Under the pieces are notes generated by a model. It ran no database searches. It was not told the DNA's origin and saw nothing but the letters and a program-made list of their open reading frames with translations. Of a DNA stretch of 58,047 nt, positions 1-58,047 are shown one piece after another; the stretch's first letter is position 1; every line of letters begins with the position of its first letter. A program made the position numbers and the translations under genes. This DNA comes from a virus, in IMG/VR virus record IMGVR_UViG_3300048582_000144, positions 1 through 58,047 of that record. One strand, 5' to 3'.

Positions 1-91
1 CACAAACGATAGAATGGCTTTGGAAAGCCAGCCTCGTAACACCGGCTCTTGCTTGGATAGCCATTCCTCTCCTGGTAAATGTGTCATTTCT

Positions 92-180
92 AGCGAACGC
101 TCAAGTGGAGCTACCGCCGCGCAAGACTCCGAAAAACAAACAGGACGCTTCCGGCGGTTAGCTCTCACGACTTGTTCTCC
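92..180 (+). other. attC recombination site (integron cassette type)
   Basis: Integron-type attC site. The left half-site AGCGAAC (92-98) and right half-site GTTCTCC (174-180) enclose two long complementary arms: GTGGAGCTACCGCCG on the left pairs with CGGCGGTTAGCTCTCAC on the right. The extra unpaired bases are on the right arm, the same polarity as the attC sites at 55.1-58.0 kb. The 91 bases before it hold no gene I can support. The site precedes the 102-residue gene at 216, and its right heptamer reappears inverted (GGAGAAC) at 488-494, as expected for a cassette boundary. Confidence 0.72.
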
Positions 181-215
181 ATCTTTTGAACCACCAAACA
201 ACACCGAATACACCA

Positions 216-524
216 ATGAAATTCCGTAAGAAACCAGTAATCATCGAAGCGATTCAATTCACGCTCGAAACCATGAATCAGTGCTACAACTTTGTAACGT
301 GCAACCGCGCCGCAGATTGGGGGGACGATGACGGCGAAGGGAACGCTTCGCCGATCCTCAAGATTCAAACTCTCGAAGGAGTGATGACCGCTCAAATTGG
401 AGACTGGATCATCAAAGGAGTGAAGGGCGAGTGCTATCCGTGCAAGCCCGACATATTTGAGCTGACCTACGAGCCAGCAGATTCTTTGGAGAACAGAGAA
501 TTATCCCAACCGAAACCCGAATAA
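216..524 (+). CDS. Small phage protein, MKFRKKPV/PGDYG-like family
   Basis: A 102-residue protein of a family common in tailed-phage genomes, recognised by the N-terminus MKFRKKPVIIEAIQF and the central pattern GDWIIKGVKGE followed by PCKPDIFE. Its biochemical function is not known to me. I prefer ATG 216 to an in-frame TTG at 186 because the family normally starts with MKFRKKP. It behaves like a cassette gene: the attC heptamer GTTCTCC ends at 180, and the inverted heptamer GGAGAAC lies inside its 3' end. Its last residues (NRELSQPKPE) are encoded by a 39-bp element repeated at the end of the gene at 2457. The dnaB-like gene follows after 11 bases. Confidence 0.8.
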   Translation: MKFRKKPVIIEAIQFTLETMNQCYNFVTCNRAADWGDDDGEGNASPILKIQTLEGVMTAQIGDWIIKGVKGECYPCKPDIFELTYEPADSLENRELSQPKPE

Positions 525-530
525 TTATCC
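492..530 (+). repeat. 39-bp cassette-tail repeat, copy 1
   Basis: A 39-base element that overlaps the stop codon of the preceding gene and matches 2787-2825 at 36 of 39 positions. It begins with the AAC of a cassette half-site (GGAGAAC, 488-494) and contains AATTATCC twice, 24 bases apart. AATTAT and ATAATT can also pair as a weak stem around a C-rich loop. No matching right half-site (GTT...) follows, so it looks like the left part of a broken or atypical attC. Confidence 0.7.
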
Positions 531-535
531 AACCC

Positions 536-2056
536 ATGATCCACAACGACAACTGGGACGACCCAACCGAAGCGCCGGAACTCCAAGCGCCAGCCGCGCC
601 ATCGCCTCAATACCGCCGCGACATCCCCGCCGAGGCCGACGACGTGATGCGAGCCCTGCCGCACGCGCTAGGACCAGAAAAGAGCCTGCTTTCCTCAATG
701 CTCCAGGACCCGCAGGAGTTCATCGGCGTGGCCGCCGAAGAAAAGCTCACGCCCGCGCATTTCTACCTGCCCTCACACGCCACGCTCTACGGAGTTCTCG
801 TTGAACTGTTCGAGTCCGGGCAGGAGATCGAATTGGTGAGCATGATTCAAAAACTCATCGACCGCGGCCTACTCGACCGCATTGGAGGACCTGCCACGCT
901 GACCGACCTCTACACGTATTCACCCAGCCCCGGCTATTTCCGCCACCACCTCCAGCACGTCAAAGACAAGTTCGTCCTCCGGTCGATCATCCAGAGATCC
1001 AACGAGGCCATCGCGCAAGCCTACGACCAGCCCGACGAGGTGGCCGAACTCCTCGACCAGACAGAGGCCGCCATCCTCGCCATCCGCGAGACACAGGAAA
1101 CCCGCATTACAACTAGCCTGAAGGCCACTGTGGACGAGTGCCTCGATGACATTCGCCGGATCATCGAGGGTGACAAGGAAGCCAATGGTATCTCAACCGG
1201 ATTTGAAGTGCTGGACCATCTTGGGTGCTACCTGAAGCCAGCGGAGATGTTCGTGATCGCCGCCCGGCCGTCGATGGGGAAGACATCGCTCATGATGAAC
1301 ATCGTGGAACACCTCGCCATCGGAGAGTCCCGCCGGGGAATGGTTTTCAGCGTGGAGATGCGAAAGAAGCAGCTCGTGCAAAACCTTATCAACTCACGCG
1401 CCAAGTTCAATCTGGCCGCTGTCACGCGCGGACAGGTCGCCAACAAAGGCGACCTCCAGAGGATCCAGCGGGCGTCCATCGAAATCGCATCCGCTCACGC
1501 GAACCTGATCATCGACGACCGATCAGAACTCTCCATCGGCCAACTCCGAGCCGCCGCCCGCCGCGAGCACCGCAAGGCTCCGCTCCAATGGATCGCCATC
1601 GACTACCTCCAGCTCATGAAGAGCGGGTCCCGCCAATCCCGGGACAACAGAGAGCGCGAGGTTGCAGAAATCTCCGCCGGCATCAAATCCGTCTGCAAGG
1701 AACTCGGAATCCCGGCCATCGTCCTCGCCCAGCTCAACCGCGGACCTGAAGGACGGACAGGGAAGAACCTCGGGAAACCTCGCATGAGTGACCTCCGCGA
1801 GTCGGGAGCGCTTGAACAGGACGCCGACATGATCGGCCTGCTTTACCGAGAGGCATACTACGCCGCCGACGAGGAGGCAAAAGAAGCCGCCCAGGGTGTC
1901 GCACAGCTCGACCTAGCGAAGAACCGGAACGGAGCCACAGGCACCGCACCACTGACATTCATCGCGGAACTCATGCGCTTTGAGTCAGGGCACCCAGCCA
2001 AAGAACAACCCGACATGTTTGCACCCAAGACCGCCAAGAACCGATTAGACGACTGA
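536..2056 (+). CDS. Replicative DNA helicase, DnaB family
   Basis: A 506-residue DnaB-type hexameric helicase that would unwind DNA at the phage replication fork using ATP. An N-terminal primase-interacting-type domain (about residues 40-190, starting ALPHALGPEKSLLSSMLQD) is followed by a RecA-like motor. Walker A is ARPSMGKTS near residue 245, Walker B is WIAIDYLQLM near 355, then LAQLNRGPEGR (motif H3) and LRESGALEQDADMIGLLYR (motif H4 with arginine finger region). Length is close to the usual 450-500. The N-terminus carries about 35 proline/alanine-rich residues. It lies between two cassette-like genes, far from the recombination block at 47-55 kb unless the genome is circular. No primase or loader is evident nearby. 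Confidence 0.93.
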   Translation: MIHNDNWDDPTEAPELQAPAAPSPQYRRDIPAEADDVMRALPHALGPEKSLLSSMLQDPQEFIGVAAEEKLTPAHFYLPSHATLYGVLVELFESGQEIELVSMIQKLIDRGLLDRIGGPATLTDLYTYSPSPGYFRHHLQHVKDKFVLRSIIQRSNEAIAQAYDQPDEVAELLDQTEAAILAIRETQETRITTSLKATVDECLDDIRRIIEGDKEANGISTGFEVLDHLGCYLKPAEMFVIAARPSMGKTSLMMNIVEHLAIGESRRGMVFSVEMRKKQLVQNLINSRAKFNLAAVTRGQVANKGDLQRIQRASIEIASAHANLIIDDRSELSIGQLRAAARREHRKAPLQWIAIDYLQLMKSGSRQSRDNREREVAEISAGIKSVCKELGIPAIVLAQLNRGPEGRTGKNLGKPRMSDLRESGALEQDADMIGLLYREAYYAADEEAKEAAQGVAQLDLAKNRNGATGTAPLTFIAELMRFESGHPAKEQPDMFAPKTAKNRLDD

Positions 2057-2060
2057 AACC

Positions 2061-2396
2061 ATGAAAACGAACCTTTGCAACAACCTCGCAGACCTCGCCG
2101 CCGTCCAGGCATCGCGCCGGCGCAACTGGACCAACGGCACGCCCGCCGACCCAGCGATGGAGGAGCGCCACCAAATTGAAATTGCGGACATCCGCGCAAA
2201 ACTTTCGGCCCACGAGAATCAGGTCTCGCAGGGAACCTCCGAACCCCCGCCCGCTCTCACGACACCATCGGGTGGTTGCGTGAGAGCGGCGGGTAAATTT
2301 CTCCGAAGGGCATTCCGGCGATTCTGGAACGCAGAGGTATCCCACGGAGACCGAGAGCGCCAGCCCGATACTCGCTCAACCCACAATCAACCCTAA
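2061..2396 (+). CDS. Hypothetical protein, 111 residues
   Basis: No recognised family. The N-terminal half (MKTNLCNNLADLAAVQASRRRNW, then EERHQIEIADIRAKLSAHENQVS) is helical and looks coding. The second half runs through a long DNA hairpin at 2246-2293 and becomes arginine-rich, so the true C-terminus is uncertain. The gene starts 5 bases after dnaB and would be co-transcribed with it. Its TAA stop (2394-2396) lies one base before the attC-like half-site ACTCAAC at 2398, an arrangement typical of the last gene of an integron cassette. Confidence 0.5.
   Translation: MKTNLCNNLADLAAVQASRRRNWTNGTPADPAMEERHQIEIADIRAKLSAHENQVSQGTSEPPPALTTPSGGCVRAAGKFLRRAFRRFWNAEVSHGDRERQPDTRSTHNQP
2246..2293. other. 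Long DNA/RNA hairpin inside an ORF
   Basis: Left arm CCCGCCCGCTCTCACG (2246-2261) pairs with right arm CGTGAGAGCGGCGGG (2279-2293) with a single bulged C, and CACC/GGTG extends the stem into the loop. No T-tract follows on either strand, so it is not a standard terminator. It could be a folded mRNA element, a protein-binding site, or the relic of a cassette junction. Confidence 0.6.
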
Positions 2397-2397
2397 A

Positions 2398-2444
2398 ACT
2401 CAACAGCAAGGCGGGTCTCCGTTGGGATGACCGTCTTGTTAGCC
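2398..2444 (+). other. Putative short attC site
   Basis: ACTCAAC (2398-2404), a perfect RYYYAAC half-site, faces GTTAGCC (2438-2444). Between them AAGGCGGGTC pairs with GACCGTCTT (one G-T pair, one extra G). The geometry (arm next to the GTT) is the same as the short site at 55125-55171. GTTAGCC recurs inverted as GGCTAAC at 2783-2789, marking 2439 onward as a cassette start. Confidence 0.55.
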
Positions 2445-2456
2445 TTCTTCTGAATT

Positions 2457-2819
2457 ATGAAAACGCACCGAATAGAAGAAATCCCAAGCGGATTCGATTA
2501 CTACACCACGTCCGAGCTTGATGAATACGACATCAAGAAAATTCCCAACAACGTGGAAGAACTTTGGTATTGGTATGCCTCTGCGCCATACGAAGGAACC
2601 GGACATGTGCTGATGCGGACGGATGACGGATTGTGGCACCATCACGATTGCGGACACTGCTCTTGCTACGGGCCGACCGAACGGATCAGCACAGAAGAAG
2701 GGCAACCGCTTGCCGATCTTTTGGCGCGATGCACTGGTGACTTGCTCAAAGAGTTGAAGCCGCTCACCGAGGCAATTTCTCTGGCTAACAGAGAATTATC
2801 CCGACCCGAACCCGAATAA
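2457..2819 (+). CDS. Hypothetical protein, 120 residues (cassette-like)
   Basis: I do not recognise a family. The protein is acidic and rich in aromatic residues (DYYTTSELDEYDIKKIPNNVEELWYWYASAPYEGTG) with a histidine/cysteine cluster HHHDCGHCSCYG around residues 62-73 that could bind a metal. It starts 12 bases after an attC-like right half-site. It ends with NRELSRPEPE, nearly the same peptide as the gene at 216-524 although the proteins are otherwise unrelated, because both stop inside the same 39-bp element. A strong terminator follows, separating it from the late genes. Confidence 0.7.
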   Translation: MKTHRIEEIPSGFDYYTTSELDEYDIKKIPNNVEELWYWYASAPYEGTGHVLMRTDDGLWHHHDCGHCSCYGPTERISTEEGQPLADLLARCTGDLLKELKPLTEAISLANRELSRPEPE

Positions 2820-2825
2820 TTATCC
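2787..2825 (+). repeat. 39-bp cassette-tail repeat, copy 2
   Basis: Second copy of the element at 492-530 (36 of 39 identical), again overlapping a stop codon and again preceded by a heptamer (GGCTAAC, 2783-2789) complementary to the attC right half-site upstream of the same gene (GTTAGCC, 2438-2444). AATTATCC appears twice with the same 24-base period. Confidence 0.7.
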
Positions 2826-2834
2826 CGCCCCACA

Positions 2835-2866
2835 GCCCCGCCCTGCACCCCAGGACGGGGCTTTTT
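2835..2866 (+). terminator. Rho-independent terminator
   Basis: GCCCCGCCCTG (2835-2845) and CAGGACGGGGC (2851-2861) form an 11-bp stem with one mismatch, followed by five T. It closes the left cassette/helicase unit just ahead of the late-gene motif at 2879. Confidence 0.88.
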
Positions 2867-2878
2867 CGCGCCCACACG

Positions 2879-2890
2879 TTGCGCCCGTAT
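2879..2890 (+). promoter_or_regulatory. Late-gene motif TTGCGCCCGTAT, copy 1
   Basis: Exact copy of a 12-base motif that recurs before the start of late transcription units. Here it lies 67 bases before the terminase small-subunit start and directly behind a terminator. An AT-rich TATAAAAT follows at 2912, but the spacing (27 bases) does not fit an ordinary -35/-10 pair. Confidence 0.65.
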
Positions 2891-2957
2891 ATGAAGGCTC
2901 GACACCGCCTTATAAAATCTTGCGAAGCCGAACAGGTGAGAAACCGTCCGTAATACC

Positions 2958-3473
2958 ATGAAATCCACATCGAAGCCAGCGACGACCAAGAAAGGGAAGA
3001 CTCCGCCGCCCAAGAAAGCCGCCACCAAACGGGCAAAGAGCGGGGCCGGAAAAGAGCGTCGATTGACCGTACAACACGAACGGTTTGCAGAGCTGGTGGT
3101 TGCGGGCGAAAGCGACACCCGAGCCTACATCAAGTCTGGATGCGGGAAGACAATGGCCAGCGCAGAAAAGAACGCTTGGCGAGTGAGGGAAATTGAGGGA
3201 GTTAAAAACAGGATTGCCGAACTCAGGAAGCCGCAGACCAAGAAAACCCTGATGTCCAAGGACATGAAGCGGGGGATTGCCATGGAGATCGCCAGCAATC
3301 CGGCGAAGTCGGACATGGCGAGAATTCGGGCGATGGAACTGGATGCCAAGCTCGCCGGACACTTCGAACCCGACCGGGTGGAAGTCGAGACCGGCCCCTA
3401 CACGCTGGAAAGCATCCGAGAGAGAGCGAAGACGGTGGCAAGCCTGATGTCCCTCGCCCACACCGTGCAATGA
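2958..3473 (+). CDS. Terminase small subunit
   Basis: Likely the DNA-recognition subunit of the packaging motor, 171 residues. The first about 35 residues are a Lys/Ala/Pro tail (MKSTSKPATTKKGKTPPPKK). They are followed by a helix-turn-helix region LTVQHERFAELVVAGESDTRAYIKSG that resembles the terminase_2/TerS pattern, in which a family of 'crops' of repeated helices binds pac DNA. The C-terminal part (DMKRGIAMEIASNPAKSDMARIRAMELDAKLAGHFEPD) is the typical oligomerisation/tail region. Its stop overlaps the start of the large subunit (ATGA), the classic TerS-TerL order. First gene of the late operon. Confidence 0.8.
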   Translation: MKSTSKPATTKKGKTPPPKKAATKRAKSGAGKERRLTVQHERFAELVVAGESDTRAYIKSGCGKTMASAEKNAWRVREIEGVKNRIAELRKPQTKKTLMSKDMKRGIAMEIASNPAKSDMARIRAMELDAKLAGHFEPDRVEVETGPYTLESIRERAKTVASLMSLAHTVQ

Positions 3474-5284
3474 CGGCAGCCGAGACAGTCGCCCGGTATG
3501 CACGCGGGCTGCGAGAAGCCAGCGAAGACGAGATCATGGCTATGGCCCTGAACTCGCCGGCCGTTCACTTCTCCTGCTTCATGGAGATCCGCAACAAGGC
3601 CAACCAGCGGATACAGCCGACCCCGAACATCCTCCAGCTTCGCATGAGCGAGGCTTACGAGACGCTTCGAGACCTGGGCGTGAAGGTCCGCATCATCGTG
3701 GTAAAGCCCCGTCAGGTAGGTTGCAGCTCGTTCGCGTCCTACATCCTGTATCACCACGGGATGCGCGACCCTATTGAGGGAATCAGCATCTCCGACGTTA
3801 AAAAGCACTCGTCGGAGATCATGGACAAGCTGGAAGAGTATGCCGGGGCCGACCGCTACCCGTGGGGGCACCGGATGATCCAATCGTCCACTCACTCGCT
3901 CGAATGGAGCAACGGCACCAAATGGACGGTGGACTCAGCCGAGAACCCGGACGCCGGCGTCGGTGGCACCCGGCAAGGCGGGCACTTCTCGGAGGTTGCC
4001 AAGTGGCCGCAGACGCTCACCCGCAATGATGCGAAAACCATGTCCGCTGTTCTCCCGTCACTCTCCGGCGAGGGATCGGTGGTGTTCGCGGAATCCACGC
4101 CGGAAGGGGCGCAAGGCTGGCTGTATTCCACCTACCTCGAAGCCGTTACCCTCGAACAGTTCCTTGCCAACTGGAAAGCCGGGATACGTCCATCCGAACA
4201 GTGGGTCAAAGTTTTTGCAGCCTGGCACGAGTTCGCCGAGCACTCGAAGCCTGTCTCGGATTACGAGCGGAACCAGATTCTCGAAACGCTGGACGCGACC
4301 GAGAGCGAGGGCATGGCAAAGCACGGATGGACGGTTGAACAGTTGGCTTGGAGGAGGGAGACGATCAAAGCGGTTTGTAACGGCGACCCAAAGACGTTCG
4401 CCTTCTACTACCCCACCGATGACGTTTCGTGCTGGCTGCACTCAGGGACACCGCGTTTCGACCTCGCCAAGCTCGCCGACTGGAAACACCGAGCCGAGAC
4501 CATCCAGCCGGATCGAGGGTTCTTGGTCAAACAGGACACCGGGCACATCCTTTGGCAGCGCATGCGCGACGGAACCGGCGACATCGAAATGTGGGAGGAC
4601 CCGAAGGAAGGCATGGCCTACCTGATCGCCTGCGACCCGGCCACCGGGAAGAGCCAGACGAAAACCGCAGACCCGGACGCCACCAGCATCCTCGTTCTCC
4701 GCGGGAAATACTACGACCCGGACCTGCAACGGACGTTCCCGACGCGCGTTGTCGCCCGGGTGAAAGCCCCGTTCTTCGAGGACGACGACGTGGTCGGCAT
4801 GTATATCGACCGACTCAGCAGGTATTTCGGGCGCTGCATTTGCGCCCTCGAAGTCAATCAAGGGTGGGGAGTGCTCCGCGTGCTCAAGGACGCCAGCGTG
4901 CCGTTGTATAAGCGCATCGTGGAAAATTTGAAGACGAAGCAGACCGAGGAGCAATTCGGATTCAAGCTCGACGACAAGAACCAACGCCGGATGCTCATCG
5001 ACGGGCTCGCCGCCGCTCTCCGCACCGAAGAACTGGACATCCCATGCCCTCACGTCCTGCACCAGCTTATGAAATTCGTGAGGAAACCGAACGGGAGGGC
5101 CGAGGCTGCGCCGGGAGAGCATGACGACGATTGCATGAGTTTGGCTATGGGATGGGAATGTATCCCGATGGCCACCGTGTTTACCCGCCGGGTGGTCCGC
5201 GACGTTGATCCGCCGGACATGGCCAAGCCGGGGCGGAGGCAAAGCGGATGGCGAGTTGTGAACGCCGTGAAACGGAAGTGGTGA
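3470..5284 (+). CDS. Terminase large subunit (packaging ATPase-nuclease)
   Basis: The 604-residue motor that pumps DNA into the prohead and cuts the concatemer. The N-terminal ATPase has a Walker A-like loop VKPRQVGCSS (about residues 77-86), followed by SVVFAESTPEGAQGWLYSTY, which matches the coupling motif region. The C-terminal RNase H-like nuclease shows its acidic positions in LIACDPATGKS (about 387), ALEVNQGWG (about 460) and EHDDDCMSLAMGW (about 550). Length is within the normal range. The start overlaps the small-subunit stop by 4 bases, and 51 bases separate it from the giant gene, which has its own copy of the late motif. Confidence 0.92.
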   Translation: MTAAETVARYARGLREASEDEIMAMALNSPAVHFSCFMEIRNKANQRIQPTPNILQLRMSEAYETLRDLGVKVRIIVVKPRQVGCSSFASYILYHHGMRDPIEGISISDVKKHSSEIMDKLEEYAGADRYPWGHRMIQSSTHSLEWSNGTKWTVDSAENPDAGVGGTRQGGHFSEVAKWPQTLTRNDAKTMSAVLPSLSGEGSVVFAESTPEGAQGWLYSTYLEAVTLEQFLANWKAGIRPSEQWVKVFAAWHEFAEHSKPVSDYERNQILETLDATESEGMAKHGWTVEQLAWRRETIKAVCNGDPKTFAFYYPTDDVSCWLHSGTPRFDLAKLADWKHRAETIQPDRGFLVKQDTGHILWQRMRDGTGDIEMWEDPKEGMAYLIACDPATGKSQTKTADPDATSILVLRGKYYDPDLQRTFPTRVVARVKAPFFEDDDVVGMYIDRLSRYFGRCICALEVNQGWGVLRVLKDASVPLYKRIVENLKTKQTEEQFGFKLDDKNQRRMLIDGLAAALRTEELDIPCPHVLHQLMKFVRKPNGRAEAAPGEHDDDCMSLAMGWECIPMATVFTRRVVRDVDPPDMAKPGRRQSGWRVVNAVKRKW

Positions 5285-5291
5285 TCCCTCA

Positions 5292-5303
5292 TTGCGCCCG
5301 TAT
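5292..5303 (+). promoter_or_regulatory. Late-gene motif TTGCGCCCGTAT, copy 2
   Basis: Exact motif in the 51-bp gap between the large terminase and the giant polyvalent gene, ending 32 bases before ATG 5336. It continues TTCCCGCG. Its presence in an otherwise continuous operon suggests an internal promoter or an mRNA-level signal for the giant gene. Confidence 0.65.
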
Positions 5304-5335
5304 TTCCCGCGTGATCCGTCGCGCAAGATGCGGGC

Positions 5336-8300
5336 ATGAGCAGCCGCTTTCGCACCCAGACCGGAGTCGAGGACTATCTTTCCAAATTCAAGGCATCCAC
5401 CGCCACCGCCGACCAACAGTCATCCGAGGCCACCGGAGAGCGGGCGCAAGCCGCGTTCGATGCGAGCGCCATGGACAAGGAGCGCCAGCAGCAGCAGGCC
5501 GCCGCCGATGCCCAAGCGAAAGCCGCCCAACGTCAGGCAGACGCGCAGCGCAGGGCCGCCCTCGCGCAAGAGGATGCCCAGCAGGACCTTCGATCCATCC
5601 AGATCGAGCAGCAGCGCCTCACCATCGAGCCGGATTACAAGGCAGCCAGCGATGCCCACGCCCGAGCAAAGGCAGCCCGCGACAAGTTTGCAGACGACCA
5701 GATCGAGCAAAGCGGGGATTTCTGGGTGAGGAAGGACGCCAAGACGGGCGGTATCACGCCGCTGTCAGCGCAGGAGGCGCAGGCCAGGAAGGACGCTCGC
5801 AGGGACGCCGAGAACGCTTTTGCCGAGGAAGAGAAGCGATTCCAGCCCAAGAATCAGGAATGGGAAGCGCTCCAAGCCGCCCGCCGGAAGGCCGAGTTCG
5901 ACCGGCTGAAGATCCAAGAGCGCAGACTGATGGAGAAGGCGGGACTCTCGCCGCAGCAGCAGGACCCGACCGCGGCAGTCACCCCCGAGAACCTGCCAGC
6001 CCCGACGAACGCCACGGAATCCCGCATGCGGTTCTACGCGGACCAGCAACAGGCACGGATGAACACCTACGCGGACCAGCAGGGACGCCCGCGCACCGTC
6101 TCGCCGCTGACCGCGAACCTCGTCAGGCTGGAGATGCAGAAGCGAGCCATCGAGGCCCGCGCCAAGCTCGGAGACATCGCACCCGAGGAAGCCGCAGCGA
6201 AGATCGAGGCGGCCACCACGAAGCAAGCCCAACTCACCGAGCAGGCGAAGGAGCAGGCTCGGACCAGTCTCACAGCGAAGCTCCAAGGGCAGGATCCGGC
6301 GGCCATCGCCGCGGCACCGCCAAAGCCCGCGCCCCGCGAAGCACTCTCCAAGGCGCTGCAAGAGGCGAAGCTGTTCAGTTCTGCCACCGCCGCGATGGGA
6401 CAAGCCACGGACAAAGGCATCCGGCGCAGGCCAGACGGCAACTGGGACCTACCGGCCATGACCCCGCAGCGTGACAACATCATTGAGGCAGCGGTGGGCG
6501 GGATTGTGCAGACCGTCGCCCAAAAGTCCGGTGCCCGTCTCGACTTCGCCGGCATGGGTGACGAGCAGCAGGCAATCCAAGCCGTGTTCCACAAGTTCCA
6601 GCAGGACAACAACCTCAGCGACGAAGAGGTGCAGGCGGCATGGGCCGACCTTGGTAACATCAATCGCAAGTTCGGCAAGGACGAGACCCACCGCGTGCTG
6701 TCCGATGGCTCGCTCCACATCAACGAGGCGAATACCGCATGGCTCGACCCCAACAAGGCCCGCGGCATCATCGCCCGCGCCAAGACCACGCCGGAGGCCA
6801 AGCGCCAGGCGGAAGCCAGACTGCCAGAAAGGCAGGAGACCATGGCCAAAGCCAAGGCCGAGGCCTACGACATGGCATCGGGGGCCAACGTGTTCGGCAA
6901 CGACGTTCCCGCGTTCTCTTCATTCGCCAAGAAGCAAGGCGGGGACCTGCCCGCGGCGGTCAAGGCCTACGAAGACAGGTATCTCAACAAGCGCGGGAAA
7001 GGCCAGATCAAGCTCGACGAGTGGGAAGCGGCATGGACCGCAGGCAAAATGAACGTCATCGAGACTGTTCTAGGCCTTGCCGGAATGGCCGGCATCGAGC
7101 CAGCCAGCCAGGGAGCCGCCGCGTTCTCCGAAGCATCCCAAGGCATCAAGACCGGCGCAGGAGCGGATGGCATCGACTCCGCTGTCATCGAGCAAATCCC
7201 AGCACTTGGAATGCAAGTAGGCCTTGCCCGTGGAGCCGGTGCCGTCGTTGGCGCGGCAACCAAGTCAGCAAAGGCAGCCCAAGCCGCAGGATCCGTCACC
7301 GCCGTTGTGACATCGGGAGCACAATCGGCCGGCATGACCTACGCCGACGAGCGGGCGAACGGAACATCTCACGAAGAGGCACAGGAGAAAGCCCGCAAAT
7401 CCGGCATCAACACCGCGGTCATCACCGGAATTTTCCAAGTGGCAGGCCTAGGAGGCGTCGAGAAGGTCGCCGCTGGCAAGGCCGTTGGTGAAGTGACAAT
7501 GCGCGACATCCTTGGATCCACCACGAAGGCAGAGCTTGCCACCAACACCCGGAGATTTGCCGCGAACGTGCTGAAGGCAACCGCGGGCGAGGCGACGGAA
7601 GAGGGCATCGACGAACTCACCCAAGCGTTCATCATCGCCGACCCCGACACCAACCTCGCCGACGCATGGGGCAATGCCATCGAGGCCGCCAAGATCGGTG
7701 GATTGATCGGTGGAGTCGTGGAGACCGGATCAAAGGCCGTTGGATCAGGCACCACCCCCGAGCAGCGCCACCAGCAGCAGCTCGCCAGCATCGCCCAGAG
7801 GATCCAGACCGATGCCGTCAACCCGGACCTTGTGGCCGATGCCATTGCCGAGATTGACCCGACCGAGCGCGTTCCCACCCCGGACGAACTCAAAGAAGCC
7901 CGCCAGCTTGTCGCCCCGGACCAGGACGCATTCCGCAACCACCAGAAGCAGGCCGAAGCATACAAGGCCGCCGTCGCCGCGAAGGATTGGAAAGGTGCCC
8001 GCGCCATCGACGAAGCGATGCAAGCCGCATTCCCCGACACAGAGACCAACACCGTGCGGGACACTGCCGATGCCGTGCTTCTCGTCAGGGAGCTTGGAGA
8101 ACAGGACGTTGTAACGAAGGACGCTTTTAACCAAGCCCAGGCCGCATTCAACGAGGCGATGGTTTCCGGCGACCGGGAGGCGAAGGCAATGGCCGGCCCG
8201 GAACTCGCAGCCGCTCGAAGCGCCAGGCAAGCACACCTTCAAACTCGCGCGGCCGTCAAGATCGCCAGCGGCATGGAGATCACCGCCCTGACCGATGCCG

Positions 8301-11300
8301 AAGCCCGTGCCATGGGATTCACCCGCGAAGCCGATGGTGGGCTCGCCCCGATGAAGGCCAAGGAGCTTGCCGACAATGGACTGACCGCCCCACTCATGCG
8401 CCCCGCCGCCGATGGCTCCGCGATCCTCACCGACGACGTGGTTGCCACCGTCCGCGCCACCAGCGAGCGCGCCGGCCGCCGCGTGAAGCTCAACGAGCAA
8501 GAAGCCGCGGACCTCGCCCAGAAACGATTTGATGCAGCCAATACCCCACCACCCGCCACCAATGAGCAAGACCAACAAGGACAAAGCCAAGCAGCACCAT
8601 CTCCCCAAGCTCCACAATCCACACCCACCAGTTCGGAATCACCGGGTGGAACTGTTCGAGATGGAACCGGACAGCCCGCCGCAGCATCTTCAGATGGAGC
8701 CGGAGTTGCACCGGAGGCGGCGGTTCAAGAGGTAGAAGACCCGTTCGAGCCGACAGCCGAGGACGAAGCGGCGTTGTTGGCGGAATTGGAAGCGGAGATG
8801 GCGGGAGAGGACGTTGATGTTAACGAAAGCCCGGTTTCTGCAACACAAGAGCCGGAAGCGTCAACGGATGCACCACAAGCGCCGACTCCAGAACCCACCC
8901 GAGCAACCCCGGAATCCATCCGATCCGCCAAGCAGGTTCAAGCCAACATCCAGGCCGCCGTTCCTCGCCTCAAAGGCAAGGTGACCACGCAGGACGGCAC
9001 CCGGCCATCCGGCGGAGTCTTCATTGGCCTCGACGGACGCATGACCATCTCCCCCCGAGACATCGCCGGCGAGATGCAGCGCAATGGGTGGGACGAGGCC
9101 ACAGCCACCCGCATCCTCACCGACCTTGCCGTCAGCCACGAGGTTGCACACATCGCCCAGGTGGATGCACTCCGCGCCCGATGGAAGGAAGAGAAGCCCC
9201 GCATGTCCTTCGAGACATACTTCCTGAAGTTCTACGGCGAGCAATACGCCGAGATGGGAGGAAAGGGAGGCCAGATCGACATCGAGGCTGCCAACATCTA
9301 CGACCCGACCGCAGGGAACCCGCAATGGCAGTCACTCAGCGCCGGCCAGAAGGGAGCGGAGATTTTCCGCATGTTCCTCGAAAACAAGCTCACCGGCACC
9401 ACCAGCGAGCTTTCCCGCGAGATCGAGCGGCAGGGAGTGACGAAGGGATTCATCCAGCTCATCAAGGACGCCATCGCCTACCTGAAAGGCGTGATCGACA
9501 CCCTCCCCGACCAAGCAAAAGCCCACCTCGAGGAACTCGAAGCGTTCTATCGCGAACTCACCCTTTCCCCCGCGTCTCAAAGTGACACAACACCGACGCC
9601 CGAAGAGGCCATCACACCAGACGCCGGGGAATCCCCTTCCAAGCCAGCCAAGAAGCAGATCGACAGCCCCGCCCGCCGCGAGGCGTTCCGCCTGCTTCGC
9701 TCCGGGGAGCTGATCGTCATCGACAAGATCATCGGCGGCAAGATACAGGCCCCGCCCACGGGCATGCTCAAGATCGCCAAAGCGGCCCTCGAAACCGGTA
9801 AGGCCACCCAGAAGCAGCGAGACATGCTGGATTTCTGGGACAACGCCGGATTCAACCAATACATCCCGAAATACGCATTCGGCACCGACTTCAACGGGAA
9901 GGTCGCGCAGGAGCTTCATGGCATGCTCTTCACCCAGGACAAGAGCAACACCGCCTTGGACGATTGGGCAGGACTGCTTGGCGACAAGCTGACCAACGAC
10001 GAAGCCATGCTGGAAGTCATGGGGGAACTCACCCGGATTTCCAAGGGCATCACCACCGAGACCGACGCCCGCAACCCGAACAAGGAGGAGGCAGCACCCG
10101 AGGAGATCGCCGCGGCAGAAGCCGAGGCCAAGGCAGGGAAGAAGGAAGGGACCACACAGGCGAAGCAGGATAAAGCATTCGACGCCGCCCAAGCCAACCC
10201 GAGCGATGCCGCCATTGGCATGGATGCGGCAGACTTCAGCCCTGACATGATCGGCGGGACCATCACCGTGGACGGCGAGCCGATGCTTGTTGCCGACGTT
10301 GAGACGGATTCGATGGGAATCACCACTGCGGTTGTCTTGCAGAACGGCAAGCGGTTCGGGCGGCAGGTTCTCGAAGACGGCGAGGTTGTGTTTGTGGAAG
10401 AGGACGCGCCGGAGGTGGAGGCGGAACCCGTTGACGATCAGGTGCGCGCCGAAGAATCAACGCCGGTTGATGAAACGCCAAGCCCGGTTGAGGAAACTGC
10501 TGCCGAGAAGTTCGATAGAGAGCTTCGCGCAGAACGCCGTGCCGAGCGACTGGAAATGATGCAGCGGCCCATTGCACAGCAGTCTCCGAAAGTCTGGTAT
10601 GACGAGGAAGCCGCCAAACGTGGGATCGGCCCCGACGAACTCACCGCTGACGAGATCCGAGTTTACAAGGGCATGTGGAACAGTGCCCGAAAGGCCGCTC
10701 TAGCCAAGAACGAGCCGGTTATCGACAACATGCAGGACGACGGGAAGCCGCCAAAGAAAGGCTACGTTCGGCGCGGCGACATCTGGTATCCGCCAACTCA
10801 GAAGCCCGCCTCTCCAGGAAAATCAGTCGAAAACCTGATTCAAGAATACCGGAAGATCCTTCCCGACTGGAGATCCAAAGAAGACACCGATGACGACATC
10901 AAGTTCGCCATGCGAACGATCAAGAGACTAGCAAAGCCAGATGTAAACCAGAAGGCAGCGACCGAGGCATTGAAGCTGATTCCAGAGTTCGGGACCGATG
11001 CCCCGCTCTACCACCTTGGGTTGAAGGACGTGCCCAAAACCAAAACGGAATGGATGCCCGACGTGAGCAAGCGGACAAGCCCGCTCGACAAGGAGGACTT
11101 CCTTCAGGAGATGAAGGACTTTCTCGCTCCTCCCAAGAAGCCCGACCTGCCCTCGCCAATTACCTACATGCAGCTCAACGCCAGATTCCGGGGCGTCGAT
11201 ATGCCCAAGGACATCACCGCGAGATACAACAAGGTTTACAACCGACTTGGCGCGAAGGGTATCCAGTGGCTCGCCAACACGATCCGCCGGGACGCAAAGT

Positions 11301-14300
11301 TGTCGATGGGGTCAGACAATTATTTCCCGATCATTGCTGATCTTGAGGCGAACGTAGATTTGGCGGAGCGATATCGCGAGGAATGGGACACCGAAGCCCC
11401 GACCTCCGCGATGGACCGCAAGAACACCGACGCGAAGGAACTCTTCGCCGACGACGGCGGATTCAAACTCGGACAGGAAACCACCACGGACGGCGCGAAG
11501 GTCGCAGCGGAGCGCAAGGCGAAGGAGGAAGCCAAGGCAGCGGCAGACGCGGCACAGCGGAGTCTGTTTGATGAAGGCCCCACCCTCACCCCGGAAGAGC
11601 AGGCGTTGAAGGATGCGCTGGAAGGACTATTCGCCTCCCGCTCCCGCGACACCGGGACCCCCGACCTGTTCGCCCCCGAGAACCTTGCACGCCCCTCCAT
11701 GAAGGAGGTGAAGACCCCGAGCAACAAGTCAGCACTCGGAGCCTACCGCGCACTCACAGCGAAGAAGCAGGCAGGCAAGACCCTCAAGCCCGAGGAAGAG
11801 CAAGACCTACTCGAAGCCGAAACCGCCCTTGGCCAGAAGATGGCATTCGACATGGCACCGGAGAATCTGAAGGGCAAGGATACGGACCTTCTGCAAGCGG
11901 CCATCGTGGAAGCGACTATGCCGCAGGCCGCGCGTTCGATGCGTGCGGTGCAGCAAAGCATGTTCATGGGAGAGGAAGGCAGGGGAGGGCAGCAGAGCTT
12001 GTTCTCGTCGGCCTCTCCTAATCCTGATTTCCAAAACCTCCGCCGATCTATCACGACCGAACTCACCAAAACCCCCAGCCAATACCAATATGAACCAACA
12101 CAAGAAACCAGACCCGACATCGCAGCGCTCCTTGAGAAAAGCGGCCTACAAAGAGTTGTCCCTACCAACCTTCGACTTGACACCGATCAACTCGAAGAGA
12201 TTTCAGGCGCTCAAGTTGTCTTCGTCAGGGAACAAAATCCAATCGGATTGGTCTCTGCAAATACCCTGAGCGTTCCAAGGGTTATCATCATCAACGCCGA
12301 CACCACCGCGGCGAGCGTAGGCTATTTGATCGCGCACGAAATGACGCACGTTGCGCAAAAAGTCAGCGCGGCACCAAGCGGCCCGATCATCAAAAGAATC
12401 ACCGAGCTTGCCAGCAAAGAAGAAATCACAGCGATGTTCAAAACATTGCTCTTCAAGGGTTACGACAACAACAAGACACTAATAACCGCAGAGATTCACG
12501 CTCATCTTGTCGCGGATGCGGTCGCCGGAACCAACACGCTCGGACTTCAAGAGTTGGCCAACAGAGAGCAGCTTACATCCGAGCTGGTGGCATACTTTGA
12601 TTCACTTCCAAGACTCAATCCAGACGCCCGCAAAGGACAGTTGTTCGCAGAAGCAGCGGAAAGCCCGCCGTCTGGAGAAACGCTCAGAAGCTCCGCATCC
12701 CCCGCCCCTGACTACTCCGCGCCCATCCCGCCGGCAGTCATCGCCAAAATGTGGGGATCGCTCACCGCCCTGGTGGAATCCGGCCAAGTCACCTCCCCCG
12801 AGACGCTGGCGGCCACGTTGAAGAAGTTCGGCCCCGGAGCGCCGAAGCTCTCGCAAGGATTGTGGAGCATCATTTCCGCAGTGAAGGGCGAGGCCCCGAC
12901 CGCTCCCGATTGGGCTGGCATCTACGGTGCGAGCGTGCAGACTCCCGGGGATGGACAGCAGGTTCAGACTGGTGAAGGCGCTGGCGACGTTGTTGCTGGA
13001 GGCGGCGAAAGCCGCGTGGCGGTGGGTGAGGCGGCGGAGGTGAATGCCGCGCAGTGGAAGATTCCAAATGACTACACCGGAATCTGGCGCGAAGCTGTTG
13101 ACGCTGGCCTGCCGCTGGCGCAGATCATCGAGCCGCCCGCTGGATGGAAATCCACGCCGCGCTCTGTCAACGTCTTCACCGACCACAAGACCAAGCAGAA
13201 GGTTGCGAGGTTCGAGCATTTCTTCATTCACCCTGACGGCCGCCACGGGATGATGATCGAGCAGGACATCAGCAACGGAGTTTCCAAGCCCATCGTGGCC
13301 AACGTGATGACCCGTGACAACTCCATGGGGGTAAAAGGATGGGACATCGCCAAGAACCAGTTCGACGGCACGGTTGAGCAGGTAGTGAAGGAGATTCAGC
13401 GGCGGAATGACTACATCAACATGAAGGAAGGCAAGGAAGGGTGGAAGCTGGAAACCCAGCCAGCTTCATCCGACGACACCGCCGAGACCTACGCCAAGAG
13501 CGTTCAACGCAACCTGAAGCACATGGGCACCAAGGGCGACGAATGGTCCGTCGTTCCGTTCACCGGCAGGGAGATCGAGAACCCCGAGGGAGGCCGCCCG
13601 ATGATCGAGCAGGATTATTTGAGCGTTCAGGGAGCTGGATGGAAGCAGGCCCCGACACTCTACCCCGGCACCAGTCAATCCCCGGCCTGCGGATGGTGCG
13701 GCAAGGCCCCGGTGAAGTATCTGTTCGGGATCAAGAACGACTCGAAGAAATGGTCGATGATGGTCGGATCCGAATGTATCACCCACTTTTCCGAGAAGTC
13801 TGGAGATGCCCAATCGCAGGAAGCCAAGGCATCATTCAACCGCGCAGCGTGGCAATCGCTGGATGACTCGTTGAAGGAGATTAAGAAAGAGCTTTCAACC
13901 AGCACGTCGGATTCGTATTACCGATACACCACCACATGGTCGAGCAAGGCCGCCTCCGACCTCTACGAGCAAGGCACGAAGCTCCGTGGCAAGTTGAGCC
14001 AGAAGGACAGCTCAGACGGCGCGTTCACGTCATGGCAGCGCAAGAACGGCCAGGCAGTGGAAGCGCTCGTCACCAAGATCCGTGACGAACTGCAAGCCGA
14101 CGATGCGAAGAAATACCGGGTGAGGAAGCGCGAAGGATTCATTCGCAATCTGGAATCAGAGATCACCAACGGGAAATCCTCCTACGGTCGCCGCTACCCG
14201 CTTTCGGAAGCCGACATCGAGCGGAACACCCGGCAGATCGAGGCATACAAGAAGGAGATTGCGGAGATCACCGCGCCGGTTGCGGTGGAGGCGGACCAAC

Positions 14301-17300
14301 CCCCCACCCCAGCAGCCAAGGAATCCTTGACCACTGAGACGCGAACCACCGAAGCCGTCGAGGCATCACTATCAGAATCCGAGAAGCAGCAAGCCGCCGT
14401 TGAGCTTGGACATAAATCATGGACACCGGAGGCCCGAAAGTCGTTCCTTAGCAGACTCGCGGACTGGATGGTTTCAGGTGTTGAGTCGTCGGCAAAGCTG
14501 GCGGCCATGTTCGCGAAGGTCGTGAAACGAGCAGCGCTTTCAGTAGTTGTTGCAGTGAGCATCACATCGACCACAGCGCCAACGGTTGAAGCAATCTCCG
14601 CATCCGCGATTACAAACCAGTCCCCTGCCGTTCCATTCGCCAAGGAAACGCAAGAGATTGGAAGCGTGATGCAGCCGACCGTTATTCCAAGGAAGGAAAC
14701 CACAGCACCATCAGCCACCTCGCAGACGCCATCAGCCAGCTTTGGCAGTCAAGAGACATCAGACAACGTGCGCGTCATGGCTGATTGGGTGATGGGCAAC
14801 AGAGACAACCGAGGCAAGCCGTTCACAATCGCGGACAAGACCGAAGGATCGATCTACTTCTTTGATGGCACCGGGACGCTAGTTGAAGCTGCCCCAGCCA
14901 TCTACGGATCAGCCAAAGGCGATGTTCTATCTGAACGCCAGTTACGCCAAGGGATCGCATCAACCCGCGCCAACAAAGCAGACCAAATCACACCAGCCGG
15001 AAGATTCGAGACAGCAACCAGCAAATCCAGAGCATATGGCGAGGTTGTTCCAGTGATGAGCAAGAAGGCGGGAAGCCGCATTGCGATTCACAAGGTGTTT
15101 CTTGGCCGTGAATCGACCGAAAAAAGACAGCGCCGACTTTCCACGCCAACAGGTGCAGACAACCGGATCAGCCTTGGCTGCATCAATGTCCCTGCATCGG
15201 TGGCAAAATCCGCCGCAGGCTTATTCCGCGAAGGCGGGATTGTTTATGTGCTACCGGAAACCAAAGCAGGGAAAGAGCTGTTCAGCGGCTTTGAAGCGCT
15301 CGACACAAAGCAAACCGACAAGGGCACCGCGCTCTTCTCCTCCGCGTCTCCTAGCCAATTTCCGGAAGTCGAAACAATCGCAAAAACCAGTCTCACCGAA
15401 CCACCAAACAAGTATGAATATGAAGCCTATGAACACCCAAGCCCGCAAGTCCGGCAATTCCTCCAAATCAATCGCCTCCAAGGGTATCGAAGAACACCTG
15501 ATTCTTCCGACACCCGAAGAATTGAAGAGATTACAGGCGCAACCATTATCTTCGTTCGAGGGACTCCCAAACTTACTCTCGGAAGGAATAGCACGACTCA
15601 CCCGAGGATTGTAGCGATCAACACCGAATATCCCATGGCATCCGTGGGATATGGCATCGTTCACGAGTTGGTTCATGTCGCGCAGAAGGACAGCAGCACC
15701 CAAGCACGCTCAATTCTGAGAGACATCCGAAGCCTTCTTTCCACTAAAGAGGTCGAGCGGATCAATGGATACCTGCACAACTATGGATACGGAAACTCTT
15801 CGCCAGAAGAGGTTGCCGCAGAGTTCCAAGCGTTCCTTGTGGCCGACGCGGTGATGGGGACCAACTACATCGGTATCGACAACCTCCAGAAAAGCCAGGA
15901 GATGAAGTACCTTTTGCGCGGGTTCTTTAGCGGGCTCCCGCGACTCTCACCAAACAACGGGATCATGGAGTTGTTCAGCTCAGGGAACGCCCTGTTCTCC
16001 AGCGCCAGCCGCAACGGCCAATCCCCCTACTCCGCTCCCATCCCGCCGGCAGTCATCGCCAAAATGTGGGGATCACTCACCGCCCTGGTGGAATCCGGCC
16101 AAGTGACATCACCCGAGAGTCTGGCCGCCACGCTGAAGAAGTTCGGACCCGGAGCGCCGAAGCTGTCCCAAGGATTGTGGAGCATCATTTCCGCAGTGAA
16201 GGGCGAGGCCCCGACCGCTCCCGATTGGGCTGGCATCTACGGTGCGAGCGTGCAGACTCCCGGGGATGGACAGCAGGTTCAGACTGGTGAAGGCGCTGGC
16301 GACGTTGTTGCTGGAGGCGGCGAAAGCCGCGTGGCGGTGGGTGAGGAAGCAGTCAAGGAATCCTTGACCACTGAGACGAAGGAAGAAGCACCGGAACCCG
16401 GCACGCCGGACTTCCGTCTCCTCCCCACCGAAGACAAGAAGGAGATTGTTCAGAAAAAGCGCAAGGCCGCATCCGCCGAAAAAGCGGGAATCAACGACTT
16501 CGGAGAAAAGATCGGCGGAGCACGCAAAGACATGTCGATCAAGACCGGAGAGAAAACCCGCCCGAAAAAGACCAACGACAAGCCCGGATGGTTCAACCGA
16601 TATGAAGTCAATGAGGTTGTCGCGGAAACGAAGGCGTCTTCGCCGCTTGAGCGATACTGGATGCAATCCGCCAGTGCCAAACAGGAAGAGTCAGCAGTCG
16701 GTCGATTCGTCATCAACGACAAGCGCAAGCTCGACTGGAGCGGAAAACCGGAGCGAGCCACCCGTCAGACATTCGCCACCCGAGAGGAAGCTGAAGCGGC
16801 AATCCCATTGTTGGAAGCCTCGCGCAATCACAAGCTCCGCCGCGAGACAGTGGAAGGGGCTGACCAATGGGGTATATGGCGAATCGTCTCAGACCGCAAG
16901 CGGGTGCAGGTAGTGAAACAGACATTCGCCACCGAGAATGAAGCCCGAGAGTTCTTAGCAAAGAACGCCGCCGACATCATCGAGACCAAGACATCATGGC
17001 GCGAAGAGTTGATCGTGAAGCCTGAAAAGCCGGTCCGCAAAGGGCCAGAACGCCGCAACCGTCCCGCCGACAAGAAGATGTTCGAGGATGCTTTCGGATT
17101 TCGAGGAGTGGAGTTCGGCAACTGGATGCGCCAAGCTGGCGACGGCAAAGAACGCCAAGAGGTGTTGAACCACGCCTACGACGGTTTGCTTGACCTCGTG
17201 GAAATCCTCAACATCCCACCCAAAGCAATCAGTCTCAACGGCGATCTTGGTTTGGCGTTCGGGGCACGCGGGCAAGGACTCAGCGGAGCCAAGGCGCACT

Positions 17301-20300
17301 ACGAGCCGGATTATGTAGTGATCAACCTCACGAAGATGAGCGGAGCGGGCAGCCTTGCTCATGAGTGGATCCACAGCTTGGATCACTACCTTGGACGGCA
17401 GGATGGGCGAGCAAGCAGTGAGTGGATCAAGGACGCGTCCGGCAGCCGCATCAAGAAACCTGGCGGCCCCGAGCAATCCATGGTTTCCCACGGGTTCAGC
17501 CGCAAGGAATCGAAGGTCCGCGAGGAAGTCCGCAATGCCTTCACCCGACTGATGGACACCATCATGAACAAGTCGGTGGAGTTTGTGGAAGACAGCAACG
17601 CCGCAGAGCGGTTCGTGGAACGTGCTCGCACCGAGCTTGAAAAGAAACTTGGATCGCTCCGCAAGGACTACACCCGCGATCCTGATCCACGTTGGGAGAA
17701 ACGCCGCAAGCCTGCCACCGAGGCGCAACTGGCGGTGTTTGATGCCATGGCCGACCGCTTCCTCAACGGAATGGACTTGGAAACTGATTGGCGTCCCGTC
17801 GATGGCAAAGCCCGCCTGAACTATCGGTGGACCAACGATGCCTTGGAAACGCTGAACGCTCTTCACAAGGCCATCACCAACCGAAGCGGATTCAACAAGG
17901 ACGGCGGCCAACTCGACCACCTCCGCCAAGACATGAAGCATTATGCGGTGCGGATCAAGATGCTGGAAAGCGCCCAATCGACCGACACAAAGACCCGCAA
18001 GGTGCCAACAGCTTTCTCAATGAATGCCAAGGCTATCGACCAAGGCAGCCTTTCGGATTACTGGAATTTACCCCATGAAATGTTGGCACGCGGATTCTCC
18101 GCTTATGTGGAAGATAAGATTGCAGCCACCGGAGGGTCATCGGACTTCCTTTCCTACGGATCGGACAACCGCCTGCCGAAATACCGAATATTCAATGTGA
18201 AGCCCTTTCCCGAAGGCACCGAGCGCGAGGCAATTAACAGTGCATTCGACAACCTGTTCAACATCCTCGACACGAAGGAAACCGACAAGGGCACCGCGCT
18301 CTTCTCCTCCGCCTCCCCCGCTCGCCGCTCCGACCCCATCCTTGACCGCATCAAGGCCATGGTCGCCGATCCCGACAAGAAGGCCGAAACCTACGTCCGG
18401 GCCGCCCGCTACGTCTCCGACGTTCGCAACCGCTTCGACACAGGACGCCTCAAGCGCGAGTTCTCCGCTCAAGGCATCGACTCCGCCCGCTACACCATGA
18501 TCCGCGACGTGGCGATTCTGGAAGCCATTGTGAAGGCCCTGCCGAAAGAGATGCGTGGGAAGTTTGTTGGCAAGTTCCGCAACGTAGCAGAGATGAAGAC
18601 CGAGAAGGGACGGGAGCGATACATGCTGGCCATGCTCCCGAAGGTTGAGAAGGCACTGGAAGCGCACCTCCAGACGCTCTACCGCCAGGACATCAGGAAG
18701 GTCATTGACAAGAGCAAGCCCAAGCCCAACGCCAGCCGCAACCTTCGAGGCAAGATCGGTGCTTCCGGCCATGCCATCGTCAAACAGGCCGTCAGCGCCA
18801 TGACCCTGAAGGTGGACACCGAGAAACAACTGGAGATCGCCACCGATGCCCTTGCCAACGTCATCACCGAGACCACCAGCGACGAGGTTCAGGACATCGC
18901 GGAAACCGCCCTCGACCGCATCCGCCGCGCCAAGGACACCGAGGCCAAGCTGAAGATCGCCAACGAAGCCCTCTGGGAACTGGAGTCCACCGAGGATGAT
19001 GCGAACATCGCCGCCATCGTCAACCAGGCAACCAACGCGATGCTTCTCGACACCAACGAAGCCCTCACTCTTGCCGCGGCTCACCGGGAGAAGATCGAGA
19101 TCGGCACCAAGCGAGTCGGTGACGATGATGTTCCACTCACCCTCGACGAGTGGGAGGAGTTGGAAGGCAAAGCAGTCGCCCTTGAATTGTTCTCCGACTA
19201 CGAGAACGCCAGCAGCGCCCGTTTGGCGAAGGCGCTGGAGTTCCTGAAGGGTGTTTACTCCGAGAGCCGGGAGCAATGGCTTAAGGTCCTGAAGGAGCGC
19301 AAGGCGCAAAAGGAAGACGACATCGAGACCCTTCGCAAAACCATCAAGGCCCCGGACTTCATCACCAATGAGATGCTGGCGGCCGCCAAGAAGAAGTCTG
19401 AAAAGATCGTCCACCGTTTCGGCACGGCAATGCTCGAATGGATTTCGTCCTACGAGCAAATCCTCGGACAACTCAAAGAGAACACCCAAGATCCGCAAGC
19501 CCTCGCGTGGGTTGACGAGCAGGTTGCCAAACTCCGTGATGCACGCGGAGAGTATGACGACAAGCTCGAAGGCGAACGCGTGGCATTGGAGGAGGCGATG
19601 GCCGACATCTTCGGCACCGGCACCGGATGGACGGACAAGTTCAAGCTCGACCCGATCCTTCACGGACTATCCACGCGCCGCGAAGACCACGGCGTCACCG
19701 TGCTGGAAGGCGTGAGCAAGGATACCATCCCGGTCCCGGTAAAGCTGGCGGAATCGCTGGTCCGCAAGGAAACCAGCACCTACACCCACAACGGCGTCAA
19801 ATACGAGATCGTTGCTCAGGATATGGTTGCGCTGGAAGAAGCGTGGGAGCGATTCCAAGAACTTCCCGACGAAGCCCAAGGACGCAAGCCGCTGATCTAC
19901 TTCACCCGCGTCAAGAGCGAGGGCAAGCGCAACACCATCGGAGCCTATTCCCAACTCGAAATGCTCAAGGAGTGGCTGGCCATGCGCCAAGCCGACCTGG
20001 CCAAGAAATACGAGTCTCGCGGGTGGGACGAAACCACCATGGAGCAACTGGAATCCGCCCTCACGCCGGAAGTGAAACGCCTTGGCTTGTGGCTCGTGGA
20101 TCGACTGGAAAGCCAGCGTTCCGAGTTGGACGCCAAACACCGGAGCGAATACGGAATTGGCCTTGACCTCGTGGACAACTACTTCCCCGCGCTCTTCGAG
20201 AACGCGCAGAGCCAGGACAGCAACCTTGGACCCGATGGAGTGGACACGAACGTCGCCGCCAAGACAGCATCCGCCTTGAAAGGCCGGGTGGCGCACAACG

Positions 20301-21889
20301 CCCGCCCGCGCCAGATGAACGCCCTGTCCGTGTTCTTGAGCAACCGGGCACAGGTTCACTACTTCATGACGCACGCCACACCATTGCGCGAGATGGTTTC
20401 CATGTTCCGTGCCACCAAATCGAACGAATCCCTGCGGGTGACGCTTGGCGAGAACTACACCCGCAACCTTGGCCGCGAGTTGAAGCTGATCGAAACCAAC
20501 GGCATGCTGAACGCCGATGGCGTGCTCGAAGCAGAGAAGTTCATGAGGAAGGTACAGAGTGGCTTTGCCCTTGGCGTCCTTGGCCTGAACATCGGCACGA
20601 TCATGATCAACACCACTGCCATGCTGAACACCCTGCTTGGAGTTCCGGCAAAGGAACTGCTTTCCGGGCTGTCACCGGAATACGTCGGGGACGTGAAGCG
20701 GTTCTTCGACTCTCCGGCCATCCAGCGCAGATTGAAGCACGGCACCAGCCACGAGATCCGCATTGCAGCACAGGGCGGCATCGGTTCGCGCCCGCTGGCC
20801 GCTGGAGGCCGCCGTGTGGCCCAGACTAGCATGCAAGGCATCAACTGGTGGGACACCTTCAGCAACTCCGTCCTCGGAGCGCTGGCCTACCGCGCAACGC
20901 TCGTGCAGGCCCGCAAGGCAGGCATGTCCGAAGCCGATGCCGTCGCGGCAGCCGAAAAGGAGATCGACCGGCTTTCTGCCACCGTCATGCAGCCGAACAA
21001 CATGCTTTCACGCTCACTCGGCGAGGTGAAGCTGTCACAGAACCCGATTGGCGGGTTGCTCTTCATGTTCGCCACAGAGCCGCGCAAGAACTTCGCCATC
21101 GGCATGTATGCGGCCCGCAAGCTCATCACCGGCAAGGGAGCCGTCAGCAAGGGCATGGCCGCGCAGCAGCTCATCGTCTTGGGATCGTTCTATTCCGCGT
21201 TCGCTTACCTGATCCGCAGCCTAGTCATGGCCGCATTCAAAGCCGGTGATGACGAGCCAGAAGACATGTGGGAGCGCATGATTGCAAGACTGACCGATGG
21301 CAAAGGATGGACCAACGCGATTCTCACCGAACACCTGAAAGGATTCCCCCTCATCGGCGAAGCGGCATCCAGGCTTATTGGTGGCGTGATCAACGAAGCG
21401 GAGTTCATCAAAGGCGAGCGCATCAAACAATTCGACACGTCCAACAACATCCTCAATCGGGGAGTGGCGGGAGTGTTCAAGGCATCGGAACTGGCAGACT
21501 CGGACCTTTCGCCGGAACAGAAGGTGAAGGTTGCCACCCAGGCGATTCAAGCCACCCTTGGCATGTTCCCCGAGACGGCGTTTCTCTCGCAGGCTGGCAA
21601 CGTCGCCCGCGATGGCCTTGGACTCCTCACCAGCAACGGCATGGAGTTCAGCACGGAGGAGAGAGTTCGCCGGATGAAGGCCCGGTTCTCGAAATACCGC
21701 AAGACCCTGCCCAAGCCCACCGACGCCAACGGCAAGATAGACAAGCTCGCCCAGATGCAGCGGGACATGGCCACCGTTGACTATCTCCGCCGGGAACGGG
21801 CGAAGCTCTCCCCCGAGCAGCGCAAGGCGTTCATGGCGGCGATTGACGGCAGCCTCAATGACAGCGTGAGGGTGTGGCTCATGGAGTGA
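5336..21889 (+). CDS. Giant polyvalent virion protein (multi-zincin, L,D-transpeptidase-like, LPD domains)
   Basis: A single 5,517-residue open frame, 28% of the window. It looks like a phage polyvalent protein: a capsid-internal polypeptide that carries many effector domains into the host. Visible parts in order: N-terminal MSSRFRTQTG and Gln/Ala coiled coil (1-330); Gly/Ala-rich hydrophobic helices (about 570-800); Pro/Ser linker (1060-1200); zincin motif HEVAH (1268-1272); LFSSASP linker (2222); zincin HEMTH (2334-2338); treble-clef-like CGWCG...CITH (2785-2817); a membrane-like helix (about 3062-3085) and an L,D-transpeptidase-like domain with H3252 and SLGC at C3282; linker (3333); zincin HELVH (3443-3447); an LPD1-like domain with SLAHEWIHSLDHYLG (HEWIH 4009-4013); linker (4322); then a helical region and a hydrophobic C-terminus (about 5100-5300) that resembles LPD38-type internal virion proteins. 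Residues 2460-2565 and 3562-3670 are a near-identical duplication. ATG 5336 lies 32 bases after a late motif. The domain families are recognised by pattern only. The peptidase functions and ejection role are inference. Confidence 0.85.
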   Translation: MSSRFRTQTGVEDYLSKFKASTATADQQSSEATGERAQAAFDASAMDKERQQQQAAADAQAKAAQRQADAQRRAALAQEDAQQDLRSIQIEQQRLTIEPDYKAASDAHARAKAARDKFADDQIEQSGDFWVRKDAKTGGITPLSAQEAQARKDARRDAENAFAEEEKRFQPKNQEWEALQAARRKAEFDRLKIQERRLMEKAGLSPQQQDPTAAVTPENLPAPTNATESRMRFYADQQQARMNTYADQQGRPRTVSPLTANLVRLEMQKRAIEARAKLGDIAPEEAAAKIEAATTKQAQLTEQAKEQARTSLTAKLQGQDPAAIAAAPPKPAPREALSKALQEAKLFSSATAAMGQATDKGIRRRPDGNWDLPAMTPQRDNIIEAAVGGIVQTVAQKSGARLDFAGMGDEQQAIQAVFHKFQQDNNLSDEEVQAAWADLGNINRKFGKDETHRVLSDGSLHINEANTAWLDPNKARGIIARAKTTPEAKRQAEARLPERQETMAKAKAEAYDMASGANVFGNDVPAFSSFAKKQGGDLPAAVKAYEDRYLNKRGKGQIKLDEWEAAWTAGKMNVIETVLGLAGMAGIEPASQGAAAFSEASQGIKTGAGADGIDSAVIEQIPALGMQVGLARGAGAVVGAATKSAKAAQAAGSVTAVVTSGAQSAGMTYADERANGTSHEEAQEKARKSGINTAVITGIFQVAGLGGVEKVAAGKAVGEVTMRDILGSTTKAELATNTRRFAANVLKATAGEATEEGIDELTQAFIIADPDTNLADAWGNAIEAAKIGGLIGGVVETGSKAVGSGTTPEQRHQQQLASIAQRIQTDAVNPDLVADAIAEIDPTERVPTPDELKEARQLVAPDQDAFRNHQKQAEAYKAAVAAKDWKGARAIDEAMQAAFPDTETNTVRDTADAVLLVRELGEQDVVTKDAFNQAQAAFNEAMVSGDREAKAMAGPELAAARSARQAHLQTRAAVKIASGMEITALTDAEARAMGFTREADGGLAPMKAKELADNGLTAPLMRPAADGSAILTDDVVATVRATSERAGRRVKLNEQEAADLAQKRFDAANTPPPATNEQDQQGQSQAAPSPQAPQSTPTSSESPGGTVRDGTGQPAAASSDGAGVAPEAAVQEVEDPFEPTAEDEAALLAELEAEMAGEDVDVNESPVSATQEPEASTDAPQAPTPEPTRATPESIRSAKQVQANIQAAVPRLKGKVTTQDGTRPSGGVFIGLDGRMTISPRDIAGEMQRNGWDEATATRILTDLAVSHEVAHIAQVDALRARWKEEKPRMSFETYFLKFYGEQYAEMGGKGGQIDIEAANIYDPTAGNPQWQSLSAGQKGAEIFRMFLENKLTGTTSELSREIERQGVTKGFIQLIKDAIAYLKGVIDTLPDQAKAHLEELEAFYRELTLSPASQSDTTPTPEEAITPDAGESPSKPAKKQIDSPARREAFRLLRSGELIVIDKIIGGKIQAPPTGMLKIAKAALETGKATQKQRDMLDFWDNAGFNQYIPKYAFGTDFNGKVAQELHGMLFTQDKSNTALDDWAGLLGDKLTNDEAMLEVMGELTRISKGITTETDARNPNKEEAAPEEIAAAEAEAKAGKKEGTTQAKQDKAFDAAQANPSDAAIGMDAADFSPDMIGGTITVDGEPMLVADVETDSMGITTAVVLQNGKRFGRQVLEDGEVVFVEEDAPEVEAEPVDDQVRAEESTPVDETPSPVEETAAEKFDRELRAERRAERLEMMQRPIAQQSPKVWYDEEAAKRGIGPDELTADEIRVYKGMWNSARKAALAKNEPVIDNMQDDGKPPKKGYVRRGDIWYPPTQKPASPGKSVENLIQEYRKILPDWRSKEDTDDDIKFAMRTIKRLAKPDVNQKAATEALKLIPEFGTDAPLYHLGLKDVPKTKTEWMPDVSKRTSPLDKEDFLQEMKDFLAPPKKPDLPSPITYMQLNARFRGVDMPKDITARYNKVYNRLGAKGIQWLANTIRRDAKLSMGSDNYFPIIADLEANVDLAERYREEWDTEAPTSAMDRKNTDAKELFADDGGFKLGQETTTDGAKVAAERKAKEEAKAAADAAQRSLFDEGPTLTPEEQALKDALEGLFASRSRDTGTPDLFAPENLARPSMKEVKTPSNKSALGAYRALTAKKQAGKTLKPEEEQDLLEAETALGQKMAFDMAPENLKGKDTDLLQAAIVEATMPQAARSMRAVQQSMFMGEEGRGGQQSLFSSASPNPDFQNLRRSITTELTKTPSQYQYEPTQETRPDIAALLEKSGLQRVVPTNLRLDTDQLEEISGAQVVFVREQNPIGLVSANTLSVPRVIIINADTTAASVGYLIAHEMTHVAQKVSAAPSGPIIKRITELASKEEITAMFKTLLFKGYDNNKTLITAEIHAHLVADAVAGTNTLGLQELANREQLTSELVAYFDSLPRLNPDARKGQLFAEAAESPPSGETLRSSASPAPDYSAPIPPAVIAKMWGSLTALVESGQVTSPETLAATLKKFGPGAPKLSQGLWSIISAVKGEAPTAPDWAGIYGASVQTPGDGQQVQTGEGAGDVVAGGGESRVAVGEAAEVNAAQWKIPNDYTGIWREAVDAGLPLAQIIEPPAGWKSTPRSVNVFTDHKTKQKVARFEHFFIHPDGRHGMMIEQDISNGVSKPIVANVMTRDNSMGVKGWDIAKNQFDGTVEQVVKEIQRRNDYINMKEGKEGWKLETQPASSDDTAETYAKSVQRNLKHMGTKGDEWSVVPFTGREIENPEGGRPMIEQDYLSVQGAGWKQAPTLYPGTSQSPACGWCGKAPVKYLFGIKNDSKKWSMMVGSECITHFSEKSGDAQSQEAKASFNRAAWQSLDDSLKEIKKELSTSTSDSYYRYTTTWSSKAASDLYEQGTKLRGKLSQKDSSDGAFTSWQRKNGQAVEALVTKIRDELQADDAKKYRVRKREGFIRNLESEITNGKSSYGRRYPLSEADIERNTRQIEAYKKEIAEITAPVAVEADQPPTPAAKESLTTETRTTEAVEASLSESEKQQAAVELGHKSWTPEARKSFLSRLADWMVSGVESSAKLAAMFAKVVKRAALSVVVAVSITSTTAPTVEAISASAITNQSPAVPFAKETQEIGSVMQPTVIPRKETTAPSATSQTPSASFGSQETSDNVRVMADWVMGNRDNRGKPFTIADKTEGSIYFFDGTGTLVEAAPAIYGSAKGDVLSERQLRQGIASTRANKADQITPAGRFETATSKSRAYGEVVPVMSKKAGSRIAIHKVFLGRESTEKRQRRLSTPTGADNRISLGCINVPASVAKSAAGLFREGGIVYVLPETKAGKELFSGFEALDTKQTDKGTALFSSASPSQFPEVETIAKTSLTEPPNKYEYEAYEHPSPQVRQFLQINRLQGYRRTPDSSDTRRIEEITGATIIFVRGTPKLTLGRNSTTHPRIVAINTEYPMASVGYGIVHELVHVAQKDSSTQARSILRDIRSLLSTKEVERINGYLHNYGYGNSSPEEVAAEFQAFLVADAVMGTNYIGIDNLQKSQEMKYLLRGFFSGLPRLSPNNGIMELFSSGNALFSSASRNGQSPYSAPIPPAVIAKMWGSLTALVESGQVTSPESLAATLKKFGPGAPKLSQGLWSIISAVKGEAPTAPDWAGIYGASVQTPGDGQQVQTGEGAGDVVAGGGESRVAVGEEAVKESLTTETKEEAPEPGTPDFRLLPTEDKKEIVQKKRKAASAEKAGINDFGEKIGGARKDMSIKTGEKTRPKKTNDKPGWFNRYEVNEVVAETKASSPLERYWMQSASAKQEESAVGRFVINDKRKLDWSGKPERATRQTFATREEAEAAIPLLEASRNHKLRRETVEGADQWGIWRIVSDRKRVQVVKQTFATENEAREFLAKNAADIIETKTSWREELIVKPEKPVRKGPERRNRPADKKMFEDAFGFRGVEFGNWMRQAGDGKERQEVLNHAYDGLLDLVEILNIPPKAISLNGDLGLAFGARGQGLSGAKAHYEPDYVVINLTKMSGAGSLAHEWIHSLDHYLGRQDGRASSEWIKDASGSRIKKPGGPEQSMVSHGFSRKESKVREEVRNAFTRLMDTIMNKSVEFVEDSNAAERFVERARTELEKKLGSLRKDYTRDPDPRWEKRRKPATEAQLAVFDAMADRFLNGMDLETDWRPVDGKARLNYRWTNDALETLNALHKAITNRSGFNKDGGQLDHLRQDMKHYAVRIKMLESAQSTDTKTRKVPTAFSMNAKAIDQGSLSDYWNLPHEMLARGFSAYVEDKIAATGGSSDFLSYGSDNRLPKYRIFNVKPFPEGTEREAINSAFDNLFNILDTKETDKGTALFSSASPARRSDPILDRIKAMVADPDKKAETYVRAARYVSDVRNRFDTGRLKREFSAQGIDSARYTMIRDVAILEAIVKALPKEMRGKFVGKFRNVAEMKTEKGRERYMLAMLPKVEKALEAHLQTLYRQDIRKVIDKSKPKPNASRNLRGKIGASGHAIVKQAVSAMTLKVDTEKQLEIATDALANVITETTSDEVQDIAETALDRIRRAKDTEAKLKIANEALWELESTEDDANIAAIVNQATNAMLLDTNEALTLAAAHREKIEIGTKRVGDDDVPLTLDEWEELEGKAVALELFSDYENASSARLAKALEFLKGVYSESREQWLKVLKERKAQKEDDIETLRKTIKAPDFITNEMLAAAKKKSEKIVHRFGTAMLEWISSYEQILGQLKENTQDPQALAWVDEQVAKLRDARGEYDDKLEGERVALEEAMADIFGTGTGWTDKFKLDPILHGLSTRREDHGVTVLEGVSKDTIPVPVKLAESLVRKETSTYTHNGVKYEIVAQDMVALEEAWERFQELPDEAQGRKPLIYFTRVKSEGKRNTIGAYSQLEMLKEWLAMRQADLAKKYESRGWDETTMEQLESALTPEVKRLGLWLVDRLESQRSELDAKHRSEYGIGLDLVDNYFPALFENAQSQDSNLGPDGVDTNVAAKTASALKGRVAHNARPRQMNALSVFLSNRAQVHYFMTHATPLREMVSMFRATKSNESLRVTLGENYTRNLGRELKLIETNGMLNADGVLEAEKFMRKVQSGFALGVLGLNIGTIMINTTAMLNTLLGVPAKELLSGLSPEYVGDVKRFFDSPAIQRRLKHGTSHEIRIAAQGGIGSRPLAAGGRRVAQTSMQGINWWDTFSNSVLGALAYRATLVQARKAGMSEADAVAAAEKEIDRLSATVMQPNNMLSRSLGEVKLSQNPIGGLLFMFATEPRKNFAIGMYAARKLITGKGAVSKGMAAQQLIVLGSFYSAFAYLIRSLVMAAFKAGDDEPEDMWERMIARLTDGKGWTNAILTEHLKGFPLIGEAASRLIGGVINEAEFIKGERIKQFDTSNNILNRGVAGVFKASELADSDLSPEQKVKVATQAIQATLGMFPETAFLSQAGNVARDGLGLLTSNGMEFSTEERVRRMKARFSKYRKTLPKPTDANGKIDKLAQMQRDMATVDYLRRERAKLSPEQRKAFMAAIDGSLNDSVRVWLME
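12712..13031 (+). repeat. 320-bp direct repeat inside the giant gene, copy 1
   Basis: Encodes the segment beginning YSAPIPPAVIAKMWGSLTALV and ending GGGESRVAVGE. It matches 16027-16346 over the same length, in the same reading frame, with the last 170 or so bases identical by eye. The downstream sequences diverge sharply after GTGGGTGAGG. Confidence 0.92.
16027..16346 (+). repeat. 320-bp direct repeat inside the giant gene, copy 2
   Basis: Second copy of 12712-13031. Both copies follow a zincin module and an SSAS linker, so the duplicated unit is zincin plus this C-terminal segment. The zincin parts have diverged far more than the segment itself, which points to recent gene conversion or recombination. 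A further 25-bp repeat joins 14317-14341 to 16354-16378 (AKESLTTET / VKESLTTET). Confidence 0.92.
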
Positions 21890-21972
21890 ATCGGCTTGCT
21901 TTCAAGGTCCTGAAGGCATATCCGTCCGGGCATGCACGCATCCGAAGTCGCCAAGTGGAAGGGACCGAAGCC

Positions 21973-22293
21973 ATGAACGCAACCCCAACGCTTCGCCGCC
22001 CGCCTTTCCTATTTCCCACAGCAGAGGAAATGAAGGAACAGTTCAAGGACATCCCAAGGATACCGGACATCGCCACCATGATCTTCGACAACGCCCGCGC
22101 TACCGCCAAGGAACTCGAAGGCAAGAACATCCCCGCCGCCGACCTCACCGACTCCCAGAAGTGCGCCCTGTTCACCCTTGCAGGCTTCATGAAATACGAG
22201 AACGGCCGCATGGTCAGCATCCGCCAGGTGGGGATCACAGACCGTGGAGACGGCGGGTATCTCTTGGCAATCGCACCGGAGGAAAGAGCATGA
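21973..22293 (+). CDS. Hypothetical protein, 106 residues
   Basis: No recognised family. A soluble, mixed-charge protein (FPTAEEMKEQFKDIPRIPDIATMIFDNARATAKELEG) with a conserved-looking end ITDRGDGGYLLAIAPEERA. ATG 21973 is preferred because the upstream frame overlaps the giant gene. First of four small genes linked by ATGA overlaps (22290, 22559), hence an operon tail of the giant gene or a separate small unit. Confidence 0.75.
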   Translation: MNATPTLRRPPFLFPTAEEMKEQFKDIPRIPDIATMIFDNARATAKELEGKNIPAADLTDSQKCALFTLAGFMKYENGRMVSIRQVGITDRGDGGYLLAIAPEERA

Positions 22294-22562
22294 ACAACAC
22301 CATCCAAAAGATCGCCCACAATAGCGACCTGCCAAACCCGCAAACAGGCCCCGTTCAATTCGGAGACAATTACCCCGGCATGTTCATCCGTGGAGATGAC
22401 TGCATGGGGATCCAAGCGGCTATCATCAGAAGCCGGGAGTTCATGAAAGGCAAATCCCGCCGAGAAATCGCCGAAAGCCCCGCGCTTCTTTATCTCAAAG
22501 CCCTGTGCGATGACCTTGAGGACATCGAGAAAGGCTTGATGTTTGTTAAGGAAAAATCATGA
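22290..22562 (+). CDS. Hypothetical protein, 90 residues
   Basis: No recognised family. Contains the stretch TGPVQFGDNYPGMFIRGDDCMG, in which GDNYPGMFIRGDD is a motif seen in small phage proteins of unknown role. The C-terminal half (AIIRSREFMKGKSRREIAESPALLYLKALCDDLEDI) is helical. Overlaps the genes on both sides by 4 bases (ATGA), so it is translationally coupled. Confidence 0.78.
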   Translation: MNNTIQKIAHNSDLPNPQTGPVQFGDNYPGMFIRGDDCMGIQAAIIRSREFMKGKSRREIAESPALLYLKALCDDLEDIEKGLMFVKEKS

Positions 22563-22846
22563 CCCCCGAAGAATCCGCATACCTTGACACGCTTGTCACA
22601 AGGCTCGACGAGATCCTTGCGGAGCTTGGAGAACACTTCGACTGTATCCAGATAATCGGCACTTACATGGGCGACGACGGCAACACCAATCGGGTCACTC
22701 GTGGCATCGGCAACTGGTATGCAAGGCAGGGAGTGGCCCGCGAATTCCTCGAAATGGACGCCGCGCAGACCACGGCTTTCGAGATTGCGAAGGTGATGCC
22801 AAGGCCAGAGCCGCCGGATGATGGGGAGAGTTGGAAGGCGGAGTGA
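22559..22846 (+). CDS. Hypothetical protein, 95 residues
   Basis: An acidic 95-residue protein without a recognised family. It begins with a helical segment (EESAYLDTLVTRLDEILAELGEHFDCIQIIGTY), followed by NTNRVTRGIGNWYARQGVAREFLEM. The pattern of a short helix pair with a central polar turn suggests a small binding protein. Starts within the preceding stop codon. Confidence 0.75.
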   Translation: MTPEESAYLDTLVTRLDEILAELGEHFDCIQIIGTYMGDDGNTNRVTRGIGNWYARQGVAREFLEMDAAQTTAFEIAKVMPRPEPPDDGESWKAE

Positions 22847-22847
22847 T

Positions 22848-23012
22848 ATGAAAACCAGGAACACAGAACAAGCCGACGCCAAAGGCAAACTCTCAAGAGG
22901 TGGTTACCACCGCTGGCTGAAACGCCACAAGGTCCGCATAGAGCGGCAGCGGGCCAAACAAGATCCGGAATGCTCTCCCTGTTACCGCAAGTTCTCCGGT
23001 TACGAGATGTGA
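22848..23012 (+). CDS. Small basic protein, 54 residues
   Basis: A 54-residue, strongly basic protein (GYHRWLKRHKVRIERQRAKQ) ending in PECSPCYRKFSGYEM, where CSPC could be half of a metal site. It starts one base after the preceding stop, last in the small-gene run. No family recognised. The basic helix suggests nucleic-acid binding. Confidence 0.6.
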   Translation: MKTRNTEQADAKGKLSRGGYHRWLKRHKVRIERQRAKQDPECSPCYRKFSGYEM

Positions 23013-23137
23013 TTTCCCCTTGCATCGCTGCGGGCGAAGCGGTAGGGAATCTCTCGCGCGGCAGAAACCATCCAGTCTCGGACTCATAACCCGGCGGACA
23101 GTGGCGTTTGGTGAGAAACCAATCCCGCGCAACTTTC

Positions 23138-23213
23138 AGCCCGCCACCCCGGAGCGCACTTCTCAGCTTCGCTCACTTCGGAGAGCGTCGGCGTCCGGGG
23201 TGGCGGGCTTTTT
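23138..23213 (+). terminator. Strong rho-independent terminator with a long loop
   Basis: A perfect 16-bp stem, AGCCCGCCACCCCGGA (23138-23153) with TCCGGGGTGGCGGGCT (23193-23208), followed by TTTTT. The 39-base loop contains its own short stem (TCTC/GAGA). It ends the giant-gene/small-gene unit. The stop codon of the antisense gene at 23218 lies just beyond it. Confidence 0.9.
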
Positions 23214-23217
23214 CGCT

Positions 23218-23508
23218 TCAAAACCCCAGCACACTCTTCCGCAGCCGGCGGTGAGACCTCCCAAACATCTCCGCCACATGGGTCCGCGGAATCCGCATCC
23301 TCACAATCAGATGCTTCCACACCGCCACCCGCGCCTGATGCGCCCGGTAATAATGGACGTGCGCAGTGATGAACACCGGGGGGATGCCAAACACCCGAGC
23401 CTTCCAGTAAACCACCTCACGCACCCGCTGGCGCGTCCTCTCTGACATCGGCTCTCTTTTGCGTCCCGGCATGCCCCCGCAAATACGGCATTTCGGCTTT
23501 CCTGACAA
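23218..23508 (-). CDS. Small DnaA-C-terminal-like DNA-binding protein
   Basis: The only reverse-strand gene in the late region. The segment HQARVAVWKHLIVRMRIPRTHVAEMFGRSHRRLRKS resembles the DNA-binding domain IV of DnaA (helix, then L-P-x-I-x-x-x-F-G-R-D-H), which contacts DnaA boxes. No ATPase part is present. The TTG start at 23508 gives 96 residues and includes CRICGG, half of a zinc site. ATG 23472 would give 84 residues without it. The gene sits between a terminator and the portal operon. Its 5' end is about 10 bases from the late motif at 23517, so its transcription would begin head-to-head with the portal unit. Confidence 0.65.
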   Translation of the reverse strand: MSGKPKCRICGGMPGRKREPMSERTRQRVREVVYWKARVFGIPPVFITAHVHYYRAHQARVAVWKHLIVRMRIPRTHVAEMFGRSHRRLRKSVLGF

Positions 23509-23516
23509 TCATTGGA

Positions 23517-23528
23517 TTGCGCCCGTAT
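23517..23528 (+). promoter_or_regulatory. Late-gene motif TTGCGCCCGTAT, copy 3
   Basis: Exact motif, continuing TTCAGCC exactly as the copy at 31759 does. It lies 21 bases before ATG 23550 and 33 before ATG 23562. The latter spacing is close to the 32 and 34 bases seen at 5292 and 31759. Confidence 0.7.
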
Positions 23529-23549
23529 TTCAGCCGCCGGAATGGCCCC

Positions 23550-25709
23550 ATGCTCCCCGCCATGGTGACAGTCGAGGCCAAGCAGACCGATTTCAACGGG
23601 AACGATTCCGAGCAGAAGCAGAGGCTCGTGGATATGGCCCGCTGGCAGACCAGCCCGCTCGCCCGCACCATGGACGACACCGAGCGCCGTTGGCTCCTCA
23701 ATCACGTCTGCAACCGGTTCCGCGACATGCACCAAGCCATGAGTATATGGCGGCACAAGATGCGCGTCTGGGAGCGCCAGAGCGAAGGAGACTTCAACGA
23801 CCGGATCATGGCACCGGACGAAGTAAACCCATCCACCGTCAAGGACATCTTCACCGAGCAGAACGACACCCTCGGATTGGTCAACGGATTCTGCGATTTC
23901 CACTACGCCCAGGCCAAAGACGACCTGTTCGGAACCAAGCCATGGCTCGCCGTCACCCCCGAAGGAAAGGCCGACATCGACCTCGCCGACACCATTTCCA
24001 AGCACGCGCAGTGGAAGTTCAACCACGCCGACATTGAGGCCACCTTGCTGGATGCCCTCCGCGTCTCGACATGGGGCGGGACAGCGTTCGTCAAATCCGC
24101 ATGGGAGAACGACGTGGAAACCTTCGAGCGCATCATCAACGCCGCGCACGATGCCATGACCGGCGAGCCGATCCGCAACGATGCCGGCGACTTCATCACC
24201 ACCGCCGAAGAGATCGAAGCCATCATCGAGCAGGGCGCACAGATCGACCCGGAAGCCGTGGATTGGCGGGAAGTGGAAATCAAAGACACCCTGGCCGTTT
24301 ACCAGAACGTCACCAATTCGATGGTGGACTACCACGACATCGCATTCGACCCGCTCGCCCCGGCCCTCGACCTCCGCCACACCGACGTATTCGTGAAATT
24401 CCGCATGGGAATGCTGGACGCGATGGCCAAGTTCAACATCCCCGACGAAGAGCGCGGCAACCTGCACGGTGCCATCACCGGCATTTCCGAGAACGCCCGC
24501 CACCACCGCGACGAGGTGAGCAACGACCTGCACGACAACTACGAGGAGCAGACCAACCCGGTGATCACGCTGGTTGAGGGATTTGTCCGGGTGAAGCCGA
24601 AGATGAACGGCGCACTCTCCCGCATCCACGTTATTTTCTCCCCGGACCTCCACATCCTGTTCGCCGTGGACTACCTCGCGAACATCACCCCCGGAGCGAT
24701 GCTCCCGGTGTTCCCGATCCGCATCAACAAGACCCCCGGCCGCATTTTCGGCGTGGGCTACTTCGAGAAGTTTCAGGACTTCAACAACGCGGTGGATCGC
24801 CAATACAACACCACCACCTACCGAAACCGCTTCAGCCAGCACGTTTACACTGCCGTCAACCCTTCCGCGCTCAAGGACGGAGGCGAAGGATTCGACATCA
24901 ACACCCTCGACCCGAAAACCCCCTACGAACTGGCGGTGGACAAGACCATCGACGCCTTCCTCCAGTTCAAAACGATGCCGGACAACAACACCCGGAGCAT
25001 CGAACTCATGAACCAAATGCTCCAGATGGCGCAGATGATTTCAGGCATCACGTCCGCAGCGCAGGGAGAGTTGAAAGGAGTCCCGAACGCCACCACCGCC
25101 ACCGGCGTTCGAGACCTTCAAAGCCGCGGGGCAACCATCCTGAAATCCCCCATCGACGAGCAATCCACCGACATCCGCGTGATCGTGGAATATGACGTGC
25201 ATGTCCTCTACGCGAACCACGACCACGACGAAACCTTCACCTGGAACGAAGGCCGCAACGCCGAGCTTCTGACGATGAAGGCAAACGACGTGGCCGGGCT
25301 CCGCGCGAATGTCACCTTGACCATGAGCCAGAGCCAGAACGCCCGGAAGATCGAAAGCGGGTTGTCTGCGATCAAAATGCTTCAGACCTACATCAGTCTT
25401 CCCGAGATCGACAAGACCACCGCCAAGCCTCTTTTCGAGCAAACCCTTTCAGCCCTCGGATTCCACAACGCCACCGACATCCTCCGCGATGGAGTGGTTG
25501 ACGCCGCATCGCTCTTGGAAATCGCCCCGCCGGAGCTTCAGGCCGCCGTGCAGATGGCCATCGAGCAGAGCGCGATGATGCCGCCGGCTGGAGCAGCCCC
25601 CGAAGAAATGCTCGACCCCTCCATGCCATTCCCCGGCGAGGAGGAAGAGCTTCCTCCCGAAGCAGCAGAAGCACCCGTTGCGCCCGTGGATGAATTCTCT
25701 GCCGTCTGA
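23550..25709 (+). CDS. Portal protein (head-tail connector)
   Basis: A 719-residue portal of the podovirus type: a dodecameric ring through which DNA enters the head and to which the tail attaches. Supporting segments are ARTMDDTERRWLLNHVCNRFRDMHQAMSIWRHKM at the start, GTKPWLAVTPEGKADIDLADTIS, the wing/stem region TPGRIFGVGYFEKFQDFNNAVDRQYNTTTYRNRF, and the late SAAQGELKGVPNATTATGVRDLQSRG. The C-terminus is acidic (PGEEEELPPEAAEAPVAPVDEF), as is common for the barrel tail. Starts at ATG 23550 or 23562, and the motif spacing slightly favours the second. First gene of the portal/fibre operon. Confidence 0.88.
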   Translation: MLPAMVTVEAKQTDFNGNDSEQKQRLVDMARWQTSPLARTMDDTERRWLLNHVCNRFRDMHQAMSIWRHKMRVWERQSEGDFNDRIMAPDEVNPSTVKDIFTEQNDTLGLVNGFCDFHYAQAKDDLFGTKPWLAVTPEGKADIDLADTISKHAQWKFNHADIEATLLDALRVSTWGGTAFVKSAWENDVETFERIINAAHDAMTGEPIRNDAGDFITTAEEIEAIIEQGAQIDPEAVDWREVEIKDTLAVYQNVTNSMVDYHDIAFDPLAPALDLRHTDVFVKFRMGMLDAMAKFNIPDEERGNLHGAITGISENARHHRDEVSNDLHDNYEEQTNPVITLVEGFVRVKPKMNGALSRIHVIFSPDLHILFAVDYLANITPGAMLPVFPIRINKTPGRIFGVGYFEKFQDFNNAVDRQYNTTTYRNRFSQHVYTAVNPSALKDGGEGFDINTLDPKTPYELAVDKTIDAFLQFKTMPDNNTRSIELMNQMLQMAQMISGITSAAQGELKGVPNATTATGVRDLQSRGATILKSPIDEQSTDIRVIVEYDVHVLYANHDHDETFTWNEGRNAELLTMKANDVAGLRANVTLTMSQSQNARKIESGLSAIKMLQTYISLPEIDKTTAKPLFEQTLSALGFHNATDILRDGVVDAASLLEIAPPELQAAVQMAIEQSAMMPPAGAAPEEMLDPSMPFPGEEEELPPEAAEAPVAPVDEFSAV
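25678..25689 (+). promoter_or_regulatory. Late-gene motif variant TTGCGCCCGTGG
   Basis: Ten of twelve positions match the late motif. This copy lies inside the last codons of the portal gene, 46 bases before ATG 25736. Because it is coding, a chance match cannot be excluded, but its location before a new group of genes fits the other copies. Confidence 0.35.
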
Positions 25710-25735
25710 AATCCTCAACCAACCTCGAAACCGCC

Positions 25736-26692
25736 ATGAACCAGACCACTCCCATCCGCTCCCACACCGCCGCCGTCTGGCGGCAACTCAAGCCCGTGCT
25801 GGCCAAGAACGAACCGGGCCGCGAGTCGGACACGGGCAAGGTGAAGTATGGCAACGGCTTCAGCCCGTGGGCGGACCTTCCGTATGAGATGGAAAAGGAC
25901 GTGGCCGGAGCCGGACACACGATGCACCCGACGCCGGGAACGCCGGTTAATGGAGTAGCGGCGACAGCGATCATTAACCCGACCGGATCTGACAACAGTG
26001 TTCTCTACACCGCCAATGTTGCGGGAGCCGCTGGAAATGACATCACCGTCACCTACGCCACGCCTGCCGCTTCCGCCGAGACTGCCGTTGCCGTGTCAGA
26101 CAAGGCAATCACCGTCACCCCAGGCGACAGGGCACGCATGATAATCACAGCGGTTTCCGACGTGGAAGTGGACGGACAGGAACTCGCATACCAAGGCGAG
26201 GGGGCAAACGGAAAAGTTTGGGCAACCGATGGGATCACAGATCCCACAGGTGTTGCGCCATCTGGTGACGGAGTTCTTCTTTATACGGATTCTGCGTCTA
26301 GCTGTTCGCTCTTTCTTTATGAATCTTCCATCATCACAAAACAATGGGCAGACTTCACCCCAAGCGCTTGGCCAGATGGAGATGCACTTGTTGCTGGAAC
26401 GGGTGCCGTTGACGACGCATCCGTCAACGCTGGCATTTCATCCGCCGCGCAAGTGATCGCCGCAGTGAACGCCAATACTGATGCCGCCGCGCTCGTGCTT
26501 GCTGCCGCATCGGGCACCGTCACAGGAGCCGTCGCCGCTGTTACCGCTACCGCCCTCACAGGCGGCATCGACGCCACCGCCGCCCCGGCAGGCAAGGAAC
26601 TCTTCGACGAAGACTTCCGCTACCTCGCCATCACCAACATCACCACATCCTCAACCTCCGGCTGGATGAAATCCGCAATCGCCGCACTGTAA
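25736..26692 (+). CDS. Virion/fibre protein with tropism-determinant-like N-terminus
   Basis: A 318-residue Ala/Thr/Val-rich, beta-rich protein. The N-terminal pattern KPVLAKNEPGRESDTGKVKYGNGFSPWADLPY resembles the small domain found at the N-terminus of phage major-tropism-determinant and hyaluronate-type fibres (E-x-G-x-E-[ST]-DTGxxKxGDGxxxWxxL), which docks fibres to the particle. The middle (NSVLYTANVAGAAGNDITVTY, ALTGGIDAT) looks like repeated Ig- or fibre-type strands. It follows the portal by 26 bases. Could be a head-fibre or decoration protein rather than a tail fibre. Confidence 0.65.
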   Translation: MNQTTPIRSHTAAVWRQLKPVLAKNEPGRESDTGKVKYGNGFSPWADLPYEMEKDVAGAGHTMHPTPGTPVNGVAATAIINPTGSDNSVLYTANVAGAAGNDITVTYATPAASAETAVAVSDKAITVTPGDRARMIITAVSDVEVDGQELAYQGEGANGKVWATDGITDPTGVAPSGDGVLLYTDSASSCSLFLYESSIITKQWADFTPSAWPDGDALVAGTGAVDDASVNAGISSAAQVIAAVNANTDAAALVLAAASGTVTGAVAAVTATALTGGIDATAAPAGKELFDEDFRYLAITNITTSSTSGWMKSAIAAL

Positions 26693-27207
26693 TGCCCAAG
26701 CTCACCCTCGACCTCGGAGACACAAAGACCTTCCGCGTGCCGCTGCGGTTGGACGGCAGGCCATTCGATGCTTCCGGGTCGTGGGGGCTGACCTTCACCG
26801 TCAAAAGCGACCCGCTCACTGAGACCGACGCCGAGGCATTGTTCCAGAAGTCCCTCGGGGCAGGCATCACCCTCGACGGCACCGCCGTTGCTCTTGTCTC
26901 TATCATCCGCGCCGACACCTACCGGGAGGAAGATGAGCTCGAAGAAGGCAGCCCGGCCTTCCAAGCGGATCCCGGCACCTACTACTGGGACATCCATGCC
27001 ACCGGCACCGATGAGAACGAGGGGAGATTCCACAAAGTCGCCCAGGACGTTCTTGTCCTCACCCGCGATGTGACACGCGGAGCGGCTTCCAGCGTCACGA
27101 TCCACACCACCGAGCCGCCGTTCCTTGGAGTCGGCGACATCATCGACGGCGGCGAACCAGACACCGACTACGAAGACAACTTTGAAATCGACGGCGGAGA
27201 GCCGTAA
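26692..27207 (+). CDS. Phage structural protein (BppU/fibre-chaperone-like context)
   Basis: A 171-residue acidic protein. The N-terminal half (LTLDLGDTKTFRVPLRLDGRPFDASGSWGLTFTVKSDP) resembles the small beta-sandwich that begins baseplate-upper/fibre-anchoring proteins, in which polar gradients of 'gdt...f.i.l....g.p.dltg.....t.k' are typical. The C-terminus is Asp/Gly-rich (GDIIDGGEPDTDYEDNFEIDGGEP), an imperfect tandem repeat of DGGEP. Its ATG shares bases with the preceding stop. Probably an adaptor for the fibres encoded on either side. Confidence 0.6.
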   Translation: MPKLTLDLGDTKTFRVPLRLDGRPFDASGSWGLTFTVKSDPLTETDAEALFQKSLGAGITLDGTAVALVSIIRADTYREEDELEEGSPAFQADPGTYYWDIHATGTDENEGRFHKVAQDVLVLTRDVTRGAASSVTIHTTEPPFLGVGDIIDGGEPDTDYEDNFEIDGGEP

Positions 27208-27213
27208 TCCACC

Positions 27214-28026
27214 ATGGCAAACAAGATCAAATCACGCAGAGGCACCGCAGCCGCATGGACATCCGCAAACCCGGTCTTGCTGGCCGGAGAGATCGGCATC
27301 GAGACCGACACCCGGAGGATGAAGGTTGGCGATGGAGCGACCGCATGGACAGCGCTGGATTACTTCCGCGATGACGGGGTTGATTGGGGAGACATCACGG
27401 AAATCCCCGCGCCTGTCACGGCGCTTTCCGGCACGAACACTGGAGACGAAACCACCGCCAGCATCCTCGAAAAGCTGGAAGGCGCGGCGGAAGATGCGAA
27501 CAAGATCGGCGCGGAGTATCTGCCGGATGCGCTGACTTGGGCAAGCGGAGATCCGAACATCCCTGAAATACTCACCATCACCGGGATCACTACTCCGGCT
27601 GATAGTGATCCTTTGACGCTAACTCGTGGTGAAGACATTTCAGGAGTTCCGTCATGGGAATTAGTGGGCGGTCTGGAATGGACAATGAGCTATGTTGAAG
27701 GGACATGGAGCTTAGCTGACGGAGACGCCGCTGTATATGCTGCTTCTAAAACGGATGCTGCCGGAACTCCGGTAGGTCTGACAGGCTGGACCATCAGCGC
27801 CGGAGCAGGCCAGCCAGTAATAACCGGAGACAATCCCGCTGGTGATTTCCTCGGCCAATGGTGCCGCGCAGCCACCGCCTGGTGGCAGTGGAACGGCACG
27901 GCATGGGTGCCGCGGTTTTCGGTGGATGGAGATTCCATCGCCTACAACGCCACGCTTTCTGCCTACCGCAAAATTGTTGTCTCCGGAGCCGATGGCTCTG
28001 AAATTATTACCATTTCCGCATTATGA
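27214..28026 (+). CDS. Tail fibre protein with hyaline-repeat N-terminus
   Basis: A 270-residue fibre-type protein. The start, KSRRGTAAAWTSANPVLLAGEIGIETDTRRMKVGDG, is the anchor domain common to phage fibres and tail-spike precursors (RRGTxxxWxxxNPVLxxGExGxExDTxxxKxGDGxxxWxxL). The middle contains a hinge ALSGTNTGDETTASILEKL and a Trp-rich segment QWCRAATAWWQWNGTAW resembling the small W-box domain of such fibres. Together with the neighbours it forms a receptor-binding module. Its stop overlaps the next gene (ATGA). Confidence 0.75.
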   Translation: MANKIKSRRGTAAAWTSANPVLLAGEIGIETDTRRMKVGDGATAWTALDYFRDDGVDWGDITEIPAPVTALSGTNTGDETTASILEKLEGAAEDANKIGAEYLPDALTWASGDPNIPEILTITGITTPADSDPLTLTRGEDISGVPSWELVGGLEWTMSYVEGTWSLADGDAAVYAASKTDAAGTPVGLTGWTISAGAGQPVITGDNPAGDFLGQWCRAATAWWQWNGTAWVPRFSVDGDSIAYNATLSAYRKIVVSGADGSEIITISAL

Positions 28027-29786
28027 AATCCTATATTCTAACACTATTACTTATCGGCTGCCAGGCATTCGGGCAGACTGCCATCAAACCGCTCACGCAA
28101 GAGAACATCGAGGCGGCGATCACGGATCCGGCGGGATTTCGTGGCGGGCTTGGAATTTTGGAAGATGACAATGCGGCGATCAACGCTGCCATCGCCACTG
28201 ACCCGCAGGCCAGCCGGGATGCGTTAAATGTCCCCATGATTTCTGTTAAGGATTTCGGCGCGGTTGGGGACGGAGTGGCGGATGACACTGAAGAGTTTGA
28301 AGCGGCGGTTGCAGCGGCAAAAGTCGCAAAGTGGCCGCTTTTTGTCCCCGCAGGAAACTACCTGATCACTGATCCGATTGTGCTCGATTGGGAGGCAGCT
28401 TCGATCATAGGAGTCTCGGCAGGGATTGGCGGCAGTAACATCATAACTGCGTCCACCACGAATCCAATCATCAGCATCCCCGGCGATTACAATCATGTAA
28501 AAGTCCAGAACCTCCGAATCACAGGCCCTGGGCGTGCGACATCGACAGGTAGAGGGATTGACATCCGTGGGGATCTTGGAGGCGCGACGAACGTGGATTT
28601 CGGGCTAATCGCCGATTGTAGAATCATCGGATTTGACGTCGGAATCTACTGGCGAGGTGTGGCGAACTCTACCATTGATAGGACTGGCGTTGAAAATTGC
28701 CGACTTGCGGTCCATTCGCTAGGAAATAACAACTCAAACACGTTTCAGAATTGTGCTTTTGTGGCCGCAAACGGATCGTTGGATGCGGTGGGTGTGTGGC
28801 TTGAGGCTGGGCGCGGAACCGTGATTGAATCGTGTGATTTCGGCGGGCCGACAATGGCGCTTTGCGTGGAAGATAACGCGGTCGCCACGGCAATCAATGG
28901 CGGTCAATGGGAGGCTTACGGAACGGGACTGAAAACCACGTCAGACACATCCGTTCCGGTGGTTTCTGGCGTGATGATCGGATATTTCGGCACACCATCA
29001 GCCGACCGCTATTCGATGGATTTGCAAGTCGGCGCGACTGTCATCGGCGGGCTACAATCCATCGTCAGCACTACGTACGGTTCAGCGATCAAAATGCGCT
29101 CAACAATCACAAGAGGTTTGCGCGTTTTTGGAAGCGCTGGATCACTCAAAGCCGATTTCTTCGGTTCGAGTGGCACCGTTTATAATCACACGGCATGCGT
29201 TAGCGGATCGCTTGGACTTATGACCCAAGCCAACGGTGAGTCTGCTTCGGCCAACACTCTAGGCGTCGGATGGCTTCGGGAATCTCCAGGATCGAATCTG
29301 ATTTACAATTTTGGAGTGCGGGATGCTTCCAACAACTACGCATGGGCGAATTTGTTGGATTTTCACTTCCTAAAAGCTGCTGCATCGAATTCAAATCCCG
29401 CATTCATCGGCGTGGCAAATTCCTTCACTGCATCGCAGTCAATCAGCAATGCGATCGCGCCGAATCTCAAGTTTCACACAGGGACAGATACGCTCCAGCA
29501 AAGGTTTGCACTGGGAATTGCAACGGCTTCGGATCAATTTGTTGTCGGAGCGGTGGCAAATGATACATGTCTGGTGGCTAGGTCGGGAGGGAGCATGACT
29601 TTCTCGGTGGGTCCGACTTCAACAAATCAAGCTATCGTCGGACGATTTAAGGCATCTGGCCGATTCAACTTAACATCGTCCGCAGTTCCTAACTACGCGG
29701 ATGACACCGCAGCCGACGCGGCCCTTTCGAGTGGCGACCTTTACACGACCACTGCGGGCGGGCGAACAGTTTACCGCAAACCATAA
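28023..29786 (+). CDS. Tail-spike, pectate-lyase-superfamily beta-helix, with secretion-like leader
   Basis: A 587-residue protein. After a leader, the segment ISVKDFGAVGDGVADDTEEFEAAVAAAK (about residues 75-100) is the classic start of the pectate-lyase-3 right-handed beta-helix found in polysaccharide-degrading tail-spikes. Coil-like repeats follow up to about residue 330 (NLRITGPGRATS, IADCRIIGFDVGIYWRG). The C-terminal half is beta-rich. Oddly the N-terminus MKSYILTLLLIGCQAFGQ looks like a bacterial signal peptide with a lipobox (LIGC), unusual for a virion protein assembled in the cytoplasm. A later start is possible but none is obvious before the folded domain. Confidence 0.8.
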   Translation: MKSYILTLLLIGCQAFGQTAIKPLTQENIEAAITDPAGFRGGLGILEDDNAAINAAIATDPQASRDALNVPMISVKDFGAVGDGVADDTEEFEAAVAAAKVAKWPLFVPAGNYLITDPIVLDWEAASIIGVSAGIGGSNIITASTTNPIISIPGDYNHVKVQNLRITGPGRATSTGRGIDIRGDLGGATNVDFGLIADCRIIGFDVGIYWRGVANSTIDRTGVENCRLAVHSLGNNNSNTFQNCAFVAANGSLDAVGVWLEAGRGTVIESCDFGGPTMALCVEDNAVATAINGGQWEAYGTGLKTTSDTSVPVVSGVMIGYFGTPSADRYSMDLQVGATVIGGLQSIVSTTYGSAIKMRSTITRGLRVFGSAGSLKADFFGSSGTVYNHTACVSGSLGLMTQANGESASANTLGVGWLRESPGSNLIYNFGVRDASNNYAWANLLDFHFLKAAASNSNPAFIGVANSFTASQSISNAIAPNLKFHTGTDTLQQRFALGIATASDQFVVGAVANDTCLVARSGGSMTFSVGPTSTNQAIVGRFKASGRFNLTSSAVPNYADDTAADAALSSGDLYTTTAGGRTVYRKP

Positions 29787-29791
29787 CACCC

Positions 29792-30292
29792 ATGCCTCTC
29801 CGATACATCACACAAAGCCAGACCTTCCAGCAGTCCGTGGAGCTTCTCGGACTTGGACTCGCCGCCGTCGTCGCATTCCTGAACAACCTACTCGACGAGC
29901 AGTCTTTTGATCGTCTGACCGGACGCCATGGCGCACTGTTCTTCATGGCGGTGGCACTGATCCTTTTTTGGAATCAAAACCGCGTGAACGCGAAACGCCA
30001 GGCGGAGCACCTGATCCAAGCAGAGAAGCGCGAGGACGAGCGCAGGAAAGCGGAAGAGGCGGCACGCAAAGAGGAAAACGCCGCAAGGGAGCTTCGCCAC
30101 AAGGAGGCGATGGCGGTGCAGGAAAAAGCTCTTGCTGGAGTCCATGCACTCGCCGCCGAGGGGATTAAGGCCCAACTGCGGGCATCGGGAGCCATGGAGC
30201 GCGTGGACGCGACGATGAAAGCGCAGACGAACGAGATTTGCGAGCGGTTAGAGAAGATTGAATTGAGCGTGAACAAGTGTCCGAAGATATGA
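29792..30292 (+). CDS. Holin-like membrane protein with coiled coil
   Basis: A 166-residue protein with two probable membrane helices near the N-terminus (VELLGLGLAAVVAFLNNLL, then GALFFMAVALILFW), followed by a long charged coiled coil rich in Lys/Arg/Glu (QAEKREDERRKAEEAARKEENAAREL). Two TM helices next to an endolysin cluster fit a class-II-type holin, with the coiled coil in the cytoplasm. It could instead be a spanin-like or regulatory membrane protein. It opens the lysis cassette and overlaps the next gene (ATGA). Confidence 0.6.
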   Translation: MPLRYITQSQTFQQSVELLGLGLAAVVAFLNNLLDEQSFDRLTGRHGALFFMAVALILFWNQNRVNAKRQAEHLIQAEKREDERRKAEEAARKEENAARELRHKEAMAVQEKALAGVHALAAEGIKAQLRASGAMERVDATMKAQTNEICERLEKIELSVNKCPKI

Positions 30293-30669
30293 ATCCATTC
30301 CCCGAGGACATTGACTGCAAGGTGGCCGGAATGATCGACGGCCGGCGTCATATCCTCGTCTTGATGCCGTTCCGGTGTATCACTTCTCTCGGGGTAATTG
30401 TTGTGCCAGCAAACACCCTTTGCGACGGAGCATCCATCCCGCGCATCATGTGGCCAATCATAGGCCATCCACTTGACGAATACCTCGAAGATGCGGTTCT
30501 TCATGACTTCCTTTATTCTCCAACCAACACCGATTTTTCCCGCGCCGAGGCAGATTTGATTTTTCGCGAAACCATGTGGAATCGAGACATTTCACGCCCC
30601 AAACTCATCGCCATGTATGCCGCCGTCAGGGCTTTTGGATGGCGATCATTCCAAGGACAGCCGCAATGA
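30289..30669 (+). CDS. DUF1353-family phage protein
   Basis: A 126-residue protein with the DUF1353 hallmark VVPANTLCDGASIPRIMWPIIGHP, followed by EDAVLHDFLYSPTN and the helix SRAEADLIFRETM. The family is frequent in phage lysis or tail regions. Its function is unknown to me. The conserved Cys, Asp and His positions might bind a metal. Translationally coupled on both sides (ATGA overlaps at 30289 and 30666), so it is made with the holin-like protein and the membrane-anchored protein. Confidence 0.82.
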   Translation: MNPFPEDIDCKVAGMIDGRRHILVLMPFRCITSLGVIVVPANTLCDGASIPRIMWPIIGHPLDEYLEDAVLHDFLYSPTNTDFSRAEADLIFRETMWNRDISRPKLIAMYAAVRAFGWRSFQGQPQ

Positions 30670-31148
30670 AAACCATCCCCTACAACATGCCTCGCCGCCC
30701 GAGATCCACTGGCGACCTACTCATCTCCCTCCTGCAAGCCATCATCGTCTTCTCGCTCATCGTCTGGGCTACCGCCGGAGCCGGACAATACCGCGTGTCG
30801 TGGGACGCGCACCCCGAACTATCAGTCATGCGCTTCAACGTCTATAAGCTCGACGGCGCTGCCAGGATCTTCCTCGGTTCATCCACCACCCCGGAGCTGC
30901 AAGTTGAGGCCGCGCCGGGAGACTCTATCATCGTCACCGCATGGAACGGGATGGAGTCTGAGCCATCCGCGCCGGTTGTCATTCCCGCCGCAGCCGTTCC
31001 CCCACAACCACCCACCGGGCTCCGCGTGGTGGAAATCCAGACCAGTTCCAACCTCGCCGACTGGAAACCCCTCGCCTACGTGCCGCTTCACGACGGCAGC
31101 CCGCAGCGGTTCGTCCGCGCCACCATCACCACCATCCCGCAGCCATGA
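30666..31148 (+). CDS. Membrane-anchored protein in lysis cassette, 160 residues
   Basis: A single N-terminal membrane helix (about residues 18-38: LLISLLQAIIVFSLIVWATAGAG) precedes a beta-rich exported part. Its sequence (YRVSWDAHPELSVMRFNVYKL, VEIQTSSNLADWKPLAYVPL) resembles fibronectin-III/SSNLxxW modules of Verrucomicrobiota-type surface proteins. Located between DUF1353 and the endolysin, so it might serve as a spanin-like envelope protein or as a host-derived surface protein. Overlaps both neighbours by 4 bases. No cysteine lipobox is seen. Confidence 0.6.
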   Translation: MKTIPYNMPRRPRSTGDLLISLLQAIIVFSLIVWATAGAGQYRVSWDAHPELSVMRFNVYKLDGAARIFLGSSTTPELQVEAAPGDSIIVTAWNGMESEPSAPVVIPAAAVPPQPPTGLRVVEIQTSSNLADWKPLAYVPLHDGSPQRFVRATITTIPQP

Positions 31149-31735
31149 GCAAAACCACCGACAACGAAGCATTCGCCCTTCACGCCCAGACCACCCTCAA
31201 AGCGCGTGGTCACTACCTCGGCGATATTGATGGATGGGCCGGTCCCATTACCCGCAAAGCCTTCGACGCTGCACTGCCGCCACCCGCGACAACCAAACCC
31301 CCGGCACCCACCGGGAACGCCGCACGACTCTACGCGCAGGCACTCAGAGACAAAGGGCTCAAGGAAACATCGGGCAGCGCATCCACTCCACGCATCCGCC
31401 GCGCCATCATGGAAGCCGCATCATGGCTCGACCCGGACGACAGCGTGACAGCATGGTGCGGTTGCATCATGGGCTTGTGGTGCTCCGAAGTCGGAATCAC
31501 TCCACCCGCTGAATACTTCCGGGCCGCTAACTGGCTCAACATCGGGAAGCCCGTGGACATCAGCAAGGCCAAGCAGGGTGACATCGTGGTGCTCTCACGC
31601 AGCGGAGGAAACCACGTCGCGCTCTACCACTCACACAGCGCCACCCACATCACGCTCCTCGGCGGGAACCAGAAAAATGCCGTGAATCTCTCGACCTATT
31701 CCCGCGATTCACTGCGGGGGATTAGGGCGGTGTGA
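31145..31735 (+). CDS. Endolysin: peptidoglycan-binding plus NlpC/CHAP-like peptidase
   Basis: A 196-residue lysin. Residues about 8-45 (FALHAQTTLKARGHYLGDIDGWAGPITRKAFDAAL) form a PG_binding_1 domain. After a Pro-rich linker the catalytic domain shows SVTAWCGCIMGLWCSEVG (Cys nucleophile), NHVALYHSHSA (His) and GGNQKNAVNLSTYS. This matches the TIGR02594/CHAP-like amidase or endopeptidase found in phages, which cleaves the peptide bridges of peptidoglycan. No signal peptide, so it needs the holin. Last gene of the lysis cassette. 69 bases without a gene follow, holding a late motif. Confidence 0.83.
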   Translation: MSKTTDNEAFALHAQTTLKARGHYLGDIDGWAGPITRKAFDAALPPPATTKPPAPTGNAARLYAQALRDKGLKETSGSASTPRIRRAIMEAASWLDPDDSVTAWCGCIMGLWCSEVGITPPAEYFRAANWLNIGKPVDISKAKQGDIVVLSRSGGNHVALYHSHSATHITLLGGNQKNAVNLSTYSRDSLRGIRAV

Positions 31736-31758
31736 TACACGCCCAAAAACTTCCCACG

Positions 31759-31770
31759 TTGCGCCCGTAT
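31759..31770 (+). promoter_or_regulatory. Late-gene motif TTGCGCCCGTAT, copy 4
   Basis: Exact motif followed by TTCAGCCC, ending 34 bases before ATG 31805 of the scaffold-like gene. Preceded by CCCACG, as the copy at 2879 is preceded by CCCACACG. Confidence 0.7.
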
Positions 31771-31804
31771 TTCAGCCCGAAAATGAGGCATAGTCTCACG
31801 GGCG

Positions 31805-32887
31805 ATGACAGCCCCGCAACAAGACCCAGGCGAACAGCCGGGTATCGAGCAAACAGCCACAGCCGCACCGGTGAGCGAACAGCCGCCAGCCGCAGCACAA
31901 GCCCCGCCATCGTTGGATGACATGTCCGCTGACGAGATCCTTGATCTCCTCACCAGCGAGACCCCGCCACAAAGCGAGCCGACACCATCGGAAGAATCCA
32001 CCCCGACCGCAGAGGAACCCGCGCCCCAAAGCACGGCCAATCCCGCAGACGAGGAACCGGACGACACCGATGACACCGACCCGCCCGCCGCCCAAACAGG
32101 AACCAAAGCACCCGGCAGATTGTCGGTGCGAGCCCTTCCCGCAGAGCAGCAGTTGGAAACCGCAGACGCACTTGCCATGGTGCGTGCTGGCGAAGCCGTT
32201 GACCTCCTGGATGCCCTCCAGAAGATGCGCGGCACCCGCCAAGCACCCGCCCCGGCAGATCCGTTCGACGGGCAACCGCAAGCCAAGCAGGAAGACACCG
32301 CTCCCACCCCGCAAGATGTCGCCGCCATCGACAAGGAAATCGCCGATCTACGCGCACAGCGGGACGACGCGAAAGCCCGCTACGAGGACGACGAAAAGGA
32401 TGCTCTTACCCTCAAGATCGAAGACGCGATCATTCGCCGCAACGATGCCAAGATGGAAGCCGCTTTCCGCGCACAGCAGGAGGCCGCCAGCAAGCAATCG
32501 TTCGAGGCGCAATATGACTCCGCCGTTTCCGAACTCGAAGCGAAGTTTCCTGATGTCCTGAATGAGGACGCGCCCTTCACCAAGATCCTCGGTGATCGAA
32601 TGGACGCAGCCCGCTCGCGCAAAGCGCCGGAGCTGAAAGATCCACGATACATCCTGAAGCTGGCTGAAGAAACAGCGGACTTGCTCGGAATCGCCAAGGC
32701 AGCACCGGCAACACCAACGACACCCGCCAAGCCATCCGTTTCCGCCCCACCTCCGGCACCACGCCGGGCCAATGGCGCAGCAGTGGCACCCGCGCACCCG
32801 GCGGCCAACCGGCCCACGCAAGATGAAGTGCTGGCACGAATCGACCAATCGTCCATGGCGGAACTCCTCGAAGCCCTTTCGACGTGA
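31805..32887 (+). CDS. Scaffolding protein
   Basis: A 360-residue, low-complexity acidic protein immediately upstream of the coat gene, the normal place for a capsid scaffold. The first about 110 residues are Pro/Gln/Ala/Glu/Thr-rich and disordered (with DDMSADEILDLLTSE). A helical middle follows (DKEIADLRAQRDDAKARYEDDEKDALTLKIEDA), then a C-terminus of Ala/Pro linker and a helix-loop (QDEVLARIDQSSMAELLEAL) that would bind coat protein. Scaffolds rarely show sequence similarity, so the call rests on position and composition. Confidence 0.75.
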   Translation: MTAPQQDPGEQPGIEQTATAAPVSEQPPAAAQAPPSLDDMSADEILDLLTSETPPQSEPTPSEESTPTAEEPAPQSTANPADEEPDDTDDTDPPAAQTGTKAPGRLSVRALPAEQQLETADALAMVRAGEAVDLLDALQKMRGTRQAPAPADPFDGQPQAKQEDTAPTPQDVAAIDKEIADLRAQRDDAKARYEDDEKDALTLKIEDAIIRRNDAKMEAAFRAQQEAASKQSFEAQYDSAVSELEAKFPDVLNEDAPFTKILGDRMDAARSRKAPELKDPRYILKLAEETADLLGIAKAAPATPTTPAKPSVSAPPPAPRRANGAAVAPAHPAANRPTQDEVLARIDQSSMAELLEALST

Positions 32888-32931
32888 GGCCGCCGCAACC
32901 TTCAAAATCTATCCAATAGAAAACAATTCCA

Positions 32932-34536
32932 ATGCCCAACACGACCAATCCAAACAGCTCCAGCCTCACCGAGATTCTGGCGATGGCTCCCAACGCCCGC
33001 CAAGACCTCATCACAGCGTTCTTCCACAAGGCCGCCTGTCAGTATAGCCCGCTGATGAACTTCACCAGCACCTTCGATCCCAACGCCGAAGGCAAGGGAG
33101 TCACCAGTATCTTCGCCGAGAAGACCGACCTTCGCGCCGGGGGCAAGAGCCGCGTCCACTTCAACACCATCGGCATGCCTGCTGGTAACGGAGCCATCGG
33201 AGCGCAAACCCTCGTCGGGAAAGAATCCAAGGCAACCATCGGCACCTACGCCGCAACGGTTGACTGGGTTCGTGATGCAACCTCGCTCACCCAGGACGAA
33301 ATCGAGATGATCGAGGCCGGTCGCAACCTCAAAGGCGTGCTGCTTCAGATGCTCGCCAAGAAGATGACCCTGACCAAGGACAACCACATGTTCCAGCGTC
33401 TCAAGCTGTCTGCCGTGGCCGCCAATACCTACCGTGTCGGCAACCGCTCCAGCACCAACGGATTGACCCCTGACGACGTGCTGTCCACGTCGGTTTCCAA
33501 CATCTGCCGCAGCAAGCTCAACACCTTGGGCGCGACTCCGCTGATGAAGAACACCGCCAAGGCCGGCTGCCCGATCAACAAGTTCATGCTGTTCGCCTCG
33601 GACACCGCGTTCTTGCCTATCCGCAACAGTTCGCCGTTCACCACCGCCATCACCGCCGACGTTCGCGGTCGCGACAACGCCAACTTCACTGGCGAGATCC
33701 TCGACTGGCAGGGCAACCCGCACTACGAGTTCCCCATTACCGACATGGCATGGGACGGCTACAAGGGCGGCCCCTTGCTTGCCAAGGCTGTTGTCAGCGT
33801 TGCACAAACCCCGGCATCCAGTTCCGGCGCTCCCAAGCTGATCGTGAACGCGGACAACACCGACACCCGTTACTTCGAGTGGTTCGATGGTCATCCGTTC
33901 CAGTTCAGCCGCCAAGAAGCGCTGCCCAACCTTAGCGCCAACGAATACTACTTCTGGGCGTGCAACCCGGACGGAAGCCGCGTGTTCGGAGCCTACAACG
34001 GCCTCAACGCCGCGCTTGGCGGGAACCAAATCGCCATCACCAAGATCCTCTGCCCTGGTGGAGTTTCTGGAACCACGGTGGACCACGTGACCGTTGGTGA
34101 CCTGAACGTCGGCAGCACAGCGGCCTATGCTTCCGGCACCGCTGGCGTCTTCACTGTTGACGGTGACATTGCTTCAGGAAAACAGGGGGTTGATACCGCT
34201 GGACCTGACGGCACGTTCGTCCTGACCGACACCATCCAAGACGGCGCGGTGATCCTGCAAGCCAACAGCCAAGGCACGGTTTACAGCCGCTCCTTCATGT
34301 TCGGTTCGATGGCCGCCATGTTCGCCCACGGCCGCATCAAGATGGCCGAAATCGAACAGAACTTCGATTACGACTACGTGATGGGCAAAGGCTTCCAAAT
34401 GATCTTTGGAACCGGCGTCGCGCTCGACCCCAACGGGGTGCCCAACGGCTACATCCTCATCGAGCACGCAATCGACGTGGTGGGCTACCCCTGCCCGACC
34501 TCGTTTGCAACGACTGTGACGGCCTATCCAGCATAA
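32932..34536 (+). CDS. Major capsid protein, N4 gp56/DUF4043-like
   Basis: A 534-residue coat protein candidate with the expected place (portal and lysis cassette upstream, scaffold immediately before it). The N-terminus LTEILAMAPNARQDLITAFFHKAACQYSPLMNF, the segment VDWVRDATSLTQDEIEMIEAGRNLKGVLLQMLAKKM, and the later YVMGKGFQMIFGTG resemble the N4 gp56/DUF4043 coat family of podoviruses. This is the longest beta/alpha protein of the structural block and has no membrane segments. A start codon 44 bases after the scaffold stop fits co-expression. Two terminators follow it. Confidence 0.78.
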   Translation: MPNTTNPNSSSLTEILAMAPNARQDLITAFFHKAACQYSPLMNFTSTFDPNAEGKGVTSIFAEKTDLRAGGKSRVHFNTIGMPAGNGAIGAQTLVGKESKATIGTYAATVDWVRDATSLTQDEIEMIEAGRNLKGVLLQMLAKKMTLTKDNHMFQRLKLSAVAANTYRVGNRSSTNGLTPDDVLSTSVSNICRSKLNTLGATPLMKNTAKAGCPINKFMLFASDTAFLPIRNSSPFTTAITADVRGRDNANFTGEILDWQGNPHYEFPITDMAWDGYKGGPLLAKAVVSVAQTPASSSGAPKLIVNADNTDTRYFEWFDGHPFQFSRQEALPNLSANEYYFWACNPDGSRVFGAYNGLNAALGGNQIAITKILCPGGVSGTTVDHVTVGDLNVGSTAAYASGTAGVFTVDGDIASGKQGVDTAGPDGTFVLTDTIQDGAVILQANSQGTVYSRSFMFGSMAAMFAHGRIKMAEIEQNFDYDYVMGKGFQMIFGTGVALDPNGVPNGYILIEHAIDVVGYPCPTSFATTVTAYPA

Positions 34537-34555
34537 GCCTCTGTGTAGTGTGCTT

Positions 34556-34594
34556 GGGCGGGGCGGTGTGAGAAATCCGCCGTCCCGCCTTTTC
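34556..34594 (+). terminator. Rho-independent terminator behind the coat gene
   Basis: GGCGGGGCGG (34557-34566) pairs with CCGCCGTCCCGCC (34577-34589) with one mismatch/bulge, followed by TTTT. It insulates the highly expressed coat gene. Confidence 0.85.
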
Positions 34595-34604
34595 CTTTGA
34601 AACA

Positions 34605-34632
34605 CCTGTCCCTCGCGAGGGGGACGGGTTTT
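34605..34632 (+). terminator. Second terminator, part of a 52-bp repeat
   Basis: CCTGTCCC (34605-34612) pairs with GGGACGGG (34621-34628) with a T-G wobble, followed by TTTT. It is embedded in a 52-bp element (34599-34650) that recurs at 48400-48451 with about 46 matches, including a conserved flank (...GGCGAAAGGCAACAC) beyond the hairpin. A terminator duplicated with its flank is unusual. Confidence 0.8.
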
Positions 34633-34657
34633 CCGGGCGAAAGGCAACACCTACACC

Positions 34658-35002
34658 ATGACTATCTGGAAAACAAACATCACAGACCCTAACCTGAAAA
34701 TCGTCACCATGGATTTTCGGGTGCAATCAGATTTCAACGAAGCTCCGTTCCTCGCCAAGACAAGACAGGTTATAGGCATCGGGTTTGAAACCAAAAGAGA
34801 CGGCGCACATCTCCGGGCAGCCGTCGAAATACGCTCGGAGCCATCGCCCGAAGAACTCCAAGAAGCAATCGGTTTGTTATTCAAAGCATACACTTCGCCC
34901 GAAAGCGATGACGTGAAAGTGGTTCGCGGACATGTCGAACTTACCCCAAACGTGATGCAGACCACCGCCCTGATTGAGCGCACCAAAACAGAAGCCAAGT
35001 AA
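34658..35002 (+). CDS. Hypothetical protein, 114 residues
   Basis: A small beta-rich protein (WKTNITDPNLKIVTMDFRVQSDF; AKTRQVIGIGFETKRDG) of no recognised family. It starts just after the second copy of a terminator/flank element, so its transcription probably begins between 34633 and 34658 or depends on read-through. Position after the coat gene fits a head-completion or minor structural protein. Confidence 0.7.
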   Translation: MTIWKTNITDPNLKIVTMDFRVQSDFNEAPFLAKTRQVIGIGFETKRDGAHLRAAVEIRSEPSPEELQEAIGLLFKAYTSPESDDVKVVRGHVELTPNVMQTTALIERTKTEAK

Positions 35003-35004
35003 CC

Positions 35005-35568
35005 ATGAATATCCCGCAACTCGTCTCCAAGTCGTCCCTCCAAGCCATCGACACCAGCAAGGACACCCACGCCGTGCGTGTCGTCCTGCACGATGCCAAC
35101 AACCCCGGAGCCTATCGCCTCGCCTGCCACTCGCGCACCTACCTGTTCGAGAAGAACAGCAGCATCGGCAAACACTCCCTCGACATCCCGGTTTCCGTGT
35201 GGATGCACGGCACCGCAGGCGGGCGATTCCAGACCGCAGCTTCAATCTCCGATGACTTCCGCACGGCATCGGGCGCGTCGCTTTCGTTTCAGGTGATCCC
35301 GCTCCGTGAGGCCGCCGCCACCGAAGGCCCCGGCGAAGTGGTTGCGCTGCTTCGCAAACTTCTCAGCGGCATAGGAGCCCCCGCCCCCGTGCAACACACG
35401 TTCGCCATGCTTGAGGCAGGCGTGTCTTTCCAGCAGATCAGGAAGTTCGTCGAAGACGTGCTTGAGGCAATCGACGACGAGGAACCCGAAGAAACCCCCG
35501 CGCAAGCCAAGGCCCGCAAGATGCGCGAGGCCAAGGCCGCGAAGAAAGCACAACTCGCCACCGCGTGA
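35005..35568 (+). CDS. Hypothetical head/structural protein, 187 residues
   Basis: No recognised family. The N-terminal 130 residues look like a folded beta domain (SKDTHAVRVVLHDANNPGAYRLACHSRTYLFEKN). The C-terminal part is helical and ends in a Lys/Ala-rich tail (AQAKARKMREAKAAKKAQLATA) that could bind DNA. Separated from the preceding gene by only 2 bases. Possibly a minor head protein. Confidence 0.72.
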   Translation: MNIPQLVSKSSLQAIDTSKDTHAVRVVLHDANNPGAYRLACHSRTYLFEKNSSIGKHSLDIPVSVWMHGTAGGRFQTAASISDDFRTASGASLSFQVIPLREAAATEGPGEVVALLRKLLSGIGAPAPVQHTFAMLEAGVSFQQIRKFVEDVLEAIDDEEPEETPAQAKARKMREAKAAKKAQLATA

Positions 35569-35600
35569 ACCAATCCCAGCACAAACCAGAAACCAAACAG

Positions 35601-35840
35601 ATGAATCCCGAACAAAGAGCCCGCCTGCTTGCCGAAACTCAGGAAACCGCCGCCCGCTTGAACAAGCTCAATGCCTTCATGGCCACCGACGCATTTCCAA
35701 AGCTCCCACGCGAGGACAAGGACCTGCTTTACTCCCAACAGCGGGTGATGAGCGAATACGTCCAAATCCTCGGCAAGCGGCTTGAGCGGGCAGGCCAGCA
35801 GTTCGAGCACGCCAAACCACAAGATCCCCCTGCCCAATGA
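35601..35840 (+). CDS. Hypothetical helical protein, 79 residues
   Basis: A 79-residue predicted helical protein (EQRARLLAETQETAARLNKLNAFMATDAF; EDKDLLYSQQRVMSEYVQILGKRLERAGQ) that resembles small phage crcB-like or Fil-type helical bundle proteins of unknown role. ATG 35601 is preferred to a GTG at 35565 (12 residues longer, overlapping the previous stop). Its own stop overlaps the next start (ATGA). Confidence 0.72.
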   Translation: MNPEQRARLLAETQETAARLNKLNAFMATDAFPKLPREDKDLLYSQQRVMSEYVQILGKRLERAGQQFEHAKPQDPPAQ

Positions 35841-35980
35841 TCCGAAAACGCCCCAAGTTCCAACGCGTCATCCGCTGGCCGATCAACTTCTGGCGAGTGT
35901 TCCGCATCCCCGGAGTGCTGAGTATCAAGCAACGCGCGTTCATCGCCTTCAACATGGCAAACGCCATCGCAAAACACTGA
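35837..35980 (+). CDS. Small basic protein, 47 residues
   Basis: A 47-residue basic peptide (MIRKRPKFQRVIRWPINFWR) with a hydrophobic helix (VLSIKQRAFIAFNMANAIA), overlapping the preceding gene by 4 bases and ending 7 bases before the next gene. It fills the gap exactly and uses the same codon style, so I believe it is real. A tiny head or tail protein is possible. Confidence 0.6.
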   Translation: MIRKRPKFQRVIRWPINFWRVFRIPGVLSIKQRAFIAFNMANAIAKH

Positions 35981-35987
35981 CCCCACC

Positions 35988-36917
35988 ATGGACACCATCT
36001 ACGCCTGTTCCAAGATCCTCCTGACCCACTTCCCGCACGAGGAAAGGCAGATCCCCGACGACCCAGAGTTTCCCGACCGGAACGAAAGCGTGGTGGCGGC
36101 CATGAATGCCGCTCTCGAAGAGTGCTACGGCCAAGGCTCGCCGTGGATGCGCCAGGACGACCGGGGCGACCTCCTCCGCGCCCCGGCTACCGTCACCATC
36201 TCTGTCACCGAGGGTTCCCGCACCGGTGAGATCACCACCGGCTGGCAGGACTGGATGGCGGGATGCTCCATCGTCATCGACGGGCACGACATCGACAACC
36301 AAATCCGCGACGACAACGCCGACTGCACCCTCAAGTATCCCTACGGCGGCACCACCGGCAGCAAGACCGCCACCGTCTATCACGACTGCATCACCGTCAC
36401 TTCCGACGTTCTCACCATCCTTGAGCCCGTCCGAGTTGATGGCCGGCGGATACACCCGCTCGCCAACGGCCAATCAGTTCGCTCCCCCTACCACGTCCGC
36501 GACTACGGCATGCACCACCAGATTTACGCAGAGCCCAACATCGAGGCCCTGCGACTCTCCGCCCTCGCCGGGTTCGTCCGCGCATTCTCAGTCGAGACCT
36601 ACGCGCCAGATGAAGCGATGAACACCGTCCTTCGCATTCGCCTTCACGGCACCGTCAATGCCTCCGCCACCTTCGCCTACGCCGCGAAACTCAAAGCCCC
36701 GCGCATAACCTCCGCCAGCTCGCTCGAAGCCCCGCCCGTCCCTCACGATTTCGTTGCCAGCATTTTCCTTCCGGTCGCCAGGCAGAAGCTCACGGCCAGC
36801 CCCTTCTTCCGCGACCAGGCAGGCAGGGAGGAAATATCCGCCGCCTACGCCGAGGCGAAGAAGACGCTGGAGGCGATCAACCCGAAGACCCCTCGAACCT
36901 TCCGCTTCCAACCCTGA
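35988..36917 (+). CDS. Tail adaptor/tubular-type protein, 309 residues
   Basis: Soluble 309-residue protein starting MDTIYACSKILLTHFPHEERQIPDDPEFPDRNESVVAAMNAALEECYG, with an acidic/helical start that fits an adaptor subunit between portal and tail. The middle is beta-rich (GSRTGEITTGWQDWMAGCSIVIDG). The position, after the head genes and before the long repetitive tail protein, is where podoviruses encode the tail adaptor or tail-tube A protein. I cannot confirm a family. Confidence 0.55.
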   Translation: MDTIYACSKILLTHFPHEERQIPDDPEFPDRNESVVAAMNAALEECYGQGSPWMRQDDRGDLLRAPATVTISVTEGSRTGEITTGWQDWMAGCSIVIDGHDIDNQIRDDNADCTLKYPYGGTTGSKTATVYHDCITVTSDVLTILEPVRVDGRRIHPLANGQSVRSPYHVRDYGMHHQIYAEPNIEALRLSALAGFVRAFSVETYAPDEAMNTVLRIRLHGTVNASATFAYAAKLKAPRITSASSLEAPPVPHDFVASIFLPVARQKLTASPFFRDQAGREEISAAYAEAKKTLEAINPKTPRTFRFQP

Positions 36918-36920
36918 TCC

Positions 36921-39566
36921 ATGTCAGCAGACCGCGCCAGCTACTCCAACAAGACCACCAAGCAGCGGCTTCAACTGCCGTTGAATGGAACCCTGTTCAC
37001 CACCACGCGGAAAGTCTCGCCTGAGAAAGAGACACCAGAGGTTGGTGGAACCATGGAGTCAGAGCTTGGCAGCAAGTATGCCACCAGCCGCATCATTGCA
37101 GTTGATGCGGCACCCGACCAACACGACACGCTGGTCATCCAGCACGTCATCATCCCAAACGAGACGATTCAACTCCTCTCGAACTGGGAGGAAACGCAAG
37201 TCACCATCGGTGGCAAACAATTCCCGGCAGTCATCCGCACGGTGATCATGCTGGCCAGCGATTACAGCAGCACCACGCCCGCCGTGAACTCCGCAATGCC
37301 CATCGGCAGCGACAACCGATTCCAAGGCGCGGGATACATCCTCTATGACCGCGAGTGCGTGAAGACCGGGCTGCCGCTCGAACCGGTGTTCCGAGTGGAC
37401 CGCCGCACCTACGTCATCCCCACCACCACCACCGGCCAAACCTTCGCCCCGGACGGTGCCACCATTGACGAGACCGGCGAGATCGTCGCCGAGGGCACTG
37501 CCGCCACCACCGGCCTGAACGTCGCGCAATCGTCGGTCGATCCCCAAGGTAACGGCAACGCCCTCAAAGTCACCACCACCCCCCGCAGGCGCAAGGCAGA
37601 CGGCACCACCGAAGTTGGCTGGCCAAAGAAACAGCGGAAATCCAAGGGTGTTGAAAACCTCACCCCTCAGAAGTTTCTCCGCCAGATCACCACCGCCGTC
37701 ACCACCACGCAGAAGGAGCTTGCGGCCGACAAGGTTGACGACATCCCGGATCCAGCCAATCCCGTCAGCCCACAAACCCAGATCGTTCACGAGAAGGAAA
37801 ACGACCACCGATACAGCGAGGCCATCACCACCGAAGTCATTGCCGAAGGAGCGGAGCCCTTGGCTGGTGAGGAATACGGCGGCATCGTGACGCTATCGAC
37901 AGCCGAGACGCTGGTTGCGGAGGGAACAGCAGCAGACACCGGACTGGATGTGGTTTCCTCCACCGTCGATCCAACCGGCGACGGCAAGGCAGTCAAAACC
38001 ACGAAGCGGGCCAAGACCCCAGGATGGCCGGACCCAGTGGACACAGAGGTTTCCAAAGAAGGCGCGGACCAACCGCCGGCACGCTACCGGAAAAACCTCA
38101 CGCGAAAGAAAGTCTCGCGCAAAATCGCCCCGGGAGACATTCCCGAAGACCCCGCTCTCACAGGGAACCAAGTCGGACGGTCCTTCAAGAAAGAGACCCC
38201 CGACCGCGCGGAAGAAACGATTACCACCGAGACATTCACCCTGAACACCGCGTTCGTGGATGAAGCCATCGAGCAACGCCCGTTCGTCAGCATCCGGTCA
38301 AGAATGACACCGGGCACCGCCCCGCAGTTACCCGTCTCCGGCAACGGTTCATCGCGCCTCGTCTATGAAGGCCCGACGACCAACATCTACGAGAACACCG
38401 AAGAGATCGCCACCGCGAGACCGGGACCCGCCGGAGCCGAAAAAGAAGTTCGCCCGTTTGTGGCGATCACCACGAACCTCCGATACTCAACCTCCAACAG
38501 CATCGGCACGCCGACAGGATCCGCGGATGTGGTGTTCAACGATGGCAGCACCATCGTTTACAGAGTCGCCGAAAAGAGTTCCACCGTTCGCACCGGACCC
38601 GCGGGAGTCGAAAAGGATGTGAAGCCCTATGGCACCTTCACCACGAACAAATCCTACTCGGCCAACAACGTCATCAGCACGCCCACCGGTTCCTCCAACG
38701 TGGTGTACAACGACGGCGAGACGCTGGCCTACGAACTGGGCGAAATCACCTTCAGCCCCACTTACCGGGAGATTGGCGTCGAGATCGAGAAGCAAGTCGG
38801 ATTCACCCGCACCACCCGTTCCAGATACTCCGGTTCGCCCACAGTGGCCACCAACCTTGGCTCGTCCTCAATCAGCTTCACCGATGGAGTCCAGACGGTT
38901 TACAAAGTCGATGAAATCGAACTCACCCCATCCGGCAGATCATTCGACGGCGGGAAAACATCCAATCGCCTGTATGTCAAATCCACCATCACCAGCTACC
39001 AATCCACGTCGGTTGGCAGCGGCGAGAACTACGATTCCGACGTGGTGGCCACCGATGGAAACGCGGTCATCTATCGGGTCAACTCCACCACCATCACCGC
39101 AAAGGCTCCGCTGGTTTATGAGACAGTGGTTCGCAGTTCCATCCCCTCACGCTTGATCAGCATCGACCTGATCCCGATTGCCAGGCGCGACGGGAAAAGT
39201 GAGATTGCCGTTTTCACCAACATTGAGGAGGGATACACCGGACAGTTCCCGGCAAGAGTCACCGAGTTCTACACCGAAGACCCATCCGCCATCACAGGAT
39301 TCGCCCCGCTCACGATGAAGCCCACGGCGATCAACTACAAAGGCATCCTGTTCAACCTCGGCATCAGCGACACCCTGCATGGTGCCATCGTCCTGCAAGA
39401 GTCCATCGGCAACAGTGACCCGGACTATGAAGCCCAAACCCTCACCCGCGTAATCCCCGCCACAGAGCCCACCGAAGTCCCGTCAGGCTGGCAGCCATTC
39501 GCTATCGACGTGACACCGTTCGAGGCTGGATTCCTCATCAAAAAAGTTGAAGTCAGATACCGATGA
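36921..39566 (+). CDS. Repetitive tail structural protein, 881 residues
   Basis: An 881-residue beta-rich tail protein. Two copies of a unit EGTAA[TD]TGL[ND]V..S[ST]VDP.G[ND]G (about residues 193 and 334) and at least four copies of an about 75-residue unit (GPAGVEKDVKPYGTFTTNKSY..., each with S.GTPTGS..VV.NDG...Y...E) occupy the middle. Such repeats are typical of tail-shaft or fibre-like proteins that form elongated trimers. It overlaps the next gene by 4 bases. Confidence 0.7.
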   Translation: MSADRASYSNKTTKQRLQLPLNGTLFTTTRKVSPEKETPEVGGTMESELGSKYATSRIIAVDAAPDQHDTLVIQHVIIPNETIQLLSNWEETQVTIGGKQFPAVIRTVIMLASDYSSTTPAVNSAMPIGSDNRFQGAGYILYDRECVKTGLPLEPVFRVDRRTYVIPTTTTGQTFAPDGATIDETGEIVAEGTAATTGLNVAQSSVDPQGNGNALKVTTTPRRRKADGTTEVGWPKKQRKSKGVENLTPQKFLRQITTAVTTTQKELAADKVDDIPDPANPVSPQTQIVHEKENDHRYSEAITTEVIAEGAEPLAGEEYGGIVTLSTAETLVAEGTAADTGLDVVSSTVDPTGDGKAVKTTKRAKTPGWPDPVDTEVSKEGADQPPARYRKNLTRKKVSRKIAPGDIPEDPALTGNQVGRSFKKETPDRAEETITTETFTLNTAFVDEAIEQRPFVSIRSRMTPGTAPQLPVSGNGSSRLVYEGPTTNIYENTEEIATARPGPAGAEKEVRPFVAITTNLRYSTSNSIGTPTGSADVVFNDGSTIVYRVAEKSSTVRTGPAGVEKDVKPYGTFTTNKSYSANNVISTPTGSSNVVYNDGETLAYELGEITFSPTYREIGVEIEKQVGFTRTTRSRYSGSPTVATNLGSSSISFTDGVQTVYKVDEIELTPSGRSFDGGKTSNRLYVKSTITSYQSTSVGSGENYDSDVVATDGNAVIYRVNSTTITAKAPLVYETVVRSSIPSRLISIDLIPIARRDGKSEIAVFTNIEEGYTGQFPARVTEFYTEDPSAITGFAPLTMKPTAINYKGILFNLGISDTLHGAIVLQESIGNSDPDYEAQTLTRVIPATEPTEVPSGWQPFAIDVTPFEAGFLIKKVEVRYR

Positions 39567-40465
39567 ACATTGATTTCAGAATGGGCAGCGATGCCACCGC
39601 AGACGGCCGGCAGTTCAACCGGACGAAGGTGGACATCGAAGTGAAGCGCCAAGTGGGGGATTCCAGCGGAAACGATCCGTTCATCCCGCGGTTGGTCAGC
39701 GATGAATCATTCAAGATCACATGGGGGTATGTGGTTGAAACCATCCCTGGATCCGCCGATCCGGTCAGACTCGCCACGCCTCCGAACATCGCAGAAGAGC
39801 ACGAAATCGCGGTTGGCCAACAGATCACCATTCGTGTGGACGTGGGCAAGGATGGGAAGATGATCACCACCGACCCGGTGACGCTGGAGATAGGCGACGA
39901 GGATGCAGAGTCGGTTCACTACTACCCGATCAGCGGCGACGATGCCACCGGGCGCGTAGGTTACTTTCGATACAAGATCGCCGTCCTGAAGGCGGGAGAG
40001 TCCGGGGCAAAGGACTACTTCGAGTTCTTCCTTGCCGGATCACACATTCACCTCGGCCAGAGCTTGCCGTTGTTGGAGAACACCACGACATCGGGCGGCA
40101 GAGTCCTCAAGGGGTTCGATCCCGACACCGGGAGATACATCTTCCGCCAAGTGCTTGCTGATCCGGCAGGCCAGCTTACGTCCCAAGAAAATGAGGACGA
40201 CGTGGCCATCCGCGGCAACTCCAAGAACCTGATCATCACCTACACCATCGGGGAAGACAGCCCCGTGACCGTGGCAGAGTTTGAGGATGGGCTGGAGACC
40301 ACCGGCACCGACGCGGAAACCGTGCCGACGATCAACATCCCAATTCCGCTTGCGGCTACGACGGGATACACTGGAGTCATTGAGATTTATGAAGAATGTG
40401 GCAGCGTGCTAAATGTGCTTACATTCACAAATGGGCTCCTAACGGATTACGAAGAAGTAATTTGA
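39563..40465 (+). CDS. Tail protein, 300 residues
   Basis: A 300-residue protein translationally coupled to the repetitive tail protein (ATGA) and overlapping the following gene by one base. The N-terminus (NIDFRMGSDATADGRQFNRTKVDIEVKRQVGDSS) and LRLATPPNIAEEHEIAVGQQITIRVDVGKDGKM are beta-rich. Ends with the unusual sequence EECGSVLNVLTFTNGLLTDYEEVI. No family recognised. Likely a tail or fibre-connecting protein by position. Confidence 0.68.
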   Translation: MNIDFRMGSDATADGRQFNRTKVDIEVKRQVGDSSGNDPFIPRLVSDESFKITWGYVVETIPGSADPVRLATPPNIAEEHEIAVGQQITIRVDVGKDGKMITTDPVTLEIGDEDAESVHYYPISGDDATGRVGYFRYKIAVLKAGESGAKDYFEFFLAGSHIHLGQSLPLLENTTTSGGRVLKGFDPDTGRYIFRQVLADPAGQLTSQENEDDVAIRGNSKNLIITYTIGEDSPVTVAEFEDGLETTGTDAETVPTINIPIPLAATTGYTGVIEIYEECGSVLNVLTFTNGLLTDYEEVI

Positions 40466-41022
40466 TGACATTCGTGTGGTTCACATGCCCGGAGCACTAC
40501 CCGGAATTTCTCCGTTCCATGGAGCGCGTCCGCTCATTTCATCCTACCGCGCTAACCGTTGCAGTCATTCGCCCAGACGACCCAACCCCGCCTGGCGACA
40601 ATCTGATAATCCACCGCCGTGAGTTCAATAGAGGTAGCCACCTTTCGCGGACGCCTGCCACAACCGGAGTGATCCAATCTCTTGGGGAGATCGCCAAGTT
40701 TGCGACCGGACCGATTGTCAAAATCGACTCCGACATGATCCTGCAAAGACCATTCCCTGACGGAGCAGGCGGGGTTTGCTTTCGCAGGCCACGCGGAACA
40801 ATGGTCGGAATTTACTCGCTGCCAATCGCGACCGCCGCAAAACTCCCGGAATTGGTGGCACCAGGGCAAACCACCGGGCTCCACCCAGAGGCGACTGTCA
40901 TTTGCCGTTTCGCTGCCCGCCTTGGCCTTCCAGTGATCGACATTCCAAACTACCTGCCTGCATTCGTGGAGTGCATCCCCTACGGCCAAAGGGCCAGCCG
41001 AGGCAAAGAATTGCGCCCGTAG
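40465..41022 (+). CDS. Glycosyltransferase-like protein in tail operon
   Basis: A 185-residue protein resembling small GT-A-fold glycosyltransferases: a start FVWFTCPEHYPEFLRSMERVRSFHP of strand-helix type, then a DxD-like metal/nucleotide motif in VKIDSDMILQRPFPD (residues about 92-97). Too short for a full classical GT. It might modify a virion protein or a host surface sugar. It starts with ATG overlapping the preceding stop (TGATG), so it is co-translated with tail genes, which makes modification of the tail a natural guess. Confidence 0.6.
   Translation: MTFVWFTCPEHYPEFLRSMERVRSFHPTALTVAVIRPDDPTPPGDNLIIHRREFNRGSHLSRTPATTGVIQSLGEIAKFATGPIVKIDSDMILQRPFPDGAGGVCFRRPRGTMVGIYSLPIATAAKLPELVAPGQTTGLHPEATVICRFAARLGLPVIDIPNYLPAFVECIPYGQRASRGKELRP
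41011..41022 (+). promoter_or_regulatory. Late-gene motif copy 5, TTGCGCCCGTAG
   Basis: Eleven of twelve positions match the motif. It covers the last codons and the TAG stop of the glycosyltransferase-like gene and lies 51 bases before ATG 41074, at the head of the next transcription group. Confidence 0.6.
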
Positions 41023-41073
41023 ATCGCCCGCCTGAAATCATCCAACATCCCCACAACCTGAATCCCCAACACC

Positions 41074-41445
41074 ATGTACACATCATACGACACTCCCGGC
41101 GAATTCTTCAACCTCGCCCCCACCACCGGGGCCATCTCCCTGGTATCCGCAACCCTGTCCATCGGCCTCGCCGACCACGCCACGCCGGCCAACCAGTTCC
41201 TCACCAACATCACCGCCGCCCAAGCCGACCTCACCACCGGCTCCACCGCCCAAGTCATCTTCGGGATCTTCGATGCCATTTACCAGCGGTTCAACGACAT
41301 CAAGCTCCTCGATTCCGCCAACGTCCCCACCAAGTTCAACATCATCCGTACCGGCTACACCGACGAGACCACCGGTGAGCTGGTGTACAACTACTCCACC
41401 ACGATCCGCGTCAATCCGTCCGGTTTCGTCGCCGTGAATTCCTAA
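41074..41445 (+). CDS. Hypothetical structural protein, 123 residues
   Basis: A 123-residue beta-rich protein (MYTSYDTPGEFFNLAPTTGAISLVSATLSIGLADH; GELVYNYSTTIRVNPSGFVAVNS) behind a late motif. No family recognised. It is 25 bases from the next gene, so probably co-transcribed with the SRFR-motif protein. Confidence 0.7.
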   Translation: MYTSYDTPGEFFNLAPTTGAISLVSATLSIGLADHATPANQFLTNITAAQADLTTGSTAQVIFGIFDAIYQRFNDIKLLDSANVPTKFNIIRTGYTDETTGELVYNYSTTIRVNPSGFVAVNS

Positions 41446-41470
41446 TCCCCATCCCCACCACCCAACCGCC

Positions 41471-42823
41471 ATGGCCAGAGAAAAAGACTACGAGAACCGC
41501 GGCGAGAAGTCCGCGCCCGCACCACAACGCCGCAGGATCACCAGCAGGTTCAGAATGAACACGGGTATCACTGGCGCGGAAAGGGATATGGGGGGAACGG
41601 TTGTCGGTGGGTATTATGCGGACGGCACAGCCTTTGGAACGAAAGAGCGCCAGTTTCAAAGCGGCTCGGCCCCTGCAGCTGCCGCGCCAACCACCGCCCC
41701 AGGCGACACCGCGCCCGCTACCGGCAATGTCCTCAACGCCCGCCAGAACCTCTTCAAGAGGATGCAGGAAGCCAAGACGGACAAAGAACTTGCCGACATG
41801 CGGCAGGAAGCCGCCAGCCTTGGCGTGACGGACACCGGTTGGCAGCGGGCGACATCGAAGCTGCCCGAGCGGCCAGCCGCCAGCGCCGCGGCACCACCGC
41901 CCGCCGCGGCACCACCCCCGGCAGCCGCTCAAGGCGGCGACCAATCAGCGGCCGCCATGGGAACACCCGAACAGCAGGCCATGGTCCGGCAAATGATGAA
42001 CGAAGGATCAAACATGGCCACCGCAAGCACCGGGAACGACGTTTCCAATCAAGCCGCCGTCGCCATGGAAGGACGATCCCGCTTCGCCCGCCGCGGTGGA
42101 GCTTCCCCGGCAGCCATCGCAGGCCGCGCCACCACCGGAGCCAGCCCTTCCGCTCCCGCGCCGATGCAGCAGGCAGCGGCCACCAGCGCAGCCTCTTCCG
42201 CGCAATCATCGGTAGGATCTCGCTTCCGCCGCGACAAATACGGCCAGGTCCCGCTCAACATGCGCAACACATCGTTGACTGCCGCCGAAACAGCATCAGG
42301 CATGAAAACCACCGCAGCCGGAGCCGTTGCACCAACCGGAATGGAGTTGATCGGCAACCGTGGTGGCAAGCCGCTCTACGGCCCACCGACAGCAACGCCC
42401 GCACCGCTCCCCCCCGTAGCTCCAGCACCCACACCGGCCCCCGCTCCAACCTCCCGCTTCCGCATCCCGCAAGGCCCCGCCAGCCAGCCGCAGCCAGTGG
42501 GTCCGACAACCCGCTCAGATGGATACCAAGCCCCGTCACAGCGCCAGGACTTCGACCGCGAAGCAGCATCCGCCCAAGCCCGCAAGACAGGCACCCTCGG
42601 AAGCATGTTCCGCAGGCAAGGACAGCCAGAGATGGCGAAGGCGTTCCCGAACCGCACCACCAACAGGGAAGCGGCAGGAATCCCGATGCCATCCACTCCC
42701 GAAACTCCCGCAGCCTACCGGGCAGGAGAAGCCACCGCCGCAAAGCAGTTCTTCAAGCAGCCCGCTGCACCCGCTCCGGACCCAATGAAGAAACGGAGCC
42801 GGTTCGCCATAGCCCGCCGGTGA
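41471..42823 (+). CDS. Low-complexity virion-type protein with repeated SRFR motifs
   Basis: A 450-residue disordered Ala/Pro/Gln-rich protein. It carries repeats of a short motif: ITSRFRMNTG (about residue 25), GRSRFARRGG (about 202), GSRFRRDKYG (about 249), TSRFRIPQG (about 328), GSMFRRQG (about 377) and RSRFAIARR at the C-terminus. The same SRFRxxTG pattern opens the giant protein (MSSRFRTQTG). Such recurring peptides in a disordered chain could be docking sites for a shared partner such as the portal or the coat. Located in the structural region. Function inferred only. Confidence 0.7.
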   Translation: MAREKDYENRGEKSAPAPQRRRITSRFRMNTGITGAERDMGGTVVGGYYADGTAFGTKERQFQSGSAPAAAAPTTAPGDTAPATGNVLNARQNLFKRMQEAKTDKELADMRQEAASLGVTDTGWQRATSKLPERPAASAAAPPPAAAPPPAAAQGGDQSAAAMGTPEQQAMVRQMMNEGSNMATASTGNDVSNQAAVAMEGRSRFARRGGASPAAIAGRATTGASPSAPAPMQQAAATSAASSAQSSVGSRFRRDKYGQVPLNMRNTSLTAAETASGMKTTAAGAVAPTGMELIGNRGGKPLYGPPTATPAPLPPVAPAPTPAPAPTSRFRIPQGPASQPQPVGPTTRSDGYQAPSQRQDFDREAASAQARKTGTLGSMFRRQGQPEMAKAFPNRTTNREAAGIPMPSTPETPAAYRAGEATAAKQFFKQPAAPAPDPMKKRSRFAIARR

Positions 42824-42860
42824 ATACGTTTTCTCTTGCTAAGAGTGCAGGAGAGTGCAT

Positions 42861-43202
42861 ATGAGTGAAGCCGTCATGAAAACGATCATCACCGCCGCAT
42901 TGGGTTTTCTGGTTATCTCCGCGCCGCTCGCCACCGCTCAAACTGCCGCGCAAGCAAGAGCGAAGGCCAATGAGCGCGGATTCATCCAACGGGCAATCCA
43001 GATCAAGCAGCAGCAGGAAGCGCAACGCCGCGCCTACCTCAACAGCCCCGAATACCTCCGCAAGCAGATCGCCGAACTCCAGCGCCAGCAGAACAACGAC
43101 CGCTTCGACGCCAAGCGCGAGCGCAACTGGCAGGAGACACAGCGCGAAGTCGAAGCCGCCAACCAGCGCAGCCGCGCGAGAATGGCAGCCGAACGCCGCT
43201 GA
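42861..43202 (+). CDS. Secreted/periplasmic coiled-coil protein, 113 residues
   Basis: A signal peptide (MKTIITAALGFLVISAPLATAQ) precedes a helical Arg/Gln/Ala-rich chain (AQARAKANERGFIQRAIQIKQQQEAQRRAYL). ATG 42861 is preferred to 42876 because a good Shine-Dalgarno sequence (AGGAG at 42848-42852) is 8 bases away, a rarity in this genome. Its stop TGA and the integrase stop on the other strand share the palindrome TGATCA, so the two units converge with no gap. A late periplasmic protein, spanin-like at most. Confidence 0.7.
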   Translation: MSEAVMKTIITAALGFLVISAPLATAQTAAQARAKANERGFIQRAIQIKQQQEAQRRAYLNSPEYLRKQIAELQRQQNNDRFDAKRERNWQETQREVEAANQRSRARMAAERR

Positions 43203-44249
43203 TCACTGGAAGAACTCTTTCCCATCCGCAGGAAGCACCGCCCGCCGGTAATGCCGGAACAGAGTCGTGCTGCCTGCCGTGTGGCCCATCACAGCCTTTG
43301 TGGCATCCTCGCCCTTCCATGCCAGATAGTGACTGGCGAACGTGTGCCGCATCACGTCCTGCATGTGACCAATTCCCGCGGTCTTGCGGATCCGCTGCCA
43401 CCGTTTTTTCCACCCCGCCGGAGCCACCGGCCCAGACTTCGGGTGCCCTTCGATCCCCCGCCGCAATGCCGGCGTGATTGGAATGTGGCGATCCGCACCG
43501 GTCTTGCTCGCCCCCTGCGAGACGTAAATCTCCGCCCGCCCCACATCCGCCCAATCCAGCCGCGAAATCTCCCCATTCTCGGAGTCGGGCCGGATTCCGG
43601 CATAGAGCAGCAGAGCAACTGCCCGGCGCTCCTCAGCGCTCTCGCAGGCGGCAAAGGACGCCTCGCATTGGTCTTTGGTCAAAATGTGGATCACCGCGCC
43701 TTTCTGGTGCCTCTCGCGGAAGCCAAGCACCGCCTGGACGCGAGAAGCCCGCATTTCGATCGTGCTTCGAGCCAAAGGCCCGTTGGAGCGCAACGCCTCC
43801 TCAATTCGTTCGCGGTCAATCGTGCCGCATGGCAGCGGCATCAGGGACGGCACCCACCGCGCCAACCGCTCCATGTCCAAAGAATACCGAGCGCTCCAAT
43901 GGGATTCACCCCAAAGCAGGGCGCGGGCGTACCGGGCGCGGAATGTCTCCTTGGAATCCTCCGTGGCGATTCTGGCGACCGCCAACCGGGCAGCCTCCAC
44001 CAGCGATATCCCGGACCCTTCAAGGATGCGGGAAGCCTCCGCCGCCTGGTGAGCGAGCGCCACCGGGATCATGCTCGACCGCAGACCGGTTCCATGCTGC
44101 CGCCGCATCGAGGATGCGAATTTCTCCGCCGCTGTCTTGCCGGGGAAATACTTCCGCTGGCGGCGACCCGCGGCATTCATGGCAGCAGGGATGGAAACCA
44201 TCCATCCTTTCGGGGTTTCCACCACGTTGAATTTTGGAGATCGGGCCAT
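43203..44249 (-). CDS. Phage tyrosine-family integrase
   Basis: A 348-residue site-specific recombinase that would integrate the phage into a host tRNA gene. An N-terminal arm-binding-like part (FNVVETPKGWMVSIPAAMNAAGRRQRKYFPGKTAAEKFA) and a core-binding helix bundle are followed by the catalytic domain. Catalytic residues visible: R in LLYAGIRPD, Lys in QGASKTGADRHIPI, R in MRHTFASHY, H in VMGHTAGS and Y in LFRHYRR. The residue three before the second Arg is Asp rather than His (QDVMR), a departure from the usual HxxR. The ATG at 44249 is chosen because the upstream frame enters the tRNA-derived attP. No intI-specific insertion is seen. Confidence 0.9.
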   Translation of the reverse strand: MARSPKFNVVETPKGWMVSIPAAMNAAGRRQRKYFPGKTAAEKFASSMRRQHGTGLRSSMIPVALAHQAAEASRILEGSGISLVEAARLAVARIATEDSKETFRARYARALLWGESHWSARYSLDMERLARWVPSLMPLPCGTIDRERIEEALRSNGPLARSTIEMRASRVQAVLGFRERHQKGAVIHILTKDQCEASFAACESAEERRAVALLLYAGIRPDSENGEISRLDWADVGRAEIYVSQGASKTGADRHIPITPALRRGIEGHPKSGPVAPAGWKKRWQRIRKTAGIGHMQDVMRHTFASHYLAWKGEDATKAVMGHTAGSTTLFRHYRRAVLPADGKEFFQ

Positions 44250-44450
44250 GATATTGTCGCCACTTGTCGCCCTTTGGCGGATTACTGACGTGCATTCAGC
44301 TTCACCCAGATGCACGCAAATGCAAGAAAAGAGCCGCTGGTCGGATTCGAACCGACGTTTATCCTTCTCATTACGAACGGGCAAAAGCGCATTGAATATG
44401 AACGGGTTATATCATCATGTCTGGGAATCGCCACCATGCCGCCACTTGCG
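44250..44450. other. attP region with tRNA 3' fragment and arm-type repeats
   Basis: Read on the minus strand, 44332-44378 contains the 3' half of a tRNA: a T-arm GTCGGTTCGAATCCGAC, an acceptor strand CAGCGGC and discriminator T at 44332, preceded by TTCGTAATGAGAAGG, which would be an anticodon loop with CGT (tRNA-Thr) if the anticodon lies in the shared part. No D-arm follows, so only the att identity segment is present. TGTCGCCACTTGTCGCC (44255-44271) and GCCGCCACTTGCG (44438-44450) flank it and resemble integrase arm sites. Phage genes lie on both sides, so this is attP, not attL or attR. Confidence 0.75.
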
Positions 44451-44495
44451 AAATGATTTTGACGAACCCCATTATTTTGGACGATCATTGGGGAT

Positions 44496-44747
44496 ATGCC
44501 CCGCTGGCGGAAACCTAGTCTGGAAACCAGTCTGAAAGCCAGTCTCGCTTTATCGGTGATGCTCGTCATTGGATTGCTCAACATTGAAGCCTGCACCCGC
44601 AAGAAATCCAAGCCCCGAACTGGCCATGGATATTCATCCGGTCGTGGCGGTCGGTGTAGTCCAGTCGGAGAATGCAAAGCGTGCACAGATTGCAGCAGAT
44701 GCCAGCATTGCTCGAAATACGGAGGGTCGTGCAGCGTTTGCAGATAA
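44496..44747 (+). CDS. Cys-rich putative lipoprotein, 83 residues
   Basis: A short N-terminal hydrophobic segment (LKASLALSVMLVIGLLNIEAC) could be a membrane anchor or a lipoprotein signal with the Cys of NIEAC. It is followed by a basic, cysteine-rich tail with nine cysteines: RCSPVGECKACTDCSRCQHCSKYGGSCSVCR. The regular C-x2-C spacing suggests metal binding or disulfides. No family recognised. It stands alone between attP and the repressor, and may be expressed in the lysogen (a moron). The start could also be the internal Met at 44559. Confidence 0.65.
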   Translation: MPRWRKPSLETSLKASLALSVMLVIGLLNIEACTRKKSKPRTGHGYSSGRGGRCSPVGECKACTDCSRCQHCSKYGGSCSVCR

Positions 44748-44751
44748 AGCC

Positions 44752-45237
44752 CTATTTTGATCCCTTGGCATAGAACGTCCGCAGGAAGTCCAAGACCTCG
44801 ACCGCGATCTTGGAATAGTGTGGGTCGGTGCCCTCTTCCCATTTCATCACGATCCGGGTGACTTCGGCCCCGATCTTCGGGAGCCGTTTGGTCTCGACCC
44901 AAAGAGGACCCGGGTCAGTCGATACTTGAATCTCAAGCAGGGCCTCAACGATCTTTGGAAACGATGGATGCTCGGACATCTTGCGGGTTAGCTCTACGGC
45001 CATAGGCGAAACCTGAACGCTCTTATCCACGAACTGAGCAAGCCGGATACCGAGAAACGATTCGATCTTTTCAACCTGGTCATCGGAAAGGTTTTGCAGC
45101 TTTCGATTCATCAGTTTTGAGACCCAAGCCTTGCCCAAACCCATAAAATCGGCGAGTTGAGACTGATTTATTTTTGGCTTCGTTGGATCACGGAACCTCT
45201 TCTTTATCAAAGCAATAGTGGCGGGAGTGACTTTCAT
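44752..45237 (-). CDS. Phage repressor, XRE-type HTH
   Basis: A 161-residue repressor candidate. The helix-turn-helix is NQSQLADFMGLGKAWVSKLMNRKL (about residues 23-48), with a second helix FLGIRLAQF. The C-terminal about 90 residues would dimerise (VQVSPMAVELTRKMSEHPSFPKIVEALLEIQ). It reads divergently from the early unit, with three operator-like palindromes in the intergenic region. The ATG at 45237 is preferred. The upstream in-frame extension would run through those operators. Expected to keep the lytic unit off in the lysogen. Confidence 0.85.
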   Translation of the reverse strand: MKVTPATIALIKKRFRDPTKPKINQSQLADFMGLGKAWVSKLMNRKLQNLSDDQVEKIESFLGIRLAQFVDKSVQVSPMAVELTRKMSEHPSFPKIVEALLEIQVSTDPGPLWVETKRLPKIGAEVTRIVMKWEEGTDPHYSKIAVEVLDFLRTFYAKGSK

Positions 45238-45259
45238 AGGGTTGCTCAAATAACAGAAA

Positions 45260-45321
45260 GTTTCCAGCATGGCAACTTTTTTCTTGTCAACCTGTTGGTT
45301 GACTGTTTCCTTGTTGGAAAC
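45260..45321. promoter_or_regulatory. Divergent operator region with three palindromes
   Basis: Three palindromes in 62 bases: GTTTCCAGCATGGCAAC (45260-45276, one mismatch), GTCAACCTGTTGGTTGAC (45286-45303, perfect) and GTTTCCTTGTTGGAAAC (45305-45321, perfect, ending one base before the ATG of the early gene). The outer two share GTTTCC-N5-GGNAAC. The sites could be bound by the XRE repressor, as in the classical divergent phage switch. The third would block translation or transcription start of the early unit. Confidence 0.8.
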
Positions 45322-45322
45322 C

Positions 45323-45550
45323 ATGAGCGACACCGCAACGCCAAACAAAACAGTAGTGGAGGTTTCCTCCGACACCCATTCCCGCCTCCGAGAAGGAGCC
45401 ACCAGCACCAAGAACAGCCTAAAGCGCTTCACCGATCTCTTGCTCAGCTACGCACTGGGCAAATTCGAGGCAGGTGTGATCGAGCTTCGGGAGCCGACCA
45501 TTGAGGAAACGGAGCCCAAGGAAACCCAACCTGTGGAGGCCGGATCATGA
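45323..45550 (+). CDS. Ribbon-helix-helix-like early regulator (Cro-position)
   Basis: A 75-residue protein in the position of cro. NKTVVEVSSDTHSRLREGATSTKNSLKRFTDLLLSYAL has the beta-strand, helix, helix pattern of ribbon-helix-helix (CopG/MetJ-type) proteins rather than HTH. ATG 45323 lies one base after the perfect palindrome GTTTCCTTGTTGGAAAC. It opens the rightward early operon and overlaps the next gene (ATGA). Confidence 0.7.
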   Translation: MSDTATPNKTVVEVSSDTHSRLREGATSTKNSLKRFTDLLLSYALGKFEAGVIELREPTIEETEPKETQPVEAGS

Positions 45551-45750
45551 AACTCGACCCCGCCACGACCACGCTGGAAACCACGGAGAGAGTCCGCGCG
45601 GAGCTTCACCACGCGTTCCTTGAATCCTGCGTCGTCGTCAGCCGCGTCTATCACGGACTGATGACACCGGGTGAGGCCGCCACGAGACTGAAGGAGATCC
45701 TCGCACCGTTGCAGATCGAGGAGAAACCCAAGACGGAGGGCGAGGCATGA
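45547..45750 (+). CDS. Hypothetical early protein, 67 residues
   Basis: A 67-residue helical protein (ATTTLETTERVRAELHHAFLESCVVVSRVYHG; PGEAATRLKEILAPLQIEEK). No family recognised. It overlaps both neighbours by ATGA, so it is translated with the RHH protein and the excisionase-like protein, and belongs to the immediate-early regulatory operon. Confidence 0.7.
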   Translation: MKLDPATTTLETTERVRAELHHAFLESCVVVSRVYHGLMTPGEAATRLKEILAPLQIEEKPKTEGEA

Positions 45751-45983
45751 ACTCCAAGCTGCTCACCGCCGACGAACTCGCCGAGCTGGTAGGCACATCC
45801 CGCCGCACGGTCATGTCATGGCTGGGTGACGGCATCATCCCCGCCGCCGTCCGCGAGGGCAACGTCCTGCGGTTCGATGAAGCCACCGTCCGCAAGGCCC
45901 TTGCCAAGCGAGCCGCCACGCGGACGAAAGCATCCCGCCCAATCGCCGACGCCCCACCCGCCGGCATGATCCCCACCATATAA
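45747..45983 (+). CDS. Excisionase/MerR-type HTH protein
   Basis: A 78-residue protein with an HTH_17/excisionase-like winged helix: LLTADELAELVGTSRRTVMSWLGDGIIPAAVREGNVLRFDEATVRKAL. These small domains bind DNA as recombination directionality factors (Xis) or as transcription regulators, with LRFDEATV being the typical end. Located in the early operon about 1.4 kb from attP, an excisionase role is reasonable but unproven. About 100 bases with no clear gene follow. Confidence 0.8.
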   Translation: MNSKLLTADELAELVGTSRRTVMSWLGDGIIPAAVREGNVLRFDEATVRKALAKRAATRTKASRPIADAPPAGMIPTI

Positions 45984-46088
45984 CCCCCTTTGCTCGCGGC
46001 AGGCGTGTGACGCCGCCATCCACAGTCCAGGTTCACCAGTTAACAAAAATCGGGCCGCGAGTATCCACTTTCACCACCACACACACAG

Positions 46089-46391
46089 ATGACATTCGAC
46101 ACATTCGCCGCCGACCGCCTGATTCACGCTCTCCGTGAAGCCAGACGCTTGAGAATCACCAGCATCAGCCATGTTCTCGTGCTGACTCTTCTCTCCGAAA
46201 AGGACGACGGGGCGCTGCCGTCCCAACTCGCCAAGGAGCTGCAATGCACTGCGGCCGGAATCACCGGAGTGGTGGAACAGCTTTGCCAGCTCGAACTCGT
46301 GGAGCGAGTCGAAGGCAAAGAGGACCGCCGCAACAAGCGAGTCATGATCACGGTCAAGGGACTCCAAGCCATCGCCCGCATGCTGCCATGA
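46089..46391 (+). CDS. MarR/winged-helix transcriptional regulator
   Basis: A 100-residue winged helix: ISHVLVLTLLSEKDDGALPSQLAKELQCTAAGITGVVEQLCQLELVERVEGKEDRRNKRVMITVKGLQAIARM. The last part (LELVERVEGKEDRRNKRVMIT) is the recognisable wing of MarR-type regulators. It is coupled to the next gene (ATGA). Possibly a second-stage regulator of the rightward unit. Confidence 0.8.
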   Translation: MTFDTFAADRLIHALREARRLRITSISHVLVLTLLSEKDDGALPSQLAKELQCTAAGITGVVEQLCQLELVERVEGKEDRRNKRVMITVKGLQAIARMLP

Positions 46392-46594
46392 CAGCCACCC
46401 CGCCAAAAACCCTCAACCTCCAAATCGTCACCGAGCAGTTTGCCGCGGCAGTCGCCACAATGGAACTGGCATGGACCAACCTTAAAGCCGACCGCGAGAA
46501 CAGAAGATTGCTTGTCCGCTACATCCGCGCCCTTCGCCGCTGCGAACGCCTCCGCCAGACACTCGACCATCTCCTCAAAACCGGAAACCTATAA
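46388..46594 (+). CDS. Hypothetical helical protein, 68 residues
   Basis: A 68-residue helical protein, starting within the previous stop: LQIVTEQFAAAVATMELAWTNLKADRENRRLLVRYIRALRRCERLRQTLDHLL. Arg-rich second half. Unknown family. Likely part of the early operon. Confidence 0.68.
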   Translation: MTATPPKTLNLQIVTEQFAAAVATMELAWTNLKADRENRRLLVRYIRALRRCERLRQTLDHLLKTGNL

Positions 46595-46599
46595 CTCAG

Positions 46600-46899
46600 A
46601 TGAAAAGATCCGAAAAACTATCCCTAAAATCCCGCCGACACTATCGTCGCTCCATGCTCTCGCTTGTGCTGTCAGTCGCAGGCGCGTCATGGGCATCCAC
46701 GGCTTTTCTGAGCGACAGCGAATCCCCGGGGGGGTGGTTCGTAGTTGCCGCCGTGGGTGCCCTTATGGCCTCCATATTAGCATTCATTGTCTTTATCTGG
46801 CTACTGATGGAGGCCATCCGCTTGGGCTACGTCGCCCGATCCGAAGTCGCTGCCGAAAACAACTGGAAGCGTGAAAGCGAGGAACTCCCGAGCCTCTAA
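46600..46899 (+). CDS. Membrane protein with two helices, 99 residues
   Basis: Two predicted membrane helices (MLSLVLSVAGASWASTAFL; WFVVAAVGALMASILAFIVFIWLLMEA) after a Lys/Arg-rich start, consistent with a positive-inside protein with both termini in the cytoplasm. No family. It sits in the early region, so superinfection exclusion or an exclusion-like role is a possibility only. Confidence 0.65.
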   Translation: MKRSEKLSLKSRRHYRRSMLSLVLSVAGASWASTAFLSDSESPGGWFVVAAVGALMASILAFIVFIWLLMEAIRLGYVARSEVAAENNWKRESEELPSL

Positions 46900-46910
46900 C
46901 CAACCAATGG

Positions 46911-47318
46911 ATGCCGCAAGACAATGACCATTGCCTTACACCTGAAGAACTGCCGCTGGGCTTTGACCTCATCATCGAAACCGGCGGCAACCTCGCCGAG
47001 GCACGGCGACTCACCATCACCATCCGCAAAGCCCGCCCCGCCTACATCGTCCGACTCGGACCCAACCGCTTCTCAGTCTGGGCATCCAGCCCCGAAGAGT
47101 GGCCACCACCACACCGCCCACAACCCTCTCCCATGAACATCACCACTACCGACACACCGTTACCCGCTCCAATCGCAAAGCAACTTTCCGACCTGGAGGC
47201 GCGGCATAAAGCCCACCAAGCGATGTTGAATCGCCACCACGAGGACAAGCACGACCGCCGCGAGGAGCACCGCGCGAGGAAGTTCCGCCGGTCGGTCCCT
47301 CCGATCCTGCTTCTGTAA
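46911..47318 (+). CDS. Hypothetical protein, 135 residues
   Basis: No family recognised. An N-terminal folded part (GFDLIIETGGNLAEARRLTITIRKARPAYIVRLGPNRFSVWASSPEEW) is followed by a Pro linker and a highly charged helix (RHKAHQAMLNRHHEDKHDRREEHRARKFRRS), which looks nucleic-acid binding. Located ahead of the replication/recombination genes. Confidence 0.65.
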   Translation: MPQDNDHCLTPEELPLGFDLIIETGGNLAEARRLTITIRKARPAYIVRLGPNRFSVWASSPEEWPPPHRPQPSPMNITTTDTPLPAPIAKQLSDLEARHKAHQAMLNRHHEDKHDRREEHRARKFRRSVPPILLL

Positions 47319-47414
47319 CTACTACCCCGCCAATGCTCCCCGTCTGGCCGGCGCGGGAATCGAGTAAGGCAAGTCGATCCGGCCACCCTCTCCCAAAACA
47401 CAGCACACACAGAC

Positions 47415-48296
47415 ATGAGCACCAACACCATCGAAGCCGAAGTCGTCACCGACGACTCGCCCCTGATCCTCGCCGGCACTGGCTACAGCCTCGCCATCGC
47501 GCCGTCCTATCAGAAAAAGAAGGACGAGCTTTTGAAGCACGCCGGGATGATCGTCACCATCAAGGATCCGGCCAGCGATACCGCCGCCGACATCCAAATC
47601 AAAGCACTCGCCGCCATGCGGATCGAAGTCGAGAAATCCCGCGAAGCCAAAAAGCGCCCTGCGTTGGATTTCGGGAAACTGGTGGACACAACCGCCAAAG
47701 AATTTGTCTCCGCGATCACTGCCGAGGAAGACCGCGTGAAAAAGCTTCGCGGCGATTATGCGGCCGCCGTCCTCGCCGAGCGCAACCGCATCCTCCGTGA
47801 GGCCGAGGCCAAGCGCCAGGCAGAGGAGAAAGCGAAGCGTGAGGCAGAAGCCGCCGCAGCCAAAGCAGAAGCGGAACGCCTCGCCGCCGAAGCTGCCGCC
47901 GAGGAAGCACGACGGAAGGCCGAGGAGGACGCCTTCAATGCAGTCTCCCCCGAAGAGGAAGCCGCCGCCGCCAAAGCTGCCGAGGAGGCCAAGGCGAAAT
48001 CCGCGGCACTGGCAGCCGCCGAAGCCGCCCGCATCGCAGCGGAGAAAGCGGAGTCCGATCGAAAGGCAGCGGAGGTTGTCGTTCCTGAGTTTGTGCCGGA
48101 AGCTCCGAAGGGAGTGAAGATGGTTCCCGAGTATGAAGTCCTCGACCTCGACAAGTTATACCGTCACGACGCTGGACTCGTCACCCTAACCGAGCGCCGG
48201 AAGGAGATTCTTGCCGCCATCGCCGCCGGGATGAACGGAGACACGCCACCGGAGATTCCCGGCCTGCGGGTGTTCATGAAGCCCCAGGTGAGATAA
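47415..48296 (+). CDS. Coiled-coil protein before recombination genes, 293 residues
   Basis: A 293-residue protein with a long Ala/Glu/Lys coiled coil (about residues 125-235, AEAKRQAEEKAKREAEAAAAKAEAERLAAE). The N-terminus (SPLILAGTGYSLAIAPSYQKKKDELLKHAG) and the C-terminus (YEVLDLDKLYRHDAGLVTLTERRKEILAAI) are folded. Similar proteins sit just upstream of phage recT-like genes. A role in recombination or replication is an inference from context. A structured 160-bp gap follows. Confidence 0.65.
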   Translation: MSTNTIEAEVVTDDSPLILAGTGYSLAIAPSYQKKKDELLKHAGMIVTIKDPASDTAADIQIKALAAMRIEVEKSREAKKRPALDFGKLVDTTAKEFVSAITAEEDRVKKLRGDYAAAVLAERNRILREAEAKRQAEEKAKREAEAAAAKAEAERLAAEAAAEEARRKAEEDAFNAVSPEEEAAAAKAAEEAKAKSAALAAAEAARIAAEKAESDRKAAEVVVPEFVPEAPKGVKMVPEYEVLDLDKLYRHDAGLVTLTERRKEILAAIAAGMNGDTPPEIPGLRVFMKPQVR

Positions 48297-48299
48297 CAC

Positions 48300-48390
48300 T
48301 TTGGTCGGAAGACCCGGCAGGGAACGTCCCGGGAGAGGTATTCAAGAACCTTTAGTGTAACGCCAGCTTGAGAATTGCACGCCGACCAAA
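48300..48390 (+). ncRNA. Candidate structured RNA or cis-element
   Basis: A 91-base non-coding segment closed by a perfect 9-bp inverted repeat: TTTGGTCGG (48300-48308) and CCGACCAAA (48382-48390). Inside are CCCGG/CCGGG, GGGA-ACG-TCCC and AGGT/ACCT helices. It ends about 10 bases before the repeated terminator element. I do not recognise a known RNA class. Confidence 0.4.
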
Positions 48391-48405
48391 CCCACAAAAG
48401 AAACA

Positions 48406-48433
48406 CCTGTCCCTCGCAAGGGGGGCGGGTTTT
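48406..48433 (+). terminator. Terminator, second copy of the 52-bp element
   Basis: CCTGTCCC (48406-48413) pairs with GGGGCGGG (48422-48429) with two G-T pairs, followed by TTTT. The flanks match the coat-gene copy at 34599-34650 (same 52-base frame 48400-48451). The change A to G in the right arm keeps the stem as a wobble pair. Confidence 0.8.
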
Positions 48434-48459
48434 GGAGGCGAAAGCCAACACGCACAGAA

Positions 48460-48762
48460 ATGAAAATCATCGGACATACAAATCACGGGTACCTTTGCGA
48501 AGTCTCAAAGGATGAAATGAAACTTTCCACCGGGAAAGATGAGCCATGGAGTCATGACAGCCACGCGCACCCAGTCGGCAACATCGTTAACTGCATCAAT
48601 GTTTCAAAGCATGCCAAGAACATGAAATACACTATCGAGCAGCGAAAGAAGGCCGCCGAACAGCTCCGAGCCGTCGCCACTATCATCGAGCAAGTTCCTG
48701 AAACGTTCACAGCACCGGAAGAAATTGAAGCACTTAACGGCGCGGAACCTCATTCGGCGTAA
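48460..48762 (+). CDS. Hypothetical protein, 100 residues
   Basis: The N-terminus (MKIIGHTNHGYLCEVSKDEMKLSTGKDEPW) looks like a small beta domain, and the rest is helical (YTIEQRKKAAEQLRAVATIIEQVPETFTAPEEIEAL). No family recognised. Starts just after a terminator copy, so a promoter is expected between 48434 and 48460 unless the hairpin is regulated. Confidence 0.68.
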   Translation: MKIIGHTNHGYLCEVSKDEMKLSTGKDEPWSHDSHAHPVGNIVNCINVSKHAKNMKYTIEQRKKAAEQLRAVATIIEQVPETFTAPEEIEALNGAEPHSA

Positions 48763-48772
48763 CACAAGACCA

Positions 48773-48949
48773 ATGAACGACTACGAGATCGTCGCCACCT
48801 ACTCCGACCAGACCCTCGCGGGAGTCATCCGCGACCTGAGCACGGGCAAGGCATGGTGGCCCGATAAATCCCGGCTCCAAGCCGCCATCCACGAACAGAA
48901 CCTCCGCAAACTCCACGAGCACCAACAAGACACACAATCCGAACAATGA
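48773..48949 (+). CDS. Hypothetical protein, 58 residues
   Basis: A small 58-residue acidic/polar protein (MNDYEIVATYSDQTLAGVIRDLSTGKAWW) whose stop overlaps the recT-like start (ATGA). ATG 48773 is used because it is the natural start for such coupling and lies 10 bases after the preceding stop. No family recognised. Confidence 0.68.
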   Translation: MNDYEIVATYSDQTLAGVIRDLSTGKAWWPDKSRLQAAIHEQNLRKLHEHQQDTQSEQ

Positions 48950-50247
48950 GCACAGAACTATCCACACAGCCGATGACCATCATCGACTCCCCCGCCGTCG
49001 CCAACCTGATGAATCCGCAGCGGTTCAATCAGATGATGATGATCGCCCAAACCATGGCTTCCGCCTCACTCATCCCCGAACATCTCCTTGGCCGCAAGAA
49101 GGGCGGCACGATGGAATGGTTCACCGCCGATGAAGTCCGAGCCAACTGCTTCCTCGTCGTCAACCAAGCATTCCGCTGGGAAATGGATCCGTTCGCTGTC
49201 GCGGCGGAAACCTACGTCGTCGGCGGCAAGCTGGGATTTCAAGGAAAGCTGGTGAAGGCAGCCGTCATGTCGCTGGCCGGCGTCGAACTCCGCCAGGCGT
49301 TCAACTCCAAACAAGGGCCGGACCTCGCCATCGTCGTTTACTCGACCCCGAACAACCGCGATGTCACCGAGTCCGAGCGGATCAAGATCGCCGCCTATGC
49401 CGAGACGGAAGACCGCGTTGCCATGAGTGAACTGGAGTTCTCCGGAATCAAGGCTGTCCGAGTCTCGGTTGCCCAAGCGAAAACCGACAATTCCATGTGG
49501 ACCAAGGATCCCGAGCAGAAGCTGGGTTACACCGGAGCAACAAAATGGGCACGCCGCCACAAGCCACAAATCATCCTTGGCGTACAGACCGACGATGACC
49601 TCGATTCGATGGACATGCGCGAGGCCCGCGGCCACGTTGTCGAACCCACCACTACGAAGGTCATTACTGGCAGCGACAGCACGCCACAGCCCGCCGCAGC
49701 AAAGCCCGCACCCGCAAAGGCACCGAAGGGAGCCAAGGCCGCACCAAAGGCGCAGGAAGCCGAGCCAGAAGCTGATATGCCAGAGCGGATGGACATGGTG
49801 AACGACCTCCGCGATGCCTACCAAGCCGCTGGGGTAAAAACCGGGCCGGAGGCGGAAGCCGTAATGCGCGAACACGGGCTTCTCCCAGTAGGAGTCGGGG
49901 TCGGTGGACTCAAAGACGTAAAACAGCTTTTTGCAATATGGGTGAGACGCGAAGAATTGTTTCCACCGATGGCCCCCCAAGCCATCCACGCCTTTTACAA
50001 AAGCCACACCGTTCGGAGATCCCCCGATGACTCCGAAAAGAAATGGACATGTTGGCAGCTCCAATACGAGGAGGCCGGCGGCGACGGCACAGTCAAGGAT
50101 GCGGTCACGTTCTCCAGCACGTTCGGGAAGATCCTCGACGGGCTCGAAGGTGAGGAAGCGATTCTCCTGACAGTGAAGAGCGGAGAGAAGGGCGATAGCA
50201 TCCAAACGCTGGCTCTCGCGCCAGCAGAGGGGAGGGCCGAAGCATGA
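48946..50247 (+). CDS. RecT-family single-strand annealing protein
   Basis: A 433-residue recombinase of the RecT/Bet type that anneals complementary single strands after the YqaJ nuclease has resected ends. The N-terminal two thirds show the family pattern: FNQMMMIAQTMASASLIPEHLLG, then CFLVVNQAFRWEMDPFAVAAETYVVGGKLGFQGKLVKAAVMSLAG and later KLGYTGATKWARRHKPQIILGVQTDDD. After a Pro/Ala/Lys linker comes an additional C-terminal part (MPERMDMVNDLRDAYQAAGV and FYKSHTVRRSPDDSEKKWTCWQLQYEE), longer than usual for the family. It is translationally coupled at both ends. Confidence 0.88.
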   Translation: MSTELSTQPMTIIDSPAVANLMNPQRFNQMMMIAQTMASASLIPEHLLGRKKGGTMEWFTADEVRANCFLVVNQAFRWEMDPFAVAAETYVVGGKLGFQGKLVKAAVMSLAGVELRQAFNSKQGPDLAIVVYSTPNNRDVTESERIKIAAYAETEDRVAMSELEFSGIKAVRVSVAQAKTDNSMWTKDPEQKLGYTGATKWARRHKPQIILGVQTDDDLDSMDMREARGHVVEPTTTKVITGSDSTPQPAAAKPAPAKAPKGAKAAPKAQEAEPEADMPERMDMVNDLRDAYQAAGVKTGPEAEAVMREHGLLPVGVGVGGLKDVKQLFAIWVRREELFPPMAPQAIHAFYKSHTVRRSPDDSEKKWTCWQLQYEEAGGDGTVKDAVTFSSTFGKILDGLEGEEAILLTVKSGEKGDSIQTLALAPAEGRAEA

Positions 50248-50498
50248 ACACGATCAACAACGGCGGTCCTGCTTTCCCTACAGTCAACAGCCAAGGCGGA
50301 TTCATGGGAGCGGGCATGTCCCTCCGCGCTTGGCTTACAGGGATGGCCTTGCAGGGGATTCTTTCCAATAAGGAAACCGTTCCAATCATGTCCAGCCTTT
50401 TTGATCAAGGCGAGGAACCCGACCAAGAAATAGCGAGGCTCTCACTTAAATTCGCTGATGCAGTGCTCGCCAATCTCGAATGGAAGGAGGAAGCATGA
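50244..50498 (+). CDS. Phage accessory protein of the GGPAFP family
   Basis: A small 84-residue protein whose start NGGPAFPTVNSQGGFMGAGMSLRAWLTGMALQGIL matches a common phage family (GGxAFPxxxxGMTLRDWFAGQAL). Function unknown, often near recombination or replication genes. Coupled to the annealing-protein gene and the next gene by ATGA overlaps. Confidence 0.8.
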   Translation: MNTINNGGPAFPTVNSQGGFMGAGMSLRAWLTGMALQGILSNKETVPIMSSLFDQGEEPDQEIARLSLKFADAVLANLEWKEEA

Positions 50499-51004
50499 AC
50501 ACGCTGCACCTCTGGATGGGAATCGCCATCGGCACCATCACCGCGCTTCTGATCATCCTTGCTATCATTCACTTTGCTGGAAATGCGAACGCAGAGAAAG
50601 CGAAGGTCGCAGGAGACCGCAACTTTGCCGAACTCCAACGCCGGAACAACATCGGTGATTCGCAGGTGAACGCCTTGTGGGAAATTGCTACCCACCTCGC
50701 CAAACAGAACAACCTCATTGCCCCAAGCGAAGACTGGGACGATCTGGACGATGACGACGAGGACCGCGTGGACAAGCTCGCCGAGATGAAGCGCAAGAAG
50801 GAGTCATGGCAGGCGGAAACAATCCGGCTGGAGAATGAGTTGATCCGGGTGAGTGAAGAGCGGAACGCGCTCACCGTCGCGGCGGAGTCATTCATCGAGG
50901 GATACGAAAAACTCTCACCGCAGGCGACGGCGGCCCAAATCTTCCGGCCTACCTTGCGCCTCACGAAAGCGGCAATCTCAATCACAGCAAGGAGGGCCGA
51001 GTGA
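50495..51004 (+). CDS. Membrane-anchored acidic protein, 169 residues
   Basis: N-terminal membrane helix (TLHLWMGIAIGTITALLIILAIIHFAG), then an acidic/helical chain with DDWDDLDDDDEDRVDKLAEMKRKKESWQAETIRLENELIRVSEE. Preceded by a rare strong ribosome-binding site (GGAAGGAGGAAGC). Overlaps the exonuclease gene by the TGA within GTGA. No family. It might tether recombination proteins to the membrane or be an unrelated exclusion factor. Confidence 0.65.
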   Translation: MNTLHLWMGIAIGTITALLIILAIIHFAGNANAEKAKVAGDRNFAELQRRNNIGDSQVNALWEIATHLAKQNNLIAPSEDWDDLDDDDEDRVDKLAEMKRKKESWQAETIRLENELIRVSEERNALTVAAESFIEGYEKLSPQATAAQIFRPTLRLTKAAISITARRAE

Positions 51005-51624
51005 GCTACACCGTCCACACCATGCCCCAACGCTCGCCTGAGTGGCTGGCTATCCGTCGCGGAAAGATCACGGGATCATCGGTCGGCAAGTTCGTTTACA
51101 ATACAGACAAGAAGTCTCTCGACGCTCGCGTAAACCTGATAGATACCATCATTGGCGAGGAAGCCGATGGCGACGACTGCGAGCCCGGCTATGAGACGTA
51201 TTGGATGAAGCGAGGCACCCGATTGGAACCGCAAGCCCTTGCCGCTTACGAGGCATACACGGGAAACGAGATCGAGCAGGTGGGATTTGTCAGCCACAAC
51301 ACGCTGCCGCTTGGAGTCTCGCCCGACGCGCTGGTCAGCGGTCGCGCTTTCGGGCTCGAAATGAAGTGCCCCGGAGGCAAAGTGGCCTACAAGCGCATCC
51401 GTGAGAAAGTCTGCCCAGAAGAATACCTGCCGCAGATATGGCTCTCGATGATCGTGATGGATGTTCCCGAATGGCACTTCTGGTCATGGCATCCCAAGAT
51501 TCCAGCGTTTCACACCATCGTTCGGCGGTCGGACATCCCTGCCGGATTTGAACCAGGAGTGATTGCGCTTTGCAACGAACTCACCCGGCAGAAAGCAGAG
51601 ATCGAAGCCATGATGGCAGACTAA
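51001..51624 (+). CDS. YqaJ-type phage exonuclease
   Basis: A 207-residue PD-(D/E)xK nuclease that resects double-strand ends for the RecT-like annealing protein. Key parts are QRSPEWLAIRRGKITGSSVGKFV (N-terminal R-x-G-x-[IV]-[TG]-[GA]-S), the metal-binding PLGVSPDALVSG, LEMKCPGG (ExK) and YLPQIWLSMIVMD (Q-x-x-x-x-M). Starts with GTG at 51001, overlapping the preceding stop. Length is normal for the family. It forms a RecT/exonuclease pair with the gene at 48946. Confidence 0.9.
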   Translation: MSYTVHTMPQRSPEWLAIRRGKITGSSVGKFVYNTDKKSLDARVNLIDTIIGEEADGDDCEPGYETYWMKRGTRLEPQALAAYEAYTGNEIEQVGFVSHNTLPLGVSPDALVSGRAFGLEMKCPGGKVAYKRIREKVCPEEYLPQIWLSMIVMDVPEWHFWSWHPKIPAFHTIVRRSDIPAGFEPGVIALCNELTRQKAEIEAMMAD

Positions 51625-51637
51625 CGGAAAGCAACCA

Positions 51638-52258
51638 ATGACCACCCCATCACCAATCATCGTCTGCGGACTCCCTCGATGCGGATCCAGCCTCACCCTG
51701 CAAATGCTCGACGCCGCTGGCATCCGATGCGACGGCGAACACCCGACATTCGAGAGCGACCAGAAGCGCGTCCTCAAGCCCCGCACCGCAGAATACATCC
51801 GCGAGTGGCAGGACGGAGCCGTAAAGGTCCTCGAACCCCACGTCATGACCCTGCCGGAGGGATTCCACTATCGTTTCCTGTTCCTCACTCGGAGTCGCCG
51901 CCAGCAAGCGCTCTCGCAGTTGAAATTCATGCGACTGATTGGAGTGCTCACTGGACACGTCGATGACTACCAGATTGCCGAATACGAGCGGCGGTTGAGG
52001 GAAGACGAAGCGAAGTCACTGCAAGCCATCACCGGCCACATCGGGAGCGTGCTCAAGATCCGCTTCGAGGACCTGATTGCGCGGACGGAATCCGCCGTGG
52101 ACCGCATCGTATGGTTCCTGCAACTCACACCGGAGCAGAAGGAACAGATGATCGCCAAGGTTCGCCCGCGGTCGGTGTCGGTCTATCCCGGGATGCTGGA
52201 ACTGGAGCTGATTCAAGAGCGGGAAGCGGCGAGGGAGAAAGGAGGAGCGGAGTCATGA
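51638..52258 (+). CDS. Sulfotransferase-like P-loop protein
   Basis: A 206-residue protein with the 5'-phosphosulfate-binding-type loop IVCGLPRCGSSLTLQMLDAAG near the N-terminus, then the pattern FLFLTRSRRQQALSQLKFMRL and LKIRFEDLIARTE that matches the second (3'-PB) site of sulfotransferases. Many such small proteins act on unknown acceptors. The enzyme is unusual in a recombination operon. It may alter a host metabolite, carbohydrate or virion component. Coupled to the next gene by ATGA. Confidence 0.78.
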   Translation: MTTPSPIIVCGLPRCGSSLTLQMLDAAGIRCDGEHPTFESDQKRVLKPRTAEYIREWQDGAVKVLEPHVMTLPEGFHYRFLFLTRSRRQQALSQLKFMRLIGVLTGHVDDYQIAEYERRLREDEAKSLQAITGHIGSVLKIRFEDLIARTESAVDRIVWFLQLTPEQKEQMIAKVRPRSVSVYPGMLELELIQEREAAREKGGAES

Positions 52259-52668
52259 GCGCCGACGAACTCAAACGACTTGGAGAAACCCTTTCCGCCA
52301 TCGCTGAAGGAGCAGAGTGGGAATGCCAATGGGAGGAAAAAGGATGGGCACACCCCAACGGGCGCGATGTCGAATACTGCATTGCCAACCGTATCCCCAT
52401 CCGCATCAAGCAACTCTCACATTTTGAAGAGAACTGCCACATGCTCGGAGTCGATCTTGCCGACGAGAAGGCTTACCACGAAACCGTCAACAAGGTGCTG
52501 AATGCAATTTACGCCATCATCACCAACCCACATGCCGACCTTGGCGACATGATCTACAAGGTTCGCGAAGGAGCAGATGGCGACTGGAACGCGCCGGAAG
52601 TGACATCGTGGAGCGAGGCTGTCGTCACGCTCACCACCACATTCGCGGAATATCGCAAACTCTCCTAA
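52255..52668 (+). CDS. Hypothetical protein, 137 residues
   Basis: No family recognised. The first part contains a Trp-rich patch (AEWECQWEEKGWAHPNGRDVEYCIANRIPIRIK), the rest is helical (DEKAYHETVNKVLNAIYAIITNPHADLGDM). Starts within the sulfotransferase-like stop. Unknown role. It shares an operon with recombination genes. Confidence 0.65.
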   Translation: MSADELKRLGETLSAIAEGAEWECQWEEKGWAHPNGRDVEYCIANRIPIRIKQLSHFEENCHMLGVDLADEKAYHETVNKVLNAIYAIITNPHADLGDMIYKVREGADGDWNAPEVTSWSEAVVTLTTTFAEYRKLS

Positions 52669-52678
52669 CCCCACCACC

Positions 52679-52888
52679 ATGAGCACAACCCCAGGCCACC
52701 GAGCCAGAAAAGCCGAACTCCGCAGAGCGGAGCCATATAACACCTACCAGAACGCCAGCCCTCACAGGCAGTCGAGCCACGCAAACAGCGTGACCATCGC
52801 CAGCCTGAAAGCCGACCGACTGGCTTGGAAGAATTTCCGCCGCGCCAAGCACGGGCTGCCACCGAAGGCCACCTATGCGGAAATCTAA
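52679..52888 (+). CDS. Small basic protein, 69 residues
   Basis: A 69-residue basic peptide (GHRARKAELRRAEPYNTYQNASPHRQSSHANSV; AWKNFRRAKHGLPPKATYAEI). No family recognised. The spacing from neighbours (10 and 35 bases) and similar composition support a real gene, perhaps a DNA-binding peptide. Confidence 0.55.
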   Translation: MSTTPGHRARKAELRRAEPYNTYQNASPHRQSSHANSVTIASLKADRLAWKNFRRAKHGLPPKATYAEI

Positions 52889-52923
52889 CCGTCTCCCCAA
52901 CCCCAAACCAACAATAGAGCACC

Positions 52924-53457
52924 ATGCAATTAAACAGCATCGCCATCGACAACAAATCCGTCATCATGCGAGTGACGGCCAACAAAGACACCGACGACAC
53001 CAACGACTTGGTTGAATCGAAAATCACCGCCAAGGAGGAGCCGCTTCCATCCCTCACCAAAGCATGGGCAGCGCTGCCAGCCGTGTTCTGCGAGATCATG
53101 GAGCTTCCGCCGGAATACACCGAAGGTCTGACCATCACCCGTCTTGCCATTCGCCGCACCAAGCAGGGCACCCGCAGCGTGATTCTTCACGCCACGAAGC
53201 AACTGGAATGCAGGTCGGAGTTTCTTCATGAAATCTCCGCCCCGTGCGTGCAGGTGGACAAGGCCGCGGACGGCGAGTCGGGAGCCGTGCAGATCGAAAA
53301 GAAGATGTGCACCGCCATCACCAAGGTCATCCATGAAAGCGAAAGGTATCTGGCCGGCGAACGCAGCCAGACGCTTCTCGACTTCGATCAGGCGAAGGCC
53401 GGACTCCAAGCCCTTGCCGACAAAGGCCAAGACCTCCTGTCTGGCGTCGGCAACTGA
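52924..53457 (+). CDS. Hypothetical protein, 177 residues
   Basis: A folded 177-residue protein (MQLNSIAIDNKSVIMRVTANKD; EGLTITRLAIRRTKQGTRSVILHATKQLECRSEFLHEIS). No family recognised, but it looks like a conserved phage replication accessory. The end (LLDFDQAKAGLQALADKGQDLLSGV) is helical. Located between small DNA-binding-like genes and the SWIM protein. Confidence 0.68.
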   Translation: MQLNSIAIDNKSVIMRVTANKDTDDTNDLVESKITAKEEPLPSLTKAWAALPAVFCEIMELPPEYTEGLTITRLAIRRTKQGTRSVILHATKQLECRSEFLHEISAPCVQVDKAADGESGAVQIEKKMCTAITKVIHESERYLAGERSQTLLDFDQAKAGLQALADKGQDLLSGVGN

Positions 53458-53479
53458 AGCACCCACCTGCACCCACCAC

Positions 53480-53857
53480 ATGCCAACCATCCACTACCTC
53501 CGAACCGGCCGCAAACTGCGAGCCACCGGGACCGTCCTCGACCGAGGCGAAAACGGAATGCTCAAGGTGAAGCCGTCCCGCGATTCGTGGGGTAGTGTGT
53601 GGTTGACTGCGGAGGAGGTTGCAGCAGGCAAAGGAAAGTCCCCGCAGGCCCCGCGCAAGGCGGCAGACGCCAAGCCCAAGCGCGAGAAGAAGCCGAAGCC
53701 CGCACCGGTGCCGCGGTGGAAGGAACTGGTCGTGTTTGCGCGCATCTGTGTGACCACTTGGCCGGATAGCGAATATCAGAACGTTCCGACAAAAATACTG
53801 CGCGAATTGGCCGATGAACTCGAAGCCGCGCAAACCATTTTCCAATCGAAGCCATGA
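53480..53857 (+). CDS. Hypothetical protein with small beta-barrel and Lys-rich linker
   Basis: A 125-residue protein. The first about 50 residues (IHYLRTGRKLRATGTVLDRGENGMLKVKPSRDSWGSVWLTAEEV) look like a small beta-barrel, followed by a Lys/Pro/Ala linker and a helical end (WKELVVFARICVTTW; IFQSKP). It overlaps the SWIM gene by ATGA. No family. A nucleic-acid-binding role is possible. Confidence 0.62.
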   Translation: MPTIHYLRTGRKLRATGTVLDRGENGMLKVKPSRDSWGSVWLTAEEVAAGKGKSPQAPRKAADAKPKREKKPKPAPVPRWKELVVFARICVTTWPDSEYQNVPTKILRELADELEAAQTIFQSKP

Positions 53858-54207
53858 GCACCCGCCAAAAAGTGAACGACAAGTGGACCGTCTATGATCC
53901 GCCGTGGGTTGAGACCGTTCCCAACGAACCATTCCGCTACCGTGTGGAATCAAAATCGTTGTCGGACATTTTCCACTTCGTCGATCTCACCGCCCGCAAC
54001 GGTCACGGTCGTTGTTCCTGCGTATTTTTCCAAATGGTCGCCGAACCAAACTTCCGTCGGCATGGCAACTGGATTCCATACGCCCCTGGTCGCGAGGGAG
54101 TCAGTGAGTGCAAGCATATCCGCGCGGCCTTCGACCATTACCACCTCTACGTCACCTGCCCGATGCTCGCGTCATTCGCAGACGGGATTCCTAATACTTT
54201 ACATTGA
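53854..54207 (+). CDS. SWIM-type zinc-finger protein
   Basis: A 117-residue protein with the SWIM signature CxCx(n)CxH: RCSCVFFQMVA then ECKHIRAAFDHY, with a short insert between the pairs. SWIM fingers bind DNA or proteins. Such small SWIM proteins occur in phages and mobile elements. It overlaps its neighbours (ATGA and TTG/TGA), in the replication/recombination operon just before the RecU-like resolvase. Confidence 0.8.
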   Translation: MSTRQKVNDKWTVYDPPWVETVPNEPFRYRVESKSLSDIFHFVDLTARNGHGRCSCVFFQMVAEPNFRRHGNWIPYAPGREGVSECKHIRAAFDHYHLYVTCPMLASFADGIPNTLH

Positions 54208-54227
54208 AACCACTTTTGCCGCCCGCC

Positions 54228-54833
54228 ATGGTCCCCACATCACTCAAAGGAAAGGAATTCGAAACGCTGATTCTCGAAGCTGCAAGGCGCGAGGAAGCCA
54301 GTGGAGGATTGACTCTCTCTCGCTACGGCGTGCAAGGCGTCATCTTCGGGGGTAAGACTATTCTCGTCCCCTCACTTCCAGACTTTGATGGATGCTTGGC
54401 CGGCGGGCGGCAAATCATCATCGAGGCAAAGTGCATGCAGGGTGCTTCGTTCCCCCTCAATGACGACAAGTTCAAGAACCGACAGTATGCCCACATGGCA
54501 AAGCGTGCTGAGTTCGGCGCACTATGCTTCCTTCTAATCCACTTCGCGGAACGCCGTCTAATGTCCAAGAACGATCCGGGCATGACAATTGCCGTTCCCG
54601 TGAGTGCCCGCCATCCGTTCTGGATGCTATACGAACAAGGCGAACGCAAAAGCCTCCCGCGCGACGAAGCGCAATCCATTGGGCAAATCGTCCCTTGGAC
54701 CATCCCCAGAGGCTGCCGCAAAGCGCTCCCTGACCTTCTCTCGTTCCTGTGGCCGGAAGCCCGCAGTATCCAACTCGAAACAGCAAAACCAAGCTCTCCC
54801 CAGCCCGGCGAACTCCCCTTGGACAACGACTAA
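54228..54833 (+). CDS. Holliday-junction resolvase, RecU-like PD-(D/E)xK nuclease
   Basis: A 201-residue nuclease. The core motif is KEFETLILEAARR..., then the metal-binding LPDFDGCLAGGRQIIIEAKCMQGASF (D and E-x-K). FPLNDDKFKNRQYAHMAKRAEFGALCFLLIHF matches the RecU pattern (HQ..l...hGa...fllI.f). It probably cuts recombination intermediates. ATG 54228 is chosen over a TTG at 54204 that overlaps the preceding stop. A 94-residue gene follows after 4 bases. Confidence 0.82.
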   Translation: MVPTSLKGKEFETLILEAARREEASGGLTLSRYGVQGVIFGGKTILVPSLPDFDGCLAGGRQIIIEAKCMQGASFPLNDDKFKNRQYAHMAKRAEFGALCFLLIHFAERRLMSKNDPGMTIAVPVSARHPFWMLYEQGERKSLPRDEAQSIGQIVPWTIPRGCRKALPDLLSFLWPEARSIQLETAKPSSPQPGELPLDND

Positions 54834-54837
54834 GCCC

Positions 54838-55122
54838 ATGCACGCCGACCCAAACATATCGAATCCAAGCAGCAACGCCCCCGGCGTTGCATGCGGCGAC
54901 CTTGTTCTGGATTGCGATTTCTGCGGTAAGCCTGCCGAGTCCGTGGTAACTCATCAAGGCACAGGTAAAATATGGAGAGCCTGCACCGAGTGCATCGACA
55001 TCCGGCGCATGAGGCGGCGGTCTACGCCCTACAACGTAGAAATTATCCAGAACGATCAAGGCCATGCGATCCGGACCGGGAGCGCCGCGCCGCCAACACC
55101 CAGAACTAACGAATCACCCTGA
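54838..55122 (+). CDS. Zinc-ribbon-like protein at the edge of the array, 94 residues
   Basis: Contains LDCDFCGKPAESVVTHQGTGKIWRACTECIDIRRMRRRS: two CxxC pairs (CDFC, CTEC) forming a small zinc ribbon. It starts 4 bases after the resolvase stop and ends 3 bases before the short attC at 55125, so it is the last phage-operon gene before the cassette array, or itself a cassette gene. No family recognised. Confidence 0.7.
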   Translation: MHADPNISNPSSNAPGVACGDLVLDCDFCGKPAESVVTHQGTGKIWRACTECIDIRRMRRRSTPYNVEIIQNDQGHAIRTGSAAPPTPRTNESP

Positions 55123-55124
55123 AA

Positions 55125-55171
55125 ATCCAACAAGGGAGCGGGTCCGGGTCGCATGCGCTGCCTTGTTATGC
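55125..55171 (+). other. attC 1 (short)
   Basis: ATCCAAC (55125-55131) and GTTATGC (55165-55171) enclose AAGGGAGCG paired with CGCTGCCTT (one mismatch). The 15-base centre between the arms is unpaired. Forms the left boundary of the array. Confidence 0.75.
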
Positions 55172-55203
55172 TCTTCGAGAATCTCCGAAAACTATACGAC
55201 AAT

Positions 55204-55401
55204 ATGAAAAAATCAACACTCTACGCATTAATCCAAGGGGCCTCAATAGGTGTGGTTGTTCTCACGCTCGGGTATAATCCGCTGCAATGGGAGTGGTGGG
55301 CATTAATTATCTCGCTGAACGTAGCTTTGGTTTGCAGTTCTCTGCATAACGCCGATGTGGATACGCGGCGCGCAGATGCCCGAACTCAACAAGGCGGCTA
55401 G
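55204..55401 (+). CDS. Cassette 1: small membrane protein, 65 residues
   Basis: A 65-residue protein with two hydrophobic helices (TLYALIQGASIGVVVLTLGYNP; WALIISLNVALVCSSLHN). The C-terminal 17 residues are encoded by the following attC, as in many cassettes. ATG 55204 is preceded by an AT-rich leader. No family. Composition is less GC-rich than the phage genes. Confidence 0.6.
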   Translation: MKKSTLYALIQGASIGVVVLTLGYNPLQWEWWALIISLNVALVCSSLHNADVDTRRADARTQQGG

Positions 55402-55430
55402 TCGCCGTCGCCAGCATGCACTTGTTAGCG
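55344..55430 (+). other. attC 2
   Basis: GCATAAC (55344-55350) and GTTAGCG (55424-55430). ATGTGG on the left pairs with CCAGCAT (one extra base), then CGGCG with CGCCG. Positions 55347-55410 are identical to 57028-57091 (64 bp). Confidence 0.8.
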
Positions 55431-55474
55431 GGCCGAATTACCGAACAACTCAACCAACACGAAAGACCAAAACT

Positions 55475-55702
55475 ATGGGACAAGCCAAACAGCGCGGAAC
55501 CTTCGAGGAACGCCGCCAGCAATCAATCGACCGCGCCGAAGCGGAGAGGCTGGAACGCCAACGCAAGGAAGCGGAATGGTGGAACTCTCTCACCGACGAG
55601 CAAAAGGAAAACGTGCGCCAGAACCGCGCGCGCCGCGCCCGAAACATGCAGGCAATGGCCGCGTGGATGGGTCTTGGCTACTCACTCGGCGGGAGGTTCT
55701 AA
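55475..55702 (+). CDS. Cassette 2: small Arg/Glu-rich protein, 75 residues
   Basis: The N-terminus MGQAKQRGTFEERRQQSIDRAEAERLERQRKEAEWWNSLTDEQ is a recognisable style of small cassette and phage proteins (MGqakqRGtfeeR). The rest is a helical chain ending in GLGYSLGGRF. No function known. ATG 55475 fits the leader length after attC 2. Confidence 0.78.
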   Translation: MGQAKQRGTFEERRQQSIDRAEAERLERQRKEAEWWNSLTDEQKENVRQNRARRARNMQAMAAWMGLGYSLGGRF

Positions 55703-55706
55703 GTCC

Positions 55707-55821
55707 CGCTAACGCTCAAACTGAGCCATGCGGTTGCTTGGCGCGATCAGTGCCCGCACGCAGTGCGGAAATAGCACTGATCGTGACAAGCAATCGCATT
55801 GGCTCCAGTGCTTTGTTAGGC
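55707..55821 (+). other. attC 3 (long, well-folded)
   Basis: CGCTAAC (55707-55713) and GTTAGGC (55815-55821) with very long arms: GAGCC-ATGCGGTTGCTTG pairs with CAAGCAATCGCATTGGCTC, and GCGATCAGTGC with GCACTGATCG. One of the most convincing sites: textbook attC with L' carrying an extra C. Confidence 0.9.
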
Positions 55822-56178
55822 TCATTTTTCATTTAGCTCGTTGTTATGGCGTTCGATTTCTTTAAGGTATCCGCTTTCAGGACGATGCCTCTGCCTCAAT
55901 CGATTCATAATCTCTTCTCTATCGTCCTTTGATCGGGGTCGTTCTGGAAAAAAGTAGAAAATTGACCGGTAATACAGCTCGCTGGTGATACTCTCACGCG
56001 GTTTGTGGTCATGCGTGCTCTCGTATCCAATAATGTAGAGCGTGGAGTGTAATCCGGCGGGATATAAAATGGGACCACGCCTTGCGCCGACTGCGTTCGC
56101 GCCGGCAAAAATCGGAGCGGCAAGATACGCGAACCCCACGGCGGCGCACGTCAGGATGATTACGGCTCTGCGTTTCAT
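55822..56178 (-). CDS. Cassette 3: exported/membrane protein, reverse orientation
   Basis: A 118-residue protein encoded against the array direction. The N-terminal signal-anchor MKRRAVIILTCAAVGFAYLAAPIFAGA is followed by a polar chain (GYESTHDHKPRESITSELYYRSIFYFFPERPRSKDDR). The ATG at 56178 is just inside attC 4 (56185). The stop (55822-55824) touches the right half-site of attC 3. Antisense cassette genes are unusual and need their own promoter. No family. Confidence 0.72.
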   Translation of the reverse strand: MKRRAVIILTCAAVGFAYLAAPIFAGANAVGARRGPILYPAGLHSTLYIIGYESTHDHKPRESITSELYYRSIFYFFPERPRSKDDREEIMNRLRQRHRPESGYLKEIERHNNELNEK

Positions 56179-56184
56179 TCTTCT

Positions 56185-56311
56185 GCCTAACGTCAAAGGC
56201 CTGGCACCCCTGATCGGGAGCGAGCCTTCGACTGTGGTGTAAGGTTTATCATGCCAGTGGTCAATCGAACTCAAAGCGTATCAGGGGTTGTCCAGCGCCG
56301 GCTTGTTGGGC
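56185..56311 (+). other. attC 4
   Basis: GCCTAAC (56185-56191) and GTTGGGC (56305-56311). AGGCCTGGCACCCCTGAT pairs with ATCAGGGGTTGTCCAGCGCC with extra bases on the right. The middle about 70 bases form an open or branched loop. Confidence 0.85.
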
Positions 56312-56315
56312 TGTC

Positions 56316-56675
56316 TTATTGAGTCGGTCCATCGGCCACGAGTAAAGATGATCCTGCCTGTAGAACCAAGGCGGAATGGAACCAGATGAGAATCAATCCA
56401 AGACCGATTCCGCTAATCAATGTCCACCGCTTCGAGAACGATCCCGTATCATCGCGTTCACTCCAGATGGTGTATACTACCCATGCGAGTGGAATCAGAA
56501 TGAGGGTAAAACCCCAATTCCGGACGAATAGCATTAGAAGTGGAATATCGGCGAACTCATCAGGATATCCTCTGACTTTGAGTGTGACACCGAGCATGAG
56601 GGAACCTGTCATAATGATGCCCGCATGTAGGGCTCCAATAATCCTCTGCAATCGATACTCATCACGAAAGATCAT
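56316..56675 (-). CDS. Cassette 4: membrane protein, reverse orientation
   Basis: A 119-residue protein with several hydrophobic helices (GALHAGIIMTGSLMLGVTL; LLMLFVRNWGFTLILIPLAWVVYTIWSE; WTLISGIGLGLILIWFHSALVL). Encoded on the minus strand like cassette 3. No family recognised. AT-richer than the phage core. It fills the cassette between attC 4 and attC 5. Confidence 0.72.
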   Translation of the reverse strand: MIFRDEYRLQRIIGALHAGIIMTGSLMLGVTLKVRGYPDEFADIPLLMLFVRNWGFTLILIPLAWVVYTIWSERDDTGSFSKRWTLISGIGLGLILIWFHSALVLQAGSSLLVADGPTQ

Positions 56676-56697
56676 CGAGTTAGCTTTCTATTATTTT

Positions 56698-56755
56698 GCC
56701 CAACATCCGCCGATCAGACACGCCGTAGGCGTTGTCTGTATCGCGCTGGTTAGCA
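56698..56755 (+). other. attC 5
   Basis: GCCCAAC (56698-56704) and GTTAGCA (56749-56755). CGATCAGACACGCC pairs with GGCGTTGTCTGTATCG with extra bases on the right. Loop GTA. Confidence 0.85.
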
Positions 56756-56766
56756 CTCTTCTAAAA

Positions 56767-57030
56767 ATGAACTACTCCACAATAATCGAACGCATCTCTC
56801 CCGACTCACTCAGCCGGGTAGAATACCGTTACTGGCAGCGCGCCGAAATGCGCATGGAACTGGACTGGATAGTCCACCAGACGCGCCCTACAAAACGGCA
56901 CGGCTGGCGTCTTGAAAAACGCTGGTCGCGCCTGCAATCGCGAAACAACAACATGGCCAGAGAGGAGCCACCGCAGGACGTAAAAGACGAACTGCGCAAG
57001 AAAATCAACGATGCGCTCTCTTTCTGCTAA
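56767..57030 (+). CDS. Cassette 5: hypothetical helical protein, 87 residues
   Basis: An 87-residue charged helical protein (MNYSTIIERISPDSLSRVEYRYWQRAEMRMELDWIVHQTRPTK; LEKRWSRLQSRNNNMAREE). ATG 56767 lies 11 bases after attC 5. Stop TAA is inside the left half-site of attC 6. No family recognised. Confidence 0.7.
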   Translation: MNYSTIIERISPDSLSRVEYRYWQRAEMRMELDWIVHQTRPTKRHGWRLEKRWSRLQSRNNNMAREEPPQDVKDELRKKINDALSFC

Positions 57031-57111
57031 CGCCGATGTGGATACGCGGCGCGCAGATGCCCGAACTCAACAAGGCGGCTAGTCGCCGTCGTATCCCACG
57101 ACTTGTTCCCC
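57025..57111 (+). other. attC 6
   Basis: TGCTAAC (57025-57031) and GTTCCCC (57105-57111). GTGGATACG pairs with CGTATCCCAC (extra C on the right), then CGGCG with CGCCG. The left 64 bp match attC 2 exactly, but the right arms differ and both fold. Confidence 0.82.
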
Positions 57112-57140
57112 GTTGCCCGAATCACCGAAAGACTAACATC

Positions 57141-57953
57141 ATGGAAAACTCTAAAATCGAATGGACTCACCACACCTTCAATCCGTGGAACGGATGCACG
57201 AAGGTATCGCCCGGCTGTCTGCACTGCTACGCCGAAACGCTCATGGATACCCGATATGGTCGGGTGAAGTGGGGAAAAGGACAGCCACGCTCTCGCACGG
57301 CTGCTGAAAACTGGCGCAAGCCGAAGCAATGGAACAAAGCCGCCGACGGTGCCGCCGAGCGTCCACGGGTGTTCTGCGCGTCACTGGCTGACTGGCTCGA
57401 CGACGAGGTGCCGATTGAGTGGCTGGCGGATCTGCTGGAACTCATCGCGGCAACTCCGAATCTTGACTGGCTGCTACTCACCAAACGCCCCGAAAACTGG
57501 TATCGCCGCGTGAGCCTCGTAGATGGCGAAATGGCGGAAAGCTGGATCGACTGCATCGACATGCCCGAGCGTGGAACTATCCCCGAAAACGTATGGATCG
57601 GAACAAGCGCGGAAGATCAAACGCGATGGGATGAGCGGATGCCGCTACTCATGGAAATTCCCGCCCGCGTCCGCTTCGTGAGTGCGGAGCCGCTGGTCGG
57701 CAGAATCCACATGGGCGAGCTTCGCCCCGACTGGCTGATCGTCGGCGGTGAGAGTGGACCAGGCGCAAGGCCCATGGAACGCGAGTGGGTGGAAATCCTC
57801 TGCGACCAATGCGACGACCGAACCGCCTTCCACTTCAAGCAGTGGGGAGGCGTGGACAAGAAAGCCACTGGCCGCGTGCTGAATGGCCGGACATGGGACG
57901 AATTACCATCTTCGGGGAACGCCGAGTCCATCCACCCCGAATCGAAGCCTTAA
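57141..57953 (+). CDS. Cassette 6: DUF5131/phage Gp37-Gp68 family protein
   Basis: A 270-residue protein. KIEWTHHTFNPWNGCTKVSPGCLHCYAETL (Cys-x3-Pro-x-C-x2-C) is the hallmark of the phage Gp37/Gp68 (DUF5131) family, a radical-SAM-like protein with the CxxxxxxCxxC site that could hold an iron-sulfur cluster. Later motifs are LLLTKRPENW, IWIGTSAEDQTRWDERMPLL, RFVSAEPLVG and IVGGESGPGARPMEREWV. Function not established. It is the largest cassette gene. ATG 57141 lies 30 bases after attC 6. The stop overlaps attC 7. Confidence 0.88.
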   Translation: MENSKIEWTHHTFNPWNGCTKVSPGCLHCYAETLMDTRYGRVKWGKGQPRSRTAAENWRKPKQWNKAADGAAERPRVFCASLADWLDDEVPIEWLADLLELIAATPNLDWLLLTKRPENWYRRVSLVDGEMAESWIDCIDMPERGTIPENVWIGTSAEDQTRWDERMPLLMEIPARVRFVSAEPLVGRIHMGELRPDWLIVGGESGPGARPMEREWVEILCDQCDDRTAFHFKQWGGVDKKATGRVLNGRTWDELPSSGNAESIHPESKP

Positions 57954-58040
57954 AATCATGAACCAGAATCAAACTGAATCGAAGCCGCCAAGCGTTGAAG
58001 AACCCCGTAATGAGGGGTTGGATGGGACGCCTTGTTCGGC
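57914..58040 (+). other. attC 7
   Basis: GGGGAAC (57914-57920) and GTTCGGC (58034-58040). AGTCCATCCACCCC pairs with GGGGTTGGATGGGAC with extra bases on the right. It overlaps the DUF5131 stop codon. The last 7 bases of the window are the start of another cassette. Confidence 0.8.
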
Positions 58041-58047
58041 ATTCTCT

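Follow-up and report, generated by a model that had tools for sequence, protein, structure and literature searches.

The window, by which we mean the whole stretch of DNA analyzed, is the entire 58,047-bp IMG/VR contig IMGVR_UViG_3300048582_000144, which has no terminal repeat or overlap. Its genes with phage matches include a terminase, a portal, tail proteins, RecT, an exonuclease, RecU, and DnaB, and its major head protein has a weak match (phrog_334, 4.9e-4). The presence of terminase, portal, capsid (weak match), and tail genes in one record places it among the tailed phages (Caudoviricetes). Three of these genes frame the features described here, all on the + strand: a RecU-like Holliday junction resolvase at 54204 to 54833 (PF03838, 1.6e-7; phrog_843, 6.5e-14), which has no match among named phages; a DnaB-like replicative helicase at 536 to 2056 (PF03796, 2.5e-78; phrog_19, 1e-87); and the terminase large subunit (TerL) at 3470 to 5284 (phrog_2, 1.4e-18). 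Rfam and tRNA scans of the window gave no match. Between TerL and the portal gene, positions 5336 to 21889 form a single ORF of 5517 amino acids; Ochrobactrum phage POI1126 has a comparable giant gene at 21672 to 36197 of its record. In the recombination operon, the predicted product of the ORF at 51638 to 52258 has a start (PIIVCGLPRCGSSLTLQML) that resembles a sulfotransferase.

attC arrays and their phage setting

The window contains ten attC sites: eight at 54821 to 58040, one at 92 to 180, and one at 2324 to 2444. A scanner that required only AAC..GTT ends and a complementary L arm returned the first eight as a run of consecutive sites. Along this run, neighboring sites have heptamers that are exact complements of each other (7 of 7 bases at 7 of 7 boundaries); the longest such chain is 2 in 120 dinucleotide shuffles and likewise 2 in the rest of the window. 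With consecutive attC sites that have the arrangement R''-L''-L'-R' and an extrahelical base and that match at their R'/R'' boundaries, the run is an integron cassette array.

A covariance model trained on 24 attC sites of other phages, with no window sequence included, recovers 9 of the 10 sites (E = 1.9e-11 to 0.028) and, in three control phages totaling 150 kb, gives no hit below E = 1.7. Its alignment contains 85 two-sided stem changes, compared with 32.6 after shuffling (0/500), and sliding the register destroys the signal. In order along array 1, the sites are a0 (54821 to 54910, E = 2.9e-7), which overlaps the RecU stop codon; a1 (55047 to 55171, E = 5.2e-9); a2 (55344 to 55430, E = 0.028); a3 (55707 to 55821, E = 2.1e-4); a4 (56185 to 56311, E = 4.8e-6); a5 (56698 to 56755), a short site that is the only one missed by the model and that fits the chain with 7/7 bases on both sides; a6 (57025 to 57111, E = 2.6e-10); a7 (57914 to 58040, E = 6.1e-9), after which the contig ends within the next cassette; and, across the contig break, a8 (92 to 180, E = 1.9e-11). 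The tenth site, b1 (2324 to 2444, E = 6.3e-7), belongs to a second, one-cassette array. Sites a2 and a6 have 64 identical bases in common (55347 to 55410 and 57028 to 57091), which make up one half of a2. These two sites carry unrelated genes, the other half of a2 diverges, and a2 is the weakest of the sites found by the model.

The aadA7 attC, taken from a class 1 integron, has an R'' that reads on as AACAA and an R' with GC in front of it (GCGTT). By this comparison, the canonical polarity of all of the window sites is that of the - strand, which corrects the + strand reading of the first-pass annotation; the covariance model was built in + strand orientation, and the reversal leaves positions unchanged. 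The attI side of an array is therefore its right-hand end in + coordinates. At that end, both arrays terminate at a copy of the same attI-like site, one at 488 to 530, which forms the canonical first-cassette boundary of array 1, and a near-duplicate at 2783 to 2825, both on the - strand. The sequence has 2 matches in the window, with 0 expected by chance. Read on the - strand, these sites end in ATAATTCTCT|GTT. The corresponding boundary in other phages is mostly AATNANACT|GTT, as is the intI-proximal boundary in chromosomal integrons of bacterial genomes related to the Verrucomicrobial metagenome-assembled genome (MAG) described below. Judged by this resemblance, the two window sites are attI-like and are candidate attI sites.

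Array 1 begins at RecU, reaches the right-hand end of the contig, and resumes at the left-hand end, where it is followed by DnaB and TerL. In relatives, the gene order is RecU, accessory genes, DnaB, and TerL. This order unites the right and left ends of the window and puts the contig break inside the array. Further cassettes, even an intI, could lie in this gap. The first-pass annotation had described seven attC sites at 55125 to 58040 with matching boundary heptamers, forming genuine integron cassettes within a phage genome without an integrase in the record. All seven sites exist, their heptamers match at every boundary, the array lies between RecU and DnaB, and we found no IntI. The first of its sites is real but starts at 55047, with R'' (CCAGAAC) and L'' lying upstream of position 55125, and the annotation missed a0, a8, the second array, and both attI-like sites. 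We class the window as an integron array carried by a phage, with no intI in cis.

Cassette genes and their orientation

Each cassette carries one gene, as the first-pass annotation had said, but most of the window cassettes depart from the usual layout of a gene followed by its own attC. In array 1, the ORF of cassette 0 (54838 to 55122, + strand), which is weakly zinc-ribbon/Lar-like (PF14354, E = 0.0066, below cutoff), is one of several cassette ORFs that open inside their own attC. Cassette 1 (55153 to 55401, + strand) encodes a small protein that looks membrane spanning, and cassette 2 (55355 to 55702, + strand) encodes a small charged protein; neither has a Pfam match. They are followed, after the two exceptions described below, by cassette 5 (56767 to 57030, + strand) and by cassette 6 (57141 to 57953, + strand), which encodes a DUF5131 protein of the phage Gp37/Gp68 family (PF07505, 4.2e-79; phrog_2045, 7e-84). 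A distant DNA search of the array region against named phages gave only short weak matches, chiefly to this DUF5131 gene. Beyond the contig break, positions 1 to 91 (+ strand) hold the 3' portion of a cassette gene, which has a hydrophobic stretch, and the array 1 cassette gene on the attI side (216 to 525, + strand) is phrog_419-like, with R' GTTCTCC and R'' GGAGAAC matching at 7/7 bases. The array 2 cassette gene lies at 2457 to 2819 (+ strand; R' GTTAGCC and R'' GGCTAAC, 7/7). The two window cassettes in canonical orientation are cassette 3 (55822 to 56274), which has homologues of 40% and 34% identity in related bacterial genomes, and cassette 4 (56316 to 56675), which encodes a membrane-like protein; both genes are on the - strand. 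For one cassette protein, there was no match among plasmids, and its homologues in two related bacterial genomes lie outside recognizable arrays.

When orientation is called from the longest ORF of each cassette, the gene is inverted relative to attC in 44 of 49 clear cases in phage arrays (44:5) and in only 3 of 33 cases in chromosomal arrays of related Verrucomicrobial genomes (3:30), a contrast with a Fisher p of 6e-14. Since crossover takes place in the canonical R', an inverted unit consists of an attC followed by its gene. In the phages examined, the inverted cassette genes thereby point the same way as the neighboring phage genes. The cassettes of relatives carry a C5 cytosine methylase, two N6/N4 methylases, PAPS-reductase-like proteins, and a DNA polymerase beta-like protein, and a role of such cargo in modification and counter-restriction is plausible.

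Related phages and integron integrases

A 59,213-bp relative in a Verrucomicrobial MAG is circular as judged by its 141-bp direct terminal repeat. It is syntenic with the window over RecT, the exonuclease, RecU, DnaB, TerS, TerL, the giant protein, the portal, and the capsid, and it has three attC clusters: an inverted one at 1753 to 2715, one in the RecU-DnaB interval, and one in the DnaB-TerL interval. Matches to attC (E ≤ 0.01) are present in 12 of 16 related viral records, which is a rough rate because the records are not all independent, some of them coming from one and the same phage, and because several are incomplete pieces. Two phages that are 99.93% identical over 13.3 kb differ in that one is without a 367-bp unit, missing exactly from crossover to crossover; the junction reads TCCGCTGAA|CGCCTAAATCC, and the shorter version is a contig that begins 10 nt before it. 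This precise presence or absence of a cassette between near-identical phages suggests recent mobility and is at most an indirect sign of recombination activity.

The host of the window phage is probably a member of the Verrucomicrobia, on the basis of one MAG contig and of attC similarity. Site a3, the attC of the canonically oriented cassette 3, scores 36 against bacterial attC sites and 10 against phage attC sites, with a shuffle maximum of 16, and is thus of the chromosomal Verrucomicrobial type, while six other window sites are clearly nearer to phage attC sites. This suggests that a3 was captured from, or exchanged with, a host integron, and no other observation points to such exchange as strongly. 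No prophage of the window lineage was seen among 141 related genomes. One relative with attC sites has an ORF resembling an ordinary phage tyrosine integrase (L001, 2106 to 3296), which suggests that some members of the lineage may be temperate.

Neither the window record nor the circular relative yielded an IntI, and the record has no intI next to attI, the mark of a complete integron. It does have at least two attC sites with no neighboring intI, as in a cluster of attC sites lacking an integrase (CALIN), with a contig gap inside the array. In contrast, a sister phage (IMGVR_UViG_3300025476_000005) has an intact IntI adjoining an attI-like site, followed by TerS and TerL, so that here intI does lie next to a candidate attI (L022/L044). 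This IntI (L041, 858 to 1829) scores 287 bits against a cutoff of 265, and its nearest solved PDB chain is IntI4 (1e-53). Its relatives at 69 to 75% identity sit in other phage types, one of them with a transposition gene, and chromosomal IntIs, found in 38 of the 141 related genomes, share no more than 47% identity with it. In a first tree, eight viral rows stood apart from sixteen bacterial rows (support 100/100), and a larger tree placed nine viral IntIs in one clade (100/99). The larger tree also placed some IntIs from viral contigs among the bacterial ones; a single clade of all viral IntIs is therefore rejected, and only the clade of nine stands.

Several other observations concern these integrases and their surroundings. 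TerL of the IntI-bearing sister phage (L041, 3945 to 6629) matches in two pieces and appears to have an intein-like interruption. On contig 3300049015_000020 (L095, 339 to 4698), ten attC sites form an exact chain beside another viral IntI. A 3.5-kb IntI contig in the MAG of the circular relative has no strong attC beside IntI, and one related bacterial genome (G048 C1; L074, L075) has three integron-integrase-like genes.

Interpretation and comparison with known systems

Bacteria trade genes, including those for antibiotic resistance, by way of swappable gene cassettes, and integrons are usually regarded as bacterial systems that mobile elements carry accidentally. The reading that we consider probable is that of a tailed-phage genome, nearly complete and circularly permuted, whose replication/recombination module holds two integron platforms. 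Each platform is made up of an attI-like site and attC cassettes that are mostly attC first. An integron integrase would cut at G|TT, excising and inserting cassettes. Since the record has no IntI, the enzyme would have to come in trans, presumably from an IntI-bearing sister phage or a host chromosomal integron. After insertion at attI, attC-first units with an inverted gene would be read with the phage operon and could be cotranscribed with it, and host-type cassettes, with the gene before its attC, would likewise be picked up.

The alternative that survives best, although we judge it improbable, is an ordinary CALIN, that is, a piece of a host chromosomal integron that is passively carried and has no continuing function in the phage. 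It would account for a record without intI and for the resemblance of a3, and possibly a5, to chromosomal attC sites, and published work on Vibrio phages describes capture of this passive kind (PMC9892861). Against it stand arrays that recur at corresponding places in 12 of 16 related records, the same attI-like site in both window arrays, a majority of phage-type attC sites in the window, gene orientation opposite to that of chromosomal arrays, and an intact IntI kept in sister phages. The first-pass annotation of a single integrase-less array is correct as to the missing IntI and incomplete as to the second array, the attI-like sites, and the IntI beside such a site in a sister phage. An assembly chimera, or a prophage/chromosome boundary, that joins a phage to a chromosomal integron had been a concern from the outset, and the contig does end inside an array and has no terminal overlap. 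This concern is largely removed, and we regard such a junction as very unlikely: the array resumes at the other contig end and leads into DnaB and TerL, and relatives, including the complete circular one with its three attC clusters, carry arrays between the same genes. Finally, although folded intergenic inverted repeats are common in phages, the chance that those seen here are hairpins of another kind, such as terminators, whose likeness to attC is fortuitous is negligible given the exact R'/R'' matching between successive sites, the extrahelical base, the covariation, and the model E values with clean controls.

Beyond the window, some phages appear to run a gene-capture system of their own. 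We lean, with more reserve, toward the broader view that phages have taken over one branch of integrons and use it as an organ devoted to gene capture. In this view, the branch has a viral IntI clade that spans several phage types, attI sites and arrays lie at fixed places in the replication module, attC-first cassettes are read with the phage operon, intI-less phages use the enzyme of a sister phage or host, and cassettes are shuttled into and out of bacterial integrons. If this is true, integrons would have a third setting beside the chromosomal and mobile ones, namely, a phage lineage that has an IntI clade, attI, and reversed cassettes of its own. Such a lineage would also provide a direct cell-to-cell route for cassettes and a source of the cassette pool that can be tested, and it would explain the reshuffling of accessory genes, such as those for DNA methyltransferases, in some phages.

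Carriage of attC sites and CALINs by phages is itself known: Qi et al. (2023) found integrons and their components, CALINs included, in 21 phages and showed that phage attC sites recombine with IntI1 (PMC9892861). Their phage CALINs, like the window, are attC arrays without an integrase in phage genomes, but they come from scattered cases, and those in Vibrio phages are fragments captured from the host integron (PMC9892861). In contrast, the window lineage keeps its arrays at corresponding places, together with attI-like sites; most of its cassette genes are inverted, and sister phages have IntIs of phage type. With its attI-like sites, and with an IntI beside such a site in a sister phage, the window is more than a CALIN. 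The limited set of papers searched describes no phage lineage that combines an IntI clade of its own with attC-first cassettes, and this combination appears to be new.

Genomes related to the MAG have chromosomal integrons that resemble those of the phages in their intI-attI-attC geometry and in an attI similar to the candidate attI of the phages. One window attC is of their type, whereas their cassettes have the gene and then attC (30:3) and phage cassettes have attC and then the gene (44:5). A class 1 integron (IntI1/aadA7, plasmid record) has attC architecture and cassette boundaries in common with the window and differs in gene orientation and in its nonphage location; its IntI1 and the sister-phage IntI share 42% identity. 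The reverse integron of Treponema denticola shares with the phages the transcription of intI and cassette genes in the same direction (PMC7691350). There, however, the gene stop lies in R'', which gives a gene followed by attC, and it is intI that is reversed (PMC7691350), whereas the phages keep the standard order of intI, attI, and attC and have the gene reversed inside the cassette.
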